Origin: Symmachiella dynata
GTDB lineage: Bacteria; Planctomycetota; Planctomycetia; Planctomycetales; Planctomycetaceae
DNA: 64,000 nucleotides
Direction: 5' to 3'
NCBI RefSeq assembly: GCF_007747995.1
Contig: NZ_CP036276.1
Span: 7,616,001 to 7,680,000 of the forward strand
The position numbers and the translations under genes are program-made. The notes beneath the pieces are model-generated. The model did no database searches, was not told where the DNA came from, and saw only the letters and a list, made by a program, of their open reading frames with translations. Positions 1-64,000 of the stretch are shown here, in pieces; the first letter of the stretch is position 1, and the number at the start of each line of letters is the position of its first letter.

Positions 1-141
1 CTTACCTGGGGTGCGCTCACGTTGTTCGCGACCCCAGGCTACGATGAGTCACGCCTTCGGCGAAAATAATATTCCCTATTCCGTTAGACCTTCAAAAAAC
101 AAACGACTTCGTCCTCTAACATCCAAGCATCCTCGTGCGAG

Positions 142-1437
142 TCATTTCGTAAACGCGGCGTAAATCGCCCAGCCTCCAGAGGCGGTGAAAAACAATAGGA
201 TCAACCACAACAGACCAGTCGTCAACGGACGGTTACGATGCTCCTTTCCAATCAAACGGGCGGAACCGTTGAGTACCAATAACACCACTGCCAGCATGGG
301 CAGGAAGGCGGCGCCGACAATGGCGTATAGTTTTTGCATCTCCTTAAAACCGTACCACAGGCCGATCATGGGAATCGTGGCGATCAAGACCAATGCCCAT
401 TGATAGACCCGTGCAGTGGTCTCGACCGGTTGCCGTTCGCGTTCCCCATATTTTTCGTGCATCATGCCGGCGTAGTCGGCGAACAGATAAGGTATGCTTT
501 GCCAGACGCCGAGCAGGCTGCTGGTCACGGCTCCCCAGGCTCCAATAAGAAACGCCCAGCGGCCCACTGTTCCCAGCCGGCCTTGTAGTTGATCGGCCAA
601 CGTCACGATCAATCCAGCACCGCCGCCGGTTACTTCAATCGTGCTCCCGATAATCACCATGCCGATCCCGAAGAGGGCCGTCATCGTATATCCCACGGCG
701 AGATCGATGCGGCAGGTCTTTAGATATTCAATTCCCCGACGATCTTCCTCGCGAATCCAATAGCCGTAACAGAGCACTGTGACGGTTCCCCCCACGCCCC
801 CCATCAAGGCAATCGTCCAGCTCAAGCCGCCGTCATAGAGATGAGGTATCGTTGGCCAAACCAATCCGCGCCCGACGGCCCACCACTCAGTCGTCAACAG
901 GGTGGCCGTCACGAGCACCGTGACAAACATCACAGCGATACAAACACTCATCACTTTTTCAAACAGTCGATAGCCACCGAGGCGGATTAGGATCACGCCA
1001 ACGAGGCTATGCAGAATTCCATAGACGATTTTGCCCTTGGCTGCTGCTGTCAAACCGCCGGTCGTCGTGTCAGAGTCGGCGAACAAGGGCCAAATTGCGT
1101 TGGCGGTTACGCCGGTGGCGCTCATCAGGGCGGCTCCGACGAGAAAACTCCAAATCGCCAAATAAACAATGAACACGGCTTGAACCGTCCGGCCGAAATT
1201 AGCGACGCAACCTTCGAGCAAGGTCGTCTCGGTGGCCAGTTGCCAGCGGGCGAGTCCTTCGTTGAGGATGTATTTCAACAGCGCGCCGACAATCACCGCC
1301 CAGAGAATGGCGACGCCGAGGTGACTGCCTGTAAAGGCACCGGTCGCCAGATCCCCGGCGCCGACACCCGTAGCGGCGACGAGAATTCCGGGGCCGATGA
1401 GCTTCAGCCAATGTTTTTTGGGGGCGGGTTGATTCAC
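142..1437 (-). CDS. Nramp-related membrane transporter
   Basis: This is a polytopic inner-membrane protein of about 431 residues with roughly eleven hydrophobic segments. The pattern GPGILVAATGVGAGDL near the N-terminus is the first-helix signature of the Nramp (natural resistance-associated macrophage protein) superfamily. Classical Nramp Mn/Fe transporters carry the metal-binding DPGN motif in this helix. Here it is replaced by a glycine-rich G-V-G-A-G-D-L, so the substrate may not be manganese or iron. The open frame begins at a TTG (1449), but the GTG at 1437 is the more plausible start; neither has a strong ribosome-binding site. The gene is transcribed divergently from the DUF1501 gene. 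A related protein lies at 56161-57945. Family membership is fairly secure; the substrate is unknown. Confidence 0.8.
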   Translation of the reverse strand: MNQPAPKKHWLKLIGPGILVAATGVGAGDLATGAFTGSHLGVAILWAVIVGALLKYILNEGLARWQLATETTLLEGCVANFGRTVQAVFIVYLAIWSFLVGAALMSATGVTANAIWPLFADSDTTTGGLTAAAKGKIVYGILHSLVGVILIRLGGYRLFEKVMSVCIAVMFVTVLVTATLLTTEWWAVGRGLVWPTIPHLYDGGLSWTIALMGGVGGTVTVLCYGYWIREEDRRGIEYLKTCRIDLAVGYTMTALFGIGMVIIGSTIEVTGGGAGLIVTLADQLQGRLGTVGRWAFLIGAWGAVTSSLLGVWQSIPYLFADYAGMMHEKYGERERQPVETTARVYQWALVLIATIPMIGLWYGFKEMQKLYAIVGAAFLPMLAVVLLVLNGSARLIGKEHRNRPLTTGLLWLILLFFTASGGWAIYAAFTK

Positions 1438-1516
1438 AGCAAATTCCAACGGGGCGGAAAGGGCTTGAGCCTAATCGGTGATGTTTCATGGGGCAATGCC
1501 AACCGGTCGGGCAATA

Positions 1517-1590
1517 CCCCCCGGCGGAGCCGGGGGCTGAGGGACGGTGCATGGCCGGTTTTTCTCCCAGCCCCCGGCTCCGCTGGGGGG
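1517..1590. repeat. GC-rich inverted repeat, 23-nt arms
   Basis: The left arm (1517-1539) and right arm (1568-1590) are reverse complements with one mismatch, separated by 28 nt. The core is GGAGCCGGGGGCTG and its complement. The element sits between two divergent genes, so it is not an ordinary terminator for either. It looks like a dispersed REP-type palindrome, of which this window holds several families. Confidence 0.75.
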
Positions 1591-1673
1591 TCGTTGCGGT
1601 CAAGCGCTGTTGCCCAGGGGCTACCGGGCATGTTAGACTCATATCAACATTTGTTGATCCTCACGCCCCACAC

Positions 1674-3146
1674 ATGCGACGCCAACCGATGATCCCACCC
1701 GCCCCCTCCTTGCTGAAACATCCCACTGTCAATCGACGAGAGATGTTGCGCGCCGGGGGGATTGGACTGATGGGACTATCGATGTCCGATGTGACCGCCC
1801 TGCGTGCCCAAGCGGCACACACCGGCGCGCCGCAACCGCCGGTGAAATCGGTCATTTATATTTTTCTCTCCGGGGGATTGTCGCAGCACGAAAGCTTCGA
1901 CATGAAACCCGAGGCAGCCGATTCGATCCGGGGTGAGTTTCGCCCCATCGACACGGCCACCCCGGGCATTCAAATCAGCGAACATCTGCCGATGCTCGCA
2001 CAGCGGAGCCGGCATTGGGCATTGGTCCGCTCGTTGACGCATGGTCACAATGAGCATTCCAACGGGCATCACATCATGCTCACCGGCCGCAGCGAAATGC
2101 CGCGAGGGTTCAATCCCTCCAAGCCGATGCCGACCGACGACCCCACATTTGCCTCAATCGTCAGTGCCACCGTCCAAGGCAAAAACCATCTTCCGTCGGC
2201 GGCTGTGATTCCCGAAACGTTCATCCACGCCAGCGGCCGCGTCATTCCGGGACAGTTCGCCGGAATCATGGGTCCGCAACGCGATCCTTGGGTCATCGAT
2301 GCCGCTGCAAAATGTAAAAAGTGCGGCGCCTGCCCGAATTGTTTTGACCATCAACAGCGCGATTGGGAGCACACGGGCGATCCCGTTTTCGAGTCACCCA
2401 ACCTCCGCCTGCCCGACCAGTTGACATCACAGCGACTCGGACGCCGGTTAGATTTGATGCAAATTGTCGAAGATGGCCAACGACATCTTGATCGCGCCGC
2501 CGATGTCGCCGCCATGGATCGCAATCGCCAAACGGCGATTTCGTTATTGACCTCCGGCAAAGTCCGCAAAGCCTTTGACGTGCATGCGGAACCGGACGAA
2601 GTGCAAGAAGCTTATGGCAAAAACCGTTTCGGTTGGTCACTGCTCATGGCCCGCAGCTTGATCGAAGTGGGTGTGGGCATGGTGCAGGTGAATCTGGGCC
2701 GCAATGAATCCTGGGATACACACGGCAACATTTTTCCGCACCTTAAGAATCATCTCTTCCCCCCCACCGACCGCGCCGTCTCGGCGTTGATTGACGATTT
2801 GGAACAGCGGGGGTTATTGGATTCGACGTTGATCGTGATGGCGGGAGAATTTGGCCGGACCCCGAAAATTTCGCGACTGGCTCGTTTCTACAAATACCCC
2901 GGCCGCGACCATTGGGGAGCCGTGCAATCGGTCTTCTTTGCCGGCGGCGGCGTCCGCGGCGGGACGGTGATCGGTTCGACCGATAAAATCGGCGGCTATC
3001 CGCAGGACCTGCCCCAACGGCCGGAAAACATGGCGGCAACGATTTATGATGCTCTGGGGATTCATCGTGAAGCGGCTTGGTATAGCTCACTCAATCGCCC
3101 CCATTTTGTGTACCACGGCGATCCGATCGCCGGTTTGATCGGCTAA
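1674..3146 (+). CDS. DUF1501 family protein, Tat-type N-terminus
   Basis: This DUF1501 (sulfatase/alkaline-phosphatase-like fold) protein of about 490 residues is typical of planctomycetes, where such genes are usually found with cytochrome-domain partners. The sequence shows an N-terminal NRREMLRAGGIGLMGL stretch like a twin-arginine signal, the core GEFGRTPKIS motif and the C-terminal DHWGAVQSVFFAGGGV motif, so the whole domain is present. Starts at 1674 and 1689 are both possible; longer upstream reading frame is unlikely because it runs through the inverted repeat. An oddity is a C-x2-C-x2-C-x2-C cluster at residues about 214-223, where I do not expect cysteines in this family. The function of DUF1501 is not established. 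No cytochrome (PSD1-type) partner gene is adjacent. Confidence 0.85.
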   Translation: MRRQPMIPPAPSLLKHPTVNRREMLRAGGIGLMGLSMSDVTALRAQAAHTGAPQPPVKSVIYIFLSGGLSQHESFDMKPEAADSIRGEFRPIDTATPGIQISEHLPMLAQRSRHWALVRSLTHGHNEHSNGHHIMLTGRSEMPRGFNPSKPMPTDDPTFASIVSATVQGKNHLPSAAVIPETFIHASGRVIPGQFAGIMGPQRDPWVIDAAAKCKKCGACPNCFDHQQRDWEHTGDPVFESPNLRLPDQLTSQRLGRRLDLMQIVEDGQRHLDRAADVAAMDRNRQTAISLLTSGKVRKAFDVHAEPDEVQEAYGKNRFGWSLLMARSLIEVGVGMVQVNLGRNESWDTHGNIFPHLKNHLFPPTDRAVSALIDDLEQRGLLDSTLIVMAGEFGRTPKISRLARFYKYPGRDHWGAVQSVFFAGGGVRGGTVIGSTDKIGGYPQDLPQRPENMAATIYDALGIHREAAWYSSLNRPHFVYHGDPIAGLIG

Positions 3147-3219
3147 TGTTACGGCCAGTCTACGCTTGGCTGCGACGCATTGTCTGGATGAATTCCCCAC
3201 AGTCGTGAGATGGAATGCT

Positions 3220-4464
3220 ATGACCCTCAATTTCGATCCATATCGATTGCGCAGCGGTCTTGTTTCGCTGCTTGCCGTCTGGTTTCTAGTAGGAACCGCC
3301 TGCGCAGCTGAATCCGACGCCGAAAAACCACGGCAGCAGCGATTTATTTATAACTCCGACGCCAACCACATTTACCACTATAAGCCGGCGCCGATGAACG
3401 TGGCGGACCTGCAGGGGTATGTGGACGAAGTTGTGGGGACAGGGGTGACGACGTTTTTTGCCTCGCCCAACTGGGGCATGCCGATGGCCTATCCCAGCGA
3501 AGTCACAGAGATCATTGGCGCGCAGCTTGCCCCGGAAAAGCTGGCCGAGATGCGGAAGGCCAGCGTGACGAAAGGGAGCTCTGCGGAACGGGCACTGGCA
3601 AATTTTTACGGGTTCATCGATGCCGGCCATGACCCGTTTCGAATAATGATCGACCGCGCCCGCGAAAAGAAGCTCGAGGTTTTCATCTCCTACCGGCCGA
3701 ATGAAATCCACGATGTGCAAAACCCCGACAGTTTTATCGTCACCGATTTCTGGCGCGATCATCCTGAGTGGCGCGTCGGAAAGATCGGGGATGAAATCAG
3801 CCCGCTATTTGCGGAAATCATCGGCGGCAGTAAAGAGCACCGCGTGCATCCGATCGTGGCCTCCTGGTTTCCCGGAGCACTGAATTTCGCCATTCCCGAA
3901 GTCCGTGCGCAACGGTTGGAGGAACTTCGCGAGTGTTGTGAGCGGTACCCGATCGATGGATTGGATATCGATTTCCAACGGTTCCCGATCTATTTTCCAC
4001 AAGACGCCGGTGCAGAAAATGTGGAGACCATGACCGCTTGGATGCGAGAAGTCCGCGCCATGACCCGCGAGGTGGGTGAGAAACGAGGCCGGCCGTTGCT
4101 GCTTTCCGCACGTATCATGGCCCGCCCCCAACAAAACTTGGCCATCGGCCTCGACCCGGTCACTTGGGCCAAAGAGGGGCTGATTGACTTTGTCGAAGTC
4201 TCGCACTATTTGCGGAACGATTTCCCGCTGCCGATCCAGGAATACCGCAAACTCATGCCGGCGGAGCTGCCGATCTATGCCTCGGTTGAAGTGGAAAAGG
4301 AGAGCGACCGATATCGCCGCATCGCCCGCCAGTTGTATGACGACGGCGTCGATGGATTGATGATGTTCAACTACTTCACCCGCCGCGAAGGGGGCGTGGA
4401 ACCTAATTTCACGCTGTTTAATGAACTCAGCGACCCGGCATTGCTCAAGCCGGTTGCTCCTTAA
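3220..4464 (+). CDS. Secreted TIM-barrel glycoside-hydrolase-like protein
   Basis: This protein of about 414 residues has a hydrophobic signal segment (LVSLLAVWFLVGTACA) and is probably exported. The rest has the alternating pattern of a (beta/alpha)8 barrel. Motifs such as YPIDGLDIDFQRFPIYF (the acidic strand-4 signature of GH10-like and GH18-like hydrolases) and DGVDGLMMFNYF near the C-terminus suggest a sugar-active enzyme, but I cannot assign a GH family or substrate. The open frame extends upstream to 3166, but the ATG at 3220 directly precedes the signal peptide. It follows the DUF1501 gene by about 70 bp on the same strand, so the two may be cotranscribed. Confidence 0.6.
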   Translation: MTLNFDPYRLRSGLVSLLAVWFLVGTACAAESDAEKPRQQRFIYNSDANHIYHYKPAPMNVADLQGYVDEVVGTGVTTFFASPNWGMPMAYPSEVTEIIGAQLAPEKLAEMRKASVTKGSSAERALANFYGFIDAGHDPFRIMIDRAREKKLEVFISYRPNEIHDVQNPDSFIVTDFWRDHPEWRVGKIGDEISPLFAEIIGGSKEHRVHPIVASWFPGALNFAIPEVRAQRLEELRECCERYPIDGLDIDFQRFPIYFPQDAGAENVETMTAWMREVRAMTREVGEKRGRPLLLSARIMARPQQNLAIGLDPVTWAKEGLIDFVEVSHYLRNDFPLPIQEYRKLMPAELPIYASVEVEKESDRYRRIARQLYDDGVDGLMMFNYFTRREGGVEPNFTLFNELSDPALLKPVAP

Positions 4465-4579
4465 TTGCCCTCGTTGACCGCAACCCCTCCATCGTGCTTG
4501 CCGTTTGCGGACGATCCCGGCAGAATGAGACATTGAGAATGATGTTGCGTCTTGTTCAGTCGACCCGGAGCAAACCCCC

Positions 4580-6469
4580 ATGGCAACCAATGCCGTCTTA
4601 ATATCATTGTGTTCGTTCGCAGTGCTGATTTTGGCCTATTTTACTTACGGCCGATTTTTGGCGCGGCGCATTTTTCGTTTGGATCCCAACCGCCCCACGC
4701 CGGCGCATACCAAACAGGATGGCGTCGACTATGTTCCGACAAAAATCCCCGTCTTATTCGGGCATCATTTTGCCTCGATCGCTGGTCTCGGTCCGATTTT
4801 GGGGCCGGCGATTGCCGTGATTTGGGGATGGGGGCCGGCGGTGTTGTGGGTCGTCTGCGGCTGCATCTTCATGGGAGCCGTGCATGACTTGGGCGCACTG
4901 ACTGTTAGCCTGCGCTATCAAGGGCGTTCCATCGGCGATGTCTGCAGCGACTTGATTGGTCACCGGGCGCGGTTTTTGTTTTTGCTGATCATCTTTTTTC
5001 TGATGTCGTTGGCGATGGGGGCATTCGTCAACGCCATCTCGGCGCTGTTTGTTAAATTCCACCCCGGTGCGATCATTCCTTCGTTTGGATTGATGTTGGT
5101 GGCAATGTGTATCGGCATTGCCGTGTATCGCTTGCGTGTGGGGCTTGGCCCCGCGACGGTTGTGGGGCTGATTGCTTTTGGCGGATTGATTTATTGGGGC
5201 GTGCAACAACCGTTGCCCACGTATCAGTGGTTCGCCTCAGACGTCACGCAGCAGTTGCTTACCGAGAGTCGTAACGCGGGAGCCGATGTCGACCATGGTT
5301 CCATTGCTGCGGCTCAAGTCTTGCAAGAGAGCGGTCATGAATCCGCCGCCGCTGATCTGACAGCTGCTGCAACGACGGCCAGCCGCACGTGGATTTACGT
5401 GCTGCTGGGCTATGGATTCATCGCGTCGGTCCTGCCCGTGTGGTTGTTGCTCCAGCCGCGGGACTACATCAACAGCTTTCAACTTTATCTGGCGCTGGCG
5501 TTATTGGTGGCCGGCTTGTTGGTTGCCGCGGCGACGGGGTCGGATTTCAACGTGATTGATGCGGCCATGATTCGGGACGATCCGCAAATGGGAGCGCCGC
5601 CGATGGTGCCGTTTTTGTTTGTCACGATTGCCTGCGGAGCGGTGAGCGGGTTTCACAGTCTGGTTTCCAGCGGTACCACGGTGCGGCAATTGGATCGTGA
5701 AACCGATGCCTTGCCGATTGGTTTTGGCGCCATGCTCACCGAAGGGGCACTCGCGATATTGGTCATCATGGCCTGCGTTGCCGGATTGGGCAGCCAAGCT
5801 TGGGAAGCGGGTGGCGCGTATGCGAGTTGGGGCGGGATCGGCAAAGGAGGATTGGGCGTGCAGTTGGATGCCGTCATTCACGGCGGCGCCAATTTTCTAA
5901 GCGAAGTTGGCGTGAGCGAACGATTCGGACAAGCCTTCTTGGCAGTCACCATCGTGGCCTTTGCCATGACGACCTTAGATTCCGCCACGCGACTATTACG
6001 CTTCAACGTCGAGGAGATTTTCCGCTCGATCAAACTAGAACCGCTCGCCAACCGATATTTTGCCTCGTTGATCGCGGTGGGGGGCATTGCCCTGTTTGCG
6101 CAACCGCAAGGTGCGGCACTGTGGGTGTTGTTCGGCACCACGAATCAATTGCTTGCCGGTTTGACGTTGCTGACAGTGAGCCTGTTTCTCTTCAAACTGC
6201 GGCGACCGATTATCTATACGCTCATTCCGATGGGAATGATGTTGGTGATGACCGCCTGGGCCATGGCGATTCAACTCAAAGGGTTTTACAAAGACGAGCA
6301 GTGGCTGCTGTTTGGCGTTTCGGTGGTGGTTGTCTTGATGACGACTTGGCTGGTGATTGAAGCCATTTTGTCGTTCTGCCGGGGTCGTGGTGGGTTGAGT
6401 ATCGCACATGATGATGAGGACCCACACGACGACCAGTCGGAAGTCGTATCCGCCACTCATCTGGGATAA
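4580..6469 (+). CDS. cstA: CstA family carbon-starvation/peptide or pyruvate transporter
   Basis: This is a 629-residue polytopic membrane protein of the CstA family. In Escherichia coli, CstA and BtsT import peptides or pyruvate under nutrient limitation. Recognisable features are YFTYGRFLARRIFRLD at the N-terminus, VPTKIPVLFGHHFASIAGLGPILGPA in the first third, the FHSLVSSGTTVRQL region in the middle and the FAMTTLDSATRLLRF helix. A hydrophilic insert of about 60 residues around residues 215-270 (rich in Ala, Gln and Ser) separates two membrane blocks. A small thioredoxin-like gene follows after 40 bp. The usual small YbdD-type partner was not seen. The substrate in this organism is inferred only from the family. 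Confidence 0.9.
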   Translation: MATNAVLISLCSFAVLILAYFTYGRFLARRIFRLDPNRPTPAHTKQDGVDYVPTKIPVLFGHHFASIAGLGPILGPAIAVIWGWGPAVLWVVCGCIFMGAVHDLGALTVSLRYQGRSIGDVCSDLIGHRARFLFLLIIFFLMSLAMGAFVNAISALFVKFHPGAIIPSFGLMLVAMCIGIAVYRLRVGLGPATVVGLIAFGGLIYWGVQQPLPTYQWFASDVTQQLLTESRNAGADVDHGSIAAAQVLQESGHESAAADLTAAATTASRTWIYVLLGYGFIASVLPVWLLLQPRDYINSFQLYLALALLVAGLLVAAATGSDFNVIDAAMIRDDPQMGAPPMVPFLFVTIACGAVSGFHSLVSSGTTVRQLDRETDALPIGFGAMLTEGALAILVIMACVAGLGSQAWEAGGAYASWGGIGKGGLGVQLDAVIHGGANFLSEVGVSERFGQAFLAVTIVAFAMTTLDSATRLLRFNVEEIFRSIKLEPLANRYFASLIAVGGIALFAQPQGAALWVLFGTTNQLLAGLTLLTVSLFLFKLRRPIIYTLIPMGMMLVMTAWAMAIQLKGFYKDEQWLLFGVSVVVVLMTTWLVIEAILSFCRGRGGLSIAHDDEDPHDDQSEVVSATHLG

Positions 6470-6509
6470 GGTGGGTCCGACCAACTAGACGAAGTACGAG
6501 GAACCGGCC

Positions 6510-6989
6510 ATGCCGTCGGAAACCAATTCAGTCCCCCAGGTCTCGATCATCCTCATTCGTGAGACCGCCGAACAGATGTCCGGTAGCGGATGTTGCGGGC
6601 GGGTCGCTGGAGATCCATGCCTGACTGGCAGCAGAGATGCCTTTCAGGAAGTCCGCCGTCAGCAAGAAGCATTCGGGATCTTGCATCGGGCCGTGGTGGA
6701 GTTTTTCGCAGAGCAGCAGCAGCGGGGAGAATTGACGATCGTCACGGTCGATCCCCGCAATCAGCCGTATCTGATACCCAAGTTGCTGAAGGATGTGTGG
6801 CGGTACCGTCCCGGTTGGGGTAAAGGCTTGTGTTCCACGCTGCAGTTTTTTTCGCTGCCGGCGGTGATCGTCAACGGCCGAATTCTCAGCCGTCGCGGGC
6901 GATTGCTGGATCCTGATGCTTTGTGCCATGCAGTCAATGAAATTCTGACGGTATCAAAGGCACAATCGCTACGTCAGGAATACTCCTAA
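6510..6989 (+). CDS. Small thioredoxin-like protein next to cstA
   Basis: This soluble protein of 159 residues has a GSGCCGRV motif near residue 25 that places vicinal cysteines after a first beta strand (VSIILIRE), and a later segment (FFSLPAVIVNGRILSRRGRLLD) that resembles the cis-Pro loop and last strands of a thioredoxin fold. It is an assignment by pattern, not by a family signature I can name. It starts 40 bp after cstA with a GAGG element upstream, so cotranscription with the transporter is likely. A redox or regulatory role linked to CstA is possible but unproven. Confidence 0.5.
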   Translation: MPSETNSVPQVSIILIRETAEQMSGSGCCGRVAGDPCLTGSRDAFQEVRRQQEAFGILHRAVVEFFAEQQQRGELTIVTVDPRNQPYLIPKLLKDVWRYRPGWGKGLCSTLQFFSLPAVIVNGRILSRRGRLLDPDALCHAVNEILTVSKAQSLRQEYS

Positions 6990-7787
6990 CATGTTGGCAG
7001 TCTGATGATTTGCGTGAATGCAAATTTTGCTGCGTGATTCCGCCAAGAATCCAGGCAGGCAATCGTCACAGATGGCATCAGCGTAATAGATTAACCGCAG
7101 ATTTGCGTTAACGTTCGTTTTTGTCAAAGCAGACTCCTCTAGCGAGATAGCGGTGACGATTATTCAAGACGTCTCCTTAAACATTTCATTATGTCAGGGG
7201 TGCGCATCCAAAAAGTCGTGGACACTTAGTCGGCCGCTTCTTTCCTGCAAAAAGTTTGTCGGGGCTTGAATCGGTTTTCTGTCGTTGCCGATCGCAGCGA
7301 ATTGCGACAATGCTCATCCGTGCGAGGTGGTATGAGGAAACGTTGGCGAAGGACACCTCAGCGGTGCGCGTTCGCTGCCGGAAGTCGCACGATGCCGAAA
7401 ACGAACGCCCTGAGCGTTCGCCTTCGGCACAGCGCGGCGGCCAAAAATTTGTTGAGGCAGGGTTTCCAATGCCGGCTTCAAAACTCAGCGGCAGTTGTAT
7501 TTGACACTTCATGGTAAGTGTGAACGCCGACTGTCGGCGGGCCTTGAAACCGGCGCGGAATTGTACATTCTACAAAATTTATCGAATTGCCTTGGCTGAC
7601 GGATTTCTCGACGTATGTTTGCGTGTGGCGTTTTTGCCACGTGTATCGAACTGGGTGTTTGCGGTGAGTTCACCGCCGGTTGATTGTGGTACGTCGGCAA
7701 CATTTGTCGTCATCAAGTGCCCAGCTGCCGCTGAAGTGAAAATCTATTTCTCGAACAGGATCCGCATAGGGTCTAAGGAGTAAGCCG
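6990..7787. other. Intergenic region before csrA
   Basis: About 800 bp without a convincing gene. Short open frames exist on both strands but have no ribosome-binding site, no domain and odd composition. A weak stem (7008-7013 with 7020-7025, then TTT) could end the cstA transcript. The only strong structure is the nested hairpin at 7394-7428. The csrA promoter must lie in the last part, but I could not identify it with confidence. Confidence 0.5.
7394..7428. repeat. Nested GC-rich hairpin
   Basis: GCCGAA (7394-7399) pairs with TTCGGC (7423-7428), and inside it CGAACGC (7402-7408) pairs with GCGTTCG (7414-7420), leaving symmetric 2-nt internal loops and a 5-nt terminal loop. That is 13 base pairs with no T-run afterwards, so it is not a standard terminator. 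It may be a dispersed repeat or part of a structured RNA. Confidence 0.7.
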
Positions 7788-8021
7788 ATGCTTGTTTTGT
7801 CGAGACAACGCGACGAGAGCATCATCATCGGTGACAACATTGTGTTGACAGTCGTCGATATTCGCGGCGACAAAGTCCGTTTAGGCATTGATGCCCCCAA
7901 GGAAATCCCGGTTCATCGCCAGGAAGTCTACGAGGCCATCCAGCGCGAAAATCGCCGAGCTGCCGAACAGAGTTCCGATGATGGCGAAGCCGCGGCAAAG
8001 CCCGCGCCTTCAAAGAAGTAA
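7788..8021 (+). CDS. csrA: CsrA, translational regulator
   Basis: This 77-residue protein is CsrA (carbon storage regulator), an RNA-binding dimer that recognises GGA in mRNA leaders and usually blocks translation. The N-terminal [18 protein letters not shown], the central [17 protein letters not shown] and the EVYEAI segment are the family signature, including the VHR arginine used for RNA contact. The last 20 residues are an Ala/Lys/Pro/Ser-rich tail not needed for the fold. AAGGAG lies upstream of the ATG. The flagellin gene follows 560 bp downstream on the same strand. In Bacillus the CsrA-FliW pair represses flagellin (hag) translation, and the arrangement here suggests a similar control. 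No fliW gene is in the window. Confidence 0.95.
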
Positions 8022-8363
8022 GTCGAGGCCGTGGCTGCGATCAAAACGAATTCACAATCCTATGAATTCCGAATTCGCAACCAAAAAAAATCAAAACACA
8101 GATAAGTCTGCTAAATGCTGACAACACTGCGATTTGCATCACTGGTAACACGAAAACACGGATTGGGGATCGTACTGCTTAACGCATTACAAACACCGCA
8201 AGCGGAAAACTGTTACCAAAACTACCCATGTTAACTAAAGCATCAAGGTGATCGAGACGATACTCGATGAATAAGTCGAAGTCTCGCGCGAAAAATACCA
8301 TTGATGGTCTCACGCGTACTGGCAATAGAAATTGACAGTCAAAAACGTATGTGTGGGAAAAGT

Positions 8364-8391
8364 TAAAGCGACGTTTTCATTGTGCGTATTA
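8364..8391 (+). promoter_or_regulatory. Possible sigma-28-like flagellin promoter
   Basis: TTAAAG near 8363-8368 and GCGTATTA at 8384-8391 resemble the TAAA and GCCGATAA boxes of flagellar sigma-28 promoters, but spacing is one base long and the -10 box has several mismatches. A start just downstream would give a leader of about 190 nt. This is a weak candidate. The region 8022-8363 before it holds nothing else I could identify. Confidence 0.25.
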
Positions 8392-8429
8392 ATCTCGGCC
8401 CCCAATTGGCCAGCTTTCCTTCTGACAAA

Positions 8430-8574
8430 GGAAGCAAACCAGCATTACACGGAGTCGTGGGGTCGTTTGGTGAATCACTACTATTCCGTCAAGGAATGCG
8501 GAAACCACCTAGCAAACTCACGATTCCATCCCACCCGCTGAGAGCTGGTGAGGGATTAAACAAAGAAGGAAAGG
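8430..8574 (+). promoter_or_regulatory. Flagellin mRNA leader with six GGA motifs (putative CsrA target)
   Basis: GGA occurs at 8430, 8451, 8493, 8500, 8553 and 8568. The copies in ACAAAGGAAG and GTCAAGGAATG resemble the CsrA recognition core (A-N-GGA), and the last one lies inside the ribosome-binding site GAAGGAAAGG just before the flagellin ATG. CsrA bound there would block ribosome entry. csrA being the preceding gene makes this more likely, but binding is inferred. Confidence 0.5.
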
Positions 8575-8583
8575 CTGTTTGAC

Positions 8584-10788
8584 ATGACGAGGATCAACAC
8601 CAACGTTGCATCATTACGAGGCTTGAGGAGTGTCGAACGCGCCAATTCACTCCTTAACACTTCACTCCAAAGACTTTCAACCGGTGTGCAAATCAACTCC
8701 GGGAAAGACGACCCGGCCGGTTTGATCGCCAGTGAGACGTTGAAGTCTCAGATTGTCGCGATCGAAACGTCGATCAAGAATAGTAATCGCGCCAACAACG
8801 TGATCGCCACCGCCGACTCGGCGTTGGGCGAAATCAGCGGGTTGCTCAATCAGATCCGCGGCTTGGTCCAAGAAGGACTGAATACCGGTGCCCTGTCGCA
8901 AACGGAAATCGACGCGAACCAGTTGCAGATCGATTCCGCGCTGTCGGCCATCAACCGGATTTCCGCCAACGCGACCTTTGGTGGCGATAAGTTGATCGAC
9001 GGATCAAAATCGTTCACAACGCAACTCACCACGGCAAACTCAGCCAAAATCAGCGAGTTCCAAATCGACGAAGCGGTGTTCGGCTCCAGCTCGACAATCT
9101 TAGTCGATGCAACGATCACGACCGCAGCCGAAAAAGGATCACTCGTTTATACCGGTGGAGACCTGACCCAGGAAACCACGGTTGAAATTGCAGGCTCCGT
9201 CGGCAGCCAAGTGTTGTTCTTCGGTTCCTCCAGTACTTACGAAAACATTCGCGACGCTATCAACGCCGCGACCGACGTCACGGGTGTCGAAGCGACATTT
9301 GTCGACGACGCTGGGACTGCTGCGGCGACAGCTGGTACGGTGACCCTCGCAGCGACAGGTGCTGCCGCAACCGCCGGGACCGCCACGTTTACTTCCGCTG
9401 GTAATGAAAACGACTTGTCGTTTACAGCAGCGACCGCCGGAGCCTTTAGTGGAACGAACGCCGTTTCGGTCGTCTTCTCGCTGAACGCCGATACGAACGA
9501 TGCATCTTCGGTTTCAGTGACTGGTAACGAAATCACCATCTCACTGGAAAATGACACGAATGCTGCGTCGGTTGCCGTTGCATCGGACATCGAAGCATTG
9601 TTCAATGCCAATACGAACGCGACAGCCCTGGCCAGCATCAGCCTCCCGGATGACTCAGGGACAACCGGTTCAGGTGTTGTGTCGGGTGGTTTGACGAATG
9701 CAACGTTGAATAACGGGACCGAAAACTTCGATACCAACAACGACATCGTTATCACCAACGATACCTCAGGACTGCTGACCGGTACCAATATCCCGTCCGT
9801 CGCTTTCTCGCTGCAATCGGACAGCAACGACGGCACCTCGGTGAGTGTTTCGGGTTCCGCCATTACAGTTGCCTTGGCTGTTGACGCCACACAAACGGAC
9901 ACTTCCAGTGTCCAGGCTTCGGACGTGATTGCGGCAATCAATAGCAATACTTCCGCTGCTGCTCTTGTGACCGCTTCGAATGCCTCGGGCAATGACGGCT
10001 CTGGAGTCTTTAACTACACCTCTGCAGCGCAAACGATCAACGGAACGGATGCATCGTCAGGCAGCACTGCAGCGTTGACCCTCACGTCCCAGAACTTTGG
10101 GTCAGCTGAGTTCGTTGAAGTCAACGTCCTGGCTGGATCATTCGACACGTACGATTCCACAGGAACATCGGCCGTCCAAATCTCACGGGACTCCGGTACC
10201 GACGTCGTCGCCAATATCAACGGTCAAGTTGCTCAAGGGACCGGCCTGAAAGCCTCTGTCTCCAGTGCCAACTTGGTCGCCTCCTTGACCTTCAATGCGG
10301 TCAACAACGTGGCTGCTGAAACAGCTCAGATTACGATCACCGGCGGCGGCTCGCTGTTCCAGATCGGTCAAGAGGTTTCCGCTGCCGGCCAATTGGGCAT
10401 GGGGATCGAAGCGATCAACACGGCCCGTCTGGGTGGAATCTCGGGTAAGATTTACGAACTCGGCTCCGGCCGGGGCAAAAGCCTGAACGATGTTGGTCCC
10501 AACGTCACTGGTGCCGACTTGGTGAACATCATCGATGAATCGATTAACCGTGTCTCCAACCTGCGTGGCCGGTTGGGTGCGGTGCAAAAGAACGTGATCG
10601 AAACGAACATCACCTCGCTGGGTGTGGCTTTGGAAAACATTTCCGCCGCCCGTAGCGAAATCATCGATACCGACTTTGCCGCGGAAACGGCCCAACTGAC
10701 GAAGAGTCAAATCCTCTCGCAGGCGGCCATCTCCGTTTTGCAGATCGCCAATAACAACCCGCAGCAGGTCTTGACCCTCCTCGGTTAA
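8584..10788 (+). CDS. fliC: Flagellin with large Ser/Thr-rich central domain
   Basis: This 734-residue filament protein is about 1.5 times the common flagellin length. Residues 1-140 (INTNVASLRGLRSVERANS, LSTGVQINSGKDDPAGL) and about 590-734 (the SEIIDTDFAAETAQLTKSQI segment and ending PQQVLTLLG) are the conserved D0/D1 coiled-coil ends. The centre, residues 150-590, is rich in Ser, Thr, Asn and Ala with very few charged or aromatic residues. It contains two related units of about 100 residues, 276-378 and 386-489, both with a V-F-S-L / A-F-S-L strand, a DTNDASSVSV or DSNDGTSVSV turn and a SDIEALFNANT or SDVIAAINSNT helix. The ribosome-binding site is GAAGGAAAGG. A terminator follows, then five O-GlcNAc-transferase-like genes, so the centre is a plausible glycosylation substrate. 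Confidence 0.93.
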   Translation: MTRINTNVASLRGLRSVERANSLLNTSLQRLSTGVQINSGKDDPAGLIASETLKSQIVAIETSIKNSNRANNVIATADSALGEISGLLNQIRGLVQEGLNTGALSQTEIDANQLQIDSALSAINRISANATFGGDKLIDGSKSFTTQLTTANSAKISEFQIDEAVFGSSSTILVDATITTAAEKGSLVYTGGDLTQETTVEIAGSVGSQVLFFGSSSTYENIRDAINAATDVTGVEATFVDDAGTAAATAGTVTLAATGAAATAGTATFTSAGNENDLSFTAATAGAFSGTNAVSVVFSLNADTNDASSVSVTGNEITISLENDTNAASVAVASDIEALFNANTNATALASISLPDDSGTTGSGVVSGGLTNATLNNGTENFDTNNDIVITNDTSGLLTGTNIPSVAFSLQSDSNDGTSVSVSGSAITVALAVDATQTDTSSVQASDVIAAINSNTSAAALVTASNASGNDGSGVFNYTSAAQTINGTDASSGSTAALTLTSQNFGSAEFVEVNVLAGSFDTYDSTGTSAVQISRDSGTDVVANINGQVAQGTGLKASVSSANLVASLTFNAVNNVAAETAQITITGGGSLFQIGQEVSAAGQLGMGIEAINTARLGGISGKIYELGSGRGKSLNDVGPNVTGADLVNIIDESINRVSNLRGRLGAVQKNVIETNITSLGVALENISAARSEIIDTDFAAETAQLTKSQILSQAAISVLQIANNNPQQVLTLLG

Positions 10789-10823
10789 GCTCTCACGCCG
10801 TAAGGCGAAACGCGGAACTAGAC

Positions 10824-10862
10824 AAACGGCGTCATTTCTTCACCGAAATGACGCCGTTTTTT
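10824..10862 (+). terminator. Rho-independent terminator after flagellin
   Basis: A 14-bp perfect stem (AAACGGCGTCATTT at 10824-10837 with its complement at 10846-10859), an 8-nt loop and a T-run through 10862. It lies 36 bp after the flagellin stop codon. Confidence 0.92.
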
Positions 10863-11036
10863 CGTTGGTATTTCCAAGTCACATCATGCTGTAGCGGCGG
10901 CCTTGGTCTTGAGATACCCGTTGCCGGGAAAACTCGGCTCATTCCACACATTGCCCCTAGCCGATAAATTCATTACCGCCGCTCGAAGTCCGTGGCTGCG
11001 CCGTCGTTATGACTAAGCGGGAATAAAACAAGACAG

Positions 11037-11058
11037 GCGTGAATGACACAATTCACGC
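11037..11058. repeat. Inverted repeat upstream of the glycosyltransferase operon
   Basis: GCGTGAAT (11037-11044) and ATTCACGC (11051-11058) form an 8-bp perfect inverted repeat with a 6-nt spacer, about 80 bp before the first GT41-like gene. It could be an operator or a small hairpin. Nothing else was seen between the flagellin terminator and 11138. Confidence 0.5.
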
Positions 11059-11137
11059 ACAAAACCAAATTGGATGATTTGTCGGTTACGGGCCTTGCGC
11101 GGTCTATCTCGGAACGGATTCCGTCGGAATAAATACG

Positions 11138-13390
11138 ATGTTGACCACCTCAAAACAGGGCACGATGCCGCCGCGATTTACGAATCCGGCAGATCTGCAA
11201 AACGCGGAACGACTCTGCCGTCAGATTCTTCGCATCGAGCCTGCGCAGCGGGATGCGTGGCATTTGCTGGGTATCGTCGCACATAACCAAGGCCGCAATA
11301 GCGAAGGCGTCGACGCCATTCGCCATGCCATCGCGCTACCTGCAGCGAACCCTACCGCCTTAAACAACGAACCGGCTGCCCAACAAACACTGGATCGAGC
11401 CGTTAAATTGTATCGCGGCGCGCTGGAACAAGATCCGTCGAGTGCAGCGGTCTATTACGAATTGGGCCGTGAGCAATTAAAGGCCGGTCAATGCCAAGAG
11501 GCGATTTGCAGCCTCGAACATGCATTGGCGATTCGCGGTGACTGGACCGAAGCTCAGGAGGCATTGGCTGAAGCCTCTCTCAAAACTGGTCATGCTGAAC
11601 AACCGGTTGATCTGTTGCAAACAGCGAACCAGCACTATCAACTCGGTCGGACCCATTTCTCGCAGCAACGATTCCAATTAGCGGATCAAAGTTTTGCGGC
11701 TGCTCTGCAAATCGATCCAAATCATCAGGCAGCGTGGCATGATCGCGGCGCCGTTTTCTTAAATCAAGGAAAAATGGACGAGGCCCGACGGCACTTCGAC
11801 AAGACGCTCGCGCTCAATCCTCAACACGCCGATGCACTTTGCAATCTGGGGCTGATTCATCTATTGGACAACGAATTGGAGATCGCGCTCGATTATTGCC
11901 GTCGTTCGGTCAAAATAAATCCCCAGCATGCCAACACGCGTAACATTCTCGGAAATGTGCTCCGCGGACAGGGAAAACTGGGGGAGGCGGTCGCGGAATT
12001 TCAATGTGCGATCCAATTGAATCCCGCATTCACCGAAGCGCACAACAATTTGGCCCTTTCGTACCAAACCCAAGGCCGGATCGAAGAGGCTGTGGCGCAT
12101 TATCGCCAGGCGGCAGAAGTCCGCACCGACTGCGCCGCCACGCATAGCAATTTGTTGTTGAGCCTCTTTTACGTACCGGAGAATGATCGTGAGGCGCACT
12201 TTCGCGAACACGAAAAATGGGCCGCGGTGCATGGGCGGTGTTCGCAGATCGAGCACTACGAGAATTCGCGCGATCCCGACCGAAAACTCCGCATCGGATA
12301 CGTCTCACCCGACTTCCGGGCGCATCCGGTGGGAACATTTATCGAACCGATTCTCAAACTTCACCAAGCGGCGGACTATGAAATCACCTGCTACTCCAAC
12401 GTCACATCTCCGGATGAAGCAACAGCGCGATTTGAATCGCTCGTGGATCGTTGGCGGGTCACGAATTGGCAGAACGACGACGACCTAGCCGCGACGATTG
12501 TTGCCGATGGGATCGATATTCTCATCGATTTGGCGGGACATACCGCCGGAAACCGACTGGGACTCTTTGCCCGCAAACCAGCGCCGGTGCAAATGACCTA
12601 CTTGGGTTATGGCGGCACGACCGGCTTGGACACGGTGGACTATCGTTTGACCGATGCCGTCGCAGATCCTGCTGGAGAACCGGTCTCGCATACCGAGCAA
12701 CTCATCCGCTTACAGCACGGGCTATTGTGTTTTCAACCGCCGACCGCCGCGCCGCTGGTGGCCGAAGCGCCGCTACTGCGCAATGGATGGATCACTTTCG
12801 GGTCATTCAACAATCCCGCCAAAATCAATGCAAAGACTGTGGAACTGTGGGCTGATGTTTTAAAGAACGTACCGACCGCGCGTTTTCTGTTGAAATATCC
12901 GACGTTCAATGATTCCGAAACAGCGGACTACTACCGTGAACTGTTCGCTCGTCACGGGATCGCTCCGAGCCGCCTCGACATTCGCGGTGGAAAACTACCG
13001 TTCGATGAACATTTGGCGGTTTATGGCGAGATCGACATCATGTTGGACTCGCTGCCGTATACCGGTTCCACCACGACCTGTGAATCGTTGTGGATGGGCG
13101 TGCCGGTGCTCACGCTCTGCGGCGGAAGTTTTGTGCAGCGGATATCCGCTAGCATACTCACGCAATTGAACATGCCGGAATTAATCACTGCCACAGCGAC
13201 GGAATTTGTCAGTCGCGCCACACAACTTGCCGCTGCCACGGAAGATCTATCTCGAATTCGCCAAGCGATCCGCGAAGAAATGCGCGTCTCGCCGTTGTGC
13301 GATGCGGACGGTTACACGCGTGAATTGGAAACCGTTTACCGCCGGGCATGGCAACGGTGGTGTCACCACAATCGACAATCTCCTCAATGA
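11138..13390 (+). CDS. TPR + O-GlcNAc-transferase-like (GT41/SPINDLY) protein 1
   Basis: This 750-residue cytoplasmic protein has about six or seven tetratricopeptide repeats (residues about 20-340, with repeat cores such as ALCNLGLIHLLDNELEIAL) and, from residue about 383, a glycosyltransferase family 41 catalytic half. Motifs in order are LRIGYVSPDFRAHPVG (catalytic His region), IDILIDLAGHTAGNRL, GYGGTTGLDTVDYRLTD, ITFGSFNNPAKIN and the nucleotide-sugar loop YTGSTTTCESLWMGVPVLTL. GT41 enzymes transfer GlcNAc (or fucose in plant SPINDLY) from a nucleotide sugar to Ser/Thr. It is the first of five adjacent paralogues after flagellin and ends in an ATGA overlap with the next. The start at 11138 has only a weak ribosome-binding site; ATG 11165 is an alternative. 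Confidence 0.85.
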   Translation: MLTTSKQGTMPPRFTNPADLQNAERLCRQILRIEPAQRDAWHLLGIVAHNQGRNSEGVDAIRHAIALPAANPTALNNEPAAQQTLDRAVKLYRGALEQDPSSAAVYYELGREQLKAGQCQEAICSLEHALAIRGDWTEAQEALAEASLKTGHAEQPVDLLQTANQHYQLGRTHFSQQRFQLADQSFAAALQIDPNHQAAWHDRGAVFLNQGKMDEARRHFDKTLALNPQHADALCNLGLIHLLDNELEIALDYCRRSVKINPQHANTRNILGNVLRGQGKLGEAVAEFQCAIQLNPAFTEAHNNLALSYQTQGRIEEAVAHYRQAAEVRTDCAATHSNLLLSLFYVPENDREAHFREHEKWAAVHGRCSQIEHYENSRDPDRKLRIGYVSPDFRAHPVGTFIEPILKLHQAADYEITCYSNVTSPDEATARFESLVDRWRVTNWQNDDDLAATIVADGIDILIDLAGHTAGNRLGLFARKPAPVQMTYLGYGGTTGLDTVDYRLTDAVADPAGEPVSHTEQLIRLQHGLLCFQPPTAAPLVAEAPLLRNGWITFGSFNNPAKINAKTVELWADVLKNVPTARFLLKYPTFNDSETADYYRELFARHGIAPSRLDIRGGKLPFDEHLAVYGEIDIMLDSLPYTGSTTTCESLWMGVPVLTLCGGSFVQRISASILTQLNMPELITATATEFVSRATQLAAATEDLSRIRQAIREEMRVSPLCDADGYTRELETVYRRAWQRWCHHNRQSPQ

Positions 13391-15516
13391 ATATTCGCAC
13401 CCCAACGACATTCATGAACGAGAACCGTGACCTCTTTAAAGTCGCGTTCGAAAATCATCAAGCAGGGCGACTCGGTGAAGCCGAAGGCCTGTATCGTAGC
13501 GTGCTGCGCGTAGATCCGGCTCATACGGATGCCCTGCATTTGTTGGGAGTCGTCGCCCACCAATCGGGTCGGCATCAAATAGCTGTGGAAATGATCCAGC
13601 GAGCGATCGCAATCAACGGAAACAATCATCTCTATCACAGCAACCTGGGTGCCAGCCAACTGGCCATGGGGCGGCTGGGCGATGCGATTGCCAGTTGCCG
13701 ACGGGCGGTCGAATTGGCTCCCAACTACGCAGCCGCACAGTTCAATTTGGCCCGCGCCTACCAAGCTGCCGGTGAGACTGCAGCTGCGGAAGCGGGTTAT
13801 CGCCGCACATTGCAGGTCGATCCCCGGCATGCGGAATCGCGGCTGAATTTAGGGAACCTGTTGTTCGACCGGGGCGAGATTCAAGCCGCGATTGTGGAGT
13901 TTCGCGCGTCCGTTCAATGCAATCCCAACTTTGCGTATGCGCATTATAATCTTGGAAATGCCTTACTTGAAATCGGACGGACCGACGAAGCGATTGCCTG
14001 TTTGCAAACAACGATCCAACTCAAACCGGACTACGCTGAGGGATACAACAATCTGGGCAATGCCTACCGCAGCCGCGATCAACTTGATGAAGCCCTGACA
14101 TTCTTCACCACAGCCTGCCGACTCAACCCTCAACATGCGATTGCGCACAACAATCGCGGCTCGGTTTTACAATCTCAGGGATGTCTAGCCGAAGCGTTTG
14201 CGGCCTATACACGGTCACAACAAATCGCGCCGGCCGATGCAGCCACGCATAGCAACGCTCTGGTCGCAGCGAATTATCTCGCAGAGCAGTCGCCGCAGGA
14301 GCTGTTTCAGCGACATCGCGATTGGGCTGAGCAACATGCGGTGGACTGTCCGCCAAGACAATTTCTCAACGTGGCTGATCTGGAGCGTCGATTGCGGATC
14401 GGATATGCGTCGCCCGATTTTCGCACGCATCCAGTGGCCTCTTTCTTTTTGCCGTTGCTGCAGCAACATGACCGCACTGTTGTCGAAGTGACCTGCTACA
14501 GCAATACCCCTCGCCCGGATCGCATGACCGCCCAGTTCGAAGCAGGTGCGGACCGTTGGCGGGACGTTCGCCGTTGGAGCGACGAGCAGATGGTGCAAGC
14601 TGTACTCGCCGACGAGATCGATATTCTGGTCGATTTGGCCGGGCATACAGCCCATAACCGATTGCAAGTCTTCGCACAAAAGCCGGCGCCGGTGCAAGTT
14701 AGTTTTTTGGGATATCCCAATACGACCGGTTTGCCGACGATCGACTACCGCATCACCGACGGGATTGCCGACCCTGCGGGCGAAGCACGGACGCACAGTG
14801 AAACATTGATCCGACTGCCCGGGCCATTTTGTTGTTATGCGCCGCCAAATATTGACGTCGAGGTTCGCTCGTTGCCCGCGGACCGGAAGGGCTATGTGAC
14901 GTTTGGGTCGCTACACAACTTGGCGAAACTCAATCCGCAGGTCGTCGAAACCTGGAGTGCCGTATTGCGCAGCGTGCCACAATCGCGGTTGCTGATTGCT
15001 CGATCGACGTTGTCGCGGTCCTCGGCCGAACGTTTATCTGCTGAGTTTGCTGAACGGGGAATCGCGACAGGACGGATCGATTTCCGCCAACTCTCTACGG
15101 CAGAAGGCAGCTATATGCGTGTCTATGATGAGATCGATGTCATCCTCGATGCGTTTCCTTGGAGCGGCCACACGACCACTTGCGAAGCTCTCTGGATGGG
15201 GGTCCCGGTCCTCACGCTCCGCGGCAATCGACACGCCGGTCGCATGGGAGCCAGTTTGCTAACGCACATTGGACTGCACGAATGGATCGCTAAATCGCGG
15301 GAAGACTACGTGTCTCAAGCAGCGACACTGGCTACGGATGTGGCTGCTCTGCGTAGCCTGCGAAGTTCCTTGCGTGACCGATTTTTAACGTCGCCCCTCT
15401 GCGACGCGCGGCGCTACGCTGCCAACATGGAAGAGGCTTACCGCAGCATGTGGCGACGTTGGTGTCCTGTAGAGACGTCGTTTGTCATTGATACTTGCGA
15501 GCAAATTTTACGATGA
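13387..15516 (+). CDS. TPR + GT41/SPINDLY-like protein 2
   Basis: This protein of about 709 residues has roughly eight TPR units (residues about 15-300) and a catalytic half starting near residue 332 (LRIGYASPDFRTHPVAS). Its ATG at 13387 overlaps the preceding TGA as ATGA, the sign of translational coupling; ATG 13414 is an alternative. The donor-site loop reads PWSGHTTTCEALWMGVPV, whereas the other four paralogues have P-Y-T/N-G-(S/A)-TTTCE. The GH pair recalls the NGHTT loop of eukaryotic OGT, so donor or acceptor choice may differ. The catalytic half also carries GYPNTTGLPTIDYRITD and TFGSLHNLAKLN. It probably modifies Ser/Thr in the cytoplasm, with flagellin the obvious candidate substrate by position. 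Confidence 0.85.
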   Translation: MNIRTPTTFMNENRDLFKVAFENHQAGRLGEAEGLYRSVLRVDPAHTDALHLLGVVAHQSGRHQIAVEMIQRAIAINGNNHLYHSNLGASQLAMGRLGDAIASCRRAVELAPNYAAAQFNLARAYQAAGETAAAEAGYRRTLQVDPRHAESRLNLGNLLFDRGEIQAAIVEFRASVQCNPNFAYAHYNLGNALLEIGRTDEAIACLQTTIQLKPDYAEGYNNLGNAYRSRDQLDEALTFFTTACRLNPQHAIAHNNRGSVLQSQGCLAEAFAAYTRSQQIAPADAATHSNALVAANYLAEQSPQELFQRHRDWAEQHAVDCPPRQFLNVADLERRLRIGYASPDFRTHPVASFFLPLLQQHDRTVVEVTCYSNTPRPDRMTAQFEAGADRWRDVRRWSDEQMVQAVLADEIDILVDLAGHTAHNRLQVFAQKPAPVQVSFLGYPNTTGLPTIDYRITDGIADPAGEARTHSETLIRLPGPFCCYAPPNIDVEVRSLPADRKGYVTFGSLHNLAKLNPQVVETWSAVLRSVPQSRLLIARSTLSRSSAERLSAEFAERGIATGRIDFRQLSTAEGSYMRVYDEIDVILDAFPWSGHTTTCEALWMGVPVLTLRGNRHAGRMGASLLTHIGLHEWIAKSREDYVSQAATLATDVAALRSLRSSLRDRFLTSPLCDARRYAANMEEAYRSMWRRWCPVETSFVIDTCEQILR

Positions 15517-17897
15517 CCGAAGTGGTTTCAGAATTGCGTGAAGCGTTTGACAGGCACCAGGCTGGTGACCTGCCGCAAGCGGAACGTCTGTACCGGGCAG
15601 TCTTGCAGGACGATCCCACACACGGCGAGGCGCTGCATTTGTTGGGTGTGCTCGCGCACCAAAGCGGTAACGCCACGGCTGCGATGGACTTGATCGGCCG
15701 CGCGGTGCAACACGTCGATCCACCGCGGGCGATGATGTACAGCAACCTGGGCGCCGCGCATCAGGCAACCGGCGATTTCGACATGGCGATCACACACTAT
15801 CGCCGCGCTGTACAATTGCAGCCTGACTTTGCCGATGCCCAGCACAATCTCGCAACCGCATTCGCGGCACAAGGCAATCACGATCAGGCCGTCGGCGCCT
15901 ACCAACAATTGCTCGCAACGCATCCCCAGCATCGCGCCGGCTGGACGAATCTCGGCAAATCACTCCAAAACCTCAAGCGGTATGAAGAGGCGGCGCAGTG
16001 TCACCGAACGGTGCTCGACAATCATCCTGACGATTGTGAAGCGTGGCTGAATTTGGGAGTGGTACAGGCATCGTTAGGGCAACTGGACGCGGCAGCGGAC
16101 TGTTTCTCCCAACTGTTGAAACGTGCACCGCAACATGCCCTAACGCACTTCAATCTGGGCCGGATCCGCCAGGACCAAGGCCGACTCAAGGAGGCGGTGT
16201 CACACTATCGTCAAGCGGTCCAATGCGACACAGCCTACGTCGATGCCTGGAACAATCTCGGCGTGTCACTGAAATCTCTGCAACAGTTTGCCGAAGCCGA
16301 AACATGCTTCCGGAACATCGTGACCCTGTCGCCAAACTCTGCGACGGCCCACTTCAATCTAGGCAACGTGCTCCGCGCGCAAGACCGGTTTCAGGAAGCG
16401 GCCGCAAGTTATCGCCAAGGACTGCAGTTGGATCCGCAGCATGTCGAGTCCTACATCAATCTGGGGACAGCTTTGACGTCGGCGGGAGATTTCAGCGCTG
16501 CGGAGCATTCCTACCGCACAGCGCTGCAGGCTTGTCCTCAATCGATCGAAGTTCATCTAAATTTGGCATCCGTTCTGCAACTGCAGGGACGTATGGACGA
16601 GGCTGCGGCGGTCTATGAACGGGCGGAGGAAATTGATCCGACCTGTGAGGCCGTCAAGAGCAGTGCCCTCATGCTGCCGTTGTATCAACCAAATATCTCG
16701 CAAACAGAGATTCTTCGCCGACACTGTGAATGGGGTGCGCGGCTGTCGAGTTTGGCCGCAGCGGATTCATCATTCAACCACGACTGCAATCCGCAGCGTC
16801 GTTTGCGAATCGGATATGTCTCGCCCGACTTTCGCATGCATCCGGTCGGGTTTTTCATGGAATCGATCCTGCGAAACCACGACCGTGAGCGTTTTGACGT
16901 AACGTGCTACGCCGAACATCGTGACGACGATCATGTGACGGATCGTTTGCGGCCTTTGTCGCACGCTTGGCGATCGACGTGTGGGCGGACGGATGACGAT
17001 GTGGCGCGGATGATTCGCGACGATCAAATCGATATTCTCATTGACCTAGCTGGTCACACGTCGGGCAATCGGCTGGCGGTCTTCGCCCGTCGTCCCGCGC
17101 CGGTGCAAATGACCTACTTGGGATACGGGACCACGACCGGATTAGCAGCAGTCGATTATCGGATCACCGACGCCATCGCCGACCCGCCCGGAGAAACCCA
17201 CGGACATGCCGAAGAACTTCTGCGCGTTCCCGGTGGAATCCTCTGTTACTCACCACCGCCGAATGCGCCCGAAGTGGTCTCGCTACCGGCGCTACAGAGC
17301 GGACAGGTTACGTTCGGTTCGTTCAACAAACTGAGCAAACTGAGCCAACCGACCCTCGACGTCTGGGCAGCTGTCCTGCAGGCGGTCCCCGCGTCTCGAC
17401 TGATCCTCAAAAACCGCTCATTCGCCAACGACACCGTCTGCGCACGTTATGTCGCGGAATTCGCAGCACGGAACATTGACGTCGACCGCATTGAACTGAT
17501 TGGCCCCACGGATTCAATCACGGAACATTTGGAGCTCTATGGCCGTATCGATGTGGCATTGGATCCATTTCCATACAACGGGGCGACGACGACGTGTGAA
17601 GCGTTATGGATGGGTGTCCCCGTGATTTCTCTTCGCGGTAATGCGTTTGTCGAGCGAATGACGGCGTCGTTGCTGACCACAGTTGGATTGACCCAGTTCA
17701 TCGTTGAATCACGGGAAGAATACGTCGCCGCCGCATGTCGCTGGGCAGATTCGATCCAACCATTGGCGGAGCTGCGACAACGACTGCGCTGCATGGCGAG
17801 TGAGTCCCCGCTGTGCGATGAACCGGCCTACGTGCGCGGATTGGAAGAACAGTATCAAGCAGCGTGGCAACGGTGGTGTGCGACACCGGTTGTGTGA
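15513..17897 (+). CDS. TPR + GT41/SPINDLY-like protein 3 (longest TPR array)
   Basis: At about 794 residues this is the longest of the five paralogues. Around eleven TPR units fill residues 5-400, then the catalytic half begins near residue 427 (LRIGYVSPDFRMHPVG), followed by IDILIDLAGHTSGNRL, GYGTTTGLAAVDYRITD, TFGSFNKLSKLS and YNGATTTCEALWMGVPVISL. The ATG at 15513 overlaps the previous stop codon as ATGA; the frame continues upstream to 15495 without a better start. The catalytic half is the same length as in the sister genes (about 367 residues), so only the TPR superhelix, which selects protein substrates in OGT, has changed in size. Confidence 0.85.
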   Translation: MTEVVSELREAFDRHQAGDLPQAERLYRAVLQDDPTHGEALHLLGVLAHQSGNATAAMDLIGRAVQHVDPPRAMMYSNLGAAHQATGDFDMAITHYRRAVQLQPDFADAQHNLATAFAAQGNHDQAVGAYQQLLATHPQHRAGWTNLGKSLQNLKRYEEAAQCHRTVLDNHPDDCEAWLNLGVVQASLGQLDAAADCFSQLLKRAPQHALTHFNLGRIRQDQGRLKEAVSHYRQAVQCDTAYVDAWNNLGVSLKSLQQFAEAETCFRNIVTLSPNSATAHFNLGNVLRAQDRFQEAAASYRQGLQLDPQHVESYINLGTALTSAGDFSAAEHSYRTALQACPQSIEVHLNLASVLQLQGRMDEAAAVYERAEEIDPTCEAVKSSALMLPLYQPNISQTEILRRHCEWGARLSSLAAADSSFNHDCNPQRRLRIGYVSPDFRMHPVGFFMESILRNHDRERFDVTCYAEHRDDDHVTDRLRPLSHAWRSTCGRTDDDVARMIRDDQIDILIDLAGHTSGNRLAVFARRPAPVQMTYLGYGTTTGLAAVDYRITDAIADPPGETHGHAEELLRVPGGILCYSPPPNAPEVVSLPALQSGQVTFGSFNKLSKLSQPTLDVWAAVLQAVPASRLILKNRSFANDTVCARYVAEFAARNIDVDRIELIGPTDSITEHLELYGRIDVALDPFPYNGATTTCEALWMGVPVISLRGNAFVERMTASLLTTVGLTQFIVESREEYVAAACRWADSIQPLAELRQRLRCMASESPLCDEPAYVRGLEEQYQAAWQRWCATPVV

Positions 17898-17923
17898 TCG
17901 TCGAATTCGGTTAGGAGAGTTCC

Positions 17924-20209
17924 ATGGATGGACAACCTGTCACAATTCAAGCGGCTGTCGCGCTGCATCAAGCAGGAGCGTGGGACCGCGCCGCTCAGGC
18001 GTACGAACAAATCCTGACTGCCGATCCGCAAAACGTTGATGCGCTGCATCTCACCGGTGTCATTGCTCATCAACGGGGAGAGTACGAAGACGCGATTCGG
18101 TGGATTCAACGCGCGCTGCAACTGCGCCCGCGGAACGCCACCTTTCACAACAATCTGGGCAATGCGTTCCAAGCCGTCGGCCGTTATGACGCTGCCGAAC
18201 AACACTTTCAAACCGCTTTGGAAATCAGCCCCCAATCTGTTGATGCCCGTTTCAACCTCGGCGCACTCCGTCAGGAACAAGGCCAGTGGAATGCCGCCCT
18301 GGCTGAATTTGCCGCAGTCGTTCGCCAACAACCCGGTATGGCCAAGGCCTATCATCGGCTCGGTATGATCTTCAAACGTCAGGGGCAACTCGCCGAAGCT
18401 GAGCGATGCCTCAGCGAAGCATTGGTGCACGACCCCGACTTCGATGAAGCCGCTTTGCTACTCGCCAAAACGCATTGCGCGGCAGGCCGTACAGATGAAG
18501 CGCTCGAACAGTTTGAGCGGTTGTGTGCAAAATCCCCCCAACAAATTGACGCCCATTTTGAATTGGCTGCGACGCTACTGGATTGCGGGCGATACGATGA
18601 AGCGATTGTGCAACTGAGCAATGTGATCCAGCGCGCGCCGGAGCATGCTCGCGCTCATCATCACTTAGGGGTCGCCCATCTGCGGCGCCTGCATTTGACC
18701 GAGGCCGAGGTATGCTTTCGAGAAGCAGTCCGCTTGCGCCCCGATTTTGCGATGGCACACAACAGTCTGGGCAGCCTGTTGCGCGAACGGGGCGAATTGT
18801 CAGCAGCGGCTGACTGTTTTTCAGAATCGTTCCGCCTACTCCCACAAGCTGCCGAGCCCCGCGCCAACTTGGCAGGCATACTCCAATTACAAGGCCGACC
18901 CACCGAGGCAATCGCCGCCTATCGCAGCGCACTCCAAATCGACGACAGCTCCGCGCGGATTCATAGCAATCTGTTGATGACTCTTCACTACGATCCTGAA
19001 CTGTCCGCCGAAGAGATTTTTGAGGAGCATCAACGTTGGTCCCGACGACACGTGGTTCCGACAGCGGCAGCTCCGCGACTGAAGAACAATCCTCTGCAGT
19101 CACGTCCGCTACGAATCGGATATCTCTCCGCTGATTTTCGCGCACATTCCGTCGCCTCTTTCATCGAACCCTTGTTGAAGGCCCACGACCGCCGCGCAGT
19201 CCACGTGAGCTGTTACTCCGACGTGACGGCTCCCGACGATGTGACCGTCCGGTTGAAAACCCATGCCGATACTTGGCGAGATGTGCAAGGAAAAACCGAC
19301 CAGGAAGTTCTCAAGATGATCATCGACGATGAAATCGACATCCTCGTCGACCTGGCGGGGCACACCGGTGGTAATCGGCTGCAAGTCCTCGCGCAGCGGG
19401 CCGCCCCGGTGCAAATCACGCATCTGGGTTATGGCGGTACAACGGGGATCCCTGCGATCGACTATCGCCTGACTGACGTCGTCGCCGATCCGCCCGGTGA
19501 GTCGCGACGGCATGTCGAGGAGTTGGCCTATCTTCGCAGCGGAATCTTTTGTTATGCCCCCCCACTGAATGCCCCGCCGGTGGCGCCCGCGCCCTGTCTC
19601 GAAAACGGTTACGTCACGTTCGGCTCATTTAACAATCTCGCCAAGATCAACAGCAGCGTGGTGAAACTGTGGGCGGCCATTCTTCACGACATGCCGACCA
19701 GCCGGCTGTTCATGAAAAGCCATTCATTCCTCGATGCCGCTACCCGTGAGGACTTTCTCCGGATGTTCTCACAACACGGCATCAATCCCGCGCGGCTCGA
19801 CCTATTGGGACAGGTTGCAACATTGCGAGAACATTTGGAACTGTACGGCCGCATCGATATTGCGTTGGACTCATTCCCTTATACCGGCGCCACCACGACC
19901 TGCGAGTCGCTGTGGATGGGCGTTCCCGTGGTGACATTGCGCGGACATCAATACGTCGGCCGATTGTCCGCCAGTCTACTGACGCAAATCGGTTGCCCGG
20001 AATTGATCGCAGAGACACCACAGGCCTATCAAGAGATCGCCTGCACGTTGACGGAGAATTTGCCGCGATTAGGGAATGTTCGCACGCAATTGCGAGAACA
20101 AATGGCACAATCACCGGTCTGTGATGCAGCGAACGCAGCCCGGGAGATGGAGACGTTGTATCGCGACATGTGGCAACGTTGGTGTCGGGGCAATCGTAAG
20201 GCAGGTTAG
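17924..20209 (+). CDS. TPR + GT41/SPINDLY-like protein 4
   Basis: This 761-residue protein has about ten TPR units (residues 5-360) and a catalytic half from residue about 394. The first catalytic motif is LRIGYLSADFRAHSVAS, with Ala and Ser where sisters have Pro. Later motifs are IDILVDLAGHTGGNRL, GYGGTTGIPAIDYRLTD, TFGSFNNLAKIN and YTGATTTCESLWMGVPVVTL. The start is preceded by TAGGAGAG at a good distance, 26 bp after the previous stop, so it stays in the same operon. The likely role is transfer of a nucleotide-activated sugar to Ser/Thr of a protein, flagellin being the positional candidate. Confidence 0.85.
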   Translation: MDGQPVTIQAAVALHQAGAWDRAAQAYEQILTADPQNVDALHLTGVIAHQRGEYEDAIRWIQRALQLRPRNATFHNNLGNAFQAVGRYDAAEQHFQTALEISPQSVDARFNLGALRQEQGQWNAALAEFAAVVRQQPGMAKAYHRLGMIFKRQGQLAEAERCLSEALVHDPDFDEAALLLAKTHCAAGRTDEALEQFERLCAKSPQQIDAHFELAATLLDCGRYDEAIVQLSNVIQRAPEHARAHHHLGVAHLRRLHLTEAEVCFREAVRLRPDFAMAHNSLGSLLRERGELSAAADCFSESFRLLPQAAEPRANLAGILQLQGRPTEAIAAYRSALQIDDSSARIHSNLLMTLHYDPELSAEEIFEEHQRWSRRHVVPTAAAPRLKNNPLQSRPLRIGYLSADFRAHSVASFIEPLLKAHDRRAVHVSCYSDVTAPDDVTVRLKTHADTWRDVQGKTDQEVLKMIIDDEIDILVDLAGHTGGNRLQVLAQRAAPVQITHLGYGGTTGIPAIDYRLTDVVADPPGESRRHVEELAYLRSGIFCYAPPLNAPPVAPAPCLENGYVTFGSFNNLAKINSSVVKLWAAILHDMPTSRLFMKSHSFLDAATREDFLRMFSQHGINPARLDLLGQVATLREHLELYGRIDIALDSFPYTGATTTCESLWMGVPVVTLRGHQYVGRLSASLLTQIGCPELIAETPQAYQEIACTLTENLPRLGNVRTQLREQMAQSPVCDAANAAREMETLYRDMWQRWCRGNRKAG

Positions 20210-20268
20210 AGAGTTCTTGAAGCCGAGAGAGCAAACAGGCATCGGAAAAGCGGACCGGAGAATTCGGT

Positions 20269-22287
20269 ATGGCGTTGAACTACAAACTACATGCTCCTGC
20301 AGCAAACGCGGCTGCTGATTTGTCGGGACACTTTCTGCGCGGCAATGAATCGTTGGCCGCCGGTGACTATCGACAAGCGGCGGAGTGTTACCATCAAGTA
20401 CTGGCGGTATCGCCCGATTTGGCCGAGGCGCACAACAATTTGGGTGTCGCCCTCAAACGACTGCAGCAATTCGATGACGCCGGTATTGCGTTTCAGCGCG
20501 CCGTCGCCGCGCGCCCCGATTTTGTGGATGCCTACGTCAATCTCGGCGACACATTGCGGCAGTTAGATCGCCTGGAAGAGGCCCGTATCTGCCTACAAGC
20601 GGCCCTCGATATCGATCCCACCTGCCCGGCCGCTTACAACAATCTGGGCATCGTGCATCGGCGATTAGGAGACAACGAAGCGGCGATCCAGTTTTTTCAA
20701 CGGGCACTCCATCTGCAACCCAATCACGCCAGCGCAGCCGACAACTTAGGGAACGTGCTAGCGCAAACAAACCGCCTGGAGGAAGCTGAAGCCCAATTCG
20801 CTCAAGCGGCCTGCAGCGACGCGCAGTCACTCAGTGCGCACAATCACATGGGACTATTGCGGCAACGACAAGGACGTTTGCGCGAAGCGGAACAGGAATT
20901 TCAAACGGCGATTCAGCTCGATGCAAGCTATGCGACGGCGCACCTCAATTTGGGCGTGCTCTATCTCTATGAAGGCCGAGTACAGGAGGCACAGCATTGT
21001 TTTCGGAAAACGCTGCAACTCCAACCGCAATTCATCAAAGCGCATAGCAATCTGCTGATTTCGCTCGGATACGATCCCGGCGTCGACCTGGATGAGTTAT
21101 TTGCTGAACATCTCCGTTGGCAACAGCAACATGCCGCCGATGTTCCTCACATCACAACGCATGCGAATTCGCCTCAGCCGCGACGGCGTTTGCGCATTGG
21201 GTATATTTCAATCGATTTTCGCCGTCATCCGGTGGCGTCGTTCATTGAACCGATTTTGAAATTGCGTAACCCTTCTGAGGTCGAGGTCGTTTGCTATAGC
21301 GATGTCCCTGCGCCTGATGCGGTAACTGAACGTTTAGAAACGTTGGCGGATGAGTGGCACAACGTCGCCGGCATAGCGGATACGGAACTCGTTGAGCGGA
21401 TTCAACAAGACGGCATCGACGTGCTCGTCGATTTGGCGGGGCATACCGCTGGAAATCGACTGATGGTCTTCGCCCAAAAACCGGCGCCGGTACAGTTTTC
21501 GATGCTGGGATACGGCAACACGACCGGGTTAACCACAATCGATTGCCGCATCACCGATGCCATCTGCGACCCGCCGGAGGAACCCTGCCGACACACCGAA
21601 ACGCTGGTCCGCATTCCCTCGGGAAGCTTTACCTTTGCCCCGCCACAAACCGCACCCGATGTGCAGCCGCCGCCGGCGCTGAAGAACCGATATGTCACAT
21701 TTGGTTCGTTCAACAACCTCGCGAAAATCGGGCCGGATGTGATCGCCGTTTGGGCTGAAATTCTGGCGGCGATTCCCAACAGTCGCCTACGCTTAAAAAA
21801 CGGGGCGCTGGGGGACGAGAAGGTGCGCCAGCGATATCAGGAACTGTTCCGGCAACATCACATCCCGGCAGAGCGGATTCTCTTTCAAGGATTCGTCGAA
21901 TCAGCAGAGGAACATCTAGCGGCGTATCACGATGTCGATGTCGCGCTCGACCCCTTCCCCTACACCGGTGCAACGACCACTTGCGAAGCTCTTTGGATGG
22001 GCGTGCCGGTGGTCACTCTGCGCGGCACGAATTACGTCGGCCGCATGTCCGCCGGCATTTTGAACCAAACCGGCTACGGATACTTAACCGCTGCGTCGAA
22101 ACCACAATACGTTTCGACAGCCATCGGGATTGCCAGCGACGTCGCCCAGCTCAGCGAAATCCGCAACGATTTACGTCAGCAACTGCAATCCTCGTCGCTC
22201 TGCCAACCGGAATCGATCGTCGCAGAAATCGAAGCCGCATACCGCACCGCTTGGCAACACTGGTGCCAAACACAAGTAGACGCCTAA
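20269..22287 (+). CDS. TPR + GT41/SPINDLY-like protein 5 (shortest)
   Basis: This 672-residue protein is the last and shortest of the five, with about seven TPR units (residues 20-280) and a catalytic half from residue about 304: LRIGYISIDFRRHPVAS, IDVLVDLAGHTAGNRL, GYGNTTGLTTIDCRITD, TFGSFNNLAKIG and YTGATTTCEALWMGVPVVTL. Sequence CRITD replaces the YR(I/L)TD of its sisters. It starts 59 bp after gene 4 with CGGAGAA before the ATG. No clear terminator follows in the 110 bp before the convergent neighbour. Same inferred role as the others. Confidence 0.85.
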   Translation: MALNYKLHAPAANAAADLSGHFLRGNESLAAGDYRQAAECYHQVLAVSPDLAEAHNNLGVALKRLQQFDDAGIAFQRAVAARPDFVDAYVNLGDTLRQLDRLEEARICLQAALDIDPTCPAAYNNLGIVHRRLGDNEAAIQFFQRALHLQPNHASAADNLGNVLAQTNRLEEAEAQFAQAACSDAQSLSAHNHMGLLRQRQGRLREAEQEFQTAIQLDASYATAHLNLGVLYLYEGRVQEAQHCFRKTLQLQPQFIKAHSNLLISLGYDPGVDLDELFAEHLRWQQQHAADVPHITTHANSPQPRRRLRIGYISIDFRRHPVASFIEPILKLRNPSEVEVVCYSDVPAPDAVTERLETLADEWHNVAGIADTELVERIQQDGIDVLVDLAGHTAGNRLMVFAQKPAPVQFSMLGYGNTTGLTTIDCRITDAICDPPEEPCRHTETLVRIPSGSFTFAPPQTAPDVQPPPALKNRYVTFGSFNNLAKIGPDVIAVWAEILAAIPNSRLRLKNGALGDEKVRQRYQELFRQHHIPAERILFQGFVESAEEHLAAYHDVDVALDPFPYTGATTTCEALWMGVPVVTLRGTNYVGRMSAGILNQTGYGYLTAASKPQYVSTAIGIASDVAQLSEIRNDLRQQLQSSSLCQPESIVAEIEAAYRTAWQHWCQTQVDA

Positions 22288-22364
22288 GACATGCCGTGCA
22301 CGGCGGCCTCGTCCTCATACGAAAGTGCTAAGAGGAGCAACTGCCCCCTCTTTCACCTCTGTGC

Positions 22365-22383
22365 CCTCCGTGCCTCCGTGGTG
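22365..22383 (+). repeat. Short dispersed repeat, copy 1
   Basis: CCTCCGTGCCTCCGTGGTG, identical to 23701-23719. The two copies are direct repeats that bracket the D-threonine-aldolase-like gene, 1.3 kb apart. Within each copy CCTCCGTG is itself repeated. Confidence 0.8.
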
Positions 22384-22397
22384 CCCCCCCTGCCCCA

Positions 22398-23513
22398 TCA
22401 AATCGTCAACTGACGGTCGCGGGCAACGATGTCCCAGTGGTCGACCACTTTGCCGCCTGAGACGACCACAATTTCCTTGTGCATGGCTGATGTGGGGCAG
22501 ATGTGGGTGGGAATGGCCAGCAATTCGTCGCCCGGTTGAAAATCACCGGCGCGATCGGTTTCGAGCACGAGGTGTTCTTCGTTTTGCAGCACTGCCACGG
22601 CATCGGGCAACTCGGGAAAAGTACATCGCTTGCCGGCCGGGGGGTCGGAGGCGACCGCCTTATAACCCAAATCGAGAGTGATACGATTCTCCGTGGGGCG
22701 ACTGATGACGCGGGTTAGCACGCCCGTCGCAGGAGGGAACTTGAGATCAGGAAAGGCAGCGGAGTAGCCCGCATCGTTGTAGACACAGGTCCCGGGACTC
22801 AGTTCAATCGTCGGATCGTCTTTGGTAGCATAAACCGGAAACGAACCGGTGCCGCCGGCGACAATGCGCGGAACGGGCAATCCGGCAGCGACCAATTTGT
22901 CGCGTAGCTCGATCACCTTGGCCCACTCAACATCAATAGCGGCTTTCCGCTCTTCGTGCGACTGTTGGTGTTGATGCCCATCGTAGACATGAAATCCGCC
23001 GGGAATCAAACCCTCCGTCTCGGCAATCAACTGATACAACCGTTCCGCTCGTTCGCAGCAAGTGACGCCGGTGCGGTGCTGTCCGGTATCGACGTCGAGC
23101 AAGACTTCGATGGTCGTTCCCGCTTCGGTCATCGCATGGCCGAGAGCGGCAATGGGAATTTCGTGATCGGCAGTGACGGAGAAAGTGACATCGGGATACT
23201 TCTGTCGAAACGCCACCGCTCGGGCGATGTTGGGACCGACAAGGTTGTACGCCAAACAGATATCACGGCACCCAGCCTCAGCGACCATCTCAGCTTCGGC
23301 AAACGTGGCGCATTTTTGTTTCGTGATGCCTTGTTCAGCCTGCAACCGGACGACCTCAGCTGTCTTGTGCGTCTTACAATGCGGCCGCAAACGCGAGGCA
23401 TCGCCGGCGATTTCGATGATATGGCGAATGTTGTCATCCAGCAATTCGCGAAAGACGACCAGCGCGGGTGTAATAATGCCGCTCGTGTCGTCGATCTGGT
23501 ATTTGGCATCCAT
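22398..23513 (-). CDS. D-threonine aldolase/D-serine dehydratase-like PLP enzyme
   Basis: This 371-residue enzyme belongs to the D-threonine aldolase / D-serine dehydratase group of fold-type III (alanine-racemase-like) PLP enzymes. The N-terminal TPALVVFRELLDDNI and RPHCKTHKTAEV segments carry the PLP-binding lysine, ATFAEAEMVAEAG and EVLLDVDTGQHRTG are barrel strands, and the C-terminal HICPTSAMHKEIVVV contains the His/Cys pair used for the metal cofactor in this family. The frame extends upstream to 23591, but the conserved part begins at the ATG 23513. The reaction is probably D-threonine cleavage to glycine and acetaldehyde or D-serine dehydration; I cannot tell which. It converges on the glycosyltransferase operon and is flanked by two identical 19-bp direct repeats. 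Confidence 0.8.
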   Translation of the reverse strand: MDAKYQIDDTSGIITPALVVFRELLDDNIRHIIEIAGDASRLRPHCKTHKTAEVVRLQAEQGITKQKCATFAEAEMVAEAGCRDICLAYNLVGPNIARAVAFRQKYPDVTFSVTADHEIPIAALGHAMTEAGTTIEVLLDVDTGQHRTGVTCCERAERLYQLIAETEGLIPGGFHVYDGHQHQQSHEERKAAIDVEWAKVIELRDKLVAAGLPVPRIVAGGTGSFPVYATKDDPTIELSPGTCVYNDAGYSAAFPDLKFPPATGVLTRVISRPTENRITLDLGYKAVASDPPAGKRCTFPELPDAVAVLQNEEHLVLETDRAGDFQPGDELLAIPTHICPTSAMHKEIVVVSGGKVVDHWDIVARDRQLTI

Positions 23514-23700
23514 GGGAGTGGCTCGTTCATTTGGCGTGAGATTCGGGTACCCTGTTACGCCAAGATAATGGGCGAGCAGCAGGTTTGCCACAGAAGTGAC
23601 CGGCTTTTGGCTCTAGACTGTAGTCCGTTGGAAAAGCTTCGGCACCGAGTCCCGAAAGCCCAAGGTCCAAAACCTCCAAACTTTGCCCATCCCCCCGTGT

Positions 23701-23719
23701 CCTCCGTGCCTCCGTGGTG
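23701..23719 (+). repeat. Short dispersed repeat, copy 2
   Basis: Identical 19-mer to 22365-22383, in the same orientation, about 190 bp upstream of the D-threonine-aldolase-like start codon and before rpmA. Confidence 0.8.
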
Positions 23720-23885
23720 AAAAAAGGCACGAAAGATGCCTCAGTCACCGACACAACGGCAAAAACAGCGTGGCGCAGGCTTTTCGCGGGGCTCGATTCC
23801 TGTTATTCTGCCTGTTTCCTGACCAAAACCATTAGGTCGCCTCGCGACCGGTACGTACGATCGAAAATAGCGGAGAAGTGTAGTC

Positions 23886-24140
23886 ATGGCACATAAGAAG
23901 GGCCAAGGGTCCAGTCGGAACGGTCGCGATTCGAATGCGCAGCGGCGCGGCGTCAAAAAATATGGCGGCGAAAGCGTTTCGCCCGGCAATATTTTGATTC
24001 GTCAGTGCGGCACCAAATGGCATCCGGGTCGCAATGTCGGCATGGGAAAAGATTACACAATCTTTGCCCTGGTCGAAGGGACTGTTGTCTTCGACCAAAA
24101 GGGTCGTCGCATCAACGTCGAAATGGCCGAAGCCAACTAA
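23886..24140 (+). CDS. rpmA: 50S ribosomal protein L27
   Basis: This 84-residue protein is bacterial L27: it starts [20 protein letters not shown], where the N-terminal tail reaches the peptidyl-transferase centre, and continues with [22 protein letters not shown] and [15 protein letters not shown]. Length and motifs are complete. Ribosomal genes rplU (L21) and obg usually neighbour rpmA, but neither is here, so the gene is transcribed alone. GGAGAAG precedes the ATG and a terminator follows at 24210. Confidence 0.97.
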
Positions 24141-24162
24141 TAATCGCGACCCGGGAGGGCGA

Positions 24163-24177
24163 GGCTCCTGCCGAGCC
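24163..24177. repeat. Small palindrome downstream of rpmA
   Basis: GGCTC (24163-24167) and GAGCC (24173-24177) form a short stem within the GC-rich run GGAGGGCGAGGCTCCTGCCG, probably a dispersed intergenic element. Confidence 0.5.
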
Positions 24178-24209
24178 GCGCGCGACCAAACTGCGAAAAA
24201 AAACAACTC

Positions 24210-24246
24210 ACAACGGCGGCCCAATATTTCGGTCCGCCGTTGTTTT
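24210..24246 (+). terminator. Rho-independent terminator of rpmA
   Basis: ACAACGGCGG (24210-24219) pairs with CCGCCGTTGT (24234-24243), then a T-run to 24246. It lies 70 bp after the rpmA stop. Confidence 0.88.
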
Positions 24247-24285
24247 ATGCGCGAGCGCCAACTCAAAGAAAACAATCCAGGGTGC

Positions 24286-24308
24286 CACTGGCGGCTTGCC
24301 CGCCAGTG
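24286..24308. repeat. Palindromic repeat, 9-bp stem
   Basis: CACTGGCGG (24286-24294) and CCGCCAGTG (24300-24308) with a 5-nt loop. No T-run follows. It is a second palindrome family within 150 bp, typical of planctomycete intergenic repeats. Confidence 0.65.
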
Positions 24309-24384
24309 CTTACAGCTAAGCAAGACTGTGCCCCAAAAGATTGAGCTTTGAGTGTGCGCTAGTCACCCAGTACGGGTAGGGCTG

Positions 24385-24885
24385 ATGACTGAATTTGTCC
24401 ACCAACGCTACAAGCCGCTCAGCCCGCTCGATCAACCTCGCGAACTGATCGTCGCTTGTCCGCCACTCCGGAGCAACGTGAACCTCTCCCGCATCATCCG
24501 CGCCGCCGGCTGTTGCGGGGTGACGCGCGTGCTCTGCACGGGCACCGCCAAGGTGATCCGCAAAATCGCCCGCGACGGCGCCGATGCCGTCGAAGTCGAA
24601 GTCCACCGCACACTCGAACCGCAACTCGAAAAACTCCGCGGCGAAGGCTACGCACTGGTCGGCCTCGAACAAACCAGTGGCTCACAATCCCTGTTCGACT
24701 ACCCCTTCGCCCGCAAGACAGTCCTCGTCCTGGGCAACGAACGGACCGGCATCACCGAAGAGATCCTCGCACTCCTCGACGCCACCGTCGAGATCCCCAC
24801 CTACGGCATGCCCTACAGCCACAACGTGGCGACAGCGGCAGCGATGGGGGTTTATGAGTACTGCCGTCGGTATCCGCGCGGGTGA
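24385..24885 (+). CDS. TrmH/SpoU-family RNA 2'-O-methyltransferase
   Basis: This protein of about 166 residues is a SPOUT-superfamily methyltransferase of the TrmH (SpoU) group, which methylates the 2'-OH of tRNA or rRNA nucleotides. All three SPOUT motifs are visible: NVNLSRIIRAAGCCG, VLVLGNERTGI and the knot segment YSHNVATAAAMGVYEYCRR. The N-terminal RNA-binding extension seen in RlmB is missing, so it resembles compact TrmL/TrmH-like enzymes. The open frame begins at 24352; the ATG at 24385 fits the family length better. The exact target nucleotide cannot be told. Confidence 0.85.
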   Translation: MTEFVHQRYKPLSPLDQPRELIVACPPLRSNVNLSRIIRAAGCCGVTRVLCTGTAKVIRKIARDGADAVEVEVHRTLEPQLEKLRGEGYALVGLEQTSGSQSLFDYPFARKTVLVLGNERTGITEEILALLDATVEIPTYGMPYSHNVATAAAMGVYEYCRRYPRG

Positions 24886-25071
24886 TGGTGGGGGGCGAAA
24901 TTTGACTGCTTGGGGATGGCCAGATCTGGGCGCCCGGGTAGTTCGGGTGCATGCAAACTATAGCAGACCCCCATGGCAAAAGCCATTCTCGGACAATGAG
25001 TTGTGGCTTGTTGTCCTTTCCTTAGATGCTAGACATGCATCAGATTCGTTGCGCATACGTGAGGACATCGG

Positions 25072-26226
25072 TTACGACTCATTTTTCGTCTTTTGCATTT
25101 TTTCAGCCAGACGGGACATTACGAGATCAACGTCCAAGTTGGGTGTACCGAGCCGGCCATAGTATCGCGAGAACCCCGCGAGCATAGATTCTGCAAATGG
25201 GCTATCAAGCGAGGCAACTCGATTGTCTAGCGAAAGTTTTTCCGTCGGAACTTGCTTCAACGCCTGGAAATCGACGACCAAATCAGGAAATCGGAACGTA
25301 CCTGCAAGGAATCTATATCGCTCACGTTGGCCCGAGCGATTATCCCCGATCAGGCTTTTCAGTTTTTTGAGCACATTATTGGATGGATCTTCTTTTTTGT
25401 GAATCGAATCGCTGTAATCTTTAAACTCTGTTTGCTCTGAAAGCAAACCGCATTTTGCAAGAAGTGTTTGGTGAGCTTTTCCTTGTTCAAAATCGCACGA
25501 CGGCGTCAAAACAATCCAGTACTCCTCCTTTTCGCTGACGGTGAGAAAAAGCAAGTCTCCAGCAAGTAATTCAGGGTTATTCGGCGGAATGACGTACATT
25601 TCCATCGGATGCACAACACTCAAGTCATTCGGGGTCGGCGCGGCTTGTCCATGATCCGTCAAGAAGCGACGGATCGACTCACGACTCAGCGTGCTCGCCA
25701 ATCGCCGAGCAAGAAGCATAGAAATATCGGTCTGCTCATTGCTCCTATTCATATCCGTCCAGTGATGGTCGACGAACTCCCACATATATATACGCAATTC
25801 TTCGTTCAGGTGACGTAATAACTGAGGCAGCTTGGTCGAGAATAACGCTTGAACCGCAACTCTTAGATCACGTGGTGAATCCCGACTCACCACTCGAACA
25901 AACGGATTACTGATATCGTCAACTTTCTGCGGATAAGCAGTAAAGAAAATGACTGGAACGAATCGTCTTTCGCGTATCTGCTCGTAAACTTGCAACCCTG
26001 GCAAGATACTCTCATCTTCCAATTCAATGGAGTCGTCTCGAAGATCGAGGACAACCAAGTCAACTCGCTGAGAATCAAGCACTGAAAATGCTTGGTCAAA
26101 TTGATCGCAAATTCTACACTCTGCTAGAGCATCAGGAAAAACGCCTTCGACGGATAAAAGCTCACTAACATCGTCACCTTGGCTGTCGTCGACAATTAGC
26201 ACGCGCCAAGTCGTATTGGGCACCAT
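25072..26226 (-). CDS. Receiver-domain protein with unassigned C-terminal domain
   Basis: This 384-residue protein begins with a response-regulator receiver domain (residues 1-130): the acidic pair in VLIVDDS (Asp13, Asp14), the phospho-acceptor Asp61 in VVLDLRDD and Thr96 in VIFFTAYP. The conserved lysine expected near residue 114 is replaced (VVSRDSP), so phosphorylation or signalling may be unusual. Residues 150-384 are not a DNA-binding helix-turn-helix that I can recognise. They include YWIVLTPSCDFEQGK and a conserved-looking VVDFQAL stretch, possibly an effector domain. It starts 2 bp after the kinase-like gene and is third in the operon after the methyltransferase. The A+T content is clearly higher than in the surroundings. 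Confidence 0.75.
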   Translation of the reverse strand: MVPNTTWRVLIVDDSQGDDVSELLSVEGVFPDALAECRICDQFDQAFSVLDSQRVDLVVLDLRDDSIELEDESILPGLQVYEQIRERRFVPVIFFTAYPQKVDDISNPFVRVVSRDSPRDLRVAVQALFSTKLPQLLRHLNEELRIYMWEFVDHHWTDMNRSNEQTDISMLLARRLASTLSRESIRRFLTDHGQAAPTPNDLSVVHPMEMYVIPPNNPELLAGDLLFLTVSEKEEYWIVLTPSCDFEQGKAHQTLLAKCGLLSEQTEFKDYSDSIHKKEDPSNNVLKKLKSLIGDNRSGQRERYRFLAGTFRFPDLVVDFQALKQVPTEKLSLDNRVASLDSPFAESMLAGFSRYYGRLGTPNLDVDLVMSRLAEKMQKTKNES

Positions 26227-26228
26227 CT

Positions 26229-28490
26229 TTAAACTCGCTTTCTCAAGCTGATTCGAAAAACGGCACCAGGCAATGGACCGTGATTTAGCAATTCAAGTTT
26301 CCCACCGTAAAAGTCACTGATGATTTCGCCTGCAATCGCCAATCCCAAACCAACACCGTTTGGCTTGGTTGAGAAGTAGGGCTCAAATATATATTTGCGG
26401 TTTTCCTGGGGTACTCCTGGTCCGCTGTCAGCAAATAGCACTTCAACGTGATCCGATGCCACTCGCTTTATTGCTATAGAAATACGACGGTCCTCAACCT
26501 TTTGAAGCCAAAACATGCTATTTTGAATCAAATTGGAAAACACTTGCTGCATTTCCGCAGCGTCCAGACGTACAAGTGTTTCCGTGTTCGGCAATGTCAC
26601 CACAATGCCGAGCTTTTCGATTTCCGTACTGAATATGCCAACCGAGTCTCTGATGATCTTCTCCAGGTAAAGTTGAGACGGTTTGCCGCGACGTCGCCCA
26701 CCGAACGGTTCAATTCGCCGAAACACCGTTTTCAAGACTTCGCCTTGAATTTCAATTTCTGCAAACCTGCGATGCAAGGTAGGAAAGAGACGTACGTCAT
26801 CTCTCGACGACTTGTCAATTTCCTCTTGCCCGAGCAAGGATTCTTTCTGGATCTTCCCAACTGGATGCCTGCCGTCATGCAACACGACGTCGATAAGTTG
26901 CCCCAAGGTCGCAAGGCTATGATAACGTGCCAATACAGTTTGAACTTCTTCGATTTGTTTGGCGATCTCCCGTTCCGCACGTTCGATTATTTTGGGCATC
27001 TCAGTGTCTTTCGGATGCGCCTGCGCAAGGTGTTCACGCAAGGGCGCCAGGTCAAAGGCCGCGAACAAGCTGCCGAGCGGTCGTTTTGACTCTTCGGAGA
27101 TCTTCCGAGGCCGTACGGCAAATCGCGTCTTCTCCATAAAGGAAAGTACTTCAATCAGGATTTGCCGTAGATCATCCAGCGCTTGATTTTCATCCAAGCC
27201 CTCGCGGTTCGACTGATCTCGCAGCTTAGGGTTTTCATCAGCTGTAATACTGACATACCCAACGATCTGATTATTTGAAAGGCGCAAAGTCGGGTTTTGT
27301 ACGCGGCGCATATCCAGACGCAACCAATCGTCGCGTGGTTCACCGTAGGGCAGAACGCGAAACTCGTCACGGTAGATGTTCACGCCCGCCATTGCATCCA
27401 AATCTCGCCGTACATCGGAAATCGTGGAACTCGTCTGTTGGACAACATTGCCAAGTTCGTCACGATCCCAAACTCGCAGCTCCAGCTCGAATGGTCCACA
27501 TTCAGGACGCTGCCTTTTGTCCTCGTCCATCTCCCCTTCAGCAGCATCAGGCTTCAAGAGTTTCTTCGTGTATTTTCTTGCCTCCTCACCCTCTATTTTA
27601 AGGAGTTTTTCAGCATCATTTGCCTCATGAACGAAGTACCCTGATTCTTTAAATGTTTGCCCCTCGGAGTAAACACGGTACGTGAAGTTGAATTTGCCGG
27701 TGGCGTCAACCGACCCTTTAACGGAATAATGCGGATACTTGATAATTTTCGGCGGCGATACATCCTGTGCGAATTCAGCAAGATTGTCAGGAAGTTCCAG
27801 TTTTATCGAAAACTCTGACTGTTTTCTGAATGGTGAGACTAAGCGAGCCAAACCTCGCTGCAACTCTTCAAAGTCCCTTTTACTCCAAACCTTCTTCAAC
27901 CCATTCATTCGGAGAATGGTTCCGTGGCTCAAATCTTTGCCATGGGGCTGCTCCTTGGATTTCCAAAGCGACTCAATAGCCCCATTTCGGCAGATCTCTT
28001 TTCGGGGACGCTGTTCAATAAGGATTAGAATCTCGTCTAGATATTTCTGCTCGTCATCAAATTGTGTCCAGTCGAAGACGCCGTAGATCTCGAGAGAGGA
28101 TGACACTTGTTTCGTCACCAATTCCAACTCATCGGCAAGACGCGAAGCTGCAAATCTTCCTATCCCTTTTTCCCCCAGGACTCGCCGACCAAGTTTTGAG
28201 CTACTTTTCTTATTGTGTTTGTTGTAGGTCGCCGGTTCCATCCAAGCTTGATCAATAACATTTAGAGACATACCAGTTCCGTTATCGATTACTTCAATTG
28301 CTCCCTTACCAGGCTCAAGCTGCCCGGTAAAACGTATTAGGACGCGTTCGGCATCTGCGTCATACGAATTCTTCACCAACTCAATAATCGCAACAGTCTC
28401 ACTGCTAATCAACTCTTCACCGAGCGTGCGGAGAATCCTAGCTTTTGGGCGAAGCGCTAGGTATTTAGGTTCGTCTGTTGTGTTGGACAT
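26229..28490 (-). CDS. Histidine-kinase-like protein with two GHKL ATPase modules
   Basis: This 753-residue protein has a GHKL (HSP90/MutL/MORC-type) ATPase at its N-terminus: N-box ELVKNSYDADA (Glu37, Asn41), G1 DNGTGM (69-74) and lid GEKGIGRFA (106-114). Its C-terminus is a second GHKL ATPase of the histidine-kinase type: an H-box-like VVLHDGRHPVGKI (His538), N-box NLIQNS (653-658), G1 DSGPG (688-692) and G2 GVGLGLA (712-718). No membrane segments are present, so it is cytosolic. The N-terminal module may sense or clamp DNA or a nucleotide while the C-terminal one phosphorylates the receiver protein encoded 2 bp downstream. The methyltransferase gene lies 19 bp upstream. Iyer, Abhiman and Aravind described MORC/MutL-like ATPases in restriction-modification contexts; this is compatible but not proven. 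Confidence 0.85.
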   Translation of the reverse strand: MSNTTDEPKYLALRPKARILRTLGEELISSETVAIIELVKNSYDADAERVLIRFTGQLEPGKGAIEVIDNGTGMSLNVIDQAWMEPATYNKHNKKSSSKLGRRVLGEKGIGRFAASRLADELELVTKQVSSSLEIYGVFDWTQFDDEQKYLDEILILIEQRPRKEICRNGAIESLWKSKEQPHGKDLSHGTILRMNGLKKVWSKRDFEELQRGLARLVSPFRKQSEFSIKLELPDNLAEFAQDVSPPKIIKYPHYSVKGSVDATGKFNFTYRVYSEGQTFKESGYFVHEANDAEKLLKIEGEEARKYTKKLLKPDAAEGEMDEDKRQRPECGPFELELRVWDRDELGNVVQQTSSTISDVRRDLDAMAGVNIYRDEFRVLPYGEPRDDWLRLDMRRVQNPTLRLSNNQIVGYVSITADENPKLRDQSNREGLDENQALDDLRQILIEVLSFMEKTRFAVRPRKISEESKRPLGSLFAAFDLAPLREHLAQAHPKDTEMPKIIERAEREIAKQIEEVQTVLARYHSLATLGQLIDVVLHDGRHPVGKIQKESLLGQEEIDKSSRDDVRLFPTLHRRFAEIEIQGEVLKTVFRRIEPFGGRRRGKPSQLYLEKIIRDSVGIFSTEIEKLGIVVTLPNTETLVRLDAAEMQQVFSNLIQNSMFWLQKVEDRRISIAIKRVASDHVEVLFADSGPGVPQENRKYIFEPYFSTKPNGVGLGLAIAGEIISDFYGGKLELLNHGPLPGAVFRISLRKRV

Positions 28491-28509
28491 AATCTTCTTC
28501 GCTAATAGG

Positions 28510-29511
28510 TCACGCTTGTCTTGTTAAACCCCTCACCGCGGCTCGCATCACAGGCGGGCAAACGGCATTACCAAGCAACTTAATACTATCACGCCGACTA
28601 CTAGTTTTGACAGAGAACTTCATAGGCATACCCATGGCAGCCTTTAATTCCGGCACCTGAAGCATTCGCATAAAATGCTGTGCCTTCTTAACTTTTACAT
28701 ATGCAAAACGGTCAAGCGTAGTAATAGTTCGTAAGGGACGTGTAAGCCGCTGCCATCCTCCTGCATGATCGCTACCGTAGTATACGATTAGAAATGGGCG
28801 TTTCGTTCCCACGACATCCATCGCCCTCTCGGCGCGTGCCAACGTCGCGTCTGCTCTTCCAGGCTGTCGCAATGGCGTGAATCTGTACTCGCTATTTTTG
28901 ACAATGATGCTTGAGGCTGGAATGGGAAACGCGAAATTGGATGTGATCGATGCCGGTTCGCGTTCTCGATCACAAAGAAGAAACAGTCTACGTCGCGTCT
29001 GTGGCACACCGAAAAGCGACGAATCAAGCACCTGTGGGCTAACGTGATAGCCGAGTCCTATGAGATCATCCAGGAACTCGTCGTAGCGTGACCAGTTACG
29101 CATATTCACAACATTTTCCACGATGATCCAACGGGGCTCAAATACTTTGGCAAAGCGTATTACATGAAAGGCTGTTTCCTTGCTTTTCTCGCAACGCGGA
29201 CTATTGCCTTTAGCAGGACTGTGGTTGGTGCACTCTGGTGACGCAATCAAGAGGTTAATGTCTTTTATTTCACTTCTCAACTGCCGGTTGGTCCAGTCTT
29301 CCAGTCGCCCCTCAAAAAACCATGCGTCTGGAAAATTGGCAGAGTACGCATCACCTGCGATATCCCATTTATCGAATCCTGCGACGACCTCGGCACCAGC
29401 GAGTTTGGCCCCCCAGCTGCTTCCACCTGCGCCGCAGAATAAATCGATGGCCCGAACTCCTGCTGAATTGTTTATGCTCGTCCTCACCATATTCGCCTTC
29501 TCCAATGTCAA
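28510..29511 (-). CDS. C5-cytosine DNA methyltransferase
   Basis: This 333-residue enzyme methylates cytosine at C5 in a specific DNA site. Motif I is AIDLFCGAGGSSWG (residues 21-34), motif VI is VENV (131-134), motif VIII is QTRRR (171-175) and motif X ends in GNAVCPP. Motif IV, which holds the catalytic Cys (Cys94), reads SPECTNHS rather than the usual PPCQ form. It has a short target-recognition region for the family. It is first in a three-gene operon with the kinase-like and receiver genes; no restriction endonuclease gene is visible. ATG codons at 29511 and 29490 are both possible starts. Regional base composition suggests horizontal acquisition. Confidence 0.9.
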   Translation of the reverse strand: MTLEKANMVRTSINNSAGVRAIDLFCGAGGSSWGAKLAGAEVVAGFDKWDIAGDAYSANFPDAWFFEGRLEDWTNRQLRSEIKDINLLIASPECTNHSPAKGNSPRCEKSKETAFHVIRFAKVFEPRWIIVENVVNMRNWSRYDEFLDDLIGLGYHVSPQVLDSSLFGVPQTRRRLFLLCDREREPASITSNFAFPIPASSIIVKNSEYRFTPLRQPGRADATLARAERAMDVVGTKRPFLIVYYGSDHAGGWQRLTRPLRTITTLDRFAYVKVKKAQHFMRMLQVPELKAAMGMPMKFSVKTSSRRDSIKLLGNAVCPPVMRAAVRGLTRQA

Positions 29512-29731
29512 GGGGCCATAACTTCACCTAATGTAAGGAGTTATCGGCAAAAACAGTGCAGAACACCAGGTCGCTTCCTGGCACCGTGCACGGTCATAGT
29601 GGTGTAAGTAGCGATTGGAGCCACATATAACGGCATTTTCTCGCTCATTGCCAATGGCTTAAACTGCATGCTTGGCTGGGCAGTTCACCACGTGAGATCG
29701 ATTTCTCGCCGAGACACCTGGGACAGGGCCG

Positions 29732-30001
29732 GTGTTGAAGAAGGGTGACCGTGTGCGGCTTCAATTCGACATTCAGCTCAACCGTGGCGACTTTGTTGCC
29801 AAAGACCGCGACGAGATATTGACCGTCGGTGCCCGGCATCTGATCGCCGGTTTCCGCTACGGCCTGGAGGGGATGCGCGTCGGAGGCATGCGTCAATTCC
29901 GAGCGAGTCCGCATTTGTGTTACCGCGACGAAGAGCTTCAGGGCATCCCGAAGAATGCCGTGCTGGTTTTCAACATCAAGTCTGTGGAGCTCATGGGCTA
30001 A
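29732..30001 (+). CDS. FKBP-type peptidyl-prolyl isomerase-like, possibly truncated
   Basis: About 89 residues from a GTG at 29732 match the FKBP fold: KKGDRVRLQFDIQLNRG, RHLIAGFRYGLEGMRVGGMRQF and GIPKNAVLVFNIKSVELM. The FKBP-like segment TPGTGPV continues in frame upstream of that GTG to a stop at 29693, without an ATG, so the 5' end is uncertain and the gene may be a remnant. It lies on the other side of the methyltransferase operon, divergent from it. The 220 bp between them holds no other feature I could support. Confidence 0.55.
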   Translation: MLKKGDRVRLQFDIQLNRGDFVAKDRDEILTVGARHLIAGFRYGLEGMRVGGMRQFRASPHLCYRDEELQGIPKNAVLVFNIKSVELMG

Positions 30002-30243
30002 CGAAGCATCGCATGTCTTCCAGCCAAATTGGATCGCGCGCAACACAAACATCTCTTTGAGCAACTCGTCGCGCGTCGCCAATTCCGCGCTCTTTTTCTG
30101 CCATAACGTTATGCAACTTGCATAACTTTTCGAGGCTCAGCGTGCTTGCAGGAATGTGTTCTAAGAATCTCGGTAATTTCCCTATTTTTTTGTTTACATT
30201 CCTTAACAAATCCGTAGACTCATTAGCTTAGTAACCTTTGAGG

Positions 30244-30295
30244 TCAAATGTCACAGCGTGGCATTTGAAGTCAAGCAGGCGTTTTGAGCCTGCTT
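30244..30295 (+). other. Paired stem-loops in the leader of the lipoprotein gene
   Basis: TCAAATG (30244-30250) pairs with CATTTGA (30262-30268), and immediately after it AAGCAGGC (30273-30280) pairs with GCCTGCTT (30288-30295). They lie 150 bp upstream of the lipoprotein start, in a gene-free stretch 30002-30443 where nothing else was found. They could be a structured mRNA leader or the end of an upstream transcript. Confidence 0.4.
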
Positions 30296-30443
30296 CAGGA
30301 GATACAAACTCTCGCAGTTCTCGAAAGTTTGCCGGCGATGAAAAAAGCAGTGCGCGCTGCGACGTTGCGCTGTTTTTTGAACGGCTGGAAAACTTGAATA
30401 GCAACGATTTCTCTCCCTCTCATTGAATTTCGAGGCTCAGTTC

Positions 30444-30896
30444 ATGGCTCGCGCAATTTTCGCAGCTCCTCTTCGAACACAATTGACGCTTCAATTGTTC
30501 CGCCCGCTGGCCGTCTTGTTTGCCATGGTGTTGTTCTCATCGACTTTGACCGGTTGCGGCGATACTTCGCACGGCGACCGTGTTCCACTGACTGGTACCG
30601 TCAAAAAAGGAGGAGAATTGTTGCAGACAAAAGCAACGATTTACTTCAATCCTTTGCCGGATCAAGGTGGAAACGGCTCCAGTGGCGAGGTTGCCGAAGG
30701 TCGGTTTACGATCCCCGCAGAAAGCGGTCCGACACCGGGCAAAAAGTACAATGTTTCTGTGATCACATCACCTGGTATTCCTGCCGACGACACGCCGCGG
30801 GACCAGATCAAGCTTCCGGAACGCTTGGAAACGACGGTCGAAATCCCGTCGCGCGACAGTGAGGACAGTCCGGAGCTAGAGATTGTTTTTGACTGA
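30444..30896 (+). CDS. Small secreted lipoprotein paired with DUF1559
   Basis: This protein of about 150 residues has a signal peptide ending in a lipobox (STLTGCGD), so it is likely lipid-anchored. The mature part VPLTGTVKKGGELLQTKATIYFNPL is a carboxypeptidase-regulatory-like beta sandwich, which planctomycetes carry in many copies. The ATG at 30444 follows a GAGG element; an upstream TTG frame from 30423 is less likely. It is 66 bp before a DUF1559 gene, the usual arrangement. Function unknown; probably an envelope protein. Confidence 0.8.
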   Translation: MARAIFAAPLRTQLTLQLFRPLAVLFAMVLFSSTLTGCGDTSHGDRVPLTGTVKKGGELLQTKATIYFNPLPDQGGNGSSGEVAEGRFTIPAESGPTPGKKYNVSVITSPGIPADDTPRDQIKLPERLETTVEIPSRDSEDSPELEIVFD

Positions 30897-30962
30897 CGTC
30901 ATCACCAATCTTTCTTTGAGTTGACACGATGTCCTTTTTAACCCTTTTCAGCGGGAGGAGTT

Positions 30963-31955
<993 letters not shown>

Positions 31956-32004
31956 AGCCCTCTGGGACGGATTCAAACTCTTCGTCTCGTCTTCACACAT
32001 GGCT

Positions 32005-32032
32005 CTGCCGACTCTCCTTGGGGAGTCGGCAG
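32005..32032 (+). terminator. Terminator-like hairpin after DUF1559
   Basis: CTGCCGACT (32005-32013) pairs with AGTCGGCAG (32024-32032), and the stem can extend inward with G-T wobble to a very small loop. It follows the DUF1559 stop by 50 bp; no long T-run follows (GGCTACTTT). The rest of 31956-32369 shows nothing I can support. Confidence 0.65.
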
Positions 32033-32369
32033 GGCTACTTTCTTCGAATGTACGACTGGACTTTGAGAATGCTTCCCGGCAGCTTGCTGAGTTGTGGCTT
32101 TTCAAGTGTGTGATTTGGGTTGGAAGAAGCAGGCGTTGGAAAGCTCAAAGATGATTTCGGGGCTGCTTGCGGTCCCACGTTACTCAAGCACAGTGACGAC
32201 GGACTGAGTAGTCACTTTTAATGTGAGCTTGCGTTTCAGCGTCGACACATCGTGTCTTATTCAGGGCGGTTGCAGCTCCTTGACTTCCTCTAAGGGGGAA
32301 GTCCGCGACTTGTTCTAGGAGTTTGCTGACACCGTGACCCGCACCCCCTCTCGACGTGAGGATCCATTC

Positions 32370-33614
32370 GTGACGCATGATGCTGACTCCGTTTTGCTGA
32401 CCGAACCAGGAACGGCAAAGAATGCCGACACTGACATTGTCCGACCGCGACTGGATAACGTCGATATGCTGCGGGGCTTGGCAATCGTCTTGATGAGCCT
32501 CGACCATGTCCGCGAGTTTCTCTCCGCGGCTCAGTACAGTCCCACTGACGTCGCGAACACGACAGCTGCGCTGTTCTTCACGCGCTGGGTGACGGACTTT
32601 TGCGCACCGGTGTTCGTGTTTCTGGCCGGAACCGGAGCTTACTTGTATGGTCGCCGCGTCCACTCGACAGCTCACGCTTCGAGGTTCTTACTCACACGCG
32701 GGTTGTGGCTCGTCGTGTTAGAGTTAACGGTGATCCGCTTGGCATGGTTTTTTAACTTCGATTATGCCTCTGGCAGCGTGGGACAAGTGATCTGGACGAT
32801 CGGTTGGTCGATGGTCGTGATGTCGGGTTTGGTGTTCTTGCCCATCTCGGCCATTACCACGATTGGTATCTTGTTGATCGCTTTTCACAATGTGTTTGAT
32901 CCCGTCTCGGCCGATAGCTTTGGTGAAAACTGGGCGTGGCTGTGGCGGTTTCTCCATGCGGGAGGCGGGGTCACTCCCTTTTCCGGCGTTCCCGTGCATG
33001 TGGCTTATCCGCTGATTCCCTGGGTGGGTGTTATGGCAGCTGGCTATGGATTCGGGCCACTCTTGAAACTCCCGCAAGGTAAACGTCGCGTAGAGACATT
33101 AGCATTGGGCATCGTCCTGACGCTGACATTCTTCGGCCTGCGTGCGACGAATATGTATGGCGACCCGGGGCAATGGAGTTCGCATCCCGAGTTCGTGCGA
33201 ACAATGCTCTCTTTCTTAGCCCTGCAAAAGTATCCCCCGTCGCTGCTGTTTTTGTTGATGACCTTGGGTCCGGCACTCATCGTGTTAGCAGCCGCCGATC
33301 GACCGCTGGGAAAGTTCGGACACTTCTTGGTCATCTATGGCCGCGTGCCGCTGTTTTATTACATCTTGCACCTTTTTGTGATTCACGCGCTGACGATTGG
33401 GATTGTCTATCTGCAGTGCCAAGAGACACCCGCCTGGTTGTTTTCATTTCCTCCCGGCCATGCCGGTCTGGATAGTGCGGGCAACAACTGCGGAGTAGAT
33501 CTGCCGGTGCTCTACGGCATCTGGCTCGGCGTTGTTGTCGCACTCTATCCTCTTTGCCGTTGGTTCGCCGGCGTCAAACGCCGCCGCCGCGATGCGTGGT
33601 TGAGTTACCTGTAA
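32370..33614 (+). CDS. DUF1624-like (HGSNAT-related) membrane protein
   Basis: This protein of about 414 residues has around ten membrane helices. It begins with DNVDMLRGLAIVLMSLDHVRE, the hallmark of DUF1624 and heparan-alpha-glucosaminide N-acetyltransferase-like proteins, whose His in the first helix is catalytic in the human enzyme. The FVFLAGTGAYLYGRR and YPLIPWVGVMAAGYGFG segments fit. It may acylate an envelope sugar, but the substrate is unknown. The GTG at 32370 has GAGG at 8 nt; a GTG at 32334 with AGGAG at 12 nt is an alternative. It stands alone on the plus strand. Confidence 0.75.
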   Translation: MTHDADSVLLTEPGTAKNADTDIVRPRLDNVDMLRGLAIVLMSLDHVREFLSAAQYSPTDVANTTAALFFTRWVTDFCAPVFVFLAGTGAYLYGRRVHSTAHASRFLLTRGLWLVVLELTVIRLAWFFNFDYASGSVGQVIWTIGWSMVVMSGLVFLPISAITTIGILLIAFHNVFDPVSADSFGENWAWLWRFLHAGGGVTPFSGVPVHVAYPLIPWVGVMAAGYGFGPLLKLPQGKRRVETLALGIVLTLTFFGLRATNMYGDPGQWSSHPEFVRTMLSFLALQKYPPSLLFLLMTLGPALIVLAAADRPLGKFGHFLVIYGRVPLFYYILHLFVIHALTIGIVYLQCQETPAWLFSFPPGHAGLDSAGNNCGVDLPVLYGIWLGVVVALYPLCRWFAGVKRRRRDAWLSYL

Positions 33615-33645
33615 CACGCCGGCGAACGTGGACTTGCCAGCGACC

Positions 33646-34908
33646 TTATCTGCGGTCCCATTTCCCTTTTCCCAGATCTTGCCAGCCATCGATTCCCGCA
33701 CCTGTCGTGATCGCTTTGTTGTTATAGATGCGGACCCAGCGTTGCTGATCCCCGTCATAAATTGCCAGGAATTCGTCGGTCCGTTCTCGTTCTTCGAACC
33801 GACCAGAGATTTGGCCGGACGGGTCGAGTGCGAGCCATTTTCCATTTCCCTGGTCGATATACATGCCCCCCATGGACGATTTCCAAAATCCCGTGGTCTG
33901 CACAGGGGGACGAATTACCCAGCTGGATGTCGACTCTCTTGGGACGGTGAATTCTGCAACCTTATTGCCTTGCAGATCCTTGGCAAACCAGAGGTGCCCC
34001 ACAAAGGAAGGCTGTTCGTAATAGTCGTCTGCCTTGAGCTGATTGTATGGCAGTTCTTTATTAGTTTTCGCGTCGTAATAGCTGATCTTCACGCTTTGCC
34101 CAGAGTTGTTGATGACATTCAGCAGGACTTCATCGTTCGGTCCGATGGTGTCCGGTCCAGGTTTTGTTTTTTGGACTCCCACAATTCGCATGCGGGTTTC
34201 ATAAAAACGGACCGCACCGCCGCCCATGACATCGCCCTTGAATAAAACTCCTTTATCGCTTCGCGGCCACCGCAGTGCGAGCTTGTGCCGCCGATTATAA
34301 TAGCCCACGTAACGCGGCGTATCGTATTCTTCAGAACGTTCATAAACGAATCGTTCACCCGCGAGTTTCAGTGTCAGCACTCGGCCGGATAAGCGGGCAA
34401 TGCTGAACACATTGGTGCCTGGAATCGTGAGTTCAAAATTGACCACAGGGCTCGGTGCAGGAAGATTATTGGGGGAATTGAGGAGGACAACCAAAGTGTC
34501 CGGTGCCAATAATTCTAGCCAACGTGATTTGATAGATTCTGACGCAACGACAACGGGGGTGGGGCGGGTAATCCGTCCATAAACTTCTCGATAACTGACA
34601 TCTTGACCGAGGACGGTGCGGAACTGCGTATCGGTAGAGGGCAGTTCGATTCTGGTTGGAACTTCAATTTGAAACTCCTGTTCGATTTGCTCTTGGATAG
34701 TCACGATGCGGCCATCAGCGGTCGTGACCTCTCTTGGGACCGTCACCGAGCGTGTCCGCGTTTCGGTATGCATTTCGATTAAGTTCAGCGTGCGGCCTTG
34801 TCCACGATCCAGTTTTGCGAACTTTGGTGTGGCGGCCGCGGCAACCTGCCCTAATCCGGTTGCCAAGATTAAAACCACCCATGCGAACGTCTTTGAGAAG
34901 TTTGTCAT
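33646..34908 (-). CDS. Secreted protein with VHL-beta-like domain
   Basis: This 420-residue protein begins with a signal peptide ending near residue 26. Residues 30-110 contain the ETRTRSVTVPREVTTADGR region, rich in beta. Residues about 261-323 (33940-34128) resemble the beta domain of the von Hippel-Lindau protein: VLLNVINNSGQSVKISYYD, then LPYNQL, then SFVGHLWFAKD, which matches the order N-x-S, W/Y-x-D, P-L-x-P-G and GHLWL-x-D of that domain. The rest (FWKSSMGGMYIDQGNGKWLALD, W-rich repeats at the end) is not recognised. It is an exported protein of unknown role, about 30 bp from the convergent membrane-protein gene. Confidence 0.6.
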   Translation of the reverse strand: MTNFSKTFAWVVLILATGLGQVAAAATPKFAKLDRGQGRTLNLIEMHTETRTRSVTVPREVTTADGRIVTIQEQIEQEFQIEVPTRIELPSTDTQFRTVLGQDVSYREVYGRITRPTPVVVASESIKSRWLELLAPDTLVVLLNSPNNLPAPSPVVNFELTIPGTNVFSIARLSGRVLTLKLAGERFVYERSEEYDTPRYVGYYNRRHKLALRWPRSDKGVLFKGDVMGGGAVRFYETRMRIVGVQKTKPGPDTIGPNDEVLLNVINNSGQSVKISYYDAKTNKELPYNQLKADDYYEQPSFVGHLWFAKDLQGNKVAEFTVPRESTSSWVIRPPVQTTGFWKSSMGGMYIDQGNGKWLALDPSGQISGRFEERERTDEFLAIYDGDQQRWVRIYNNKAITTGAGIDGWQDLGKGKWDRR

Positions 34909-35685
34909 GTTTTCGTCAAACCTTTCTCACATTCAGTGAGACATTGTTGAAGGGGAAATTAGCGATCTACTCTTAGATGCCCAACGGTACCCGTCACGAG
35001 CCACAAATTTGAGAGAAAATTGAGAAAAAGCCGATAATCCTTGTAACACGCAATATTCCAACCGAAGAGAATGTGACGTAAGCCTCTTAAAACAAACAAG
35101 ATACAATTCTTGCCCCCGGCAGGCTCGCCCCAAAAGTTCTTGAAGAGGAACTGTTCCGGGAGGACATTTGTGTCGGCGAGGGAAAACTGTTTAGTCGCAA
35201 TAGCCCGGACAGCTACCGGACCCGCAGAGCTGTCGCCCCCCAAAAGAAAACGCTACCAGCGAACCTATTTTTCCGTAGCGGGGAGTTGGAGGCGACAGCA
35301 GTTGATGGATTGGACGACTGCAAGGTGTTCAGCCGACATTACAATGTGTAAAGCCAGTGATTGACATGCTAAACATCCGAGACAGCGCGAGACGGCCCCT
35401 CCTTACCGGAATAATCCCGACATTCCACTCGACTGCCTCACTTGTGTTGCACCGACAGGGCAAATAGTGATTGTTTGGCACGATTTTCCCTACTGGCTCA
35501 ATAAGTCGGCCATCGTTGATGTGTTTTGTGCGACACATTGCCCGACTTTAAAAGGAGAAAGCTGGCTTTCCATCCTCCACGGATGATGATCTCCGAGCGA
35601 TGATTTCGGAGTGGTCGGTTAGCTCACCGCACCAGGGAAGAATCATCAATTTCAATTGAGCTAGGCAACTTTGAGACGAACTTCG
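34909..35685. other. Intergenic region before the PEP-CTERM gene
   Basis: About 780 bp between divergent genes. Short open frames on both strands lack ribosome-binding sites and known domains and were not called. The only candidate signal is the TGGCACG element at 35476. No repeats or strong hairpins were found. Confidence 0.45.
35476..35491 (+). promoter_or_regulatory. Possible sigma-54 promoter upstream of PEP-CTERM gene
   Basis: TGGCACG at 35476-35482 matches the -24 box exactly, and TCCCT at 35487-35491 lies at the correct distance for the -12 box (consensus TTGCT) but matches only partly. It is about 195 bp before the gene. PEP-CTERM genes are RpoN-dependent in Zoogloea, which makes the match interesting, but chance is possible. 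Confidence 0.3.
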
Positions 35686-36450
35686 ATGATCAGAATTTTG
35701 ATGCTCGCTACGGTCGTGTTGGCCGTTTGCGGGGTCGACGCCCGCGCAGGATTTATTGACTTTGATAGCGGGTATGTCGACCTGGAAACGATCGACAGTC
35801 CCATCGACACGGGGGACAACCTCGTCACGATGACTACCTATGGACCCGCAGCCAATCCCAGCGGCTTGCCATACATAGCCGCCGTTGGTTTGCCCCGCAG
35901 TGCGTTTACAACCTCGTTCAATCCCGACCTGACCAATGATGATGTGATCAACGGCCGAGGCGGATCGTTCTTTATGACCGATGAACACGTCACCGACACC
36001 GGGATTTATGCTTCGAACTACCTGTTTGAATTTGCGAATGGCATCACCGAACTGAGCCTGGATATCTTTGACTTCCGCATCGACGGCGGAGCACAAGGGA
36101 CTTCGAACGCGCCTCTCGATTCAGCGACCGCAACGTTAACGTTATTCGCCGATCAAGCGATGACAAATATCGTTGGTATGTCGTCGTTAACGGTGAACAT
36201 GCAAACTCAACCGATTGATGGCAACTGGGAATTTCTTCAGGTCTTCGCCGCCGGTGTCGCCGTCAAAGCTGTGTTGGAATTAGGCGATCTGGACCGCGGT
36301 GTGGGGGTCGACAACATCGGATTTGTCACCCAGCCGCCCCCGGTGAATCCAGTCCCCGAACCATCCGCCATTGTGCTACTGGGCATCGGCGGCATCAGCT
36401 TGGCACTCTTTGGCTGTCTCAGACGTAGACGCCTAGCACCCTTAGCGTAG
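35686..36450 (+). CDS. PEP-CTERM protein 1
   Basis: This protein of about 254 residues has an N-terminal signal peptide (ILMLATVVLAVCGVDARA) and a C-terminal sorting region PVPEPSAIVLLGIGGISLAL followed by a basic RRRR cluster, the PEP-CTERM signal recognised by exosortase. The mature part is a beta-rich, Asp/Asn-rich extracellular domain without a recognised family. It likely ends up in extracellular matrix or surface. The ATG at 35686 fits the signal peptide; the TTG frame from 35671 is less likely. No exosortase gene is in the window. Confidence 0.85.
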   Translation: MIRILMLATVVLAVCGVDARAGFIDFDSGYVDLETIDSPIDTGDNLVTMTTYGPAANPSGLPYIAAVGLPRSAFTTSFNPDLTNDDVINGRGGSFFMTDEHVTDTGIYASNYLFEFANGITELSLDIFDFRIDGGAQGTSNAPLDSATATLTLFADQAMTNIVGMSSLTVNMQTQPIDGNWEFLQVFAAGVAVKAVLELGDLDRGVGVDNIGFVTQPPPVNPVPEPSAIVLLGIGGISLALFGCLRRRRLAPLA

Positions 36451-36470
36451 GACGATTCAATGCGATAGGC

Positions 36471-36488
36471 GTCAGGCGGGAGCCTGAC
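36471..36488. repeat. 18-bp palindromic repeat, copy 1
   Basis: GTCAGGCGGGAGCCTGAC: GTCAGGC and GCCTGAC with a 4-nt loop. The inverse copy is at 41019-41036, and identity extends a few bases each side. It sits between the converging PEP-CTERM and btaB genes. Confidence 0.8.
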
Positions 36489-36494
36489 CTACGT

Positions 36495-37241
36495 TTATTT
36501 GCGGCCGATGAAGACGTAGTACGGCACCTGCACCAACGGTAGGTAGGGGACGCTGCCGGTCTTTTCTTGTAGTTCTACTTGCTCAAAGCAGCGCTGCAGG
36601 TACGGGATGTGGTCTGGGTTAAGGTTGACGTTGTCGCCGGCAAACCAGAGCGGCCACAACGTCCGTGTCCCCCAACCGTGCTGTGTGCGGCCAGGGGCGG
36701 GGTACTTGCGAGCGACATAAAAATCAACCACACCGATTGTCCCCCCCGGTTTGAGGAGCTGCCAAGCGTTTTCAATCGCGGCGAACCAATCGGGGATCAT
36801 CGTCAGTGAATATGAGAAAGTAATCACGTCGACCGTGGCTGGTTCACACGCAAAAGTTGTTGCATCGGCGTGCACCGGTTGCACGTTTTGCCAGCAGTGT
36901 TGGGCCACGCGTTGCTGGGCGACCTTCAAAAGTGACGGACAAAGGTCAACTTGATAGACCTGCTTCAGGTTTTTTAAGCGCGGTCCGACCCGTTCTGCGT
37001 TTTCGCCGGTCCCCGCACCGATATCGATCCAGGTCCCCTGATCAGGAAATCCGAGTGTATCAATCAGTTCTTGCCGGCCATGCAACAATCGCGAGCGAAA
37101 CGAGTCATACCCGGCCGCTTGTGGACCATAGAACGATTCAAGCCGTTCGCTATGCGATCTGCCGCGTACACGTGATAACGTCAGATGAAACAGCGTTTTC
37201 AGATCGCGAAACACGTTCGTAGCAGTGGAGGTCGGGGGCAT
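36495..37241 (-). CDS. btaB: BtaB-like betaine-lipid N-methyltransferase
   Basis: This 248-residue SAM-dependent methyltransferase shows motif [12 protein letters not shown] (about residue 72), the post-motifs [14 protein letters not shown] and a motif IV-like [16 protein letters not shown]. BtaB adds three methyl groups to the diacylglyceryl-homoserine made by BtaA, giving the betaine lipid DGTS. Assignment rests on motif content and on its position 28 bp after btaA. It is the last gene of a three-gene operon with plcP and btaA, and its C-terminus ends [11 protein letters not shown], as in other members. Confidence 0.85.
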
Positions 37242-37269
37242 GCGCAGCAGTCCTTGTGCCGAGTCGTGA

Positions 37270-38472
37270 TCACGCAGCTGCCAAGTCAGCGATGAAAAAA
37301 CTGCCGTAGGTGTTCACACGGTCTTTTTGATGCAGTTGTTCGGCCAATGGCGTGTGATAGTGCAGTCGCTCGCCAATCGGCCGTGCGCGGCCGCCGGATT
37401 TGACAAGAATCGGATCGACGAAATCGACTTTCAAACCGGCGCTACGCCAAATCAAACGGCAATCGGGCGAGGCATGATCGGCCATCGCTTGCCACTCGGC
37501 GGCGAGCACATCTTGCGCGTTGCTGTACAACCAATCCATGTGGTCCAACAACACGTAGCGTGAAATCGTGCCGGGATGCTGGTCGAGAAACCCCAGGACC
37601 GAATTCGTCTGCACGCTGATGCGATCGACGAGGCCGTTTTTGAGCAACTCAAAGTTGTGCGGTTTGAGGTATTCGGGGCAACAGGCGCGTGTGTATTCGC
37701 CGGTGAGATAGACCCGCCAAAAGTAGTTGTCGTACAGCGGCAAGGTGCGGAAGACGGTTTCAACACGATCGACAATAAACTGCACCGTTCCGCCGGGGTA
37801 GCCGGTGTCAATCTGTCGCCGTTGGCTTTGCGGCACGCCCAGCAGGGCCATCGTCATGTCGCGATTCATGCACCACTGCACCAGCGGACGCCACAAGGCT
37901 TCGTTCAATTGCCGACTGTCATAGATTTGTTGCTGTTCGGTCACGGTGGAGACATCGAGCAGTTCGTTCACGTCGTTACGAATGCGAGCTAATCGATTGA
38001 TGTAGCCGTTGATCATCCACGCGAAAAATCCGGAGGAGCCGCGGAAATAAAAACTGTTGCGTCGTCCGCGTCCTTGAAACAACACGCCCCAACGGTCCCA
38101 AATGCTTTGCGCAGCCGGCGAGAGTTGCGGTCGCAATCGACCGGTATACAGCGAATCCCACGCAGCGACCCGTCCGCGGCCGAACAGGTTGAAGAATTCG
38201 TCGTAGTCCAGCGCACGGATGCCGGCGAGCTTTAATTCCAGGAGAGCATTTTGCCGCGGATTGACGTCGACGGCATGAATTTGTTTTGGTCCAACGAGTG
38301 CATAATCCAGAGCATTGCAACCGGCCGAGGTGATCATCAGGATTTCATCTTCGGGGCCAAGCTGCAAAGCTTGACGGTCCAGCCGGGGATCTTCCCAACA
38401 GGCGTTGTAGACGAGGTTGTGCCGGTGAATCCAATTGAAGCAAGCTTGGTTAATGGATCGCGCGTTAATCAT
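37270..38472 (-). CDS. btaA: BtaA-like 3-amino-3-carboxypropyltransferase (DUF3419)
   Basis: This 400-residue enzyme belongs to the DUF3419/BtaA family, which transfers the 3-amino-3-carboxypropyl group of S-adenosylmethionine to diacylglycerol, the first step of DGTS betaine-lipid synthesis. Typical segments are [38 protein letters not shown] and [18 protein letters not shown] at the N-terminus and [15 protein letters not shown] near the end. The start codon overlaps the end of plcP by 8 bp, so translation is coupled. The route matters under phosphate limitation because the head group contains no phosphorus. Confidence 0.9.
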
Positions 38473-39367
38473 TCAGGTCTCCCGTGGCAATGGTGCAAGC
38501 TGTGACTTCCGGCAGCGACAGCATCGGCCGCGCCAGTTCGAGCGGCCGGGCTGGCGTGGCAGCGACGCGGCGCGGGGGTGTCTTTTGCACTGCGGCTTGC
38601 GGATAGTAATATTCCAATTCGAGCGCGCCGTCGTTGTATTCAAATAGCGCGGTGCAGTTTTCGACCCAGTCGCCCGTATTGCAGTAAGTCATGCCGCTAC
38701 GGTGCACAATGGCGGGGGTATGCAGATGCCCGCAGATCACCCCCTGGCAACCTTGTTGTTTGGCATGCCCCATCAGTGATTCTTCGAAGTGGCTCATAAA
38801 ACGAATCACAGCTTTGACACGATTTTTAGCCAGCGCGCAAAGATGATACGGGCTGCGTTTGGTGTTGCCCGTCAAACGGCTCAACCACCAATTCAGCGAC
38901 AGGGCAACGTTATAAATCCCCGTGATGCCCATCGACAGCCATTGCGCTGACTGTTCGACGCAATCGAAGCGGTCGCCGTGCGTTACTAAAAAACGACGAT
39001 CGTCAGCCGCTTTGAAGATGAACTCTTCGGCAATCTCCACACATCCTAGTTGTTGGACCAAACTGCGTATGAAATCCTCATGCCTCAAAAAGTCGTCGTG
39101 ATTGCCCGGCAGGTAGAAGATCCGCGTCCCCCGTTCAGCCAGAGCGGTGATGTGTTGCAGCAGGCGGGTGTAGGAAGGGAGCCAACGAAACGAGCGTTTC
39201 ATTTCCCAACCGTCGATCAAATCGCCGACGATGTAGAGGGACTCCGGCGTGACATCCTCAAGAAAATCGAGCAGTGCCTGACATTGCGAATGCCGATTGC
39301 CGAGGTGGACGTCGCTCAAAAAAACGGTGCGTACCTGCCGTCGGGACCCTCCCTGGGTTCGCTGCAT
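38465..39367 (-). CDS. plcP: PlcP-like calcineurin-type phospholipase C
   Basis: This 300-residue metallophosphoesterase has the standard metal-binding set: FLSDVHLGN, VGDLIDGW, LPGNHDD, THGDRFD and ICGHLHTP. It looks like UDP-2,3-diacylglucosamine hydrolase (LpxH), but PlcP phospholipase C of Sinorhizobium and marine bacteria has the same fold and sits beside betaine-lipid genes. PlcP cuts phospholipids to diacylglycerol, the substrate of BtaA. The ATG at 39367 is set by GGAGG at 7 nt; the open frame begins at 39394. The gene overlaps btaA and follows a candidate Pho box. Confidence 0.85.
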   Translation of the reverse strand: MQRTQGGSRRQVRTVFLSDVHLGNRHSQCQALLDFLEDVTPESLYIVGDLIDGWEMKRSFRWLPSYTRLLQHITALAERGTRIFYLPGNHDDFLRHEDFIRSLVQQLGCVEIAEEFIFKAADDRRFLVTHGDRFDCVEQSAQWLSMGITGIYNVALSLNWWLSRLTGNTKRSPYHLCALAKNRVKAVIRFMSHFEESLMGHAKQQGCQGVICGHLHTPAIVHRSGMTYCNTGDWVENCTALFEYNDGALELEYYYPQAAVQKTPPRRVAATPARPLELARPMLSLPEVTACTIATGDLND

Positions 39368-39444
39368 TCCATTTCCTCCATGACTTGTCGTCAAGATCCA
39401 ACAGAACGGGTCAGATCTGTTTTGGCATCCACGTCAGGGAGAGC

Positions 39445-39500
39445 AGATTAGCGCGTGATTATGAGCATGTGATGAAAAGCTCGTGAAACTCAGATGAAAC
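39445..39500 (-). promoter_or_regulatory. Candidate Pho box and -10 element of plcP-btaAB
   Basis: Read on the minus strand from 39500, four 7-mers occur with exact 11-bp period: GTTTCAT, GTTTCAC, TTTTCAT and TGCTCAT, each separated by 4 bp (CTGA, GAGC, CACA). The PhoB consensus is CTGTCAT-N4-CTGTCAT. Ten bases after the last unit lies TAATCT (39450-39445), a possible -10 box. This is about 80-135 bp upstream of the plcP start. The period and location, not the exact letters, make the case. Confidence 0.7.
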
Positions 39501-39567
39501 AACCGAATTGATCCGCAGCGCAATAAGACGCAATGCGACCCGCCAAATTCCGTAGATGGGGATGAAA

Positions 39568-39634
39568 GCTCGTTGCTGTGATACAACCAAGTTTGATTTC
39601 ACGCAACAATTTGGTCCTATCAGGAGCAACGAGC
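39568..39634 (+). ncRNA. Bridge-RNA-like hairpin 5' of the IS110 transposase
   Basis: GCTCGTTGCT (39568-39577) pairs perfectly with AGCAACGAGC (39625-39634). Inside, GATA pairs with TATC and ACCAA with TTGGT, leaving a large loop. It ends right at the transposase ATG and part of the ribosome-binding site AGGAG is in the 3' arm. It could be part of the IS110 bridge RNA (which guides recombination and lies in the left noncoding end in the IS110 subgroup) or a translation-control hairpin. Confidence 0.45.
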
Positions 39635-40648
39635 ATGTCCAGTTTATCGTTTTTTGTCGGACTCGACTACCACCAGTCGTTCATTCAGGTCTGCGTGTTG
39701 GATCGCGAGGGCAATGTGTTGGCTAACCTCAAATCGCCGAACAGTGCGGAGCATGTCGCCTTACTGGTGCGCGGGGTGGTTCCCAAATCCGCACGGGTCT
39801 TCGTCGCCCTCGAAGCTTGTACCGGAGCAGCCAACTTTGCTGAAGAATTGGTCCGCCACACGGGTTGGTCCGTCGATCTGGCCCATGCCGGCTACGTCGC
39901 CAAACTCAAACAAAGCCCCGACAAAACCGATTTCAGCGACGCGCGTTTGTTGGCAGACCTGGAACGTGTGGGGTACCTTCCGCGGGTCTGGATGCCACCG
40001 GAGTCGTTGCGGGATCTGCGGAGGCTGGTGCGGTATCGTCAACAGTTGGCCGCCGCGCGGCGAAACGTCAAGTTGCGGATCACGGCTCTGCTTCGCGAGG
40101 AACGTATCGTCGCAGAGCAGCGCCGCTGGACCAAAGCGTGGCAGCACTGGCTGGCCGGGCTGGACGAAATCTCGCCTCAGATGCGGTGGGTGATGGACCA
40201 GCATCTAGAGGCGCTGCAGCGATTGGAACGGGAGATCCGCGCAGCCGAAGCACGTCTCTGCGCGGCGACCTGCGATGATGCGATCGTCCAAAAACTGTTG
40301 GAGATCAAAGGTGTGGGCTTGGTGACGGCTGTGACGTTGCGTGCGGAAATCGGCCGGTTCGACCGCTTTCGTACGGGGAAACAGTTGGCTCGTTTTTGCG
40401 GCATGACTCCGCGAAATGCCTCCAGCGGAAACCGCCAGGCGGACGCCGGTTTGATCAAGGCGGGGAATCCGGAATTGCGGCGTGTGATCATCGAGACCGC
40501 CCATCGCCTGGGCCGTTACGACCTGCGTCTGTCGAAGATGAACACGCGTTTGCGTCGACGCGGCAAGCCGGGCAGCGTGGTGGCGGCGGCGATCGGCAAC
40601 CGTTGGATGCGTTGGTTGTACCATCAAATGAAAACCATTTCCGTTTAA
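39635..40648 (+). CDS. IS110-family transposase
   Basis: This protein of 337 residues has an N-terminal RuvC-like (DEDD) domain, FFVGLDYHQSFIQVCVLD (first Asp), FVALEACTGA (Glu) and the SPDKTDFSDARLLADL pair of Asp. The C-terminal Transposase_20 (IS116/IS110/IS902) domain is LLEIKGVGLVTAVTLRAEIGRF and ARFCGMTPRNASSGNRQ, with the conserved Ser used for DNA strand exchange. Both halves are intact, so the element may be active. ATG 39635 has AGGAG 8 bases upstream; the frame extends further upstream to 39578 through the hairpin, which is unlikely to be coding. Confidence 0.95.
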   Translation: MSSLSFFVGLDYHQSFIQVCVLDREGNVLANLKSPNSAEHVALLVRGVVPKSARVFVALEACTGAANFAEELVRHTGWSVDLAHAGYVAKLKQSPDKTDFSDARLLADLERVGYLPRVWMPPESLRDLRRLVRYRQQLAAARRNVKLRITALLREERIVAEQRRWTKAWQHWLAGLDEISPQMRWVMDQHLEALQRLEREIRAAEARLCAATCDDAIVQKLLEIKGVGLVTAVTLRAEIGRFDRFRTGKQLARFCGMTPRNASSGNRQADAGLIKAGNPELRRVIIETAHRLGRYDLRLSKMNTRLRRRGKPGSVVAAAIGNRWMRWLYHQMKTISV

Positions 40649-40703
40649 GAAAGCGTTCGCCATGTCCAGACCTCAACTCCAGCTCAACAAACGAGGGTCG
40701 CCA

Positions 40704-40748
40704 CGCCGTCCTCTCGACCTCCTGGTTGTGCAGGCCGAGACGACGGCG
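40704..40748 (+). other. Strong hairpin downstream of the IS110 transposase
   Basis: CGCCGTC (40704-40710) pairs with GACGGCG (40742-40748), CTCG (40713-40716) with CGAG (40736-40739) and CCTG (40721-40724) with CAGG (40731-40734), around a 6-nt loop. There is no T-run, so it is probably part of the right end of the element or of a structured RNA. Confidence 0.6.
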
Positions 40749-41184
40749 AGACGAACGAGGCTCATCGAACGTATAATGAAAAAGTGAATGCAAGTGACGA
40801 TTGTTGATGATGATTGCTAACCCGTGCTGATGCTGACTTGCTCGAGCCTGACCTGGGCCGGCGGCCGCCGTGTCGCTACGCTCGTCCTGTAGATGGGGCT
40901 GTCACATCACCTCGAAGCCACCCACTTGGGCTGGGAGAATTCCCTTGCTCGGATAGAAGAATGGGGACGCACGTCATCACAGCATCGCCACTTGACAAGC
41001 AACGAACTTTCATAGAAGGTCAGGCTCCCGCCTGACGCAAAGACCAATGGACAACCAACTGCACCGTCCGCCCCAGTTGTCCGGTTTGCCTAACGAAATA
41101 ACGGCCAAGAAATTTGTCTATTCATACAATCAACTCACGCCGTAGAATTGCTGCCAGTGGTCACAAGAATACAGGAGCGATTCA
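40749..41184. other. Intergenic region after the insertion sequence
   Basis: About 440 bp without a supported gene. It holds the second copy of the 18-bp palindrome at 41019-41036. Short open frames here have no ribosome-binding site or known domain. Confidence 0.45.
41019..41036. repeat. 18-bp palindromic repeat, copy 2
   Basis: GTCAGGCTCCCGCCTGAC is the reverse complement of the copy at 36471-36488, and identity continues a few bases outside the palindrome. Confidence 0.8.
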
Positions 41185-41745
41185 ATGACACTGAAGAATC
41201 AAGTTCGCGGCAGTGGAGTCTTTGTTGCCGGTTTGGCAGTCGGACTCATGTGGGCTGGGTTGTTGGGCCCTGCGACATGGGCAGCGGGGGAGGACGGGAG
41301 CGAGAGTCCCGCCGCGCTGCGTGCGGAACTCGACACGATCAAAGGCAAGCTACCCGGACAAGCGCACGCAATGATGGATGTCGCTTACCACTACGACAAC
41401 TTGTGGTTCGCCGGCCAGCACGGCAATTGGCCGCTGGCACAGTTCTATTTCAACGAGACCCGTTCGCACCTGCGGTGGGCAGTGCGAATTATCCCGGTCC
41501 GCAAAGACAACCAAGGGCAGGAAGTCAAACTGGCGGACATTCTTGAATCACTGGAAAATCGCCCGTTGAAGGACTTGGAAGCAGCGATCCAATCCGGCGA
41601 CCGCGAAAAATTCAACACCGCCTACCGCTTCACCCTCGAAGCCTGCTACGCCTGCCACAAAGCCGCCGACAAACCATACCTGACGCTGCAGGTCCCGGAT
41701 CATCCAGCGGAGTCGATGATTGATTTTGAGGCGGTGGTGAAGTGA
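41185..41745 (+). CDS. Secreted cytochrome-c'-like haem protein
   Basis: This 186-residue protein has a signal peptide (LMWAGLLGPATWAAG) and a single haem-binding CYACHKAADKPYLT motif (C-x2-C-H) near its C-terminus, after a mostly helical region. The position of the motif at the end is as in cytochrome c' and related four-helix-bundle cytochromes. It is probably periplasmic. Its function (electron transfer or gas binding) cannot be told, and no enzyme partner is adjacent. Confidence 0.7.
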   Translation: MTLKNQVRGSGVFVAGLAVGLMWAGLLGPATWAAGEDGSESPAALRAELDTIKGKLPGQAHAMMDVAYHYDNLWFAGQHGNWPLAQFYFNETRSHLRWAVRIIPVRKDNQGQEVKLADILESLENRPLKDLEAAIQSGDREKFNTAYRFTLEACYACHKAADKPYLTLQVPDHPAESMIDFEAVVK

Positions 41746-41820
41746 GGGGGCGCTAGTTCGCTATCTGAACGGCGAGTAGCGGCTTTGTATTCATTCCAAC
41801 GGAGGGTCCGGCGGAGTGGT

Positions 41821-42249
41821 TTATGACAACTCTTCAATTTCGTCTTCCGTGAGGATGCGGGTTCTTCTGGCTAGTCTCTTTGCCTTGTTGCCGTTTGGAT
41901 AGCGTGATTGGTTTTCTCCAGTGATGCTACAGTGGCCTGGATCGTCATGCGTCGGGGTGAATGCAATTTCAAGGCCAATCTCTTTTATATCGGAAACCTT
42001 AAACTCGCAGACAAGGAAATCCAAAGGGTCTTCCCCCTGAAGGATCAGTGATTTAAGCAGTTGTTGCGGCGTAGTGATTTTTTTTCTTGAGCACGATAGT
42101 TCATTGTCCTTCGTCTTCATTGCCCAACTAGTAGCTTGGTCGCCTCCATCGGGTCGTTTCTTGACTGTGACGTTGCTGGCGGAGGGCCGCCTAACTCGTC
42201 GCAGCAAGATTTCGTCTTCCTGGATTGGTTGATCCTGCACTGGGTTCAC
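41821..42249 (-). CDS. Hypothetical protein, third gene of TIGR04255 cassette
   Basis: This 142-residue protein is not recognised. It has a basic, polar N-terminus (LRRVRRPSASNVTVKKRPDGG), a central hydrophobic segment LLKSLILQGEDPLDFLVCEFKVSDI and an acidic end EDEIEELS. It begins 6 bp after the preceding gene, so it is part of the same operon. No catalytic motif is evident. It could be the immunity, toxin or accessory part of a three-component system. Confidence 0.6.
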   Translation of the reverse strand: MNPVQDQPIQEDEILLRRVRRPSASNVTVKKRPDGGDQATSWAMKTKDNELSCSRKKITTPQQLLKSLILQGEDPLDFLVCEFKVSDIKEIGLEIAFTPTHDDPGHCSITGENQSRYPNGNKAKRLARRTRILTEDEIEELS

Positions 42250-42255
42250 AATCCA

Positions 42256-42726
42256 TTACCACGCCGTTAACAGGTTTGCGATTATGTTTAGATCTCGGGT
42301 GGTACCTTCTCGATCAAGGTCGGGATTCTCCTCGTCTAAATACGAATACCGAAAAGAAATATCTGGAAGTATCTCTACGTCTAATTCGCGTGAGCAATCC
42401 TCCCATTCCCAGGATAAGCCGACGTTCCCGGCAGGCGATGCAGCGATATTGGGTCGACAAATTCCGATCACCTCGGCGAGTAGTTTGATGATCGCTGCTG
42501 CAATAGCAATTGATGTCAAATCAACAGATCTAGCACCATAACTGTCCCAATTTTCTTCCAACTTTCGAAGTTGGTCGAGGGCAATCAATCTATCCTGGAG
42601 CCAATCTGCTACGAAATCACGACGCGCGAACACAAGTCCCTCTTCCGTTCCGCCAGCTGTCGCATCAAGTGCTTCGGATTGCGAAATTGCGGTTGAGCTT
42701 TCAGCGGCAAATGAAGTGTGCGTCAT
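42256..42726 (-). CDS. Hypothetical protein with ENWDSYGA motif, second gene of cassette
   Basis: This 156-residue protein has a Leu-rich segment LQDRLIALDQLRKLEENWDSYGARSVD. The ENWD-x-Y/G-GA motif recurs in small proteins of mobile and phage-related loci. The following part (IAIAAAIIKLLAEVIG, then NVGLSWEWEDCSRELDVEILPD) is predicted helical then beta. The start codon shares a base with the end of the TIGR04255 gene, indicating coupled translation. Function unknown. Confidence 0.65.
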   Translation of the reverse strand: MTHTSFAAESSTAISQSEALDATAGGTEEGLVFARRDFVADWLQDRLIALDQLRKLEENWDSYGARSVDLTSIAIAAAIIKLLAEVIGICRPNIAASPAGNVGLSWEWEDCSRELDVEILPDISFRYSYLDEENPDLDREGTTRDLNIIANLLTAW

Positions 42727-43532
42727 TATTCCTGTCCCCAGCGGTTATGGCGTACTTCTTCGTCTGTAACACTAACGAAACTCTTAACGACCCATTCATG
42801 GGCTAAATCCAGACTTTCAATCAGCTGATCACCGTCATTGTGAGTGACTCTTGCAGTTATCTTTAACAATATGAATTGCTTGGTATTTTTTCCACTAGCG
42901 ATGTTCGCCTCGATGTAAAGTCGTCCTTTTTTGGGTGGAATCATAAAAACGCGATTGAAGGTTACAATTTCAGGAGGTTGCGGCAACCAACCGTCGGTTG
43001 ATATCCAATTCACTCCAGCAAATACAGAAGCAAAACAATCCATCACGTCTTCGTTGTCTTGCGGGTGAATATGATTTACATAGATCACTTCACATAGATT
43101 AGGTCGTATTGCCCCTAATTCCTGAGCGGTTGCAAACTCGTTAAAATTCTCAAACTCTTCCAGAAGTTTTGTGCGATTGGGCTCGTATCGCGGATATTCT
43201 GGCGCATCATTCCGTCGACACCAGTTGAACGCTAGCCGATCGGGTTGGAGTTGGATCATTTCACAACCGGAATGGTCGCGAAACCAAACTCGCTCAGGCG
43301 TGCCTTCATGAGGCGTAATTTGAAGTTTACGGATTCGGGGGGTCAGCGGAAAAGCCTCGGTTATTCCATCCAACCGCTGCTTATCCACTGCATCCGGATA
43401 TCGGTCCATCGTCGTCGAATGAAACAACCCAAAATGCGTCGTGCGGAACTTCTCCAATTCATCGAACTGAATTGAGAGCACCGTTTCCACGACCGGCGGA
43501 TTGCCAAACGACGGGCTGGGTTCTTGACTCAT
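42726..43532 (-). CDS. TIGR04255-family protein
   Basis: This 268-residue protein resembles the TIGR04255 family, a sporadically distributed group of unknown function. Segments include the SFGNPPVVETVLSIQFDELE N-terminus, MIQLQPDRLAFNWCRR and LCEVIYVNHIHP. Family members usually lie in accessory regions. It is first in a three-gene minus-strand operon. ATG 43532 is favoured over the 43547 start. The patchy distribution and coupling to unknown genes suggest an accessory, possibly defence-related, cassette, but I have no direct evidence. Confidence 0.7.
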   Translation of the reverse strand: MSQEPSPSFGNPPVVETVLSIQFDELEKFRTTHFGLFHSTTMDRYPDAVDKQRLDGITEAFPLTPRIRKLQITPHEGTPERVWFRDHSGCEMIQLQPDRLAFNWCRRNDAPEYPRYEPNRTKLLEEFENFNEFATAQELGAIRPNLCEVIYVNHIHPQDNEDVMDCFASVFAGVNWISTDGWLPQPPEIVTFNRVFMIPPKKGRLYIEANIASGKNTKQFILLKITARVTHNDGDQLIESLDLAHEWVVKSFVSVTDEEVRHNRWGQE

Positions 43533-43783
43533 ATAAAAAGTATCCAATCCACGGTACCATCAGTATTTTACGCGCTGGGACTCTACTTTTGTTGGTAAAT
43601 ATCGTCAATGGATCGTGTACTGTTGAATGTGCTGCAAGTATCGTCAACAGAAACCATGGTTAATATTCGACGTAAAGTCAACCCCGAAAGCAACTTCCGC
43701 ATGCCAAGCAGGAAACGATACTACCTTGGGTAGGATGGTAAGAGAATGTTGGCAACCGCATCCCGATTGAAAAATCTACACCC

Positions 43784-45211
43784 TCACAACTGAAACAACG
43801 CCCCACCCGTCTTGCGCTGCTTGTTGATCCGATTATGACAATGCAGTCCTTCTAGGATGAATTCGGCGGTGCTGAGGTGGAGTTCGTCGGCGGCGGGGCC
43901 GGTGGCTAGGTCGGGGGCGAGTTGGGTTGCTAGGCTTTCGATTTGGTTTTGGAAATCGCGGATGCCGTACATACTCTTGAGGCTGTCGGACGTGTTCACT
44001 CCGTCGCCGACTTCCAGCGCGTTTCCGGCGTCGAAATATTCCACGACGTTGCGGAACTGGCTCGGTTTGCAGTGCAAGTCGAAGATGTTTTTGACTCCCT
44101 CTTCCACTAGACGGTTGATCAACCGGTCTTCTTCGCCGGATTCCTCGGTCATGTTCAATTCCAATTTTCCGCGGGAACTGGCCGCCAGGTGCGCCAGATC
44201 GCTGATGCGGGGGACGACGACGTTTTCTCCAAGTGCCACGCCGCGGCGTTCAGCATTGGAGAGCATGCATTCGTAATTGGCGATCGACATGCGGACGCTC
44301 ACGCCGGAAGCTTGATTGACATGGCCGCTGCTCCGCGCCAGGCGAGATGTCTCTTCGATGATTTCCTTCATGAACCCCGGCACGCGGACGTCGACCTCAC
44401 CATCACGATCGCGCCAAGCGTTGGCTTCGGTAATTTCGATCCCCAATTCCCGCGTCAGTGGATAATGCGTCTGCACCACCGAACCGATGCGGTCTTTCAG
44501 CGGCGTAACAATGCGTCCCCGGTTGGTGTAGTCCTCCGGATTGGCGCTGAACACCATCTGCAGATCAAGGTTCAATCGAATCGGAAAACCGCGAATCTGC
44601 ACGTCGCGCTCTTCGAGCACATTGAACAGTCCAACCTGGATTTTCGGGCTGAGGTCGGGCAGTTCATTCATGCAGAAAATGCCGCGATTGCTGCGGGGAA
44701 TCAGGCCGTAGTGCATCACATCTTCGTTGGAGAGATGTTTGCCTTCGGCATGTTTGATCAAATCGACTTCACCGATCAAATCGGCGATCGTGACATCGGG
44801 CGTGGCCAGTTTTTCGTGATACCGGGCTTCGCGACCGACCCATTCGATGGGGCAGTCATCGCCGCGACTGAGGACGTGGTCGCGGGCGTATTTGGAGATC
44901 GGATGAAACGGATCATCATTGATTTCCGAACCGGCGACGATGGGCATGGCCTCGTCCAAAAACTGCGACAACATCCGCAACATGCGGGTCTTGCCCTGGC
45001 CGCGCAGGCCGAGAAACAGCATGTCGTGCCGCGACAAAATCGCGTTTTGAATTTGCGGGATGACCGTCTCTTCATAGCCCAGAATGCCGGGAAACAGCGG
45101 TTCTCCGCTGCGAAGTTTGGCCAGCAGATTTCGCCGCATTTCCGCTTTGACGCTCTGGGATTTGTAACCGCTTTCGCGGAGTTGTCCGAGTGTTCGAGGT
45201 CGCTCGCTCAT
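43784..45211 (-). CDS. MoxR/magnesium-chelatase-like AAA+ ATPase
   Basis: This 475-residue ATPase has the Walker A motif GLRGQGKTRM (about residue 68), Walker B GIFCMNELPDLSPKIQ (about 180) and sensor-1-like MVFSANPEDYTNRG, as in magnesium-chelatase subunit I and MoxR-type chaperones. The C-terminal part (from residue 330) is a helical lid. MoxR proteins mature or activate partner complexes, often with VWA-domain proteins; here VWA proteins lie on the opposite strand from 46566 on. Full length and motifs are intact. The client is unknown. Confidence 0.88.
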   Translation of the reverse strand: MSERPRTLGQLRESGYKSQSVKAEMRRNLLAKLRSGEPLFPGILGYEETVIPQIQNAILSRHDMLFLGLRGQGKTRMLRMLSQFLDEAMPIVAGSEINDDPFHPISKYARDHVLSRGDDCPIEWVGREARYHEKLATPDVTIADLIGEVDLIKHAEGKHLSNEDVMHYGLIPRSNRGIFCMNELPDLSPKIQVGLFNVLEERDVQIRGFPIRLNLDLQMVFSANPEDYTNRGRIVTPLKDRIGSVVQTHYPLTRELGIEITEANAWRDRDGEVDVRVPGFMKEIIEETSRLARSSGHVNQASGVSVRMSIANYECMLSNAERRGVALGENVVVPRISDLAHLAASSRGKLELNMTEESGEEDRLINRLVEEGVKNIFDLHCKPSQFRNVVEYFDAGNALEVGDGVNTSDSLKSMYGIRDFQNQIESLATQLAPDLATGPAADELHLSTAEFILEGLHCHNRINKQRKTGGALFQL

Positions 45212-45369
45212 AGTAGGCCGTTGCTGTGTGGGAGAAGGGAGTCATCGTGGCTGTTCGGCGTGATTATAGACCCGCGCGGAAGCAAGTCAACGTGATGCCT
45301 GTACATGCGCATCGCTTATTGGATCGGTGTCGTTGTTTGTTGCCAACGGAAAATCGAATGCGGTGCTGA

Positions 45370-46125
45370 CTATCCGATGCCTCGCAAGAGTACGCCCACG
45401 ACATACGCTACTGTTGCTGCGGAGCCACCGAGTAATAACGTCTCCGCACCAGCGCGGAACCAGTGTTCGACGCCGAACCGCGACTTGAGCGCACCGACGG
45501 CAAAGAAGGCGAGCCCGGTGAGGACCGAGCTGGCGGCAAAGAGTTGGGCGGAACTGATATCTTTGCCCAGAGAAAACGTAAACGGCAACAGAGGAATAAA
45601 GCCGACAGCGACAAAGGCGCAGAACGTGACAGCGGCGGCTTTCCGAGCGTTGGGTCCGACCAGCGACAGTCCCCATTCATCCTGCAACATGGTTTCGACC
45701 CAGAGGCGGCGGTCGGAGGTAATAACTTTGACCACACGTTCCAACAGCTCTCCGTCGAAGCCTTTTTGCCGGAAGATTTCACGGATCTCTTCGACTTCGC
45801 CTTCCGGGATGATGTCGATGTGATTTTCCTCTGTGCGGCGGGCGCGGCGTAGCAATTGTTCCTCTGCGCGGGTTCCCAAATAATTGCTGACCGCCATGCT
45901 GAAGCCATCGGCAAACAGGTTGGCAAAACCCAGGATCACAACGACATTCACAGGGAGATCCGCACCAATCACGCCGGAGACCACGGCGAATGTCGTCACA
46001 CATCCGTCAATGGAACCGTAGACGAAATCGCGGAGATAGTTTTGCAACGGCTCGCCGGCAATTCGCTTGGCAACCGCCTCGGGTCGGTGCTCCTTGCGGA
46101 GTTGTTCATCTGGTTGCTCATTCAT
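45370..46125 (-). CDS. VIT-family (CCC1/VIT1) transporter
   Basis: This 251-residue membrane protein is of the VIT1/CCC1 family, which moves iron or manganese out of the cytosol in eukaryotes and plants. The N-terminal FVYGSIDGCVTTFAVVSGV helix and the acidic cytoplasmic helices (EEQLLRRARRTEENHIDIIPEGEVEEIREIF) match the family's metal-binding region. About five membrane helices are seen. It stands alone on the minus strand. Substrate in bacteria is inferred. Confidence 0.85.
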   Translation of the reverse strand: MNEQPDEQLRKEHRPEAVAKRIAGEPLQNYLRDFVYGSIDGCVTTFAVVSGVIGADLPVNVVVILGFANLFADGFSMAVSNYLGTRAEEQLLRRARRTEENHIDIIPEGEVEEIREIFRQKGFDGELLERVVKVITSDRRLWVETMLQDEWGLSLVGPNARKAAAVTFCAFVAVGFIPLLPFTFSLGKDISSAQLFAASSVLTGLAFFAVGALKSRFGVEHWFRAGAETLLLGGSAATVAYVVGVLLRGIG

Positions 46126-46565
46126 GATCTTGCATCACCCAGCGCATCATATTGATGGATTTTCGAGTCAATGGCGTGTGCCAAAAGACAACATCGCACT
46201 CAGCCCATTGTCACAATTTGTGAACGTGTTTACTAGTTGCCTCATGTCATCGGGAATTCAACGATTCCTGCGCAGATTCATTTGACTCTCGCAAAAGCCA
46301 CACTAGTTTTTAAGTAGGAGCTAACCACACAAACGCCAATCCCCCAGTCGATTCGTCGGCGGCGACCTTCTCCTCGGAAGTCGTGGTTCACCCAAAACTT
46401 ATTACCAGGTTGTCGGCATTAGAGCGCATTAAAGCCGACATTGCGTTCCACGATCGCATTGTCAGTGCTCAAGATGTCGATTCCCTAAGTACATTCGCGG
46501 AGCGAGCGCGAATTCCGTGCTCGACTTTGTTCGTTCCGTTAGTCTCTTGGGAGAGGGGAAAATTT
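46126..46565. other. Intergenic region before the pseudopilin cluster
   Basis: About 440 bp. It holds the palindrome TCACAATTTGTGA at 46211-46223, a possible operator for the divergent transcripts, and a GGGAGAGG ribosome-binding site before 46566. The coding frame that extends upstream to 46383 has no ribosome-binding site and no conservation I can see. Confidence 0.4.
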
Positions 46566-48392
46566 ATGCTTCGGCTCAAGTCTACAATTCGGGCGTTATC
46601 TGCCCAAGCCAGAGAACGCAAAGGCTCCGTGTTGGTGCTGGCCGCGTTTTGTATGGTGATGCTGTTCGGATTTACCGCGTTCGTGGTAGACGTCGGTTAC
46701 ATCGCTTATTCCAAGGCGCAATTGCAAAACGTTACCGATGCTGCTGTCCTGTCCGCCGCATTGGAATTGGACATGATGAGCGATCAGGGTGATGTGGAAA
46801 CCGCTGCCACCGCAGCCGCCATGGAAGTCGCTTCAACGAATCCGGGCGGAGAAATCACCGTCCAGGGAGAATCCGAAGGGGAGCCGTTCCAGACCGTCCA
46901 ACCGATCGACATCGAATTCGGGCGGCAGGAATTCAACCATGACACTGGCCGCTACGAGCTCTCGTTCGGCGGTGGTAGCGGCGATTCCCCCTACAACGTG
47001 ATCAAAGTCACGGGCAAACGCACGTTTCGTCCAGGAATTGCACCGGGTGGTGGAGACATTGACGCGCGACTCCCATTATTCTTCGCGCCGGTCATCGGAC
47101 ACGATTTTGCCGAGATCGAAGTCACATCAATCGCGACGTTCCAACCCCGCGACGTAATCCTAGTGGTCGACCTCTCTGGGTCGATGAACGACGACAGCGA
47201 ATTGAAGTCCATTAACAAGTTGGGGCACGATGCAATCGTAGACAACATGGAGCAAATCTGGGGCGAAATGACGGATCCCGGGGCCATGGCCGCCGAAATC
47301 GGTGAGCACCTGCCATTCGCGCCGGATTATGTGACCTTCGAAGGTCAACCGGCTTCGGGAGCGATTCCGCATATTAAGGTCACCTTGAAAAGCAAGAGAA
47401 AAATCTTCGTCGAATCGACGAAAGACCTATCGAATGTGGTCGTCGAGTACACCAACGGCAACAAATACAAATACGACAACCTCAACGTGGGCCAATCACA
47501 CACGTTTAACTGCTCCAGTAATTTGAAACGCTGCTGGGTCAAGTCGGGTAGTAACGCCAGTGGCGAAGGATCGGGTTATGGCGAGCGGTTCGACTTCACC
47601 ACCAGCGCCATTCAAGAAGCACTCGGGTTAAGCGATGTCGATTATCCCTTCGGTTCGGGAAGCTGGAGCAGTTATTTCAGCTACGTGCAAGGCAACTCGG
47701 CACTGAACCAGGGTGGCTACGACTACCGGTACAAGTACGGTGGATTGTCGATGGTCAACTGGTGGTTGGGTAGCAAACCTGCACACAATCAGACCGAAGA
47801 CCTTTGGAAGGCGAGCGCTCAACCAGTGACTGCTTTGAAAGATGCCGTATCACTGTTCGTCAACTATCTGGAATCGGTGAAAGCCGAGGACAACGTGGGC
47901 TTGTCGCTGTACAACAACGCGAATCAAGACGCCTTGTTGGAACATGGGCTGTCACAGAACTTCTCCGCCATTCTCGAAACGACCACGCATCGTCAGGCGG
48001 GTCACTATAACAGCTATACCAACATTGGTGCCGGTATGCGTGTCGGTCGGGAAGAGATGATCGCCAACGCACGGCCCAAAGCCATGCGGATGATGATCCT
48101 GATCACCGATGGTATTGCCAACCGGTCCTCGACCGGAGCTTCGCCGGCACAGTCGGCGCTTGACGAAGCCTATTACGCCAAGGCGGCCAAGATCAAAATC
48201 ATGACCGTCAGTATTGGTGCGGGTGCGGACACGGATTTGATGCAGGAAATTGCCGACATTACCGGCGGTGAACACTTCAATGTTCCCGGCGGCCAAACCG
48301 TCGCGCAATATGCCGATCAACTTCAAGCGCACTTCAACACGATCGCAGCCGACCGGCCATTGAAGCTGATTGATGAGGAATATAACAACTAA
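46566..48392 (+). CDS. TadG-like protein with von Willebrand A domain
   Basis: This protein of about 608 residues has a TadG/TadE-type N-terminal membrane segment (RKGSVLVLAAFCMVMLFGFTAFVVDVGYI) and then a von Willebrand A domain with MIDAS residues DLSGSM (about 202), a T-containing loop and the TDGIAN segment. An insert of about 200 residues, with Tyr, Ser and Gly-rich patches and a C-x(n)-C pair, separates DLSGSM from the following helix PVTALKDAVSLF. This is unusual for a VWA domain. It starts a run of seven TadE/TadG-like genes. The protein is probably a minor pilin of a Tad pilus with surface-binding activity. Confidence 0.8.
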   Translation: MLRLKSTIRALSAQARERKGSVLVLAAFCMVMLFGFTAFVVDVGYIAYSKAQLQNVTDAAVLSAALELDMMSDQGDVETAATAAAMEVASTNPGGEITVQGESEGEPFQTVQPIDIEFGRQEFNHDTGRYELSFGGGSGDSPYNVIKVTGKRTFRPGIAPGGGDIDARLPLFFAPVIGHDFAEIEVTSIATFQPRDVILVVDLSGSMNDDSELKSINKLGHDAIVDNMEQIWGEMTDPGAMAAEIGEHLPFAPDYVTFEGQPASGAIPHIKVTLKSKRKIFVESTKDLSNVVVEYTNGNKYKYDNLNVGQSHTFNCSSNLKRCWVKSGSNASGEGSGYGERFDFTTSAIQEALGLSDVDYPFGSGSWSSYFSYVQGNSALNQGGYDYRYKYGGLSMVNWWLGSKPAHNQTEDLWKASAQPVTALKDAVSLFVNYLESVKAEDNVGLSLYNNANQDALLEHGLSQNFSAILETTTHRQAGHYNSYTNIGAGMRVGREEMIANARPKAMRMMILITDGIANRSSTGASPAQSALDEAYYAKAAKIKIMTVSIGAGADTDLMQEIADITGGEHFNVPGGQTVAQYADQLQAHFNTIAADRPLKLIDEEYNN

Positions 48393-48571
48393 TCCCTCAG
48401 CACAATTGCCCTCGCCTAAGCGGGACGCGACTTCGGTTGGTCCGCTCAGGCAGGGCATCGGCTGGATGCTATATTTTTGGCACGAAGACACAGATTGAAC
48501 TCTCCCAATTTTAATTTTAAAGTCTCTCAACCGACTTTCACTCGCATAGAATTAGCTCGCACAGGGGCAGC

Positions 48572-49054
48572 ATGATGAAATCGATTTTTGCTCGAAAAGG
48601 CTTTTCCGAACGACGGGGAGTCGCCGCCGTGGAAATGGCGTTGGTGGCGCCGCTGTTCATGTTGCTTGTCCTGGGTATCATCGAATTCGGACGGTATCTG
48701 ATGGTCGGCCAGTTGGTCGTCAATGCCGCTCGCGAAGGAACGCGGATGGCAATCAGCGGCTACTTCACCGAAGAAGAGGTCCGGACCGACGTCGAGAACT
48801 TCGTGACCGAAGCGATCGGCCTTGAGCCGGAAGATGTCACCATTGAAATCGAAACGGCCAGCGGTGAAACCATTTTCGATGCCGATGCGAAGGATTTGAT
48901 CACGATCCGTGTCGCTGTGCGATTTGTCGATGTGACCTACCTGCCAATGCTTGGAGAAGGTGGAGGCGGCGAGGACGACCCGTTCGTCGGCCTACGCGAA
49001 AATCACGACGACACCAAATGGATCTCCGGCGTCAGTTCGATGCGGAAAGAATAG
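48572..49054 (+). CDS. TadE-like pseudopilin A
   Basis: This 160-residue protein has the TadE signature ERRGVAAVEMALVAPLFMLL, LGIIEFGRYLMVGQLVVNAAREG near the N-terminus and a small exposed domain. The conserved Glu after VEMA is the pilin Glu that aids assembly. It is closely related to the TadE at 55669, with the same segments FTEEEV, VTYLPML and the ending MRKE. It follows the VWA-TadG gene and likely forms part of the same pilus system. Confidence 0.88.
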   Translation: MMKSIFARKGFSERRGVAAVEMALVAPLFMLLVLGIIEFGRYLMVGQLVVNAAREGTRMAISGYFTEEEVRTDVENFVTEAIGLEPEDVTIEIETASGETIFDADAKDLITIRVAVRFVDVTYLPMLGEGGGGEDDPFVGLRENHDDTKWISGVSSMRKE

Positions 49055-49740
49055 CGCCCGCTCGGGGGGGCGCATTCTGCGCTCCCATTCTCTTGGTTGC
49101 TCGCGCTCTCGCTCGCCTGGGCGCTCGTCAGCACCGCGCTCACTCTCTCGCTTTTGACGAATGCTTCGTCAGTGCAAAAATAATCGGTTAAACGATTTGA
49201 CTTTTTGCGTCCATGACCTAGGTTTGATTTGGCGATTCCGATTGCGAATCGCGCCGAATCCTCTCGCAGGCAACCATAGCTTCACAACAATGTCAATCGG
49301 CCCTTCAGGTTGGATTGATGTTGTCCTGACTTGAGCGGCCCAGAAATCCCAGCATCGGCAGACTGTCATGCGGATTTCGTAACCGTCTAGTCACTGGGAG
49401 AGGGCCATGTTGAGCTGCGAATTGTTTTTGAGCCGCCGCGAGTTGCTGCTCGACAATGTAGCCGCGACAAAATCGGCGCGCTGCGGGCAGAATGCTTCTA
49501 GAACCAGTTTCAAAACCTGGTTGCGCTTGATCTCGAGACGTTCAGATCAATTTCAGTGGGACGCGTCAGAGGGTTTTGAAACTACTTGTAACGGGTATGG
49601 GTGCGCTATCACCCATAACTCCTCGCTGATTGCCGATCAATTCGACGGCCTGCCTTGGCAACGTCTTGGTCGCCGCCCTCGATCGCATCGTTCTGAAATC
49701 TGCTCAAACTTCACGGCGTTATTTGAGAAGGGTGATGGTC
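49055..49740 (+). other. Leader region, duplicated at 53394-53626
   Basis: About 690 bp. A hairpin (GGGGGCGC at 49066-49073 with GCGCTCCC at 49079-49086) follows the TadE stop. From about 49196 the sequence (CCATGACCTAGGTTTGATTT and onward) is recognisably a copy of that at 53394-53626, ending in GGGAGAGGGCC before an ATG at 49407. The open frame from 49407 (113 residues) runs into the start of the next TadE and is probably not a real gene. Confidence 0.6.
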
Positions 49741-50172
49741 ATGTTTAAAAGAACCCCAACCAGCAGGCCGGTCGAGAGGCAGGATTCTGCAGAGCATCGC
49801 CACGGAACCGCTGCAGTGGAATTTGCAATCTGCCTTCCCGTGATCGCCTTAATGTTCATGGGCTCAATCGAAGCCGCGAGCATGATCTTCTTAAAAGAAG
49901 CCTTGACCGTCAGCAGTTACGAAGGGGCTCGTACGGCGGCTAAGTACGATTCTGAGACTGATGATGTCGTGGCCAAGGTGGAAGCCATGCTTGAGCTTAG
50001 AAACGTATCCGGTGCGGTCATCACCATTTCACCGGCCGAAGTCAGCAGTGCCGAGCGTGGCGATCAGATCACCGTAACCGTTTCCATTCCATGCAATGCG
50101 AATTCACTCGTTCCCCTACAGTTTTTCAACGATCAATTGATCACCGTCCAGTCAATCATGGTGCGAGAATAG
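49741..50172 (+). CDS. TadE-like pseudopilin B
   Basis: This protein of about 143 residues has the TadE-type helix GTAAVEFAICLPVIALMFMG followed by GARTAAKYDSETDDV and a small beta-rich domain. The ATG at 49741 has AAGGG at 8 nt; an earlier frame extends to 49630 without a ribosome-binding site. It precedes a VWA gene and forms a subcluster with that gene and the next TadE. Confidence 0.82.
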   Translation: MFKRTPTSRPVERQDSAEHRHGTAAVEFAICLPVIALMFMGSIEAASMIFLKEALTVSSYEGARTAAKYDSETDDVVAKVEAMLELRNVSGAVITISPAEVSSAERGDQITVTVSIPCNANSLVPLQFFNDQLITVQSIMVRE

Positions 50173-50214
50173 ACGCCTGTTGAAGTTACATTTTGTGAAA
50201 TCTGGGGAGATATC

Positions 50215-51366
50215 ATGTACAAGTTACGACGAATGGTCGCATCAAAAAATGAATCGTCAAATCGCCGCGGTGCCATGGCTGTGCTGGTGGGTGCCATGCT
50301 AGTCGTTTTTGTCGCTGCCGTCGCATTTTCGGTGGATGTGGCATACATGCAGTTGTGCCGGACCGAACTCCAGGTGTCTACCGATGCGGCCGCTCGTGCA
50401 GCCGGCGAAGCACTCACCCGCAGCCAGGATATGGAGGCTGCACGACAAGCAGCACGCGACTTGGCAGCTGTTAATCTTGTCGCAATGCAACCTTTGTTGC
50501 TGGACGACGCAGACATTATTCCTGGCAACTCCGATTTTCAAGAAAATGGTAGCTGGGCGTTCACCCCTCAAGGCACCCCGATTAACAGTATTCGTGTGAT
50601 TGGGCGCAGGACAAGGACTTCTCCTTCAGGAAGCATTGGCCTGTATTTCGCGAAGATCTTCGACCAGGATGACTTCGAGGTGACCCGCGCTTCGACGGTC
50701 GTCCGTCTCGACCGAGACATCTGTATCGTCGTCGACCGTTCCGGTTCCATGAAGTGGGACGTCGAAGGGGAAACGGCTTGGACCAGCTCCAACATGTATC
50801 GCTTTGAAATTCCTCCGGAACCCGATAGTCGCTGGGTCGCCTTGTCGGTCGCCACCAAGGCCTTTACCGAGGCGCTGGGGCAGACTCCGCAAGTCGAGTG
50901 GGTGGGATTAGTTTCCTATGCCAGCGACTACACGAATTTTGGGGTCCATAACCATCGAGTCGACATCGATCAAGAACTGACAGAAAATCATGCCTTGATC
51001 GACTCCGCCATGGATGACATTACGGCCCGAATCTTTAACGGGGCGACCGACATCGCCGCCGGAATTGACTCGGGGAAATCCGTCTTGTTGGACCCCGATC
51101 ATTCCCGACCGTTTGCCGTCAAAACCATGATACTCATGTCCGACGGACATCCGACCAGCGGCGGCGATCCACTTGTGTCTGCGAATTACGCTTCGCAAAA
51201 CAATATCACGATTCACACAATTTCGTTTGGAGAAGCGGATCTCAACTTAATGCAACAAATTGCCACGGCAGGAGGCGGCCAACATTTCCACGCGCTGGAC
51301 GCCGACTCATTGAAAGCCATCTTTAAGAAAATCGCTTTGACAATCCCTGTGACATTCACAGAGTAA
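50215..51366 (+). CDS. TadG-like protein with VWA domain, second copy
   Basis: This 383-residue protein has a TadG-type helix (RRGAMAVLVGAMLVVFVAAVAF) and a compact VWA domain: MIDAS DRSGSM, then VGLVSYASDY, MSDGHPT and SFGEADLNLMQQIATAGGG. The VWA domain here is of ordinary size, in contrast to the insert-bearing copy at 46566. It probably sits at the tip or base of a Tad-type pilus and binds a divalent metal and a surface ligand. Confidence 0.85.
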   Translation: MYKLRRMVASKNESSNRRGAMAVLVGAMLVVFVAAVAFSVDVAYMQLCRTELQVSTDAAARAAGEALTRSQDMEAARQAARDLAAVNLVAMQPLLLDDADIIPGNSDFQENGSWAFTPQGTPINSIRVIGRRTRTSPSGSIGLYFAKIFDQDDFEVTRASTVVRLDRDICIVVDRSGSMKWDVEGETAWTSSNMYRFEIPPEPDSRWVALSVATKAFTEALGQTPQVEWVGLVSYASDYTNFGVHNHRVDIDQELTENHALIDSAMDDITARIFNGATDIAAGIDSGKSVLLDPDHSRPFAVKTMILMSDGHPTSGGDPLVSANYASQNNITIHTISFGEADLNLMQQIATAGGGQHFHALDADSLKAIFKKIALTIPVTFTE

Positions 51367-51404
51367 TTCGGGGCGAAGGCAACACCAGCTGGGAGTCACA
51401 GCTC

Positions 51405-51833
51405 ATGCGACAAATCAAACAAAACAAATCCCAACAAAGCAAACGGCGCGGCGCACTGACTGTCGAATTTGCACTGGTCGTTCCCGTGTTATTCTTATTC
51501 TTTTTCGCCCAGTTAGAGTTTTCACGCGCCAACATGATTCGCAACATGATCACGACCGCTTGCTATGAAGGAGCACGCGCGGGCGTTGTGCCGGGAGCAA
51601 CGGCAGACCAAGTCCGCGCGACGGCACAAAACATTCTCGACATTGCCGGCGTCTCGGTCTCCGAAATCACCGTGATCCCCAGTGTGGTCACGACCGAAAC
51701 AACTGTCGTGACAGTCACGATTGACGTTCCACTCGATGACAACAGCTGGATCATCCCACGGTATTTCATCGGCCAATCCTTTACCGATTCGGTAACACTC
51801 GACCGAGAACGAATGGATTTGATGGTATTCTGA
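51405..51833 (+). CDS. TadE-like pseudopilin C
   Basis: This 142-residue protein has the TadE helix RRGALTVEFALVVPVLFLFF with the conserved Glu and a small beta domain (DQVRATAQNILD, VTVTIDVPLDDNSW). It follows the VWA gene by 38 bp. A hairpin after the gene may stop transcription. Confidence 0.85.
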   Translation: MRQIKQNKSQQSKRRGALTVEFALVVPVLFLFFFAQLEFSRANMIRNMITTACYEGARAGVVPGATADQVRATAQNILDIAGVSVSEITVIPSVVTTETTVVTVTIDVPLDDNSWIIPRYFIGQSFTDSVTLDRERMDLMVF

Positions 51834-52353
51834 AAAGCCGAGCCGTATTGAATCGCCCGTAAACAAACGATCCATTCTCCAACTGACACGAGAATCACGA
51901 CGCGTCCCATCGTTTCTTTCATATCAGCCCGAAGCGGAAGGATTTGACACCCCGCTCGGGCTGCATTTTTGTGCTCGCTGAAATCGACCGACTTGCACTC
52001 ACGCTCACCTGGTCGCTCGCCGACGCAAGAGGTCCACTCAACCAGCCGGTGCGATTGCGTAGCGCGGAGGCGGCGCCCCAGTCGCCATTTTCTCCCCCCA
52101 TAGCCAGAAATTTTTAAATGCTCAAAAAAACGAACTAAAGCGGAATGCGAAAATTGGACCTTGATATCGCTGCAAATGAAGGGGGTTTTCAGCCGAGCTG
52201 GCGGAAACAGCCCGTCATATTGATAAAAACCCTTATATTCGGAAAAGTTGAGTAAAATATGATTGCTCACTCCTATCGCGCATCGTCATAATGGTCTTAT
52301 CGGGCCAACACATTTGAGAAGAGGTAGATTCAATTTTGCGAGGAGGTCCGGCT
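51834..52353 (+). other. Intergenic region with terminator-like hairpin
   Basis: CAGCCCGA-A-GCGG (51925-51937) pairs with CCGC-TCGGGCTG (51952-51963), followed by CATTTTTG, and would end the preceding pseudopilin transcript. The rest of the 520 bp has no supported gene; it carries an A+T-rich segment before the PEP-CTERM gene. Confidence 0.6.
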
Positions 52354-53082
52354 ATGCAGCAGAAAACTAAGCTAACGATTTACAGTTGTCTTGCAGTTCC
52401 CATACTGCTTTTCGCCTTTGAGACGAGGGCACAAGCTGGTCCAATTTTGGGCTTCGGACGTCTCTCCGCGAATAGTGTAGGCGACTCGGTGATTGGTGAA
52501 ACTCAGCTCACTGTTGAATTGAGTGATGTCGGTAGCGGTCAGGTCGCATTCATCTTTAGGAATTCTGGCCCCGACGCTTCGTCGATTGCGGATGTCTACT
52601 TCGATGACGATGGGAACTTGGCAAGTATTGCATCGCTGATTGATGCTGACGACGGTGTTGGCGGAGACCCTGGAGTTGACTTCAGCACAGGTGCCAGTCC
52701 CCCGAATATCCCCGCCCACAATAACATTTCCCCCAGCTTTTTTGTGACGGCAGGATTATTAGCCGATTCTGATGCTCCAGCGCAGCCAAATGGTGTGAAT
52801 CCGGGCGAACAATTGACCGTCATCATGAATCTGACGAGCGGCGTGACCTTCGCCGATACAGTTGCAGCGATCGACCTCGCTGGTGCCGCTGGAGGACTTC
52901 GCATTGGCATCCATGTCCAGGGCTATGCCAGTGGAGGGAGCGAGACTTTCGTTAACCTGCCTCCTGGTCCCGACCCTGGACCTGGTCTCGTCCCCGAACC
53001 TTCGAGCATGCTACTAATGGCCATGGGCATGTTCGGACTGGCCGGATACGGCTGGCGAAAACGCAAGTCGCAAGCTGCCTAA
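52354..53082 (+). CDS. PEP-CTERM protein 2
   Basis: This protein of 242 residues has a signal peptide and a C-terminal VPEPSSMLLMAMGMFGLAGYGWRKRK PEP-CTERM tail, here in separate short parts VPEPSSM, hydrophobic helix, and basic WRKRK. The mature part is beta-rich. AGGAGGT lies 6 nt before the ATG at 52354, which decides the start over the TTG at 52336. It sits inside the pseudopilin cluster, perhaps as a matrix or adhesin protein linked to the pilus. No exosortase in the window. Confidence 0.87.
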   Translation: MQQKTKLTIYSCLAVPILLFAFETRAQAGPILGFGRLSANSVGDSVIGETQLTVELSDVGSGQVAFIFRNSGPDASSIADVYFDDDGNLASIASLIDADDGVGGDPGVDFSTGASPPNIPAHNNISPSFFVTAGLLADSDAPAQPNGVNPGEQLTVIMNLTSGVTFADTVAAIDLAGAAGGLRIGIHVQGYASGGSETFVNLPPGPDPGPGLVPEPSSMLLMAMGMFGLAGYGWRKRKSQAA

Positions 53083-53123
53083 TAGGCAATGATTTCAAGC
53101 TGCTCAGGATCTCGCAAATCCAT

Positions 53124-53157
53124 AAAGCCGCCCTCATAACTGGGGGCGGCTTTTTTT
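53124..53157 (+). terminator. Rho-independent terminator after PEP-CTERM gene 2
   Basis: AAAGCCGCCC (53124-53133) pairs with GGGCGGCTTT (53144-53153), followed by a T-run to 53157. It follows the stop codon by 42 bp. Confidence 0.92.
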
Positions 53158-53393
53158 GCGCGACGTGGTCCTGTCTCGCTAACGGGTATCTTCGCCGCAA
53201 AAATAGAGCGTTGTTTAAGAACACGCCCTTCGTTGGAGGTCGTCCACGCATGGGATCGGCTTATTTGGGCGCGATGCTAAATTGCAACAGCGCGCAACCC
53301 GCTCACCATCAACGAAATAGCCGACACCTGGGCAATACGTGCGCCTCGAATCTTTACTTTCAACGAACAAATTCGTCTTAAAAAATTCGCAAA

Positions 53394-53626
53394 ATGATTT
53401 GCTCTATTGCGCCCATGACCTACGTTTGATTTGGCGGTTCCAAATAGGTACCACGCCGAAACCCCTCTCCCGGCTATTACGAAATGTCAAACAATTCGTA
53501 ACAGCCGGTCTATCAACCCGGTTTCCCCTCGGTTTGATGGACTCCTGACTAGCGCGGTCCGGAACATCCAGCATTTGTAGTTCGTTGTTCGGATTTCAAA
53601 ACCGTTTTCGTCATAGGGAGAGAGTC
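53394..53626 (+). repeat. Second copy of duplicated leader
   Basis: CCATGACCTACGTTTGATTTGG, in a context shared with 49196 onward, then shared blocks CCTGACT, GAGCGG/AGCGCGG, CCAGCAT and GGATTTC, and GGGAGAG just before an ATG-TTG start. Similarity is obvious by eye across about 230 bp, with many substitutions. The window between 53158 and 53393 holds nothing else. Confidence 0.65.
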
Positions 53627-54304
53627 ATGTTGATTCGCGCGTTGTCTGAGAGATGTCGTAGTCTGCTGCGACATCGTACCACCGCTGCTTTGGCAGCCGT
53701 GGCATTCATGGTTGCCGGAACCTCCGTCTATTCATACGACGCGACGCCCGACGTCCTGCGCGTCGAAGAAGATTGGGAGCTCATTCTCGATGAGCCGTCC
53801 AACTCCATATCCGCTCCGCAAATGATGACCGTGATGAGCCCCAAGGAAGATCTCGGAGACCTCTATGGAATGGTCACCTGGAATTACCGCGAAATCCCCA
53901 GCTTCTATTCCGGTGGATTGCAATTGCAATCGTGGTCGGATGATTTGTTTCTGTATTCCAAGAATTTTCATGAAGGTGAATTCAGCACCAAGGGCGAGAC
54001 GATCACTTGGACACAATCTTTGAAGGTCAACAACAACATTTTGACCCTACGGATTAAAAACGGGCAGTCTGATACCTGGGGATCGTTCGGCGGAACCCAG
54101 ATGCAATTGAGCGAGTTGATTTTGGTCAATAACCTCAACAGCTATTCGCCCGAAACATCAGTGGAAAACTCAGCCGTCACCTACGGTGCCTATCGCGTTG
54201 TCAGACTGCGAATCAAAGAAGTCCGGTATTACGACGCGGACAATAATTTGATCTCCACCGACAGCGCGTCGCGAGTCGTGCACGAACGACCGAGCAATAA
54301 CTAA
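53627..54304 (+). CDS. Unknown secreted protein in the pseudopilin cluster
   Basis: This protein of 225 residues has an Arg-rich N-terminus, a hydrophobic segment (TTAALAAVAFMVAGTSVYS) that could be a signal peptide, and a beta-rich remainder with DVLRVEEDWELILDEP, TWNYREIPSFYSGGL and many aromatic residues. The family is not recognised. Start ATG 53627 follows GGGAGAGAG at a good distance; the open frame extends to 53585. It lies between a PEP-CTERM gene and a TadG-like gene and is probably exported. Confidence 0.6.
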   Translation: MLIRALSERCRSLLRHRTTAALAAVAFMVAGTSVYSYDATPDVLRVEEDWELILDEPSNSISAPQMMTVMSPKEDLGDLYGMVTWNYREIPSFYSGGLQLQSWSDDLFLYSKNFHEGEFSTKGETITWTQSLKVNNNILTLRIKNGQSDTWGSFGGTQMQLSELILVNNLNSYSPETSVENSAVTYGAYRVVRLRIKEVRYYDADNNLISTDSASRVVHERPSNN

Positions 54305-54317
54305 TTCACCGATCCCC

Positions 54318-54339
54318 ACCCGCGGAGACATCCGCGGGT
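54318..54339 (+). terminator. Terminator-like hairpin
   Basis: ACCCGCGGA (54318-54326) pairs perfectly with TCCGCGGGT (54331-54339) around a 4-nt loop, 13 bp after the stop. Only TCTC follows, so intrinsic termination is partial. Confidence 0.65.
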
Positions 54340-54384
54340 TCTCAGGGGGCGGCCTGTTTCAGTCAATTGATGAAGGTAGGCACC

Positions 54385-55581
54385 ATGAAAATTCAACACC
54401 ATCTGCGACAGGCCGCGGAACAGGCCCGAAGCCGTAACGGAAATATCCTGGTTCTGGCCGCGTTCTTTATGATCGCCATGATGGGCTTCACCGCCTTTGT
54501 GGTCGACGTCGGCTATATCACACTGACCAAATCCCAGTTACAAAATGCCGCCGACTCCGGCGCGTTGGGAGCAGCGCTGGAGCTACCCGACGGGATCGGA
54601 GGGGGTGCTTTAAAGACTCCGACGGAAGTCGATACCGCTTCGCGTGATGTGGCCGTCGACATGGCTGGCTCGCACGCCGGTGGCGGATTGGCGGCAATCA
54701 GCGCCGACCAACAACAAGACGTACGCGTTGGCCATGTGGAGTGGGATGCCGAATCTGGTTCGTGGGTCAAGACCTGGGGAACTGCCCCTTACAATCTGGT
54801 CGAAGTCGCCCTGCACCGCGATGGCAATAACGCCGATGGCCCGTTGGACTTGTTCTTCGCCCCAGTGATTGGACACAACAACGCCAACGTCGACGTCGTT
54901 GCTGCAGCCGCCATGATGAACGGCAGTGGATTTCGCGTGGAACCAGGTAGCACCGAAACCACTGGGCTACTCCCGATCGCCGTCGATTGGGACACCTGGG
55001 TGGACTTCACAACCGCCACGACACCCGGTGGACTGTTCACCGACAATTACTATTTCCATGAAGATACCGGGACCGTTTCTTCAGGATCCGATGGAATTCT
55101 GGAATTGAACATGTACCCCAACGGCACGGTCGACTTGCCTCCGGGCAACCGGGGAACGGTCGACTTGGGGAGCCCCAACAACAGCACCAATGATCTGAAG
55201 CGGCAAATTTTGTATGGACTGAACGACTACGATTTTTCGTTCTTTCCCAACAATGAAATCAAGGCGAGCTGGGCCGAGCCGTTGATTGTGAATGCCGATA
55301 CCGGTTTGAGCGCAGGAATCAAAGCGCAATTGACGGCAATTATCGGACAGCCGCGGGCCATTCCAATCTTCTCCGAAGTTGGCGGCGGCAATGGCAACAA
55401 CACCATGTACACGGTCGTCAAGTTTGTTGGCATCCGAATTGTCGCCGTAAAACTGACCGGCAGCCCCAGCAAAAAACATGTCACCATCCAACAGGCCCCC
55501 TACACAGGACCGCACATCATTCGGAGTTACCAGACGTTTCAATCTGATGAAATTATGGCACCACCGTTTCTGATCGAGTAA
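54385..55581 (+). CDS. TadG-like protein without VWA domain
   Basis: This protein of 398 residues has the TadG-type helix GNILVLAAFFMIAMMGFTAFVVDVGYI, very like that at 46566, but the VWA domain is absent and the C-terminal 200 residues are an unassigned beta-rich domain. It and the following TadE look like a duplicated pair of the 46566-49054 genes, with the C-terminal module exchanged. ATG 54385 with AGGTAGG upstream is preferred over 54370. Confidence 0.82.
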   Translation: MKIQHHLRQAAEQARSRNGNILVLAAFFMIAMMGFTAFVVDVGYITLTKSQLQNAADSGALGAALELPDGIGGGALKTPTEVDTASRDVAVDMAGSHAGGGLAAISADQQQDVRVGHVEWDAESGSWVKTWGTAPYNLVEVALHRDGNNADGPLDLFFAPVIGHNNANVDVVAAAAMMNGSGFRVEPGSTETTGLLPIAVDWDTWVDFTTATTPGGLFTDNYYFHEDTGTVSSGSDGILELNMYPNGTVDLPPGNRGTVDLGSPNNSTNDLKRQILYGLNDYDFSFFPNNEIKASWAEPLIVNADTGLSAGIKAQLTAIIGQPRAIPIFSEVGGGNGNNTMYTVVKFVGIRIVAVKLTGSPSKKHVTIQQAPYTGPHIIRSYQTFQSDEIMAPPFLIE

Positions 55582-55668
55582 CCCCTGTTCCCAACACACT
55601 AAGTACGTTTGTCGCTCAAAATGAAGTTCCCAACGAGATACAACGCGACATTTGGAGGAGTGCAAAAG

Positions 55669-56148
55669 ATGAAGATGTTTCGGATCCAACGCGAATCGTC
55701 AGATCGACGCGGTGTTGCCGCAGTTGAAATGGCATTCGTATTCCCCGTTTTTATGCTGCTGGTCTTAGGCGTCATCGAGTTTGGCCGCTATATGATGGTC
55801 GGCCAACTCGTCACCAACGCAGCCCGCGAAGGCTCGCGACTGGCCATCCGTGGCACATTCACTGAAGAGGAAGTGAAGCAAGACATCCTAGGCTTCATCA
55901 CTGACGCCGTCGGCGTCGAAGCGGGACAGGTCGACATTGACGTTTCGACCGAAAGCGGCGACACGATCCAATCCGCCGAGTCGAAGGATCCGATCACCGT
56001 CAGCGTGGCGATTCGCTTTAAGGATGTGACCTATCTGCCACTTCTGGACGAAGGGGGCAGCGGTGACGATGACCCTTTCTCCGGACTCCGCGCTCAACAC
56101 GACGCGGACGATTGGATTACCGGTGTGAGCGTAATGCGTAAGGAATAG
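55669..56148 (+). CDS. TadE-like pseudopilin D (paralogue of A)
   Basis: This protein of 159 residues has the TadE helix DRRGVAAVEMAFVFPVFMLL and the segments FTEEEV, VTYLPLL and the ending MRKE that also occur in the 48572 gene, so the two are recent paralogues. The ribosome-binding site GGAGGAG lies 8 nt before the ATG at 55669. It is the last gene of the cluster, 12 bp from a convergent transporter gene. Confidence 0.88.
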   Translation: MKMFRIQRESSDRRGVAAVEMAFVFPVFMLLVLGVIEFGRYMMVGQLVTNAAREGSRLAIRGTFTEEEVKQDILGFITDAVGVEAGQVDIDVSTESGDTIQSAESKDPITVSVAIRFKDVTYLPLLDEGGSGDDDPFSGLRAQHDADDWITGVSVMRKE

Positions 56149-56160
56149 CGGGCTGAATCA

Positions 56161-57945
56161 CTACCCGGCAAGTTTTAGAAACGCCGTAAACACACCGGCG
56201 ATCGTCAAACCGATGCAGGAAATAATCAGCAATACGTCCCACAGCCGGCCCGGACAGAGCCGGCGGTCGGTCATGCGGTAGCGGAAAAAGAGCGCCGCAA
56301 ATGCCAACATCGGCAGCATGACCGCCTGCGTCAGCCCGCCGAACATCACCAGGGCCACCGGATTGGCGTTGGGAATCCAATACACGCCTGCGCAAATCAT
56401 CGGCAGCACCATGCCGAAAATCATGATCGAGCGATCATGCGTCTTCTCATTGTGCGGATCCATCACACCGAGCACCTTTAAGAAATCGGTATACAGCCGC
56501 GCGAAGCCGGCATTGGCGACCAGGAACGTGGAATACAGCACCGCGATCGCGCCGATCAAAAACAACCAGCGGGCATGCTCGCCAAAGACCGGGACATATT
56601 GCTCGATCAGCGTGCTCACCATCCGCATGCCTTCGGGCACCAGCCCTTGCTGATACAGCGCGGCTGCTCCCATCACAAAGAAGGCCAACGTGGCGATCGT
56701 ATAGACCACCATCGACGCAAACGCATCGTAGTGCATGACCATCATCCAGCCCCGCGCCCGTTTGGCCCAACTCTCGTCGGGGCTGCGCGGTCCGGCATAT
56801 TTGGCATAGCCTTTTTCCAAACACCAATAGGGATAGGCGACCAATTCACTCGCCCCCACCCCGATAATCCCAAACGTAAACATCGCCGCCTTCAACCCCG
56901 CAATCCCTTCGGGGATGTGGAACGATAATCCGTACAAATAATCGTCCATCTTGAGCGCGAACTCCTCATGGGTTTGCAACGATATCACATTGCCGATCGT
57001 GATAAACGTAAACGACACGACCAACGTCATCGACAAGTTTTGAATCAACTTGTACCGCCCGCGGCACAACAGCCCCACGGTGATCAATGCAATGATTGTG
57101 CCCCAGATTCGGTCATCAAACGTGAATGGACTGGTCATCTCCTTCAATTGACTTTTGATATCGCTGACAGTCTGTTCCCGCTGCGCCAGTTCAATTTGAG
57201 CAGGTGAAGCGGACTCACCGTCGGTCGGTGCGGGGGTCGTGTCGGCAATTTCCGCCAGTTGTGATTGTGCGTGAATCAGCTCGCGCGTGGTGGCAATCAA
57301 TTTTCCGCCGCGTTCCCCCAGCCGTTCCATCCGTCCGGCGATAAATTCGTTGCCTCGTTTGATACGGGCGGCTTCCTCCGGAAGCTCATCGGGACTCGTC
57401 ACTTGGTCGTGGTCAATGAAATCAACATACCGCAGCAGATCAGCTTCGTTCGGCACTTGGACCGCTTTTGCATAGTCGCCCGTGATCGGGACCGCAATCG
57501 CCAACGATTGCCCCACGCCGCCGACAATGCCGCCTGCTTGACCCAAGATGGAGATCATCATCACCAACCAATACCACAGCAGCCAATTGACGCGCAGTCG
57601 CGGTCCAGGGACGCGGTTCAGCGCAGCTAAGGGGGTCTCGCCGTGGCTGACTGTATAACGGCCGATTTCGATTTGCACGAAGACCTTGATCACACACCCA
57701 ATAATGATCAGCCACAGCAGCGTGATTCCCGCCTCGGCGCCGGTCTTGGTCGTGGCAATCAATTCTCCCGAGCCGACAATGCTGCCGGCAATGATCATCC
57801 CCGGCCCCAGCCGCTTGATAATGCCTATAAAATCACGTGGCGGGTCCTCTGTGCCGCCCCCTACCGCGGGATCCATGGAAGGGGGCAACGTGTCGTGTTC
57901 GTCGAAATTCGGCTCGGTCATGGGGGGAATAGGGCCTTCGGACAA
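56161..57945 (-). CDS. Nramp-related transporter with large hydrophilic insert
   Basis: This 594-residue membrane protein has the Nramp-like first-helix pattern GPGMIIAGSIVGSGELIATT, as in the 142 gene but with GSGEL in place of GAGDL. The classical DPGN metal-binding motif is absent. An insert of about 110 residues between helices 3 and 4 (residues 165-275, rich in Glu, Arg and Ala, with AARIKRGNEFIAG and LAQREQTVSD) is predicted to form coiled coils. The remainder has about eleven helices. Substrate unknown. It converges on the last TadE gene. Confidence 0.8.
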   Translation of the reverse strand: MSEGPIPPMTEPNFDEHDTLPPSMDPAVGGGTEDPPRDFIGIIKRLGPGMIIAGSIVGSGELIATTKTGAEAGITLLWLIIIGCVIKVFVQIEIGRYTVSHGETPLAALNRVPGPRLRVNWLLWYWLVMMISILGQAGGIVGGVGQSLAIAVPITGDYAKAVQVPNEADLLRYVDFIDHDQVTSPDELPEEAARIKRGNEFIAGRMERLGERGGKLIATTRELIHAQSQLAEIADTTPAPTDGESASPAQIELAQREQTVSDIKSQLKEMTSPFTFDDRIWGTIIALITVGLLCRGRYKLIQNLSMTLVVSFTFITIGNVISLQTHEEFALKMDDYLYGLSFHIPEGIAGLKAAMFTFGIIGVGASELVAYPYWCLEKGYAKYAGPRSPDESWAKRARGWMMVMHYDAFASMVVYTIATLAFFVMGAAALYQQGLVPEGMRMVSTLIEQYVPVFGEHARWLFLIGAIAVLYSTFLVANAGFARLYTDFLKVLGVMDPHNEKTHDRSIMIFGMVLPMICAGVYWIPNANPVALVMFGGLTQAVMLPMLAFAALFFRYRMTDRRLCPGRLWDVLLIISCIGLTIAGVFTAFLKLAG

Positions 57946-58154
57946 GAGACGCGGTCAAATCGTAGCTCCCACCCTACCCTGCCCCGTTTTTGTTCGCAAG
58001 AAGTCATTGCTAATATGTCGCGGTTCAGCACGCACAAAATTTTGACTTTTCCCACCCCGATTCAGTATCCTTAAAGAACCAGCGTGCGGCATGCCCGCAC
58101 TGGTCGGCGACGTTCCTCATCATCACGATTCACGTTTTCAAGGAGCCGAAGCGG

Positions 58155-58379
58155 ATGATCATGATCAATTGGCTGGCATTTTTAGGCCAAACCGGACAGG
58201 TTACAGGACAGGGAAGTTGTCAATGTCGCACCAAGCGAAAAGCCGGTTGGGCTGTATGTCCCGCGGTTTGTAAGACCCCCTGGCAACCTGCCGCCATCCC
58301 CGTCCAGCCACACTATCACGCATCCCGCCACCACGCCGAACGAACCGCCGCCTGGAACCGTCGCCAACGACTCGGATAA
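58155..58379 (+). CDS. Possible small Cys/His-rich protein
   Basis: A 74-residue open frame with AAGGAG at 9 nt before an ATG at 58155. It has a hydrophobic start (MIMINWLAFLGQTGQV), a Cys-rich centre (SCQCRTKRK, VCPAVCK) and His-rich end (HYHASRHH). No family is recognised. Small, but the ribosome-binding site is better than for most spurious frames, so it is listed tentatively. Confidence 0.3.
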   Translation: MIMINWLAFLGQTGQVTGQGSCQCRTKRKAGWAVCPAVCKTPWQPAAIPVQPHYHASRHHAERTAAWNRRQRLG

Positions 58380-58695
58380 TCCGTTCCGGGTAACCGCAAT
58401 GGCACAGACATCGGGGCGGGCGCAGCCCGCACGAAGCCGCAGTTTCCGCGCTCTGAAACGAGCAGAGTCTTATTGGTTAAAGACAGCTCAAACTGCTGCT
58501 TCTTGTGCCTGCGGCACACCGATTGCCGTTGGCAATCGCTGCCACCCTGTGATGGTTTCTTCACGGCTGAATACAATTTGTCGCTATCGCTAAAGAAACC
58601 GGGGTGGTGGTCAATCGATGCCCGGCAAGATAGGATGCGGGTTGTATCCAGTTGCACTGCGCTACCGAACTATCCATTTTAATAGGCCCCGATAA
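58380..58695. other. Intergenic region before the sialidase-like gene
   Basis: About 320 bp. It includes a short perfect stem, GCGGGC (58416-58421) and GCCCGC (58425-58430), with a 3-nt loop. No supported gene. Confidence 0.4.
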
Positions 58696-59766
58696 ATGTC
58701 ATTTGGATTCCGAAACCTAGCGATCACAATCTGCGCCGTTGCGGCGATTGTTCAAATAAATATTGCGGCCCATGCCGACGAAACCCCCAAGGTCAACGTC
58801 CTCTCCGTCCGTCGCGGTTTTGACAACGGCGAGCATAACGCTTTCACCGACTTGTGCCGCTTTGGCGACAAATACTACCTCGCCTTCCGCACCTGCCCGG
58901 ACGGGCACATGGTGCATCCCACCTCGTCGATCATCATTCAATCCAGCGACGACACCAAGACCTGGAAAACCGTGCACCAATTCAGCGTCCCCAAACGGGA
59001 CGTTCGTGACCCACACTTTTTGGTCTTTAAGGACAAGCTGTTTGTTTATACCGGCGCTTGGTATTGCGGAGACACGTCGCCCAAGAATTATAAAATGGAC
59101 GACCACCTGGGCTATGCGGCGTGGAGCGACGATGGCGAAAACTGGCACAGTCCGGTGATGCTGGAAGGGACCTACGGACATTACATTTGGCGGGCCGCGG
59201 CGCACGGCGACAAAGCCTACCTGTGTGGCCGCCGCAAACGAGAATTCGCCAAAACCACAACCCGCGCCGAGCGCGATCCGCTCATCGAGTCGGCCATGCT
59301 GGAGAGCGACGACGGGTTGATCTACCGCAAAAAGGCGCTGTTTCAAACCACCAACGGCGACGAAACGGCCTTTTTGTTCGAAGACGATGGATCAGTACTT
59401 GCCGTCGCCCGTAGCGGCAGCAAACTCAACGCACAATTGTGCCGCTCCCAGCCCCCCTATGAGAAATGGGACCGTACGAATTTCGATCGCTACATCGGCG
59501 GCCCCCTGGTCGCCAAATGGGGGGATCGCTATTTGGTTGCCGGACGCAAAACAATCGGGCCGGCAGTCACCGCGTTGTATTGGCTGGTCGATGGCCAGTT
59601 GCACGAATTCGCCGAACTTCCCAGCGGCGGCGACAATTCCTATCCCGGTTTCGTCGCACTCAGCGACACCCGCGGCTTTGTCTCGTATTATTCCAGCCAC
59701 GAAAAAGATGCCGACGGCAAATCAATCACGGCCATCTATTTCGCGGATTTGGAAATCGAAGAATAG
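58696..59766 (+). CDS. Secreted sialidase-like beta-propeller protein
   Basis: This 356-residue protein has a signal peptide and a series of Asp-box-like strands (e.g. SSDDTKTWKTVHQF, WSDDGENWHSPVML, the S-x-D-x-G-x-x-W type), as in exo-alpha-sialidase-type six-bladed propellers. The N-terminal RRGFDNGEHNAFTDLCRFGDKYYLAFR strand is also characteristic. Catalytic sialidase residues cannot be confirmed from motifs alone. Planctomycetes carry many such propellers for polysaccharide use. Confidence 0.7.
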   Translation: MSFGFRNLAITICAVAAIVQINIAAHADETPKVNVLSVRRGFDNGEHNAFTDLCRFGDKYYLAFRTCPDGHMVHPTSSIIIQSSDDTKTWKTVHQFSVPKRDVRDPHFLVFKDKLFVYTGAWYCGDTSPKNYKMDDHLGYAAWSDDGENWHSPVMLEGTYGHYIWRAAAHGDKAYLCGRRKREFAKTTTRAERDPLIESAMLESDDGLIYRKKALFQTTNGDETAFLFEDDGSVLAVARSGSKLNAQLCRSQPPYEKWDRTNFDRYIGGPLVAKWGDRYLVAGRKTIGPAVTALYWLVDGQLHEFAELPSGGDNSYPGFVALSDTRGFVSYYSSHEKDADGKSITAIYFADLEIEE

Positions 59767-59817
59767 TCGGGTGCGCAGTCGGCGTGGTTTTCCACGCAGC
59801 CAACTTTTTGAATTCAT

Positions 59818-59862
59818 AGCAAGCGGGCGCCTGCCTTCAAACTGCCCCATCGCCCGCTTGCT
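59818..59862. terminator. Shared terminator between convergent genes
   Basis: AGCAAGCGGGCG (59818-59829) pairs perfectly with CGCCCGCTTGCT (59851-59862), a 12-bp stem around 21 nt. It lies midway in the 107 bp between the convergent propeller genes and would work in both directions; no T-run. Confidence 0.7.
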
Positions 59863-59873
59863 GAATGTGAGGA

Positions 59874-61208
59874 TTATTCGCGGACCACCTTCACAGCGAA
59901 CAAGGCCTCTCCTCGCCGCAGCAACACAAGCTGCTCGCTCCACAAGGCGCTATAAAGCACGCTGGCGGAGAATCGGTCTGTTTTCTCGCCGGCGACCGGT
60001 TCAGGATCCTCGGGGAGTGCTTCCCATTTCGAGAGCTCTTGATCATCGCCGTTGTTCGCCAGCAGGTTGATTTTTCCATCCCTGCCGCAAATCATCACCA
60101 GCTCGCCGATTCCGATAGGAGTCGCCCAGACGCCTCCACCGAGCCGTTTGTTGAATTTCTCCTGACCGGTTTCCAGGTCTAATCCAAAGATCACTCCGGT
60201 TTTATTGATGAAGTAGGCTGTGCCGTTGTGTGCCATCGGTGAACTGAACGAACTGGTGGCCCGTTTCGCCCGCCAAACATAATCAGCTTCCCATGCGCCG
60301 TCGTCATTCTTTGTGATTTGAATAACACCATTCGATTTAGCGGATTTCCCCGCATCGGAATTCCCACGACCCACCCTTGCACCAATCAGAAACCGCCCTT
60401 CACCCAGCGGAACAGGAGTGGGTGTCGTGTTGCCGGAAATACCCTCGACGGCCCACAGTCGCTCTCCCGATTCCGGATCCAAGCCGACCAAATGTCCCGA
60501 CGCGCTCAACACCAAATGGTGTCCGTCAGCCACCGGAACAAGTCGTGGACTCGACCAACTCGTCGCGCCCAAGCCGGCGACCTTCCAGTTGTTCTCTCCC
60601 GTTTTTTTATCCACCGACAGGACATACGGTTCTTCGCTCCGCTCGACCCAAATGAATGCAGACCGCTCGTCTTGCGCCACCGAAGCAGCCAAGCCGTGCC
60701 GCGAGCTGATTTCTCCGTACTCTTCTGCCAGATTCCGTTCCCAACGCACGTCGCCCTTGTGCGTGAAGGCCAACAGGTTGCCCCCTTCGAAGAAACAAAT
60801 GACCCCCTCCGCATCAGCTGCCGGGGTCGGTGCTGCGCGACTCACATAATTGCTGCTTTTTTGCGGCGTCGCGTTTTTGACTTTGTGTTGCCAAACCTGC
60901 TTGCCATCAGCCAGCGCATAGGCCGAGACCAGATAGGTCTCTTTTTCAGGACCTTCCACCGATGTCACATAAACATGCTCGCCCCACACGACCGGTGAGG
61001 ATTGCCCATAACCGGTGAGATCCGCTGTCCAGGCAAGCTCGGGAGCGAGTTTCCAGTCCCCGACCTCCGCAGAGTTGGACAGCGACACCTGCCCGCCGTT
61101 TTGAAAAGAATCCCAATCATTTCCCGCGGATACGACTCCGCTGCCGAAAACAACTAGTAATGCGGCAAGCCAGCATCGGTTCCCGCGAATATAGGCGAGC
61201 GGTCTCAT
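59874..61208 (-). CDS. Secreted PQQ-like beta-propeller protein
   Basis: This protein of about 444 residues has an N-terminal signal peptide (WLAALLVVFGSGVVSA) and a series of PQQ-type propeller repeats, such as AYALADGKQVWQHKV, SVDKKTGENNWKVAG, LDPESGERLWAVEG and LDLETGQEKFNKRL. BamB-like and PQQ-dehydrogenase proteins share the fold. No enzyme active site is visible, so a binding or scaffold role is more likely. ATG 61208 has GAGG upstream; the frame starts at TTG 61214. Confidence 0.82.
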   Translation of the reverse strand: MRPLAYIRGNRCWLAALLVVFGSGVVSAGNDWDSFQNGGQVSLSNSAEVGDWKLAPELAWTADLTGYGQSSPVVWGEHVYVTSVEGPEKETYLVSAYALADGKQVWQHKVKNATPQKSSNYVSRAAPTPAADAEGVICFFEGGNLLAFTHKGDVRWERNLAEEYGEISSRHGLAASVAQDERSAFIWVERSEEPYVLSVDKKTGENNWKVAGLGATSWSSPRLVPVADGHHLVLSASGHLVGLDPESGERLWAVEGISGNTTPTPVPLGEGRFLIGARVGRGNSDAGKSAKSNGVIQITKNDDGAWEADYVWRAKRATSSFSSPMAHNGTAYFINKTGVIFGLDLETGQEKFNKRLGGGVWATPIGIGELVMICGRDGKINLLANNGDDQELSKWEALPEDPEPVAGEKTDRFSASVLYSALWSEQLVLLRRGEALFAVKVVRE

Positions 61209-61412
61209 CGTCAATCATCCTCGTTACGGTTTGACCCAAGGTCGGTCCGGACGAATGCGTCCGTTTCCTCTTGGGATATTTTGAAAGCGCCAATGATACG
61301 TGTTGCCGCCCTCTGTCGGACAAAGGGCGGCAACAAACGCATCACCAAAGTCGAAATCCTGGCCACTTCACCGTCGGCGCTCAATACGTTAGCAGAACCG
61401 ACAAGGCGGGCG

Positions 61413-63050
61413 CTAGTCCAACTGCAGGATTTCCACCTCTTCAAACTTGCCGATGCCCATATTCGCTCCGCCGACAATCAGCAGGCTATTGTTGGGATAC
61501 GGCAACATGCGATGGAAGAAGCGGGCGGTCGGCAATTGTCCCACGCGCTCCCAATGTTGTTGATCCGGGGAGAGTCGGAGCAGACTCCCATCGAAAGTGC
61601 TGACAAACAACCGGCCGCCCGTAGCGAATGCTGAACACCCAAATCCGGCCATCTTTTCGCCTGGCAAGTCTTCCAGTGAGGACCACTGCTGCGATTGGGG
61701 GTCAAACACATTGGTCTTGCGCGACGGTCCTCCTTTTTCGGCCATCCCGCCCAGGGCAAAGATTTTTCCGTCATGGGCGGCAACGGCCAACGCGCGACGC
61801 TGAAACGGTGGTGCGGGAATGGATTCCCACTGCGGTTTCGCTGCCGACAGGTCGAGTTTCCAAGCTGTCTTATGCCACACGGCATCCTTGTCACCCTGCA
61901 TTTGCCATCCGCCGATTACATAGATCGTGTCGCCCAACACGGCTGCGTCGAACGACGACCGCGGTTCGGGCAATGCGGGCAGATCGGTCCATTTTTTCGT
62001 GGCTGGATCGAAACCCGCTGTGGAGTCCTGCGACCACAGGTCCCGGTCTTCGCCCGATTCGTTTTTAGCGGTGAAGCCTCCCAGACGATAGACTTTGTCG
62101 CCATGCGGGACCAAAGCCAGACCCTGCAGATGCGGACCATCGATCACATCTTCCCAGGCACCCGGCTTGCGAAGATTAAGCCGCTGCAGCGTGTGCGCTT
62201 GTTCTTCGTGCGAATAGGAATGTGCTGCGCCGGTATGCCCGCCATAGATGTACAAGTAATCCCCGGCAACAGCGCCCCCGAAGCTGGTTACGCATACGGG
62301 AATCTCCGGCAACGTGTCGGCATCGGTCACAACTTTCGCTTCGGGCTTTTCGGCTTCGAAGGTCACTGTCGAATAGTGGCGAATGTCGTCGTATTTTTTA
62401 CCGTCCAATTCGCCGGCGGTCGCTTCGACGTGCTTGGCGCGGAATCCGTACTCACCCGGTTGCACGACCGCGACCACGACGGCACCATCCTTGTCAGTAG
62501 CTGCTTCGAATTCATCCAACTCCGGTCCGTAGCCTTTCACTTCGGCACCCACAACCGGTTTTCCTTGAAAGCTGACAACGAGCTTCAGCTTGCCGTCTTC
62601 CATTTTATGCGGAACGATATCCAAATCGAGTTGTTCGGCCGTCTTCACATTCGTCCAGGCGGCATCGGTCAGAGCGGGGCCGGTCTTGGCGTAATAACGA
62701 AGTAAAAACGGTTTCTCGCCGCGGGTGATCACACCGTAATCGTGTCGCCCTGCGAACAGCGAAGCTGTTACTTCTGCAACGTCCGTTTCGGCTTGGAGTG
62801 CTTCTTCTGTTTTTTTCAGCGACAATTTGATCGGTTTGCCTTTGGCCGACAACCGCCAGACAGTCATACCTTGCAAGCCTTCCAGCAATTCGGGGTCGTC
62901 CGGCTGGGCCGCTTCGGAAAAATAAACATCGACCTTTTGCACATCCTTTTCCACAGACGGCAGCAGCCAAATAAAATGCGCGTTTGCCGTTTGTAGAATT
63001 GCGCATTGCATGAACAATGCGGCAGCGGAGAAAACTAAAATTCGTCTCAT
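61413..63050 (-). CDS. Secreted DUF4198-like + Kelch fusion protein
   Basis: This protein of about 545 residues has a signal peptide (ALFMQCAILQTANA) and an N-terminal domain, residues about 20-250, of the DUF4198 type (HFIWLLPS start, HDYGVITRGEKPFLLRYYAK, VVVAVVQPGEYGFRAKH), a family linked to periplasmic metal (Ni/Co) uptake. Residues about 270-545 are Kelch repeats: YIYGGHTGAAHSYSHEE, VYRLGGFTAKNESG, IYVIGGWQMQGD and IFALGGMAEKGG. Fusion of the two is unusual. The ATG at 63050 is preferred over 63086 because the signal peptide follows directly. Function unknown. Confidence 0.75.
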   Translation of the reverse strand: MRRILVFSAAALFMQCAILQTANAHFIWLLPSVEKDVQKVDVYFSEAAQPDDPELLEGLQGMTVWRLSAKGKPIKLSLKKTEEALQAETDVAEVTASLFAGRHDYGVITRGEKPFLLRYYAKTGPALTDAAWTNVKTAEQLDLDIVPHKMEDGKLKLVVSFQGKPVVGAEVKGYGPELDEFEAATDKDGAVVVAVVQPGEYGFRAKHVEATAGELDGKKYDDIRHYSTVTFEAEKPEAKVVTDADTLPEIPVCVTSFGGAVAGDYLYIYGGHTGAAHSYSHEEQAHTLQRLNLRKPGAWEDVIDGPHLQGLALVPHGDKVYRLGGFTAKNESGEDRDLWSQDSTAGFDPATKKWTDLPALPEPRSSFDAAVLGDTIYVIGGWQMQGDKDAVWHKTAWKLDLSAAKPQWESIPAPPFQRRALAVAAHDGKIFALGGMAEKGGPSRKTNVFDPQSQQWSSLEDLPGEKMAGFGCSAFATGGRLFVSTFDGSLLRLSPDQQHWERVGQLPTARFFHRMLPYPNNSLLIVGGANMGIGKFEEVEILQLD

Positions 63051-63150
63051 CAAATGTGTCCTCAATGAGCAAAGGGGGTTTAGCAAACGGTAGCAAGTCC
63101 CGTTGCGATTTGTGTTTTAACTAAACATGGAATGCCGTAACCGAAGCCGT

Positions 63151-63624
63151 TTAGCGCCGGCGACGCCTGCTGGTCGTGAGTGGGAATTCAAATTCGTTAG
63201 TCCCCTCCTCGCGAACGGTCTCGGTCAAGCGGCTATTTGCATTAAAGGCTGCCGGTACTCGTACGACATCGATACGGCGGGTTCTCGATTCCTTCAAACG
63301 ATCAATCGCTGACTCATCATCCCGAGCGTAACCACCGTCGTCGGTCGATTTGATTTCGATACGGTGCTTGCCGACCACCGGGCCGGTGGAATCATCGGCA
63401 GAAAACTTCCCGTCCGCAATCGCAATCGACGTCTTCGGCCCGGGTGTTCCCTCAAGCGGAACAAACAGGATCACTCCTTTCGGCAACGGTTGACCATCCA
63501 AGGTCACGACCCCCCGCACATCGGCGCGGGGAGGTCCTTCAGCTGCGCCGGAACCGCAGCCGACAATCAGGCCGCAAAACAACATCGCAGCCAACAGCAG
63601 ATTGTTGGATGCTTTAGTTGTCAC
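63151..63624 (-). CDS. Small lipoprotein paired with DUF1559, second copy
   Basis: This protein of about 157 residues starts at a GTG (63624) that overlaps the end of the DUF1559 gene by 11 bp. It has a lipobox LIVGCGSG and a carboxypeptidase-regulatory-like domain ADVRGVVTLDGQPLPKGVILFVPLEG. The longer frame to 63936 is shadow sequence of DUF1559 and is not used. It repeats the pairing seen at 30444-31955, in reverse gene order. Confidence 0.85.
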   Translation of the reverse strand: MTTKASNNLLLAAMLFCGLIVGCGSGAAEGPPRADVRGVVTLDGQPLPKGVILFVPLEGTPGPKTSIAIADGKFSADDSTGPVVGKHRIEIKSTDDGGYARDDESAIDRLKESRTRRIDVVRVPAAFNANSRLTETVREEGTNEFEFPLTTSRRRRR

Positions 63625-64000
63625 TGATAATCTCCCCACCGTTTCGAGTCGCCAAGGCATCCAAGACTCCCGCGTCGATACTCTCGGCCACAAAATGCAC
63701 CGAGCCGTCAGCACGGACGAAAAAGACACCTCCGACATGGTCGCTACGGAAGGAACGGACCCAGTTGGGATCGAAATCGCCATCATCGAGTTTGTCGTGA
63801 GGGTTGAATGCGTATTCGGTCGTGCAAGCAGTGGAACCAGGATACGGATTCGACCAATAAGTGAACGAATAACGCGGTTCGTCCAGGCAGGCTCCGGAAC
63901 TGAATTTGTAGTCCGGCAGATTGTAGGCCGTTTCACCGATCATCAGCGTGTTGCTTGCGCCATCGACGAAATGCTTCAGCGATGTCTTGCCATCAGCTGA
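63614..64000 (-). CDS. DUF1559 pseudopilin-like protein, 5' part beyond window
   Basis: The C-terminal 128 residues of a DUF1559 protein are present and run into the window end, where the frame is still open. Visible segments are FVDGASNTLMIGE, SDHVGGVFFVRADGSVHFVAES (split here into SDHVGGVFF, the H-X9-DG signature, and DGSVHF) and the ending GGEIISDN. The prepilin-type start lies outside. Its stop overlaps the lipoprotein start. Confidence 0.9.
   Translation of the reverse strand, partial: SADGKTSLKHFVDGASNTLMIGETAYNLPDYKFSSGACLDEPRYSFTYWSNPYPGSTACTTEYAFNPHDKLDDGDFDPNWVRSFRSDHVGGVFFVRADGSVHFVAESIDAGVLDALATRNGGEIISDN

Follow-up and report, generated by a model that had tools for sequence, protein, structure and literature searches.

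SPINDLY (SPY), the plant nucleocytoplasmic protein O-fucosyltransferase of family GT41, combines a TPR superhelix with a GT41 catalytic domain, and SPY-like genes are described as widespread, bacteria included, with very few of them characterised (PMC10027727). The sugar and the target of bacterial GT41 enzymes are largely open, and a tractable case is offered by an array of five such genes beside a flagellin gene, which we analysed in a window of 64,000 nucleotides from Symmachiella dynata (NZ_CP036276.1, positions 7,616,001 to 7,680,000). DUF1501 here and DUF1559 in a relative also point to a planctomycete. The array proteins share the two-part architecture of SPY, and differ from it in being five tandem paralogs next to flagellin and in having variable residues at the positions of S496, A731 and T747.

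Maf flagellin glycosyltransferases do not belong to GT41. They are reported to carry out Ser/Thr O-glycosylation of flagellin (PMC7591256; PMC11339370), and FlmG, the flagellin O-glycosyltransferase of Caulobacter crescentus, is a soluble TPR plus GT-B enzyme, whose TPR part is reported to bind flagellin (PMC7591256), and it serves as a precedent for the flagellin-directed role proposed below. FlmG pairs one enzyme with six flagellins and uses pseudaminic acid made via NeuB, whereas here five enzymes accompany one flagellin and the genome has no true NeuB. The single PF03102 match in the genome, at 41 bits, lies in a protein that we take to be DAHP synthase. The control genome of Caulobacter vibrioides also has a match to PF13844. 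With metazoan OGT, XcOGT and TtOGT, the second protein of the array has the GT41 fold in common (VIA Z 29.8 to 46.2) as well as the lysine K842/K665, whereas the Arg at the place of R904 and the Cys at the place of C917 of OGT are absent in 5/5 array proteins.

Composition and age of the array

The first-pass annotation had described five TPR plus GT41 paralogs 3′ of the flagellin gene, and five ORFs with Pfam and TPR matches are indeed found on the forward strand at 11138-22287. By motif count, gene 1 (11138..13390) has 7 TPRs with a degenerate Asn ladder, gene 2 (13387..15516) has 8 TPRs with an Asn ladder, gene 3 (15513..17897) has 10 TPRs with Asn at position 6 in 9/10, gene 4 (17924..20209) has 10 TPRs with a degenerate ladder, and gene 5 (20269..22287) has 7 TPRs with an Asn ladder in 5/7. 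Genes 2 and 3 were taken to start at the ATG within each ATGA overlap; these overlaps, at genes 1-2 and 2-3, are seen in the ORF coordinates as previously noted, as are the gaps of 26 bp after gene 3 and 59 bp after gene 4.

All five proteins match PF13844 (Glyco_transf_41) in Pfam, at 178.9-192.3 bits against a cut-off of 25, and carry N-terminal TPRs in a profile search, and their GT domains are 47-52% identical pairwise. Their assignment as GT41/SPINDLY-like enzymes is borne out by this Pfam match, by PDB sequence matches, among which SPY is at the top for genes 2, 3 and 4 (the three genes run), and by fold comparison of the predicted gene 2 model (pLDDT 92.4), which is closest to SPY (VIA Z 51.4 over 690 residues, rmsd 5.6) and scores VIA Z 46.2 against TtOGT. 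The further claim that five copies in a row are exceptional stands in part: the array is the largest in our sample, but 3 or 4 GT41 ORFs occur in 12/79 related public loci (an upper bound, with overlapping ORFs counted separately), and the same genome holds a second tandem group, of three. A literature search of partial coverage returned no description of tandem GT41 arrays beside flagellin in titles and abstract openings, which leaves their absence unproven.

The genome has nine GT41 genes in total, namely the array of five, the tandem trio and a singleton, and a genome scan found no flagellin near the trio or the singleton. The array adjoining the 734-aa flagellin is present in 3/3 genomes of the genus (G000, G023 and G061, our own included), and so are the trio and the singleton elsewhere in the genome. 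Because it is present in all three genus genomes, the array is old. Orthologs of G000 and G023 are 61-66% identical, above the identity between paralogs, and gene order is retained. The Asn ladders of the TPRs vary among the five genes and are largely retained between G000 and G023 orthologs, and judged from the protein sequences, the differences among the five would fit different acceptors. Since the core residues are the same in the paralogs, the five could also be largely redundant copies that raise the enzyme dose for a long flagellin; we hold this to be very unlikely, given that orthologs are closer to each other than paralogs with their order kept, and that the donor pocket and the Asn ladders are gene-specific and kept, or largely kept, by ortholog.

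Residues of the donor pocket

In SPY numbering, K665 (K842 of human OGT) and H495 are kept in 9/9 GT41s of the genome, and K689 together with Y744 in 8/9, the exception being gene 2. K689/Y744 are found in genes 1, 3, 4 and 5 and in their G023 and G061 orthologs, and these four genes have all of K665, K689, H728, Y744, T748 and E752 of SPY. At the place of A731, the third SPY signature residue, genes 1, 3, 4 and 5 have Val, Leu, Leu and Ala, and none has the Arg of the OGT type. Of the two fucose contacts, S496 is present only in gene 4 among these genes, with Pro in genes 1, 3 and 5, and T747 is present in none, being Ser in gene 1 and Ala in genes 3, 4 and 5; in SPY, T747A is reported to leave 10% and S496A 30% of activity (PMC10027727). 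K689 and Y744 mark the SPY-like O-fucosyltransferase clan, according to the same source, and we do not file genes 1, 3, 4 and 5 as clan members because the S496/T747 contacts are mostly missing. K689/Y744 is also common among bacterial GT41s at loci without flagellin (64/106 rows), and XcOGT and TtOGT, both with Tyr at 744, are described as having an unsettled donor (PMC9715652). A donor resembling GDP-fucose for genes 1, 3, 4 and 5 is thus weakly suggested by these residues. The genome has two GDP-mannose dehydratases over the cut-off, making a GDP-fucose precursor feasible, and shows no match to PF01973 (Maf), in a search that was positive in archaeal control genomes only, so that its reach for bacterial Maf is uncertain.

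Gene 2 has neither K689/Y744 nor the OGT signature. Unlike SPY, it carries Ala at 689, Tyr at 728, Trp at 744 and His at 747, a divergent pocket that is the same in 3/3 genus genomes and in which the catalytic K665 is retained. By these residues the five array enzymes differ in their predicted donor pocket, a point absent from the first-pass annotation. A search at the DNA level for FPWxGHTTT with TG after it matched 1/392 genomes of a phylum sample, our own one only, with G023 and G061 outside that sample and with F and P held fixed, so that variants are missed. An ORF of another genome (L083 of G014) has W744/H747 and departs at D491, H495 and K665 in the alignment used.

Two donor-pocket types within one array could also mean sequential action on one glycan, with one or two enzymes attaching the first sugar to Ser/Thr and the remaining ones, among them gene 2, lengthening the chain into a short heteropolymer, as opposed to five site-specific single sugars; the GT41-like ApHMW1C is reported also to link glucose to glucose (PMC9715652). 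However, SPY and OGT are described as transferring single sugars (PMC9715652, PMC10027727), and the 7-10 TPRs counted in 5/5 proteins are as expected of protein-gripping enzymes, so we regard a shared chain as quite unlikely.

Flagellin and its linkage to GT41 genes

The flagellin (8584..10788, forward strand, 734 aa) matches Pfam Flagellin_N and Flagellin_C and is the single flagellin found in a genome scan, the only other Flagellin_N match being FlgL by NCBIfam. Upstream of it on the same strand lies csrA (7788..8021), the carbon storage regulator, over the NCBIfam cut-off. The Ser/Thr-rich centre of the flagellin had been taken as evidence of O-glycosylation, and this argument did not survive comparison, as all 20 examined flagellins of the family are rich in S+T with or without GT41 neighbours (20.9-28.4% in the centre, n=20; the average over 261 other ORFs is 11.7%, sd 3.3). 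We have rejected Ser/Thr-richness as a sign of O-glycosylation, since it is general to the 20 flagellins, which come from 19 of the 22 regions expected to contain one; L058, L069 and L075 were left out, having no flagellin ORF that passed the filter.

The association of GT41 with flagellin fared better and lies above simple expectation in the family: among 31 GT41-bearing family genomes, 6/55 GT41 clusters are within 10 kb of a Flagellin_N match against a simple expectation of 0.39 (Poisson 3.6e-6, or 4.0e-5 with the genus counted once). No GT41 lies within 10 kb of a Flagellin_N match in 25/31 of these genomes, where broken assemblies may hide some. Flagellin-near GT41s in other genera of the family are mixed, with two K/Y in G010, K/F in G026 and neither in G038 and G042. 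A flagellin-like ORF is found in the examined flank of 12/79 public GT41 loci, a count without a matched control.

It could be that the five enzymes modify other proteins, cytoplasmic or exported, and that their place beside flagellin is historical. GT41 arrays without flagellin are found in the same genome and in 11/12 loci with at least 3 GT41 ORFs, where flagellin is absent from the examined flank; the tree does not set the five array GT41s apart from the trio as a clade, with flagellin-linked and unlinked paralogs intermixed; and a terminator-like hairpin separates flagellin from the array. The array and flagellin nevertheless stay together in 3/3 genus genomes, and the family linkage exceeds expectation even with the genus counted once, which leaves other targets unlikely in our judgement.

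The array was previously placed in one operon with flagellin, and we reject this as stated. The gap of 349 bp from flagellin to gene 1 contains, on the forward strand at 10824..10859, an intrinsic-terminator-like hairpin with a 15-pair stem and a T run, followed by a conserved promoter-like block. The hairpin is kept in G061 and G023, the latter with a compensatory stem change, and its stem is the longest among 21 terminator-like sites scanned in the region, a number not above shuffles (18.9). The same script finds a terminator-like hairpin 3′ of flagellin in 7/20 flagellins.

The promoter-like block upstream of the array, CTCATTCC-N14-GCCGATAA (10938..10967, forward strand), is conserved in 3 genus genomes in the form CTCATWCC-N14-GCCGATA, and the best ungapped G000/G023 block there scores 25 against a maximum of 15 in 200 shuffles. 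Flagellin has a promoter-like element of its own, TAAAGCATCA...GACGATA (8236..8265, forward strand, -348 from the ATG, with its end approximate), in a block aligned in 3 genus genomes; we presume this element to be sigma-28-like. TAAA-N15-17-GNCGAT lies upstream of 5/20 flagellins, with a shuffle mean of 0.06. For the array, a sigma-28 label is offered as a suggestion only: single sigma-28-like sites do not score above shuffles against the consensus (10 or more in 23/300), the window contains GCCGATAA 3 times where 1.83 would be expected, the two-part pattern, when as many as 2 mismatches are allowed, has 10 genome matches against 7 for a reversed control, and a sigma-70 scan gave 1 site against 7.4 in shuffles. 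Conservation is the one respect in which the case for this candidate promoter is strong. The array probably has a promoter of its own and forms a separate transcription unit.

Proposed function and significance

Taken from the gene content, the three-genome orthology, the terminator-like hairpin, the pocket residues, the fold predicted for gene 2 and the linkage above simple expectation, the best explanation, which we favour slightly over its negation, is that five cytoplasmic TPR-GT41 enzymes divide the O-glycosylation of flagellin among themselves and draw on two or more types of donor. Acceptor, donor, timing and division of labour are the parts that we infer. The five O-glycosyltransferases would modify the single flagellin on Ser/Thr ahead of export, and each TPR groove might present another stretch or glycosylation state of it. 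Genes 1, 3, 4 and 5 would share a single type of donor, for which a GDP-sugar, for instance GDP-fucose, is the likeliest candidate, as they have K689 and Y744 in common with SPINDLY, and gene 2 would use another nucleotide sugar. Transcription of the array would be timed with flagellin, with no read-through from it.

In a more specific version, which we consider unlikely, the array would be combinatorial, with four SPINDLY-like O-fucosyltransferases and a gene 2 enzyme of new donor specificity, each reading another part of flagellin by its own TPR groove.

The array offers one secreted acceptor candidate together with four enzymes that have the two donor-choosing residues of plant SPY, and gene 2 is a natural, conserved variant at those same residues. 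Judging by its genes, this organism probably has a flagellum with an unusually elaborate coat of sugars. If the combinatorial reading is true, the array would give SPY-like protein O-fucosylation a place in bacteria, with an exported protein as its target, and the logic of FlmG, one enzyme for many flagellins, would be reversed to many enzymes for one flagellin.

Organization and ancestry of the array

The five open reading frames lie on the forward strand (11138-22287) 3′ of the flagellin gene (8584-10788); as the first-pass annotation had described, two of the junctions are ATGA overlaps and the other two are gaps of 26 and 59 bp. Each protein carries a GT41 domain far above the Pfam cut-off and, by a simple motif count, 7 to 10 TPRs. 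For genes 2, 3 and 4, the ones compared, plant SPINDLY (SPY) was the top-scoring solved protein, with human OGT and TtOGT ranking below, and the structure model of gene 2 (pLDDT 92.4, pTM 0.88) matched SPY with VIA Z 51.4 and rmsd 5.6 across 690 residues (Foldseek E 2.5e-52).

The genome, a single contig of 7.77 Mb, holds nine GT41 genes: the array, a tandem trio at 3.66 Mb and a singleton at 1.84 Mb. Flagellin_N matched twice, at the array-side flagellin, which has csrA upstream, and at 1.906 Mb; since the latter is FlgL by NCBIfam, the genome has one flagellin. The same scan placed none near the singleton or near the trio (L021:8458-14350), which the two other genomes of the genus also carry. 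Beside the singleton (L022:7365-11335) lie genes for an FkbM methyltransferase and for a protein of 354 aa with no match in Pfam or NCBIfam.

The 5+3+1 plan was found in all three genus genomes examined (own, G061 and G023), and a 734-aa flagellin precedes the five in both relatives. In a tree built from the 39 GT domains that were recognised across the fetched regions (L081 contributed none), every one of the nine genes has a G023 partner; support is 100/98 to 100/100 for eight of these pairs and 97/98 for that of the singleton. GT-domain identity is 61-66% between G023 array orthologs and 47-52% between array paralogs, which together with the pairing indicates that the array duplications are older than the split from G023. 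The G061 array proteins, assigned by best BLAST hit, are 88-94% identical to ours over the aligned length. The tree had no clade of the five separate from the trio; genes 1, 3, 4 and 5 form a genus-only group with the trio (84/87, under the starred level), and gene 2 clusters with a gene of another genus (L083, 96/88).

Linkage to flagellin

Among 61 family genomes, own included, 48 had Flagellin_N matches and 31 had GT41 matches, the latter in 55 clusters by hand count. Six of the 55 are no more than 10 kb from a Flagellin_N match (own genome, G023, G010, G026, G038 and G042) against 0.39 expected under random gene positions, ignoring broken assemblies (Poisson 3.6e-6; 4.0e-5 with the genus counted once; 5.5e-4 with G042, where the gap is ~8 kb, also removed). 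The other 49 do not adjoin flagellin, which counts against linkage. Among the best 79 of 553 public relatives, some from one genome, 12 had a flagellin-like ORF in the examined flank (a raw count with no matched control), ten with both flagellin halves and two with the N half only; these loci come from several phyla, an unclassified Planctomycetota record among them. G010 has its flagellin between two GT41 genes, with one intervening ORF per side, and G038 encodes a single protein with TPRs, GT41 and methyltransferase domains directly 3′ of flagellin. This fusion, from another genus, has 1401 aa (L056:9686-13891) and a divergent GT41 domain.

Probable transcription units

A single operon with flagellin, as first annotated, is doubtful. 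Flagellin and gene 1 are separated by a terminator-like hairpin whose stem has 15 pairs; it is kept in G061 and also in G023, there with a compensatory base change between the two arms. The block CTCATWCC-N14-GCCGATA follows it in 3/3 genus genomes (-178, -159 and -88 from gene 1), and its ungapped match between our genome and G023 scores 25, with 200 shuffles at 15 or below. Flagellin has its own conserved element upstream, and TAAA-N15-17-GNCGAT precedes 5 of 20 flagellins (shuffle mean 0.06). Taken together, the hairpin, the promoter-like block and the flagellin element make it probable that the array forms a transcription unit of its own. We take GCCGATAA to resemble a sigma-28 -10 element, and offer the sigma-28 label of the array block as a suggestion only.

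If the conserved element is a promoter, the flagellin leader may span some 320 bases (8260-8583). A GGA-bearing stretch ahead of the flagellin ATG is kept in the genus, and CsrA regulation of flagellin translation is plausible, csrA being next door.

Elsewhere in the window, a compact three-gene set (25072-29511, reverse strand; local G+C down to 0.48) is possibly a defence or restriction-like unit. Its products are a cytosine-5 DNA methylase, for which DrmMII is the best PADLOC match; a protein that has a pair of HATPase domains and, in its N-terminal part, weak matches to models of type II restriction enzymes; and a protein that resembles a receiver but scores under Pfam's cut-off. An ORF at 39578-40648 (forward strand) resembles, by eye, an IS110-type transposase.

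Donor pockets

The GDP-fucose contacts of SPY described in PMC10027727 (see also PMC9715652) include K689 and H728 to guanine, T748 and E752 to ribose, N662 and K665 to pyrophosphate, and S496, K665, Y744 and T747 to fucose. Among the mutants reported there, K689A, K665A, Y744A and E752A abolish activity, T747A retains 10% and S496A 30%, and K689, A731 and Y744 are named as signature residues (PMC10027727). In our alignment, genes 1, 3, 4 and 5 share K665, K689, H728, Y744, T748 and E752, and vary, in that order, at 731 (V, L, L, A; SPY A), 747 (S, A, A, A; SPY T) and 496 (P, P, S, P; SPY S). K689 and Y744 also occur in the trio and singleton.

The first-pass annotation missed that gene 2 has a different pocket: it retains D491, H495, K665, T748 and E752 but has A689, Y728, W744 and H747, the same four as in G023 and G061, and the OGT signature is likewise absent. 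Because K689A kills SPY and gene 2 has A689, we predict that gene 2 does not use GDP-fucose. For genes 1, 3, 4 and 5, GDP-fucose as donor is a fair guess, not more. Among the best 79 of 553 loci, K689/Y744 occurred in 17 of 19 flagellin-near rows versus 64 of 106 others (ORFs >350 aa, overlaps unmerged); of the flagellin-near GT41s in other family genera, G010 has two with both residues, G026 has K/F, and G038 and G042 have neither. GDP-mannose dehydratase catalyzes one of two steps to GDP-fucose, and two such enzymes score above the curated cut-off in our genome.

Acceptor side

Asn occupies TPR position 6 in 9/10 repeats of gene 3, 6/8 of gene 2 and 5/7 of gene 5, and is scarcer in gene 1 (2/7) and gene 4 (3/10). 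The G023 strings are identical or nearly so for genes 1, 2, 3 and 5, and 6/10 letters agree for gene 4. As these strings vary by gene and are largely kept by ortholog, they fit different acceptor grooves among the five. TPR parts are less conserved between these orthologs (49-59%) than GT parts (61-66%). Between our genome and G023, flagellin is 77% identical in the centre and 95-97% at the ends, and 103 of the 128 Ser/Thr positions of the centre stay Ser/Thr. The Ser/Thr-richness of this centre had been wrongly weighted as evidence of O-glycosylation.

Probable flagellin O-glycosylation and rival routes

Rival routes would run through Maf or NeuB. The Maf profile (PF01973) had zero matches in our genome, a negative to be read with caution because among the control genomes it matched archaeal ones only, and the sole NeuB match (41 bits) is to a protein that we read as a DAHP synthase. 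Judged from its genes, the array likely serves flagellin O-glycosylation, so that the original proposal probably holds in outline, apart from the operon and the Ser/Thr argument. As described in PMC7591256, FlmG performs TPR-GT flagellin glycosylation of the same kind as predicted here; the array would differ from that description in that five enzymes, of two pocket types, serve a single flagellin.
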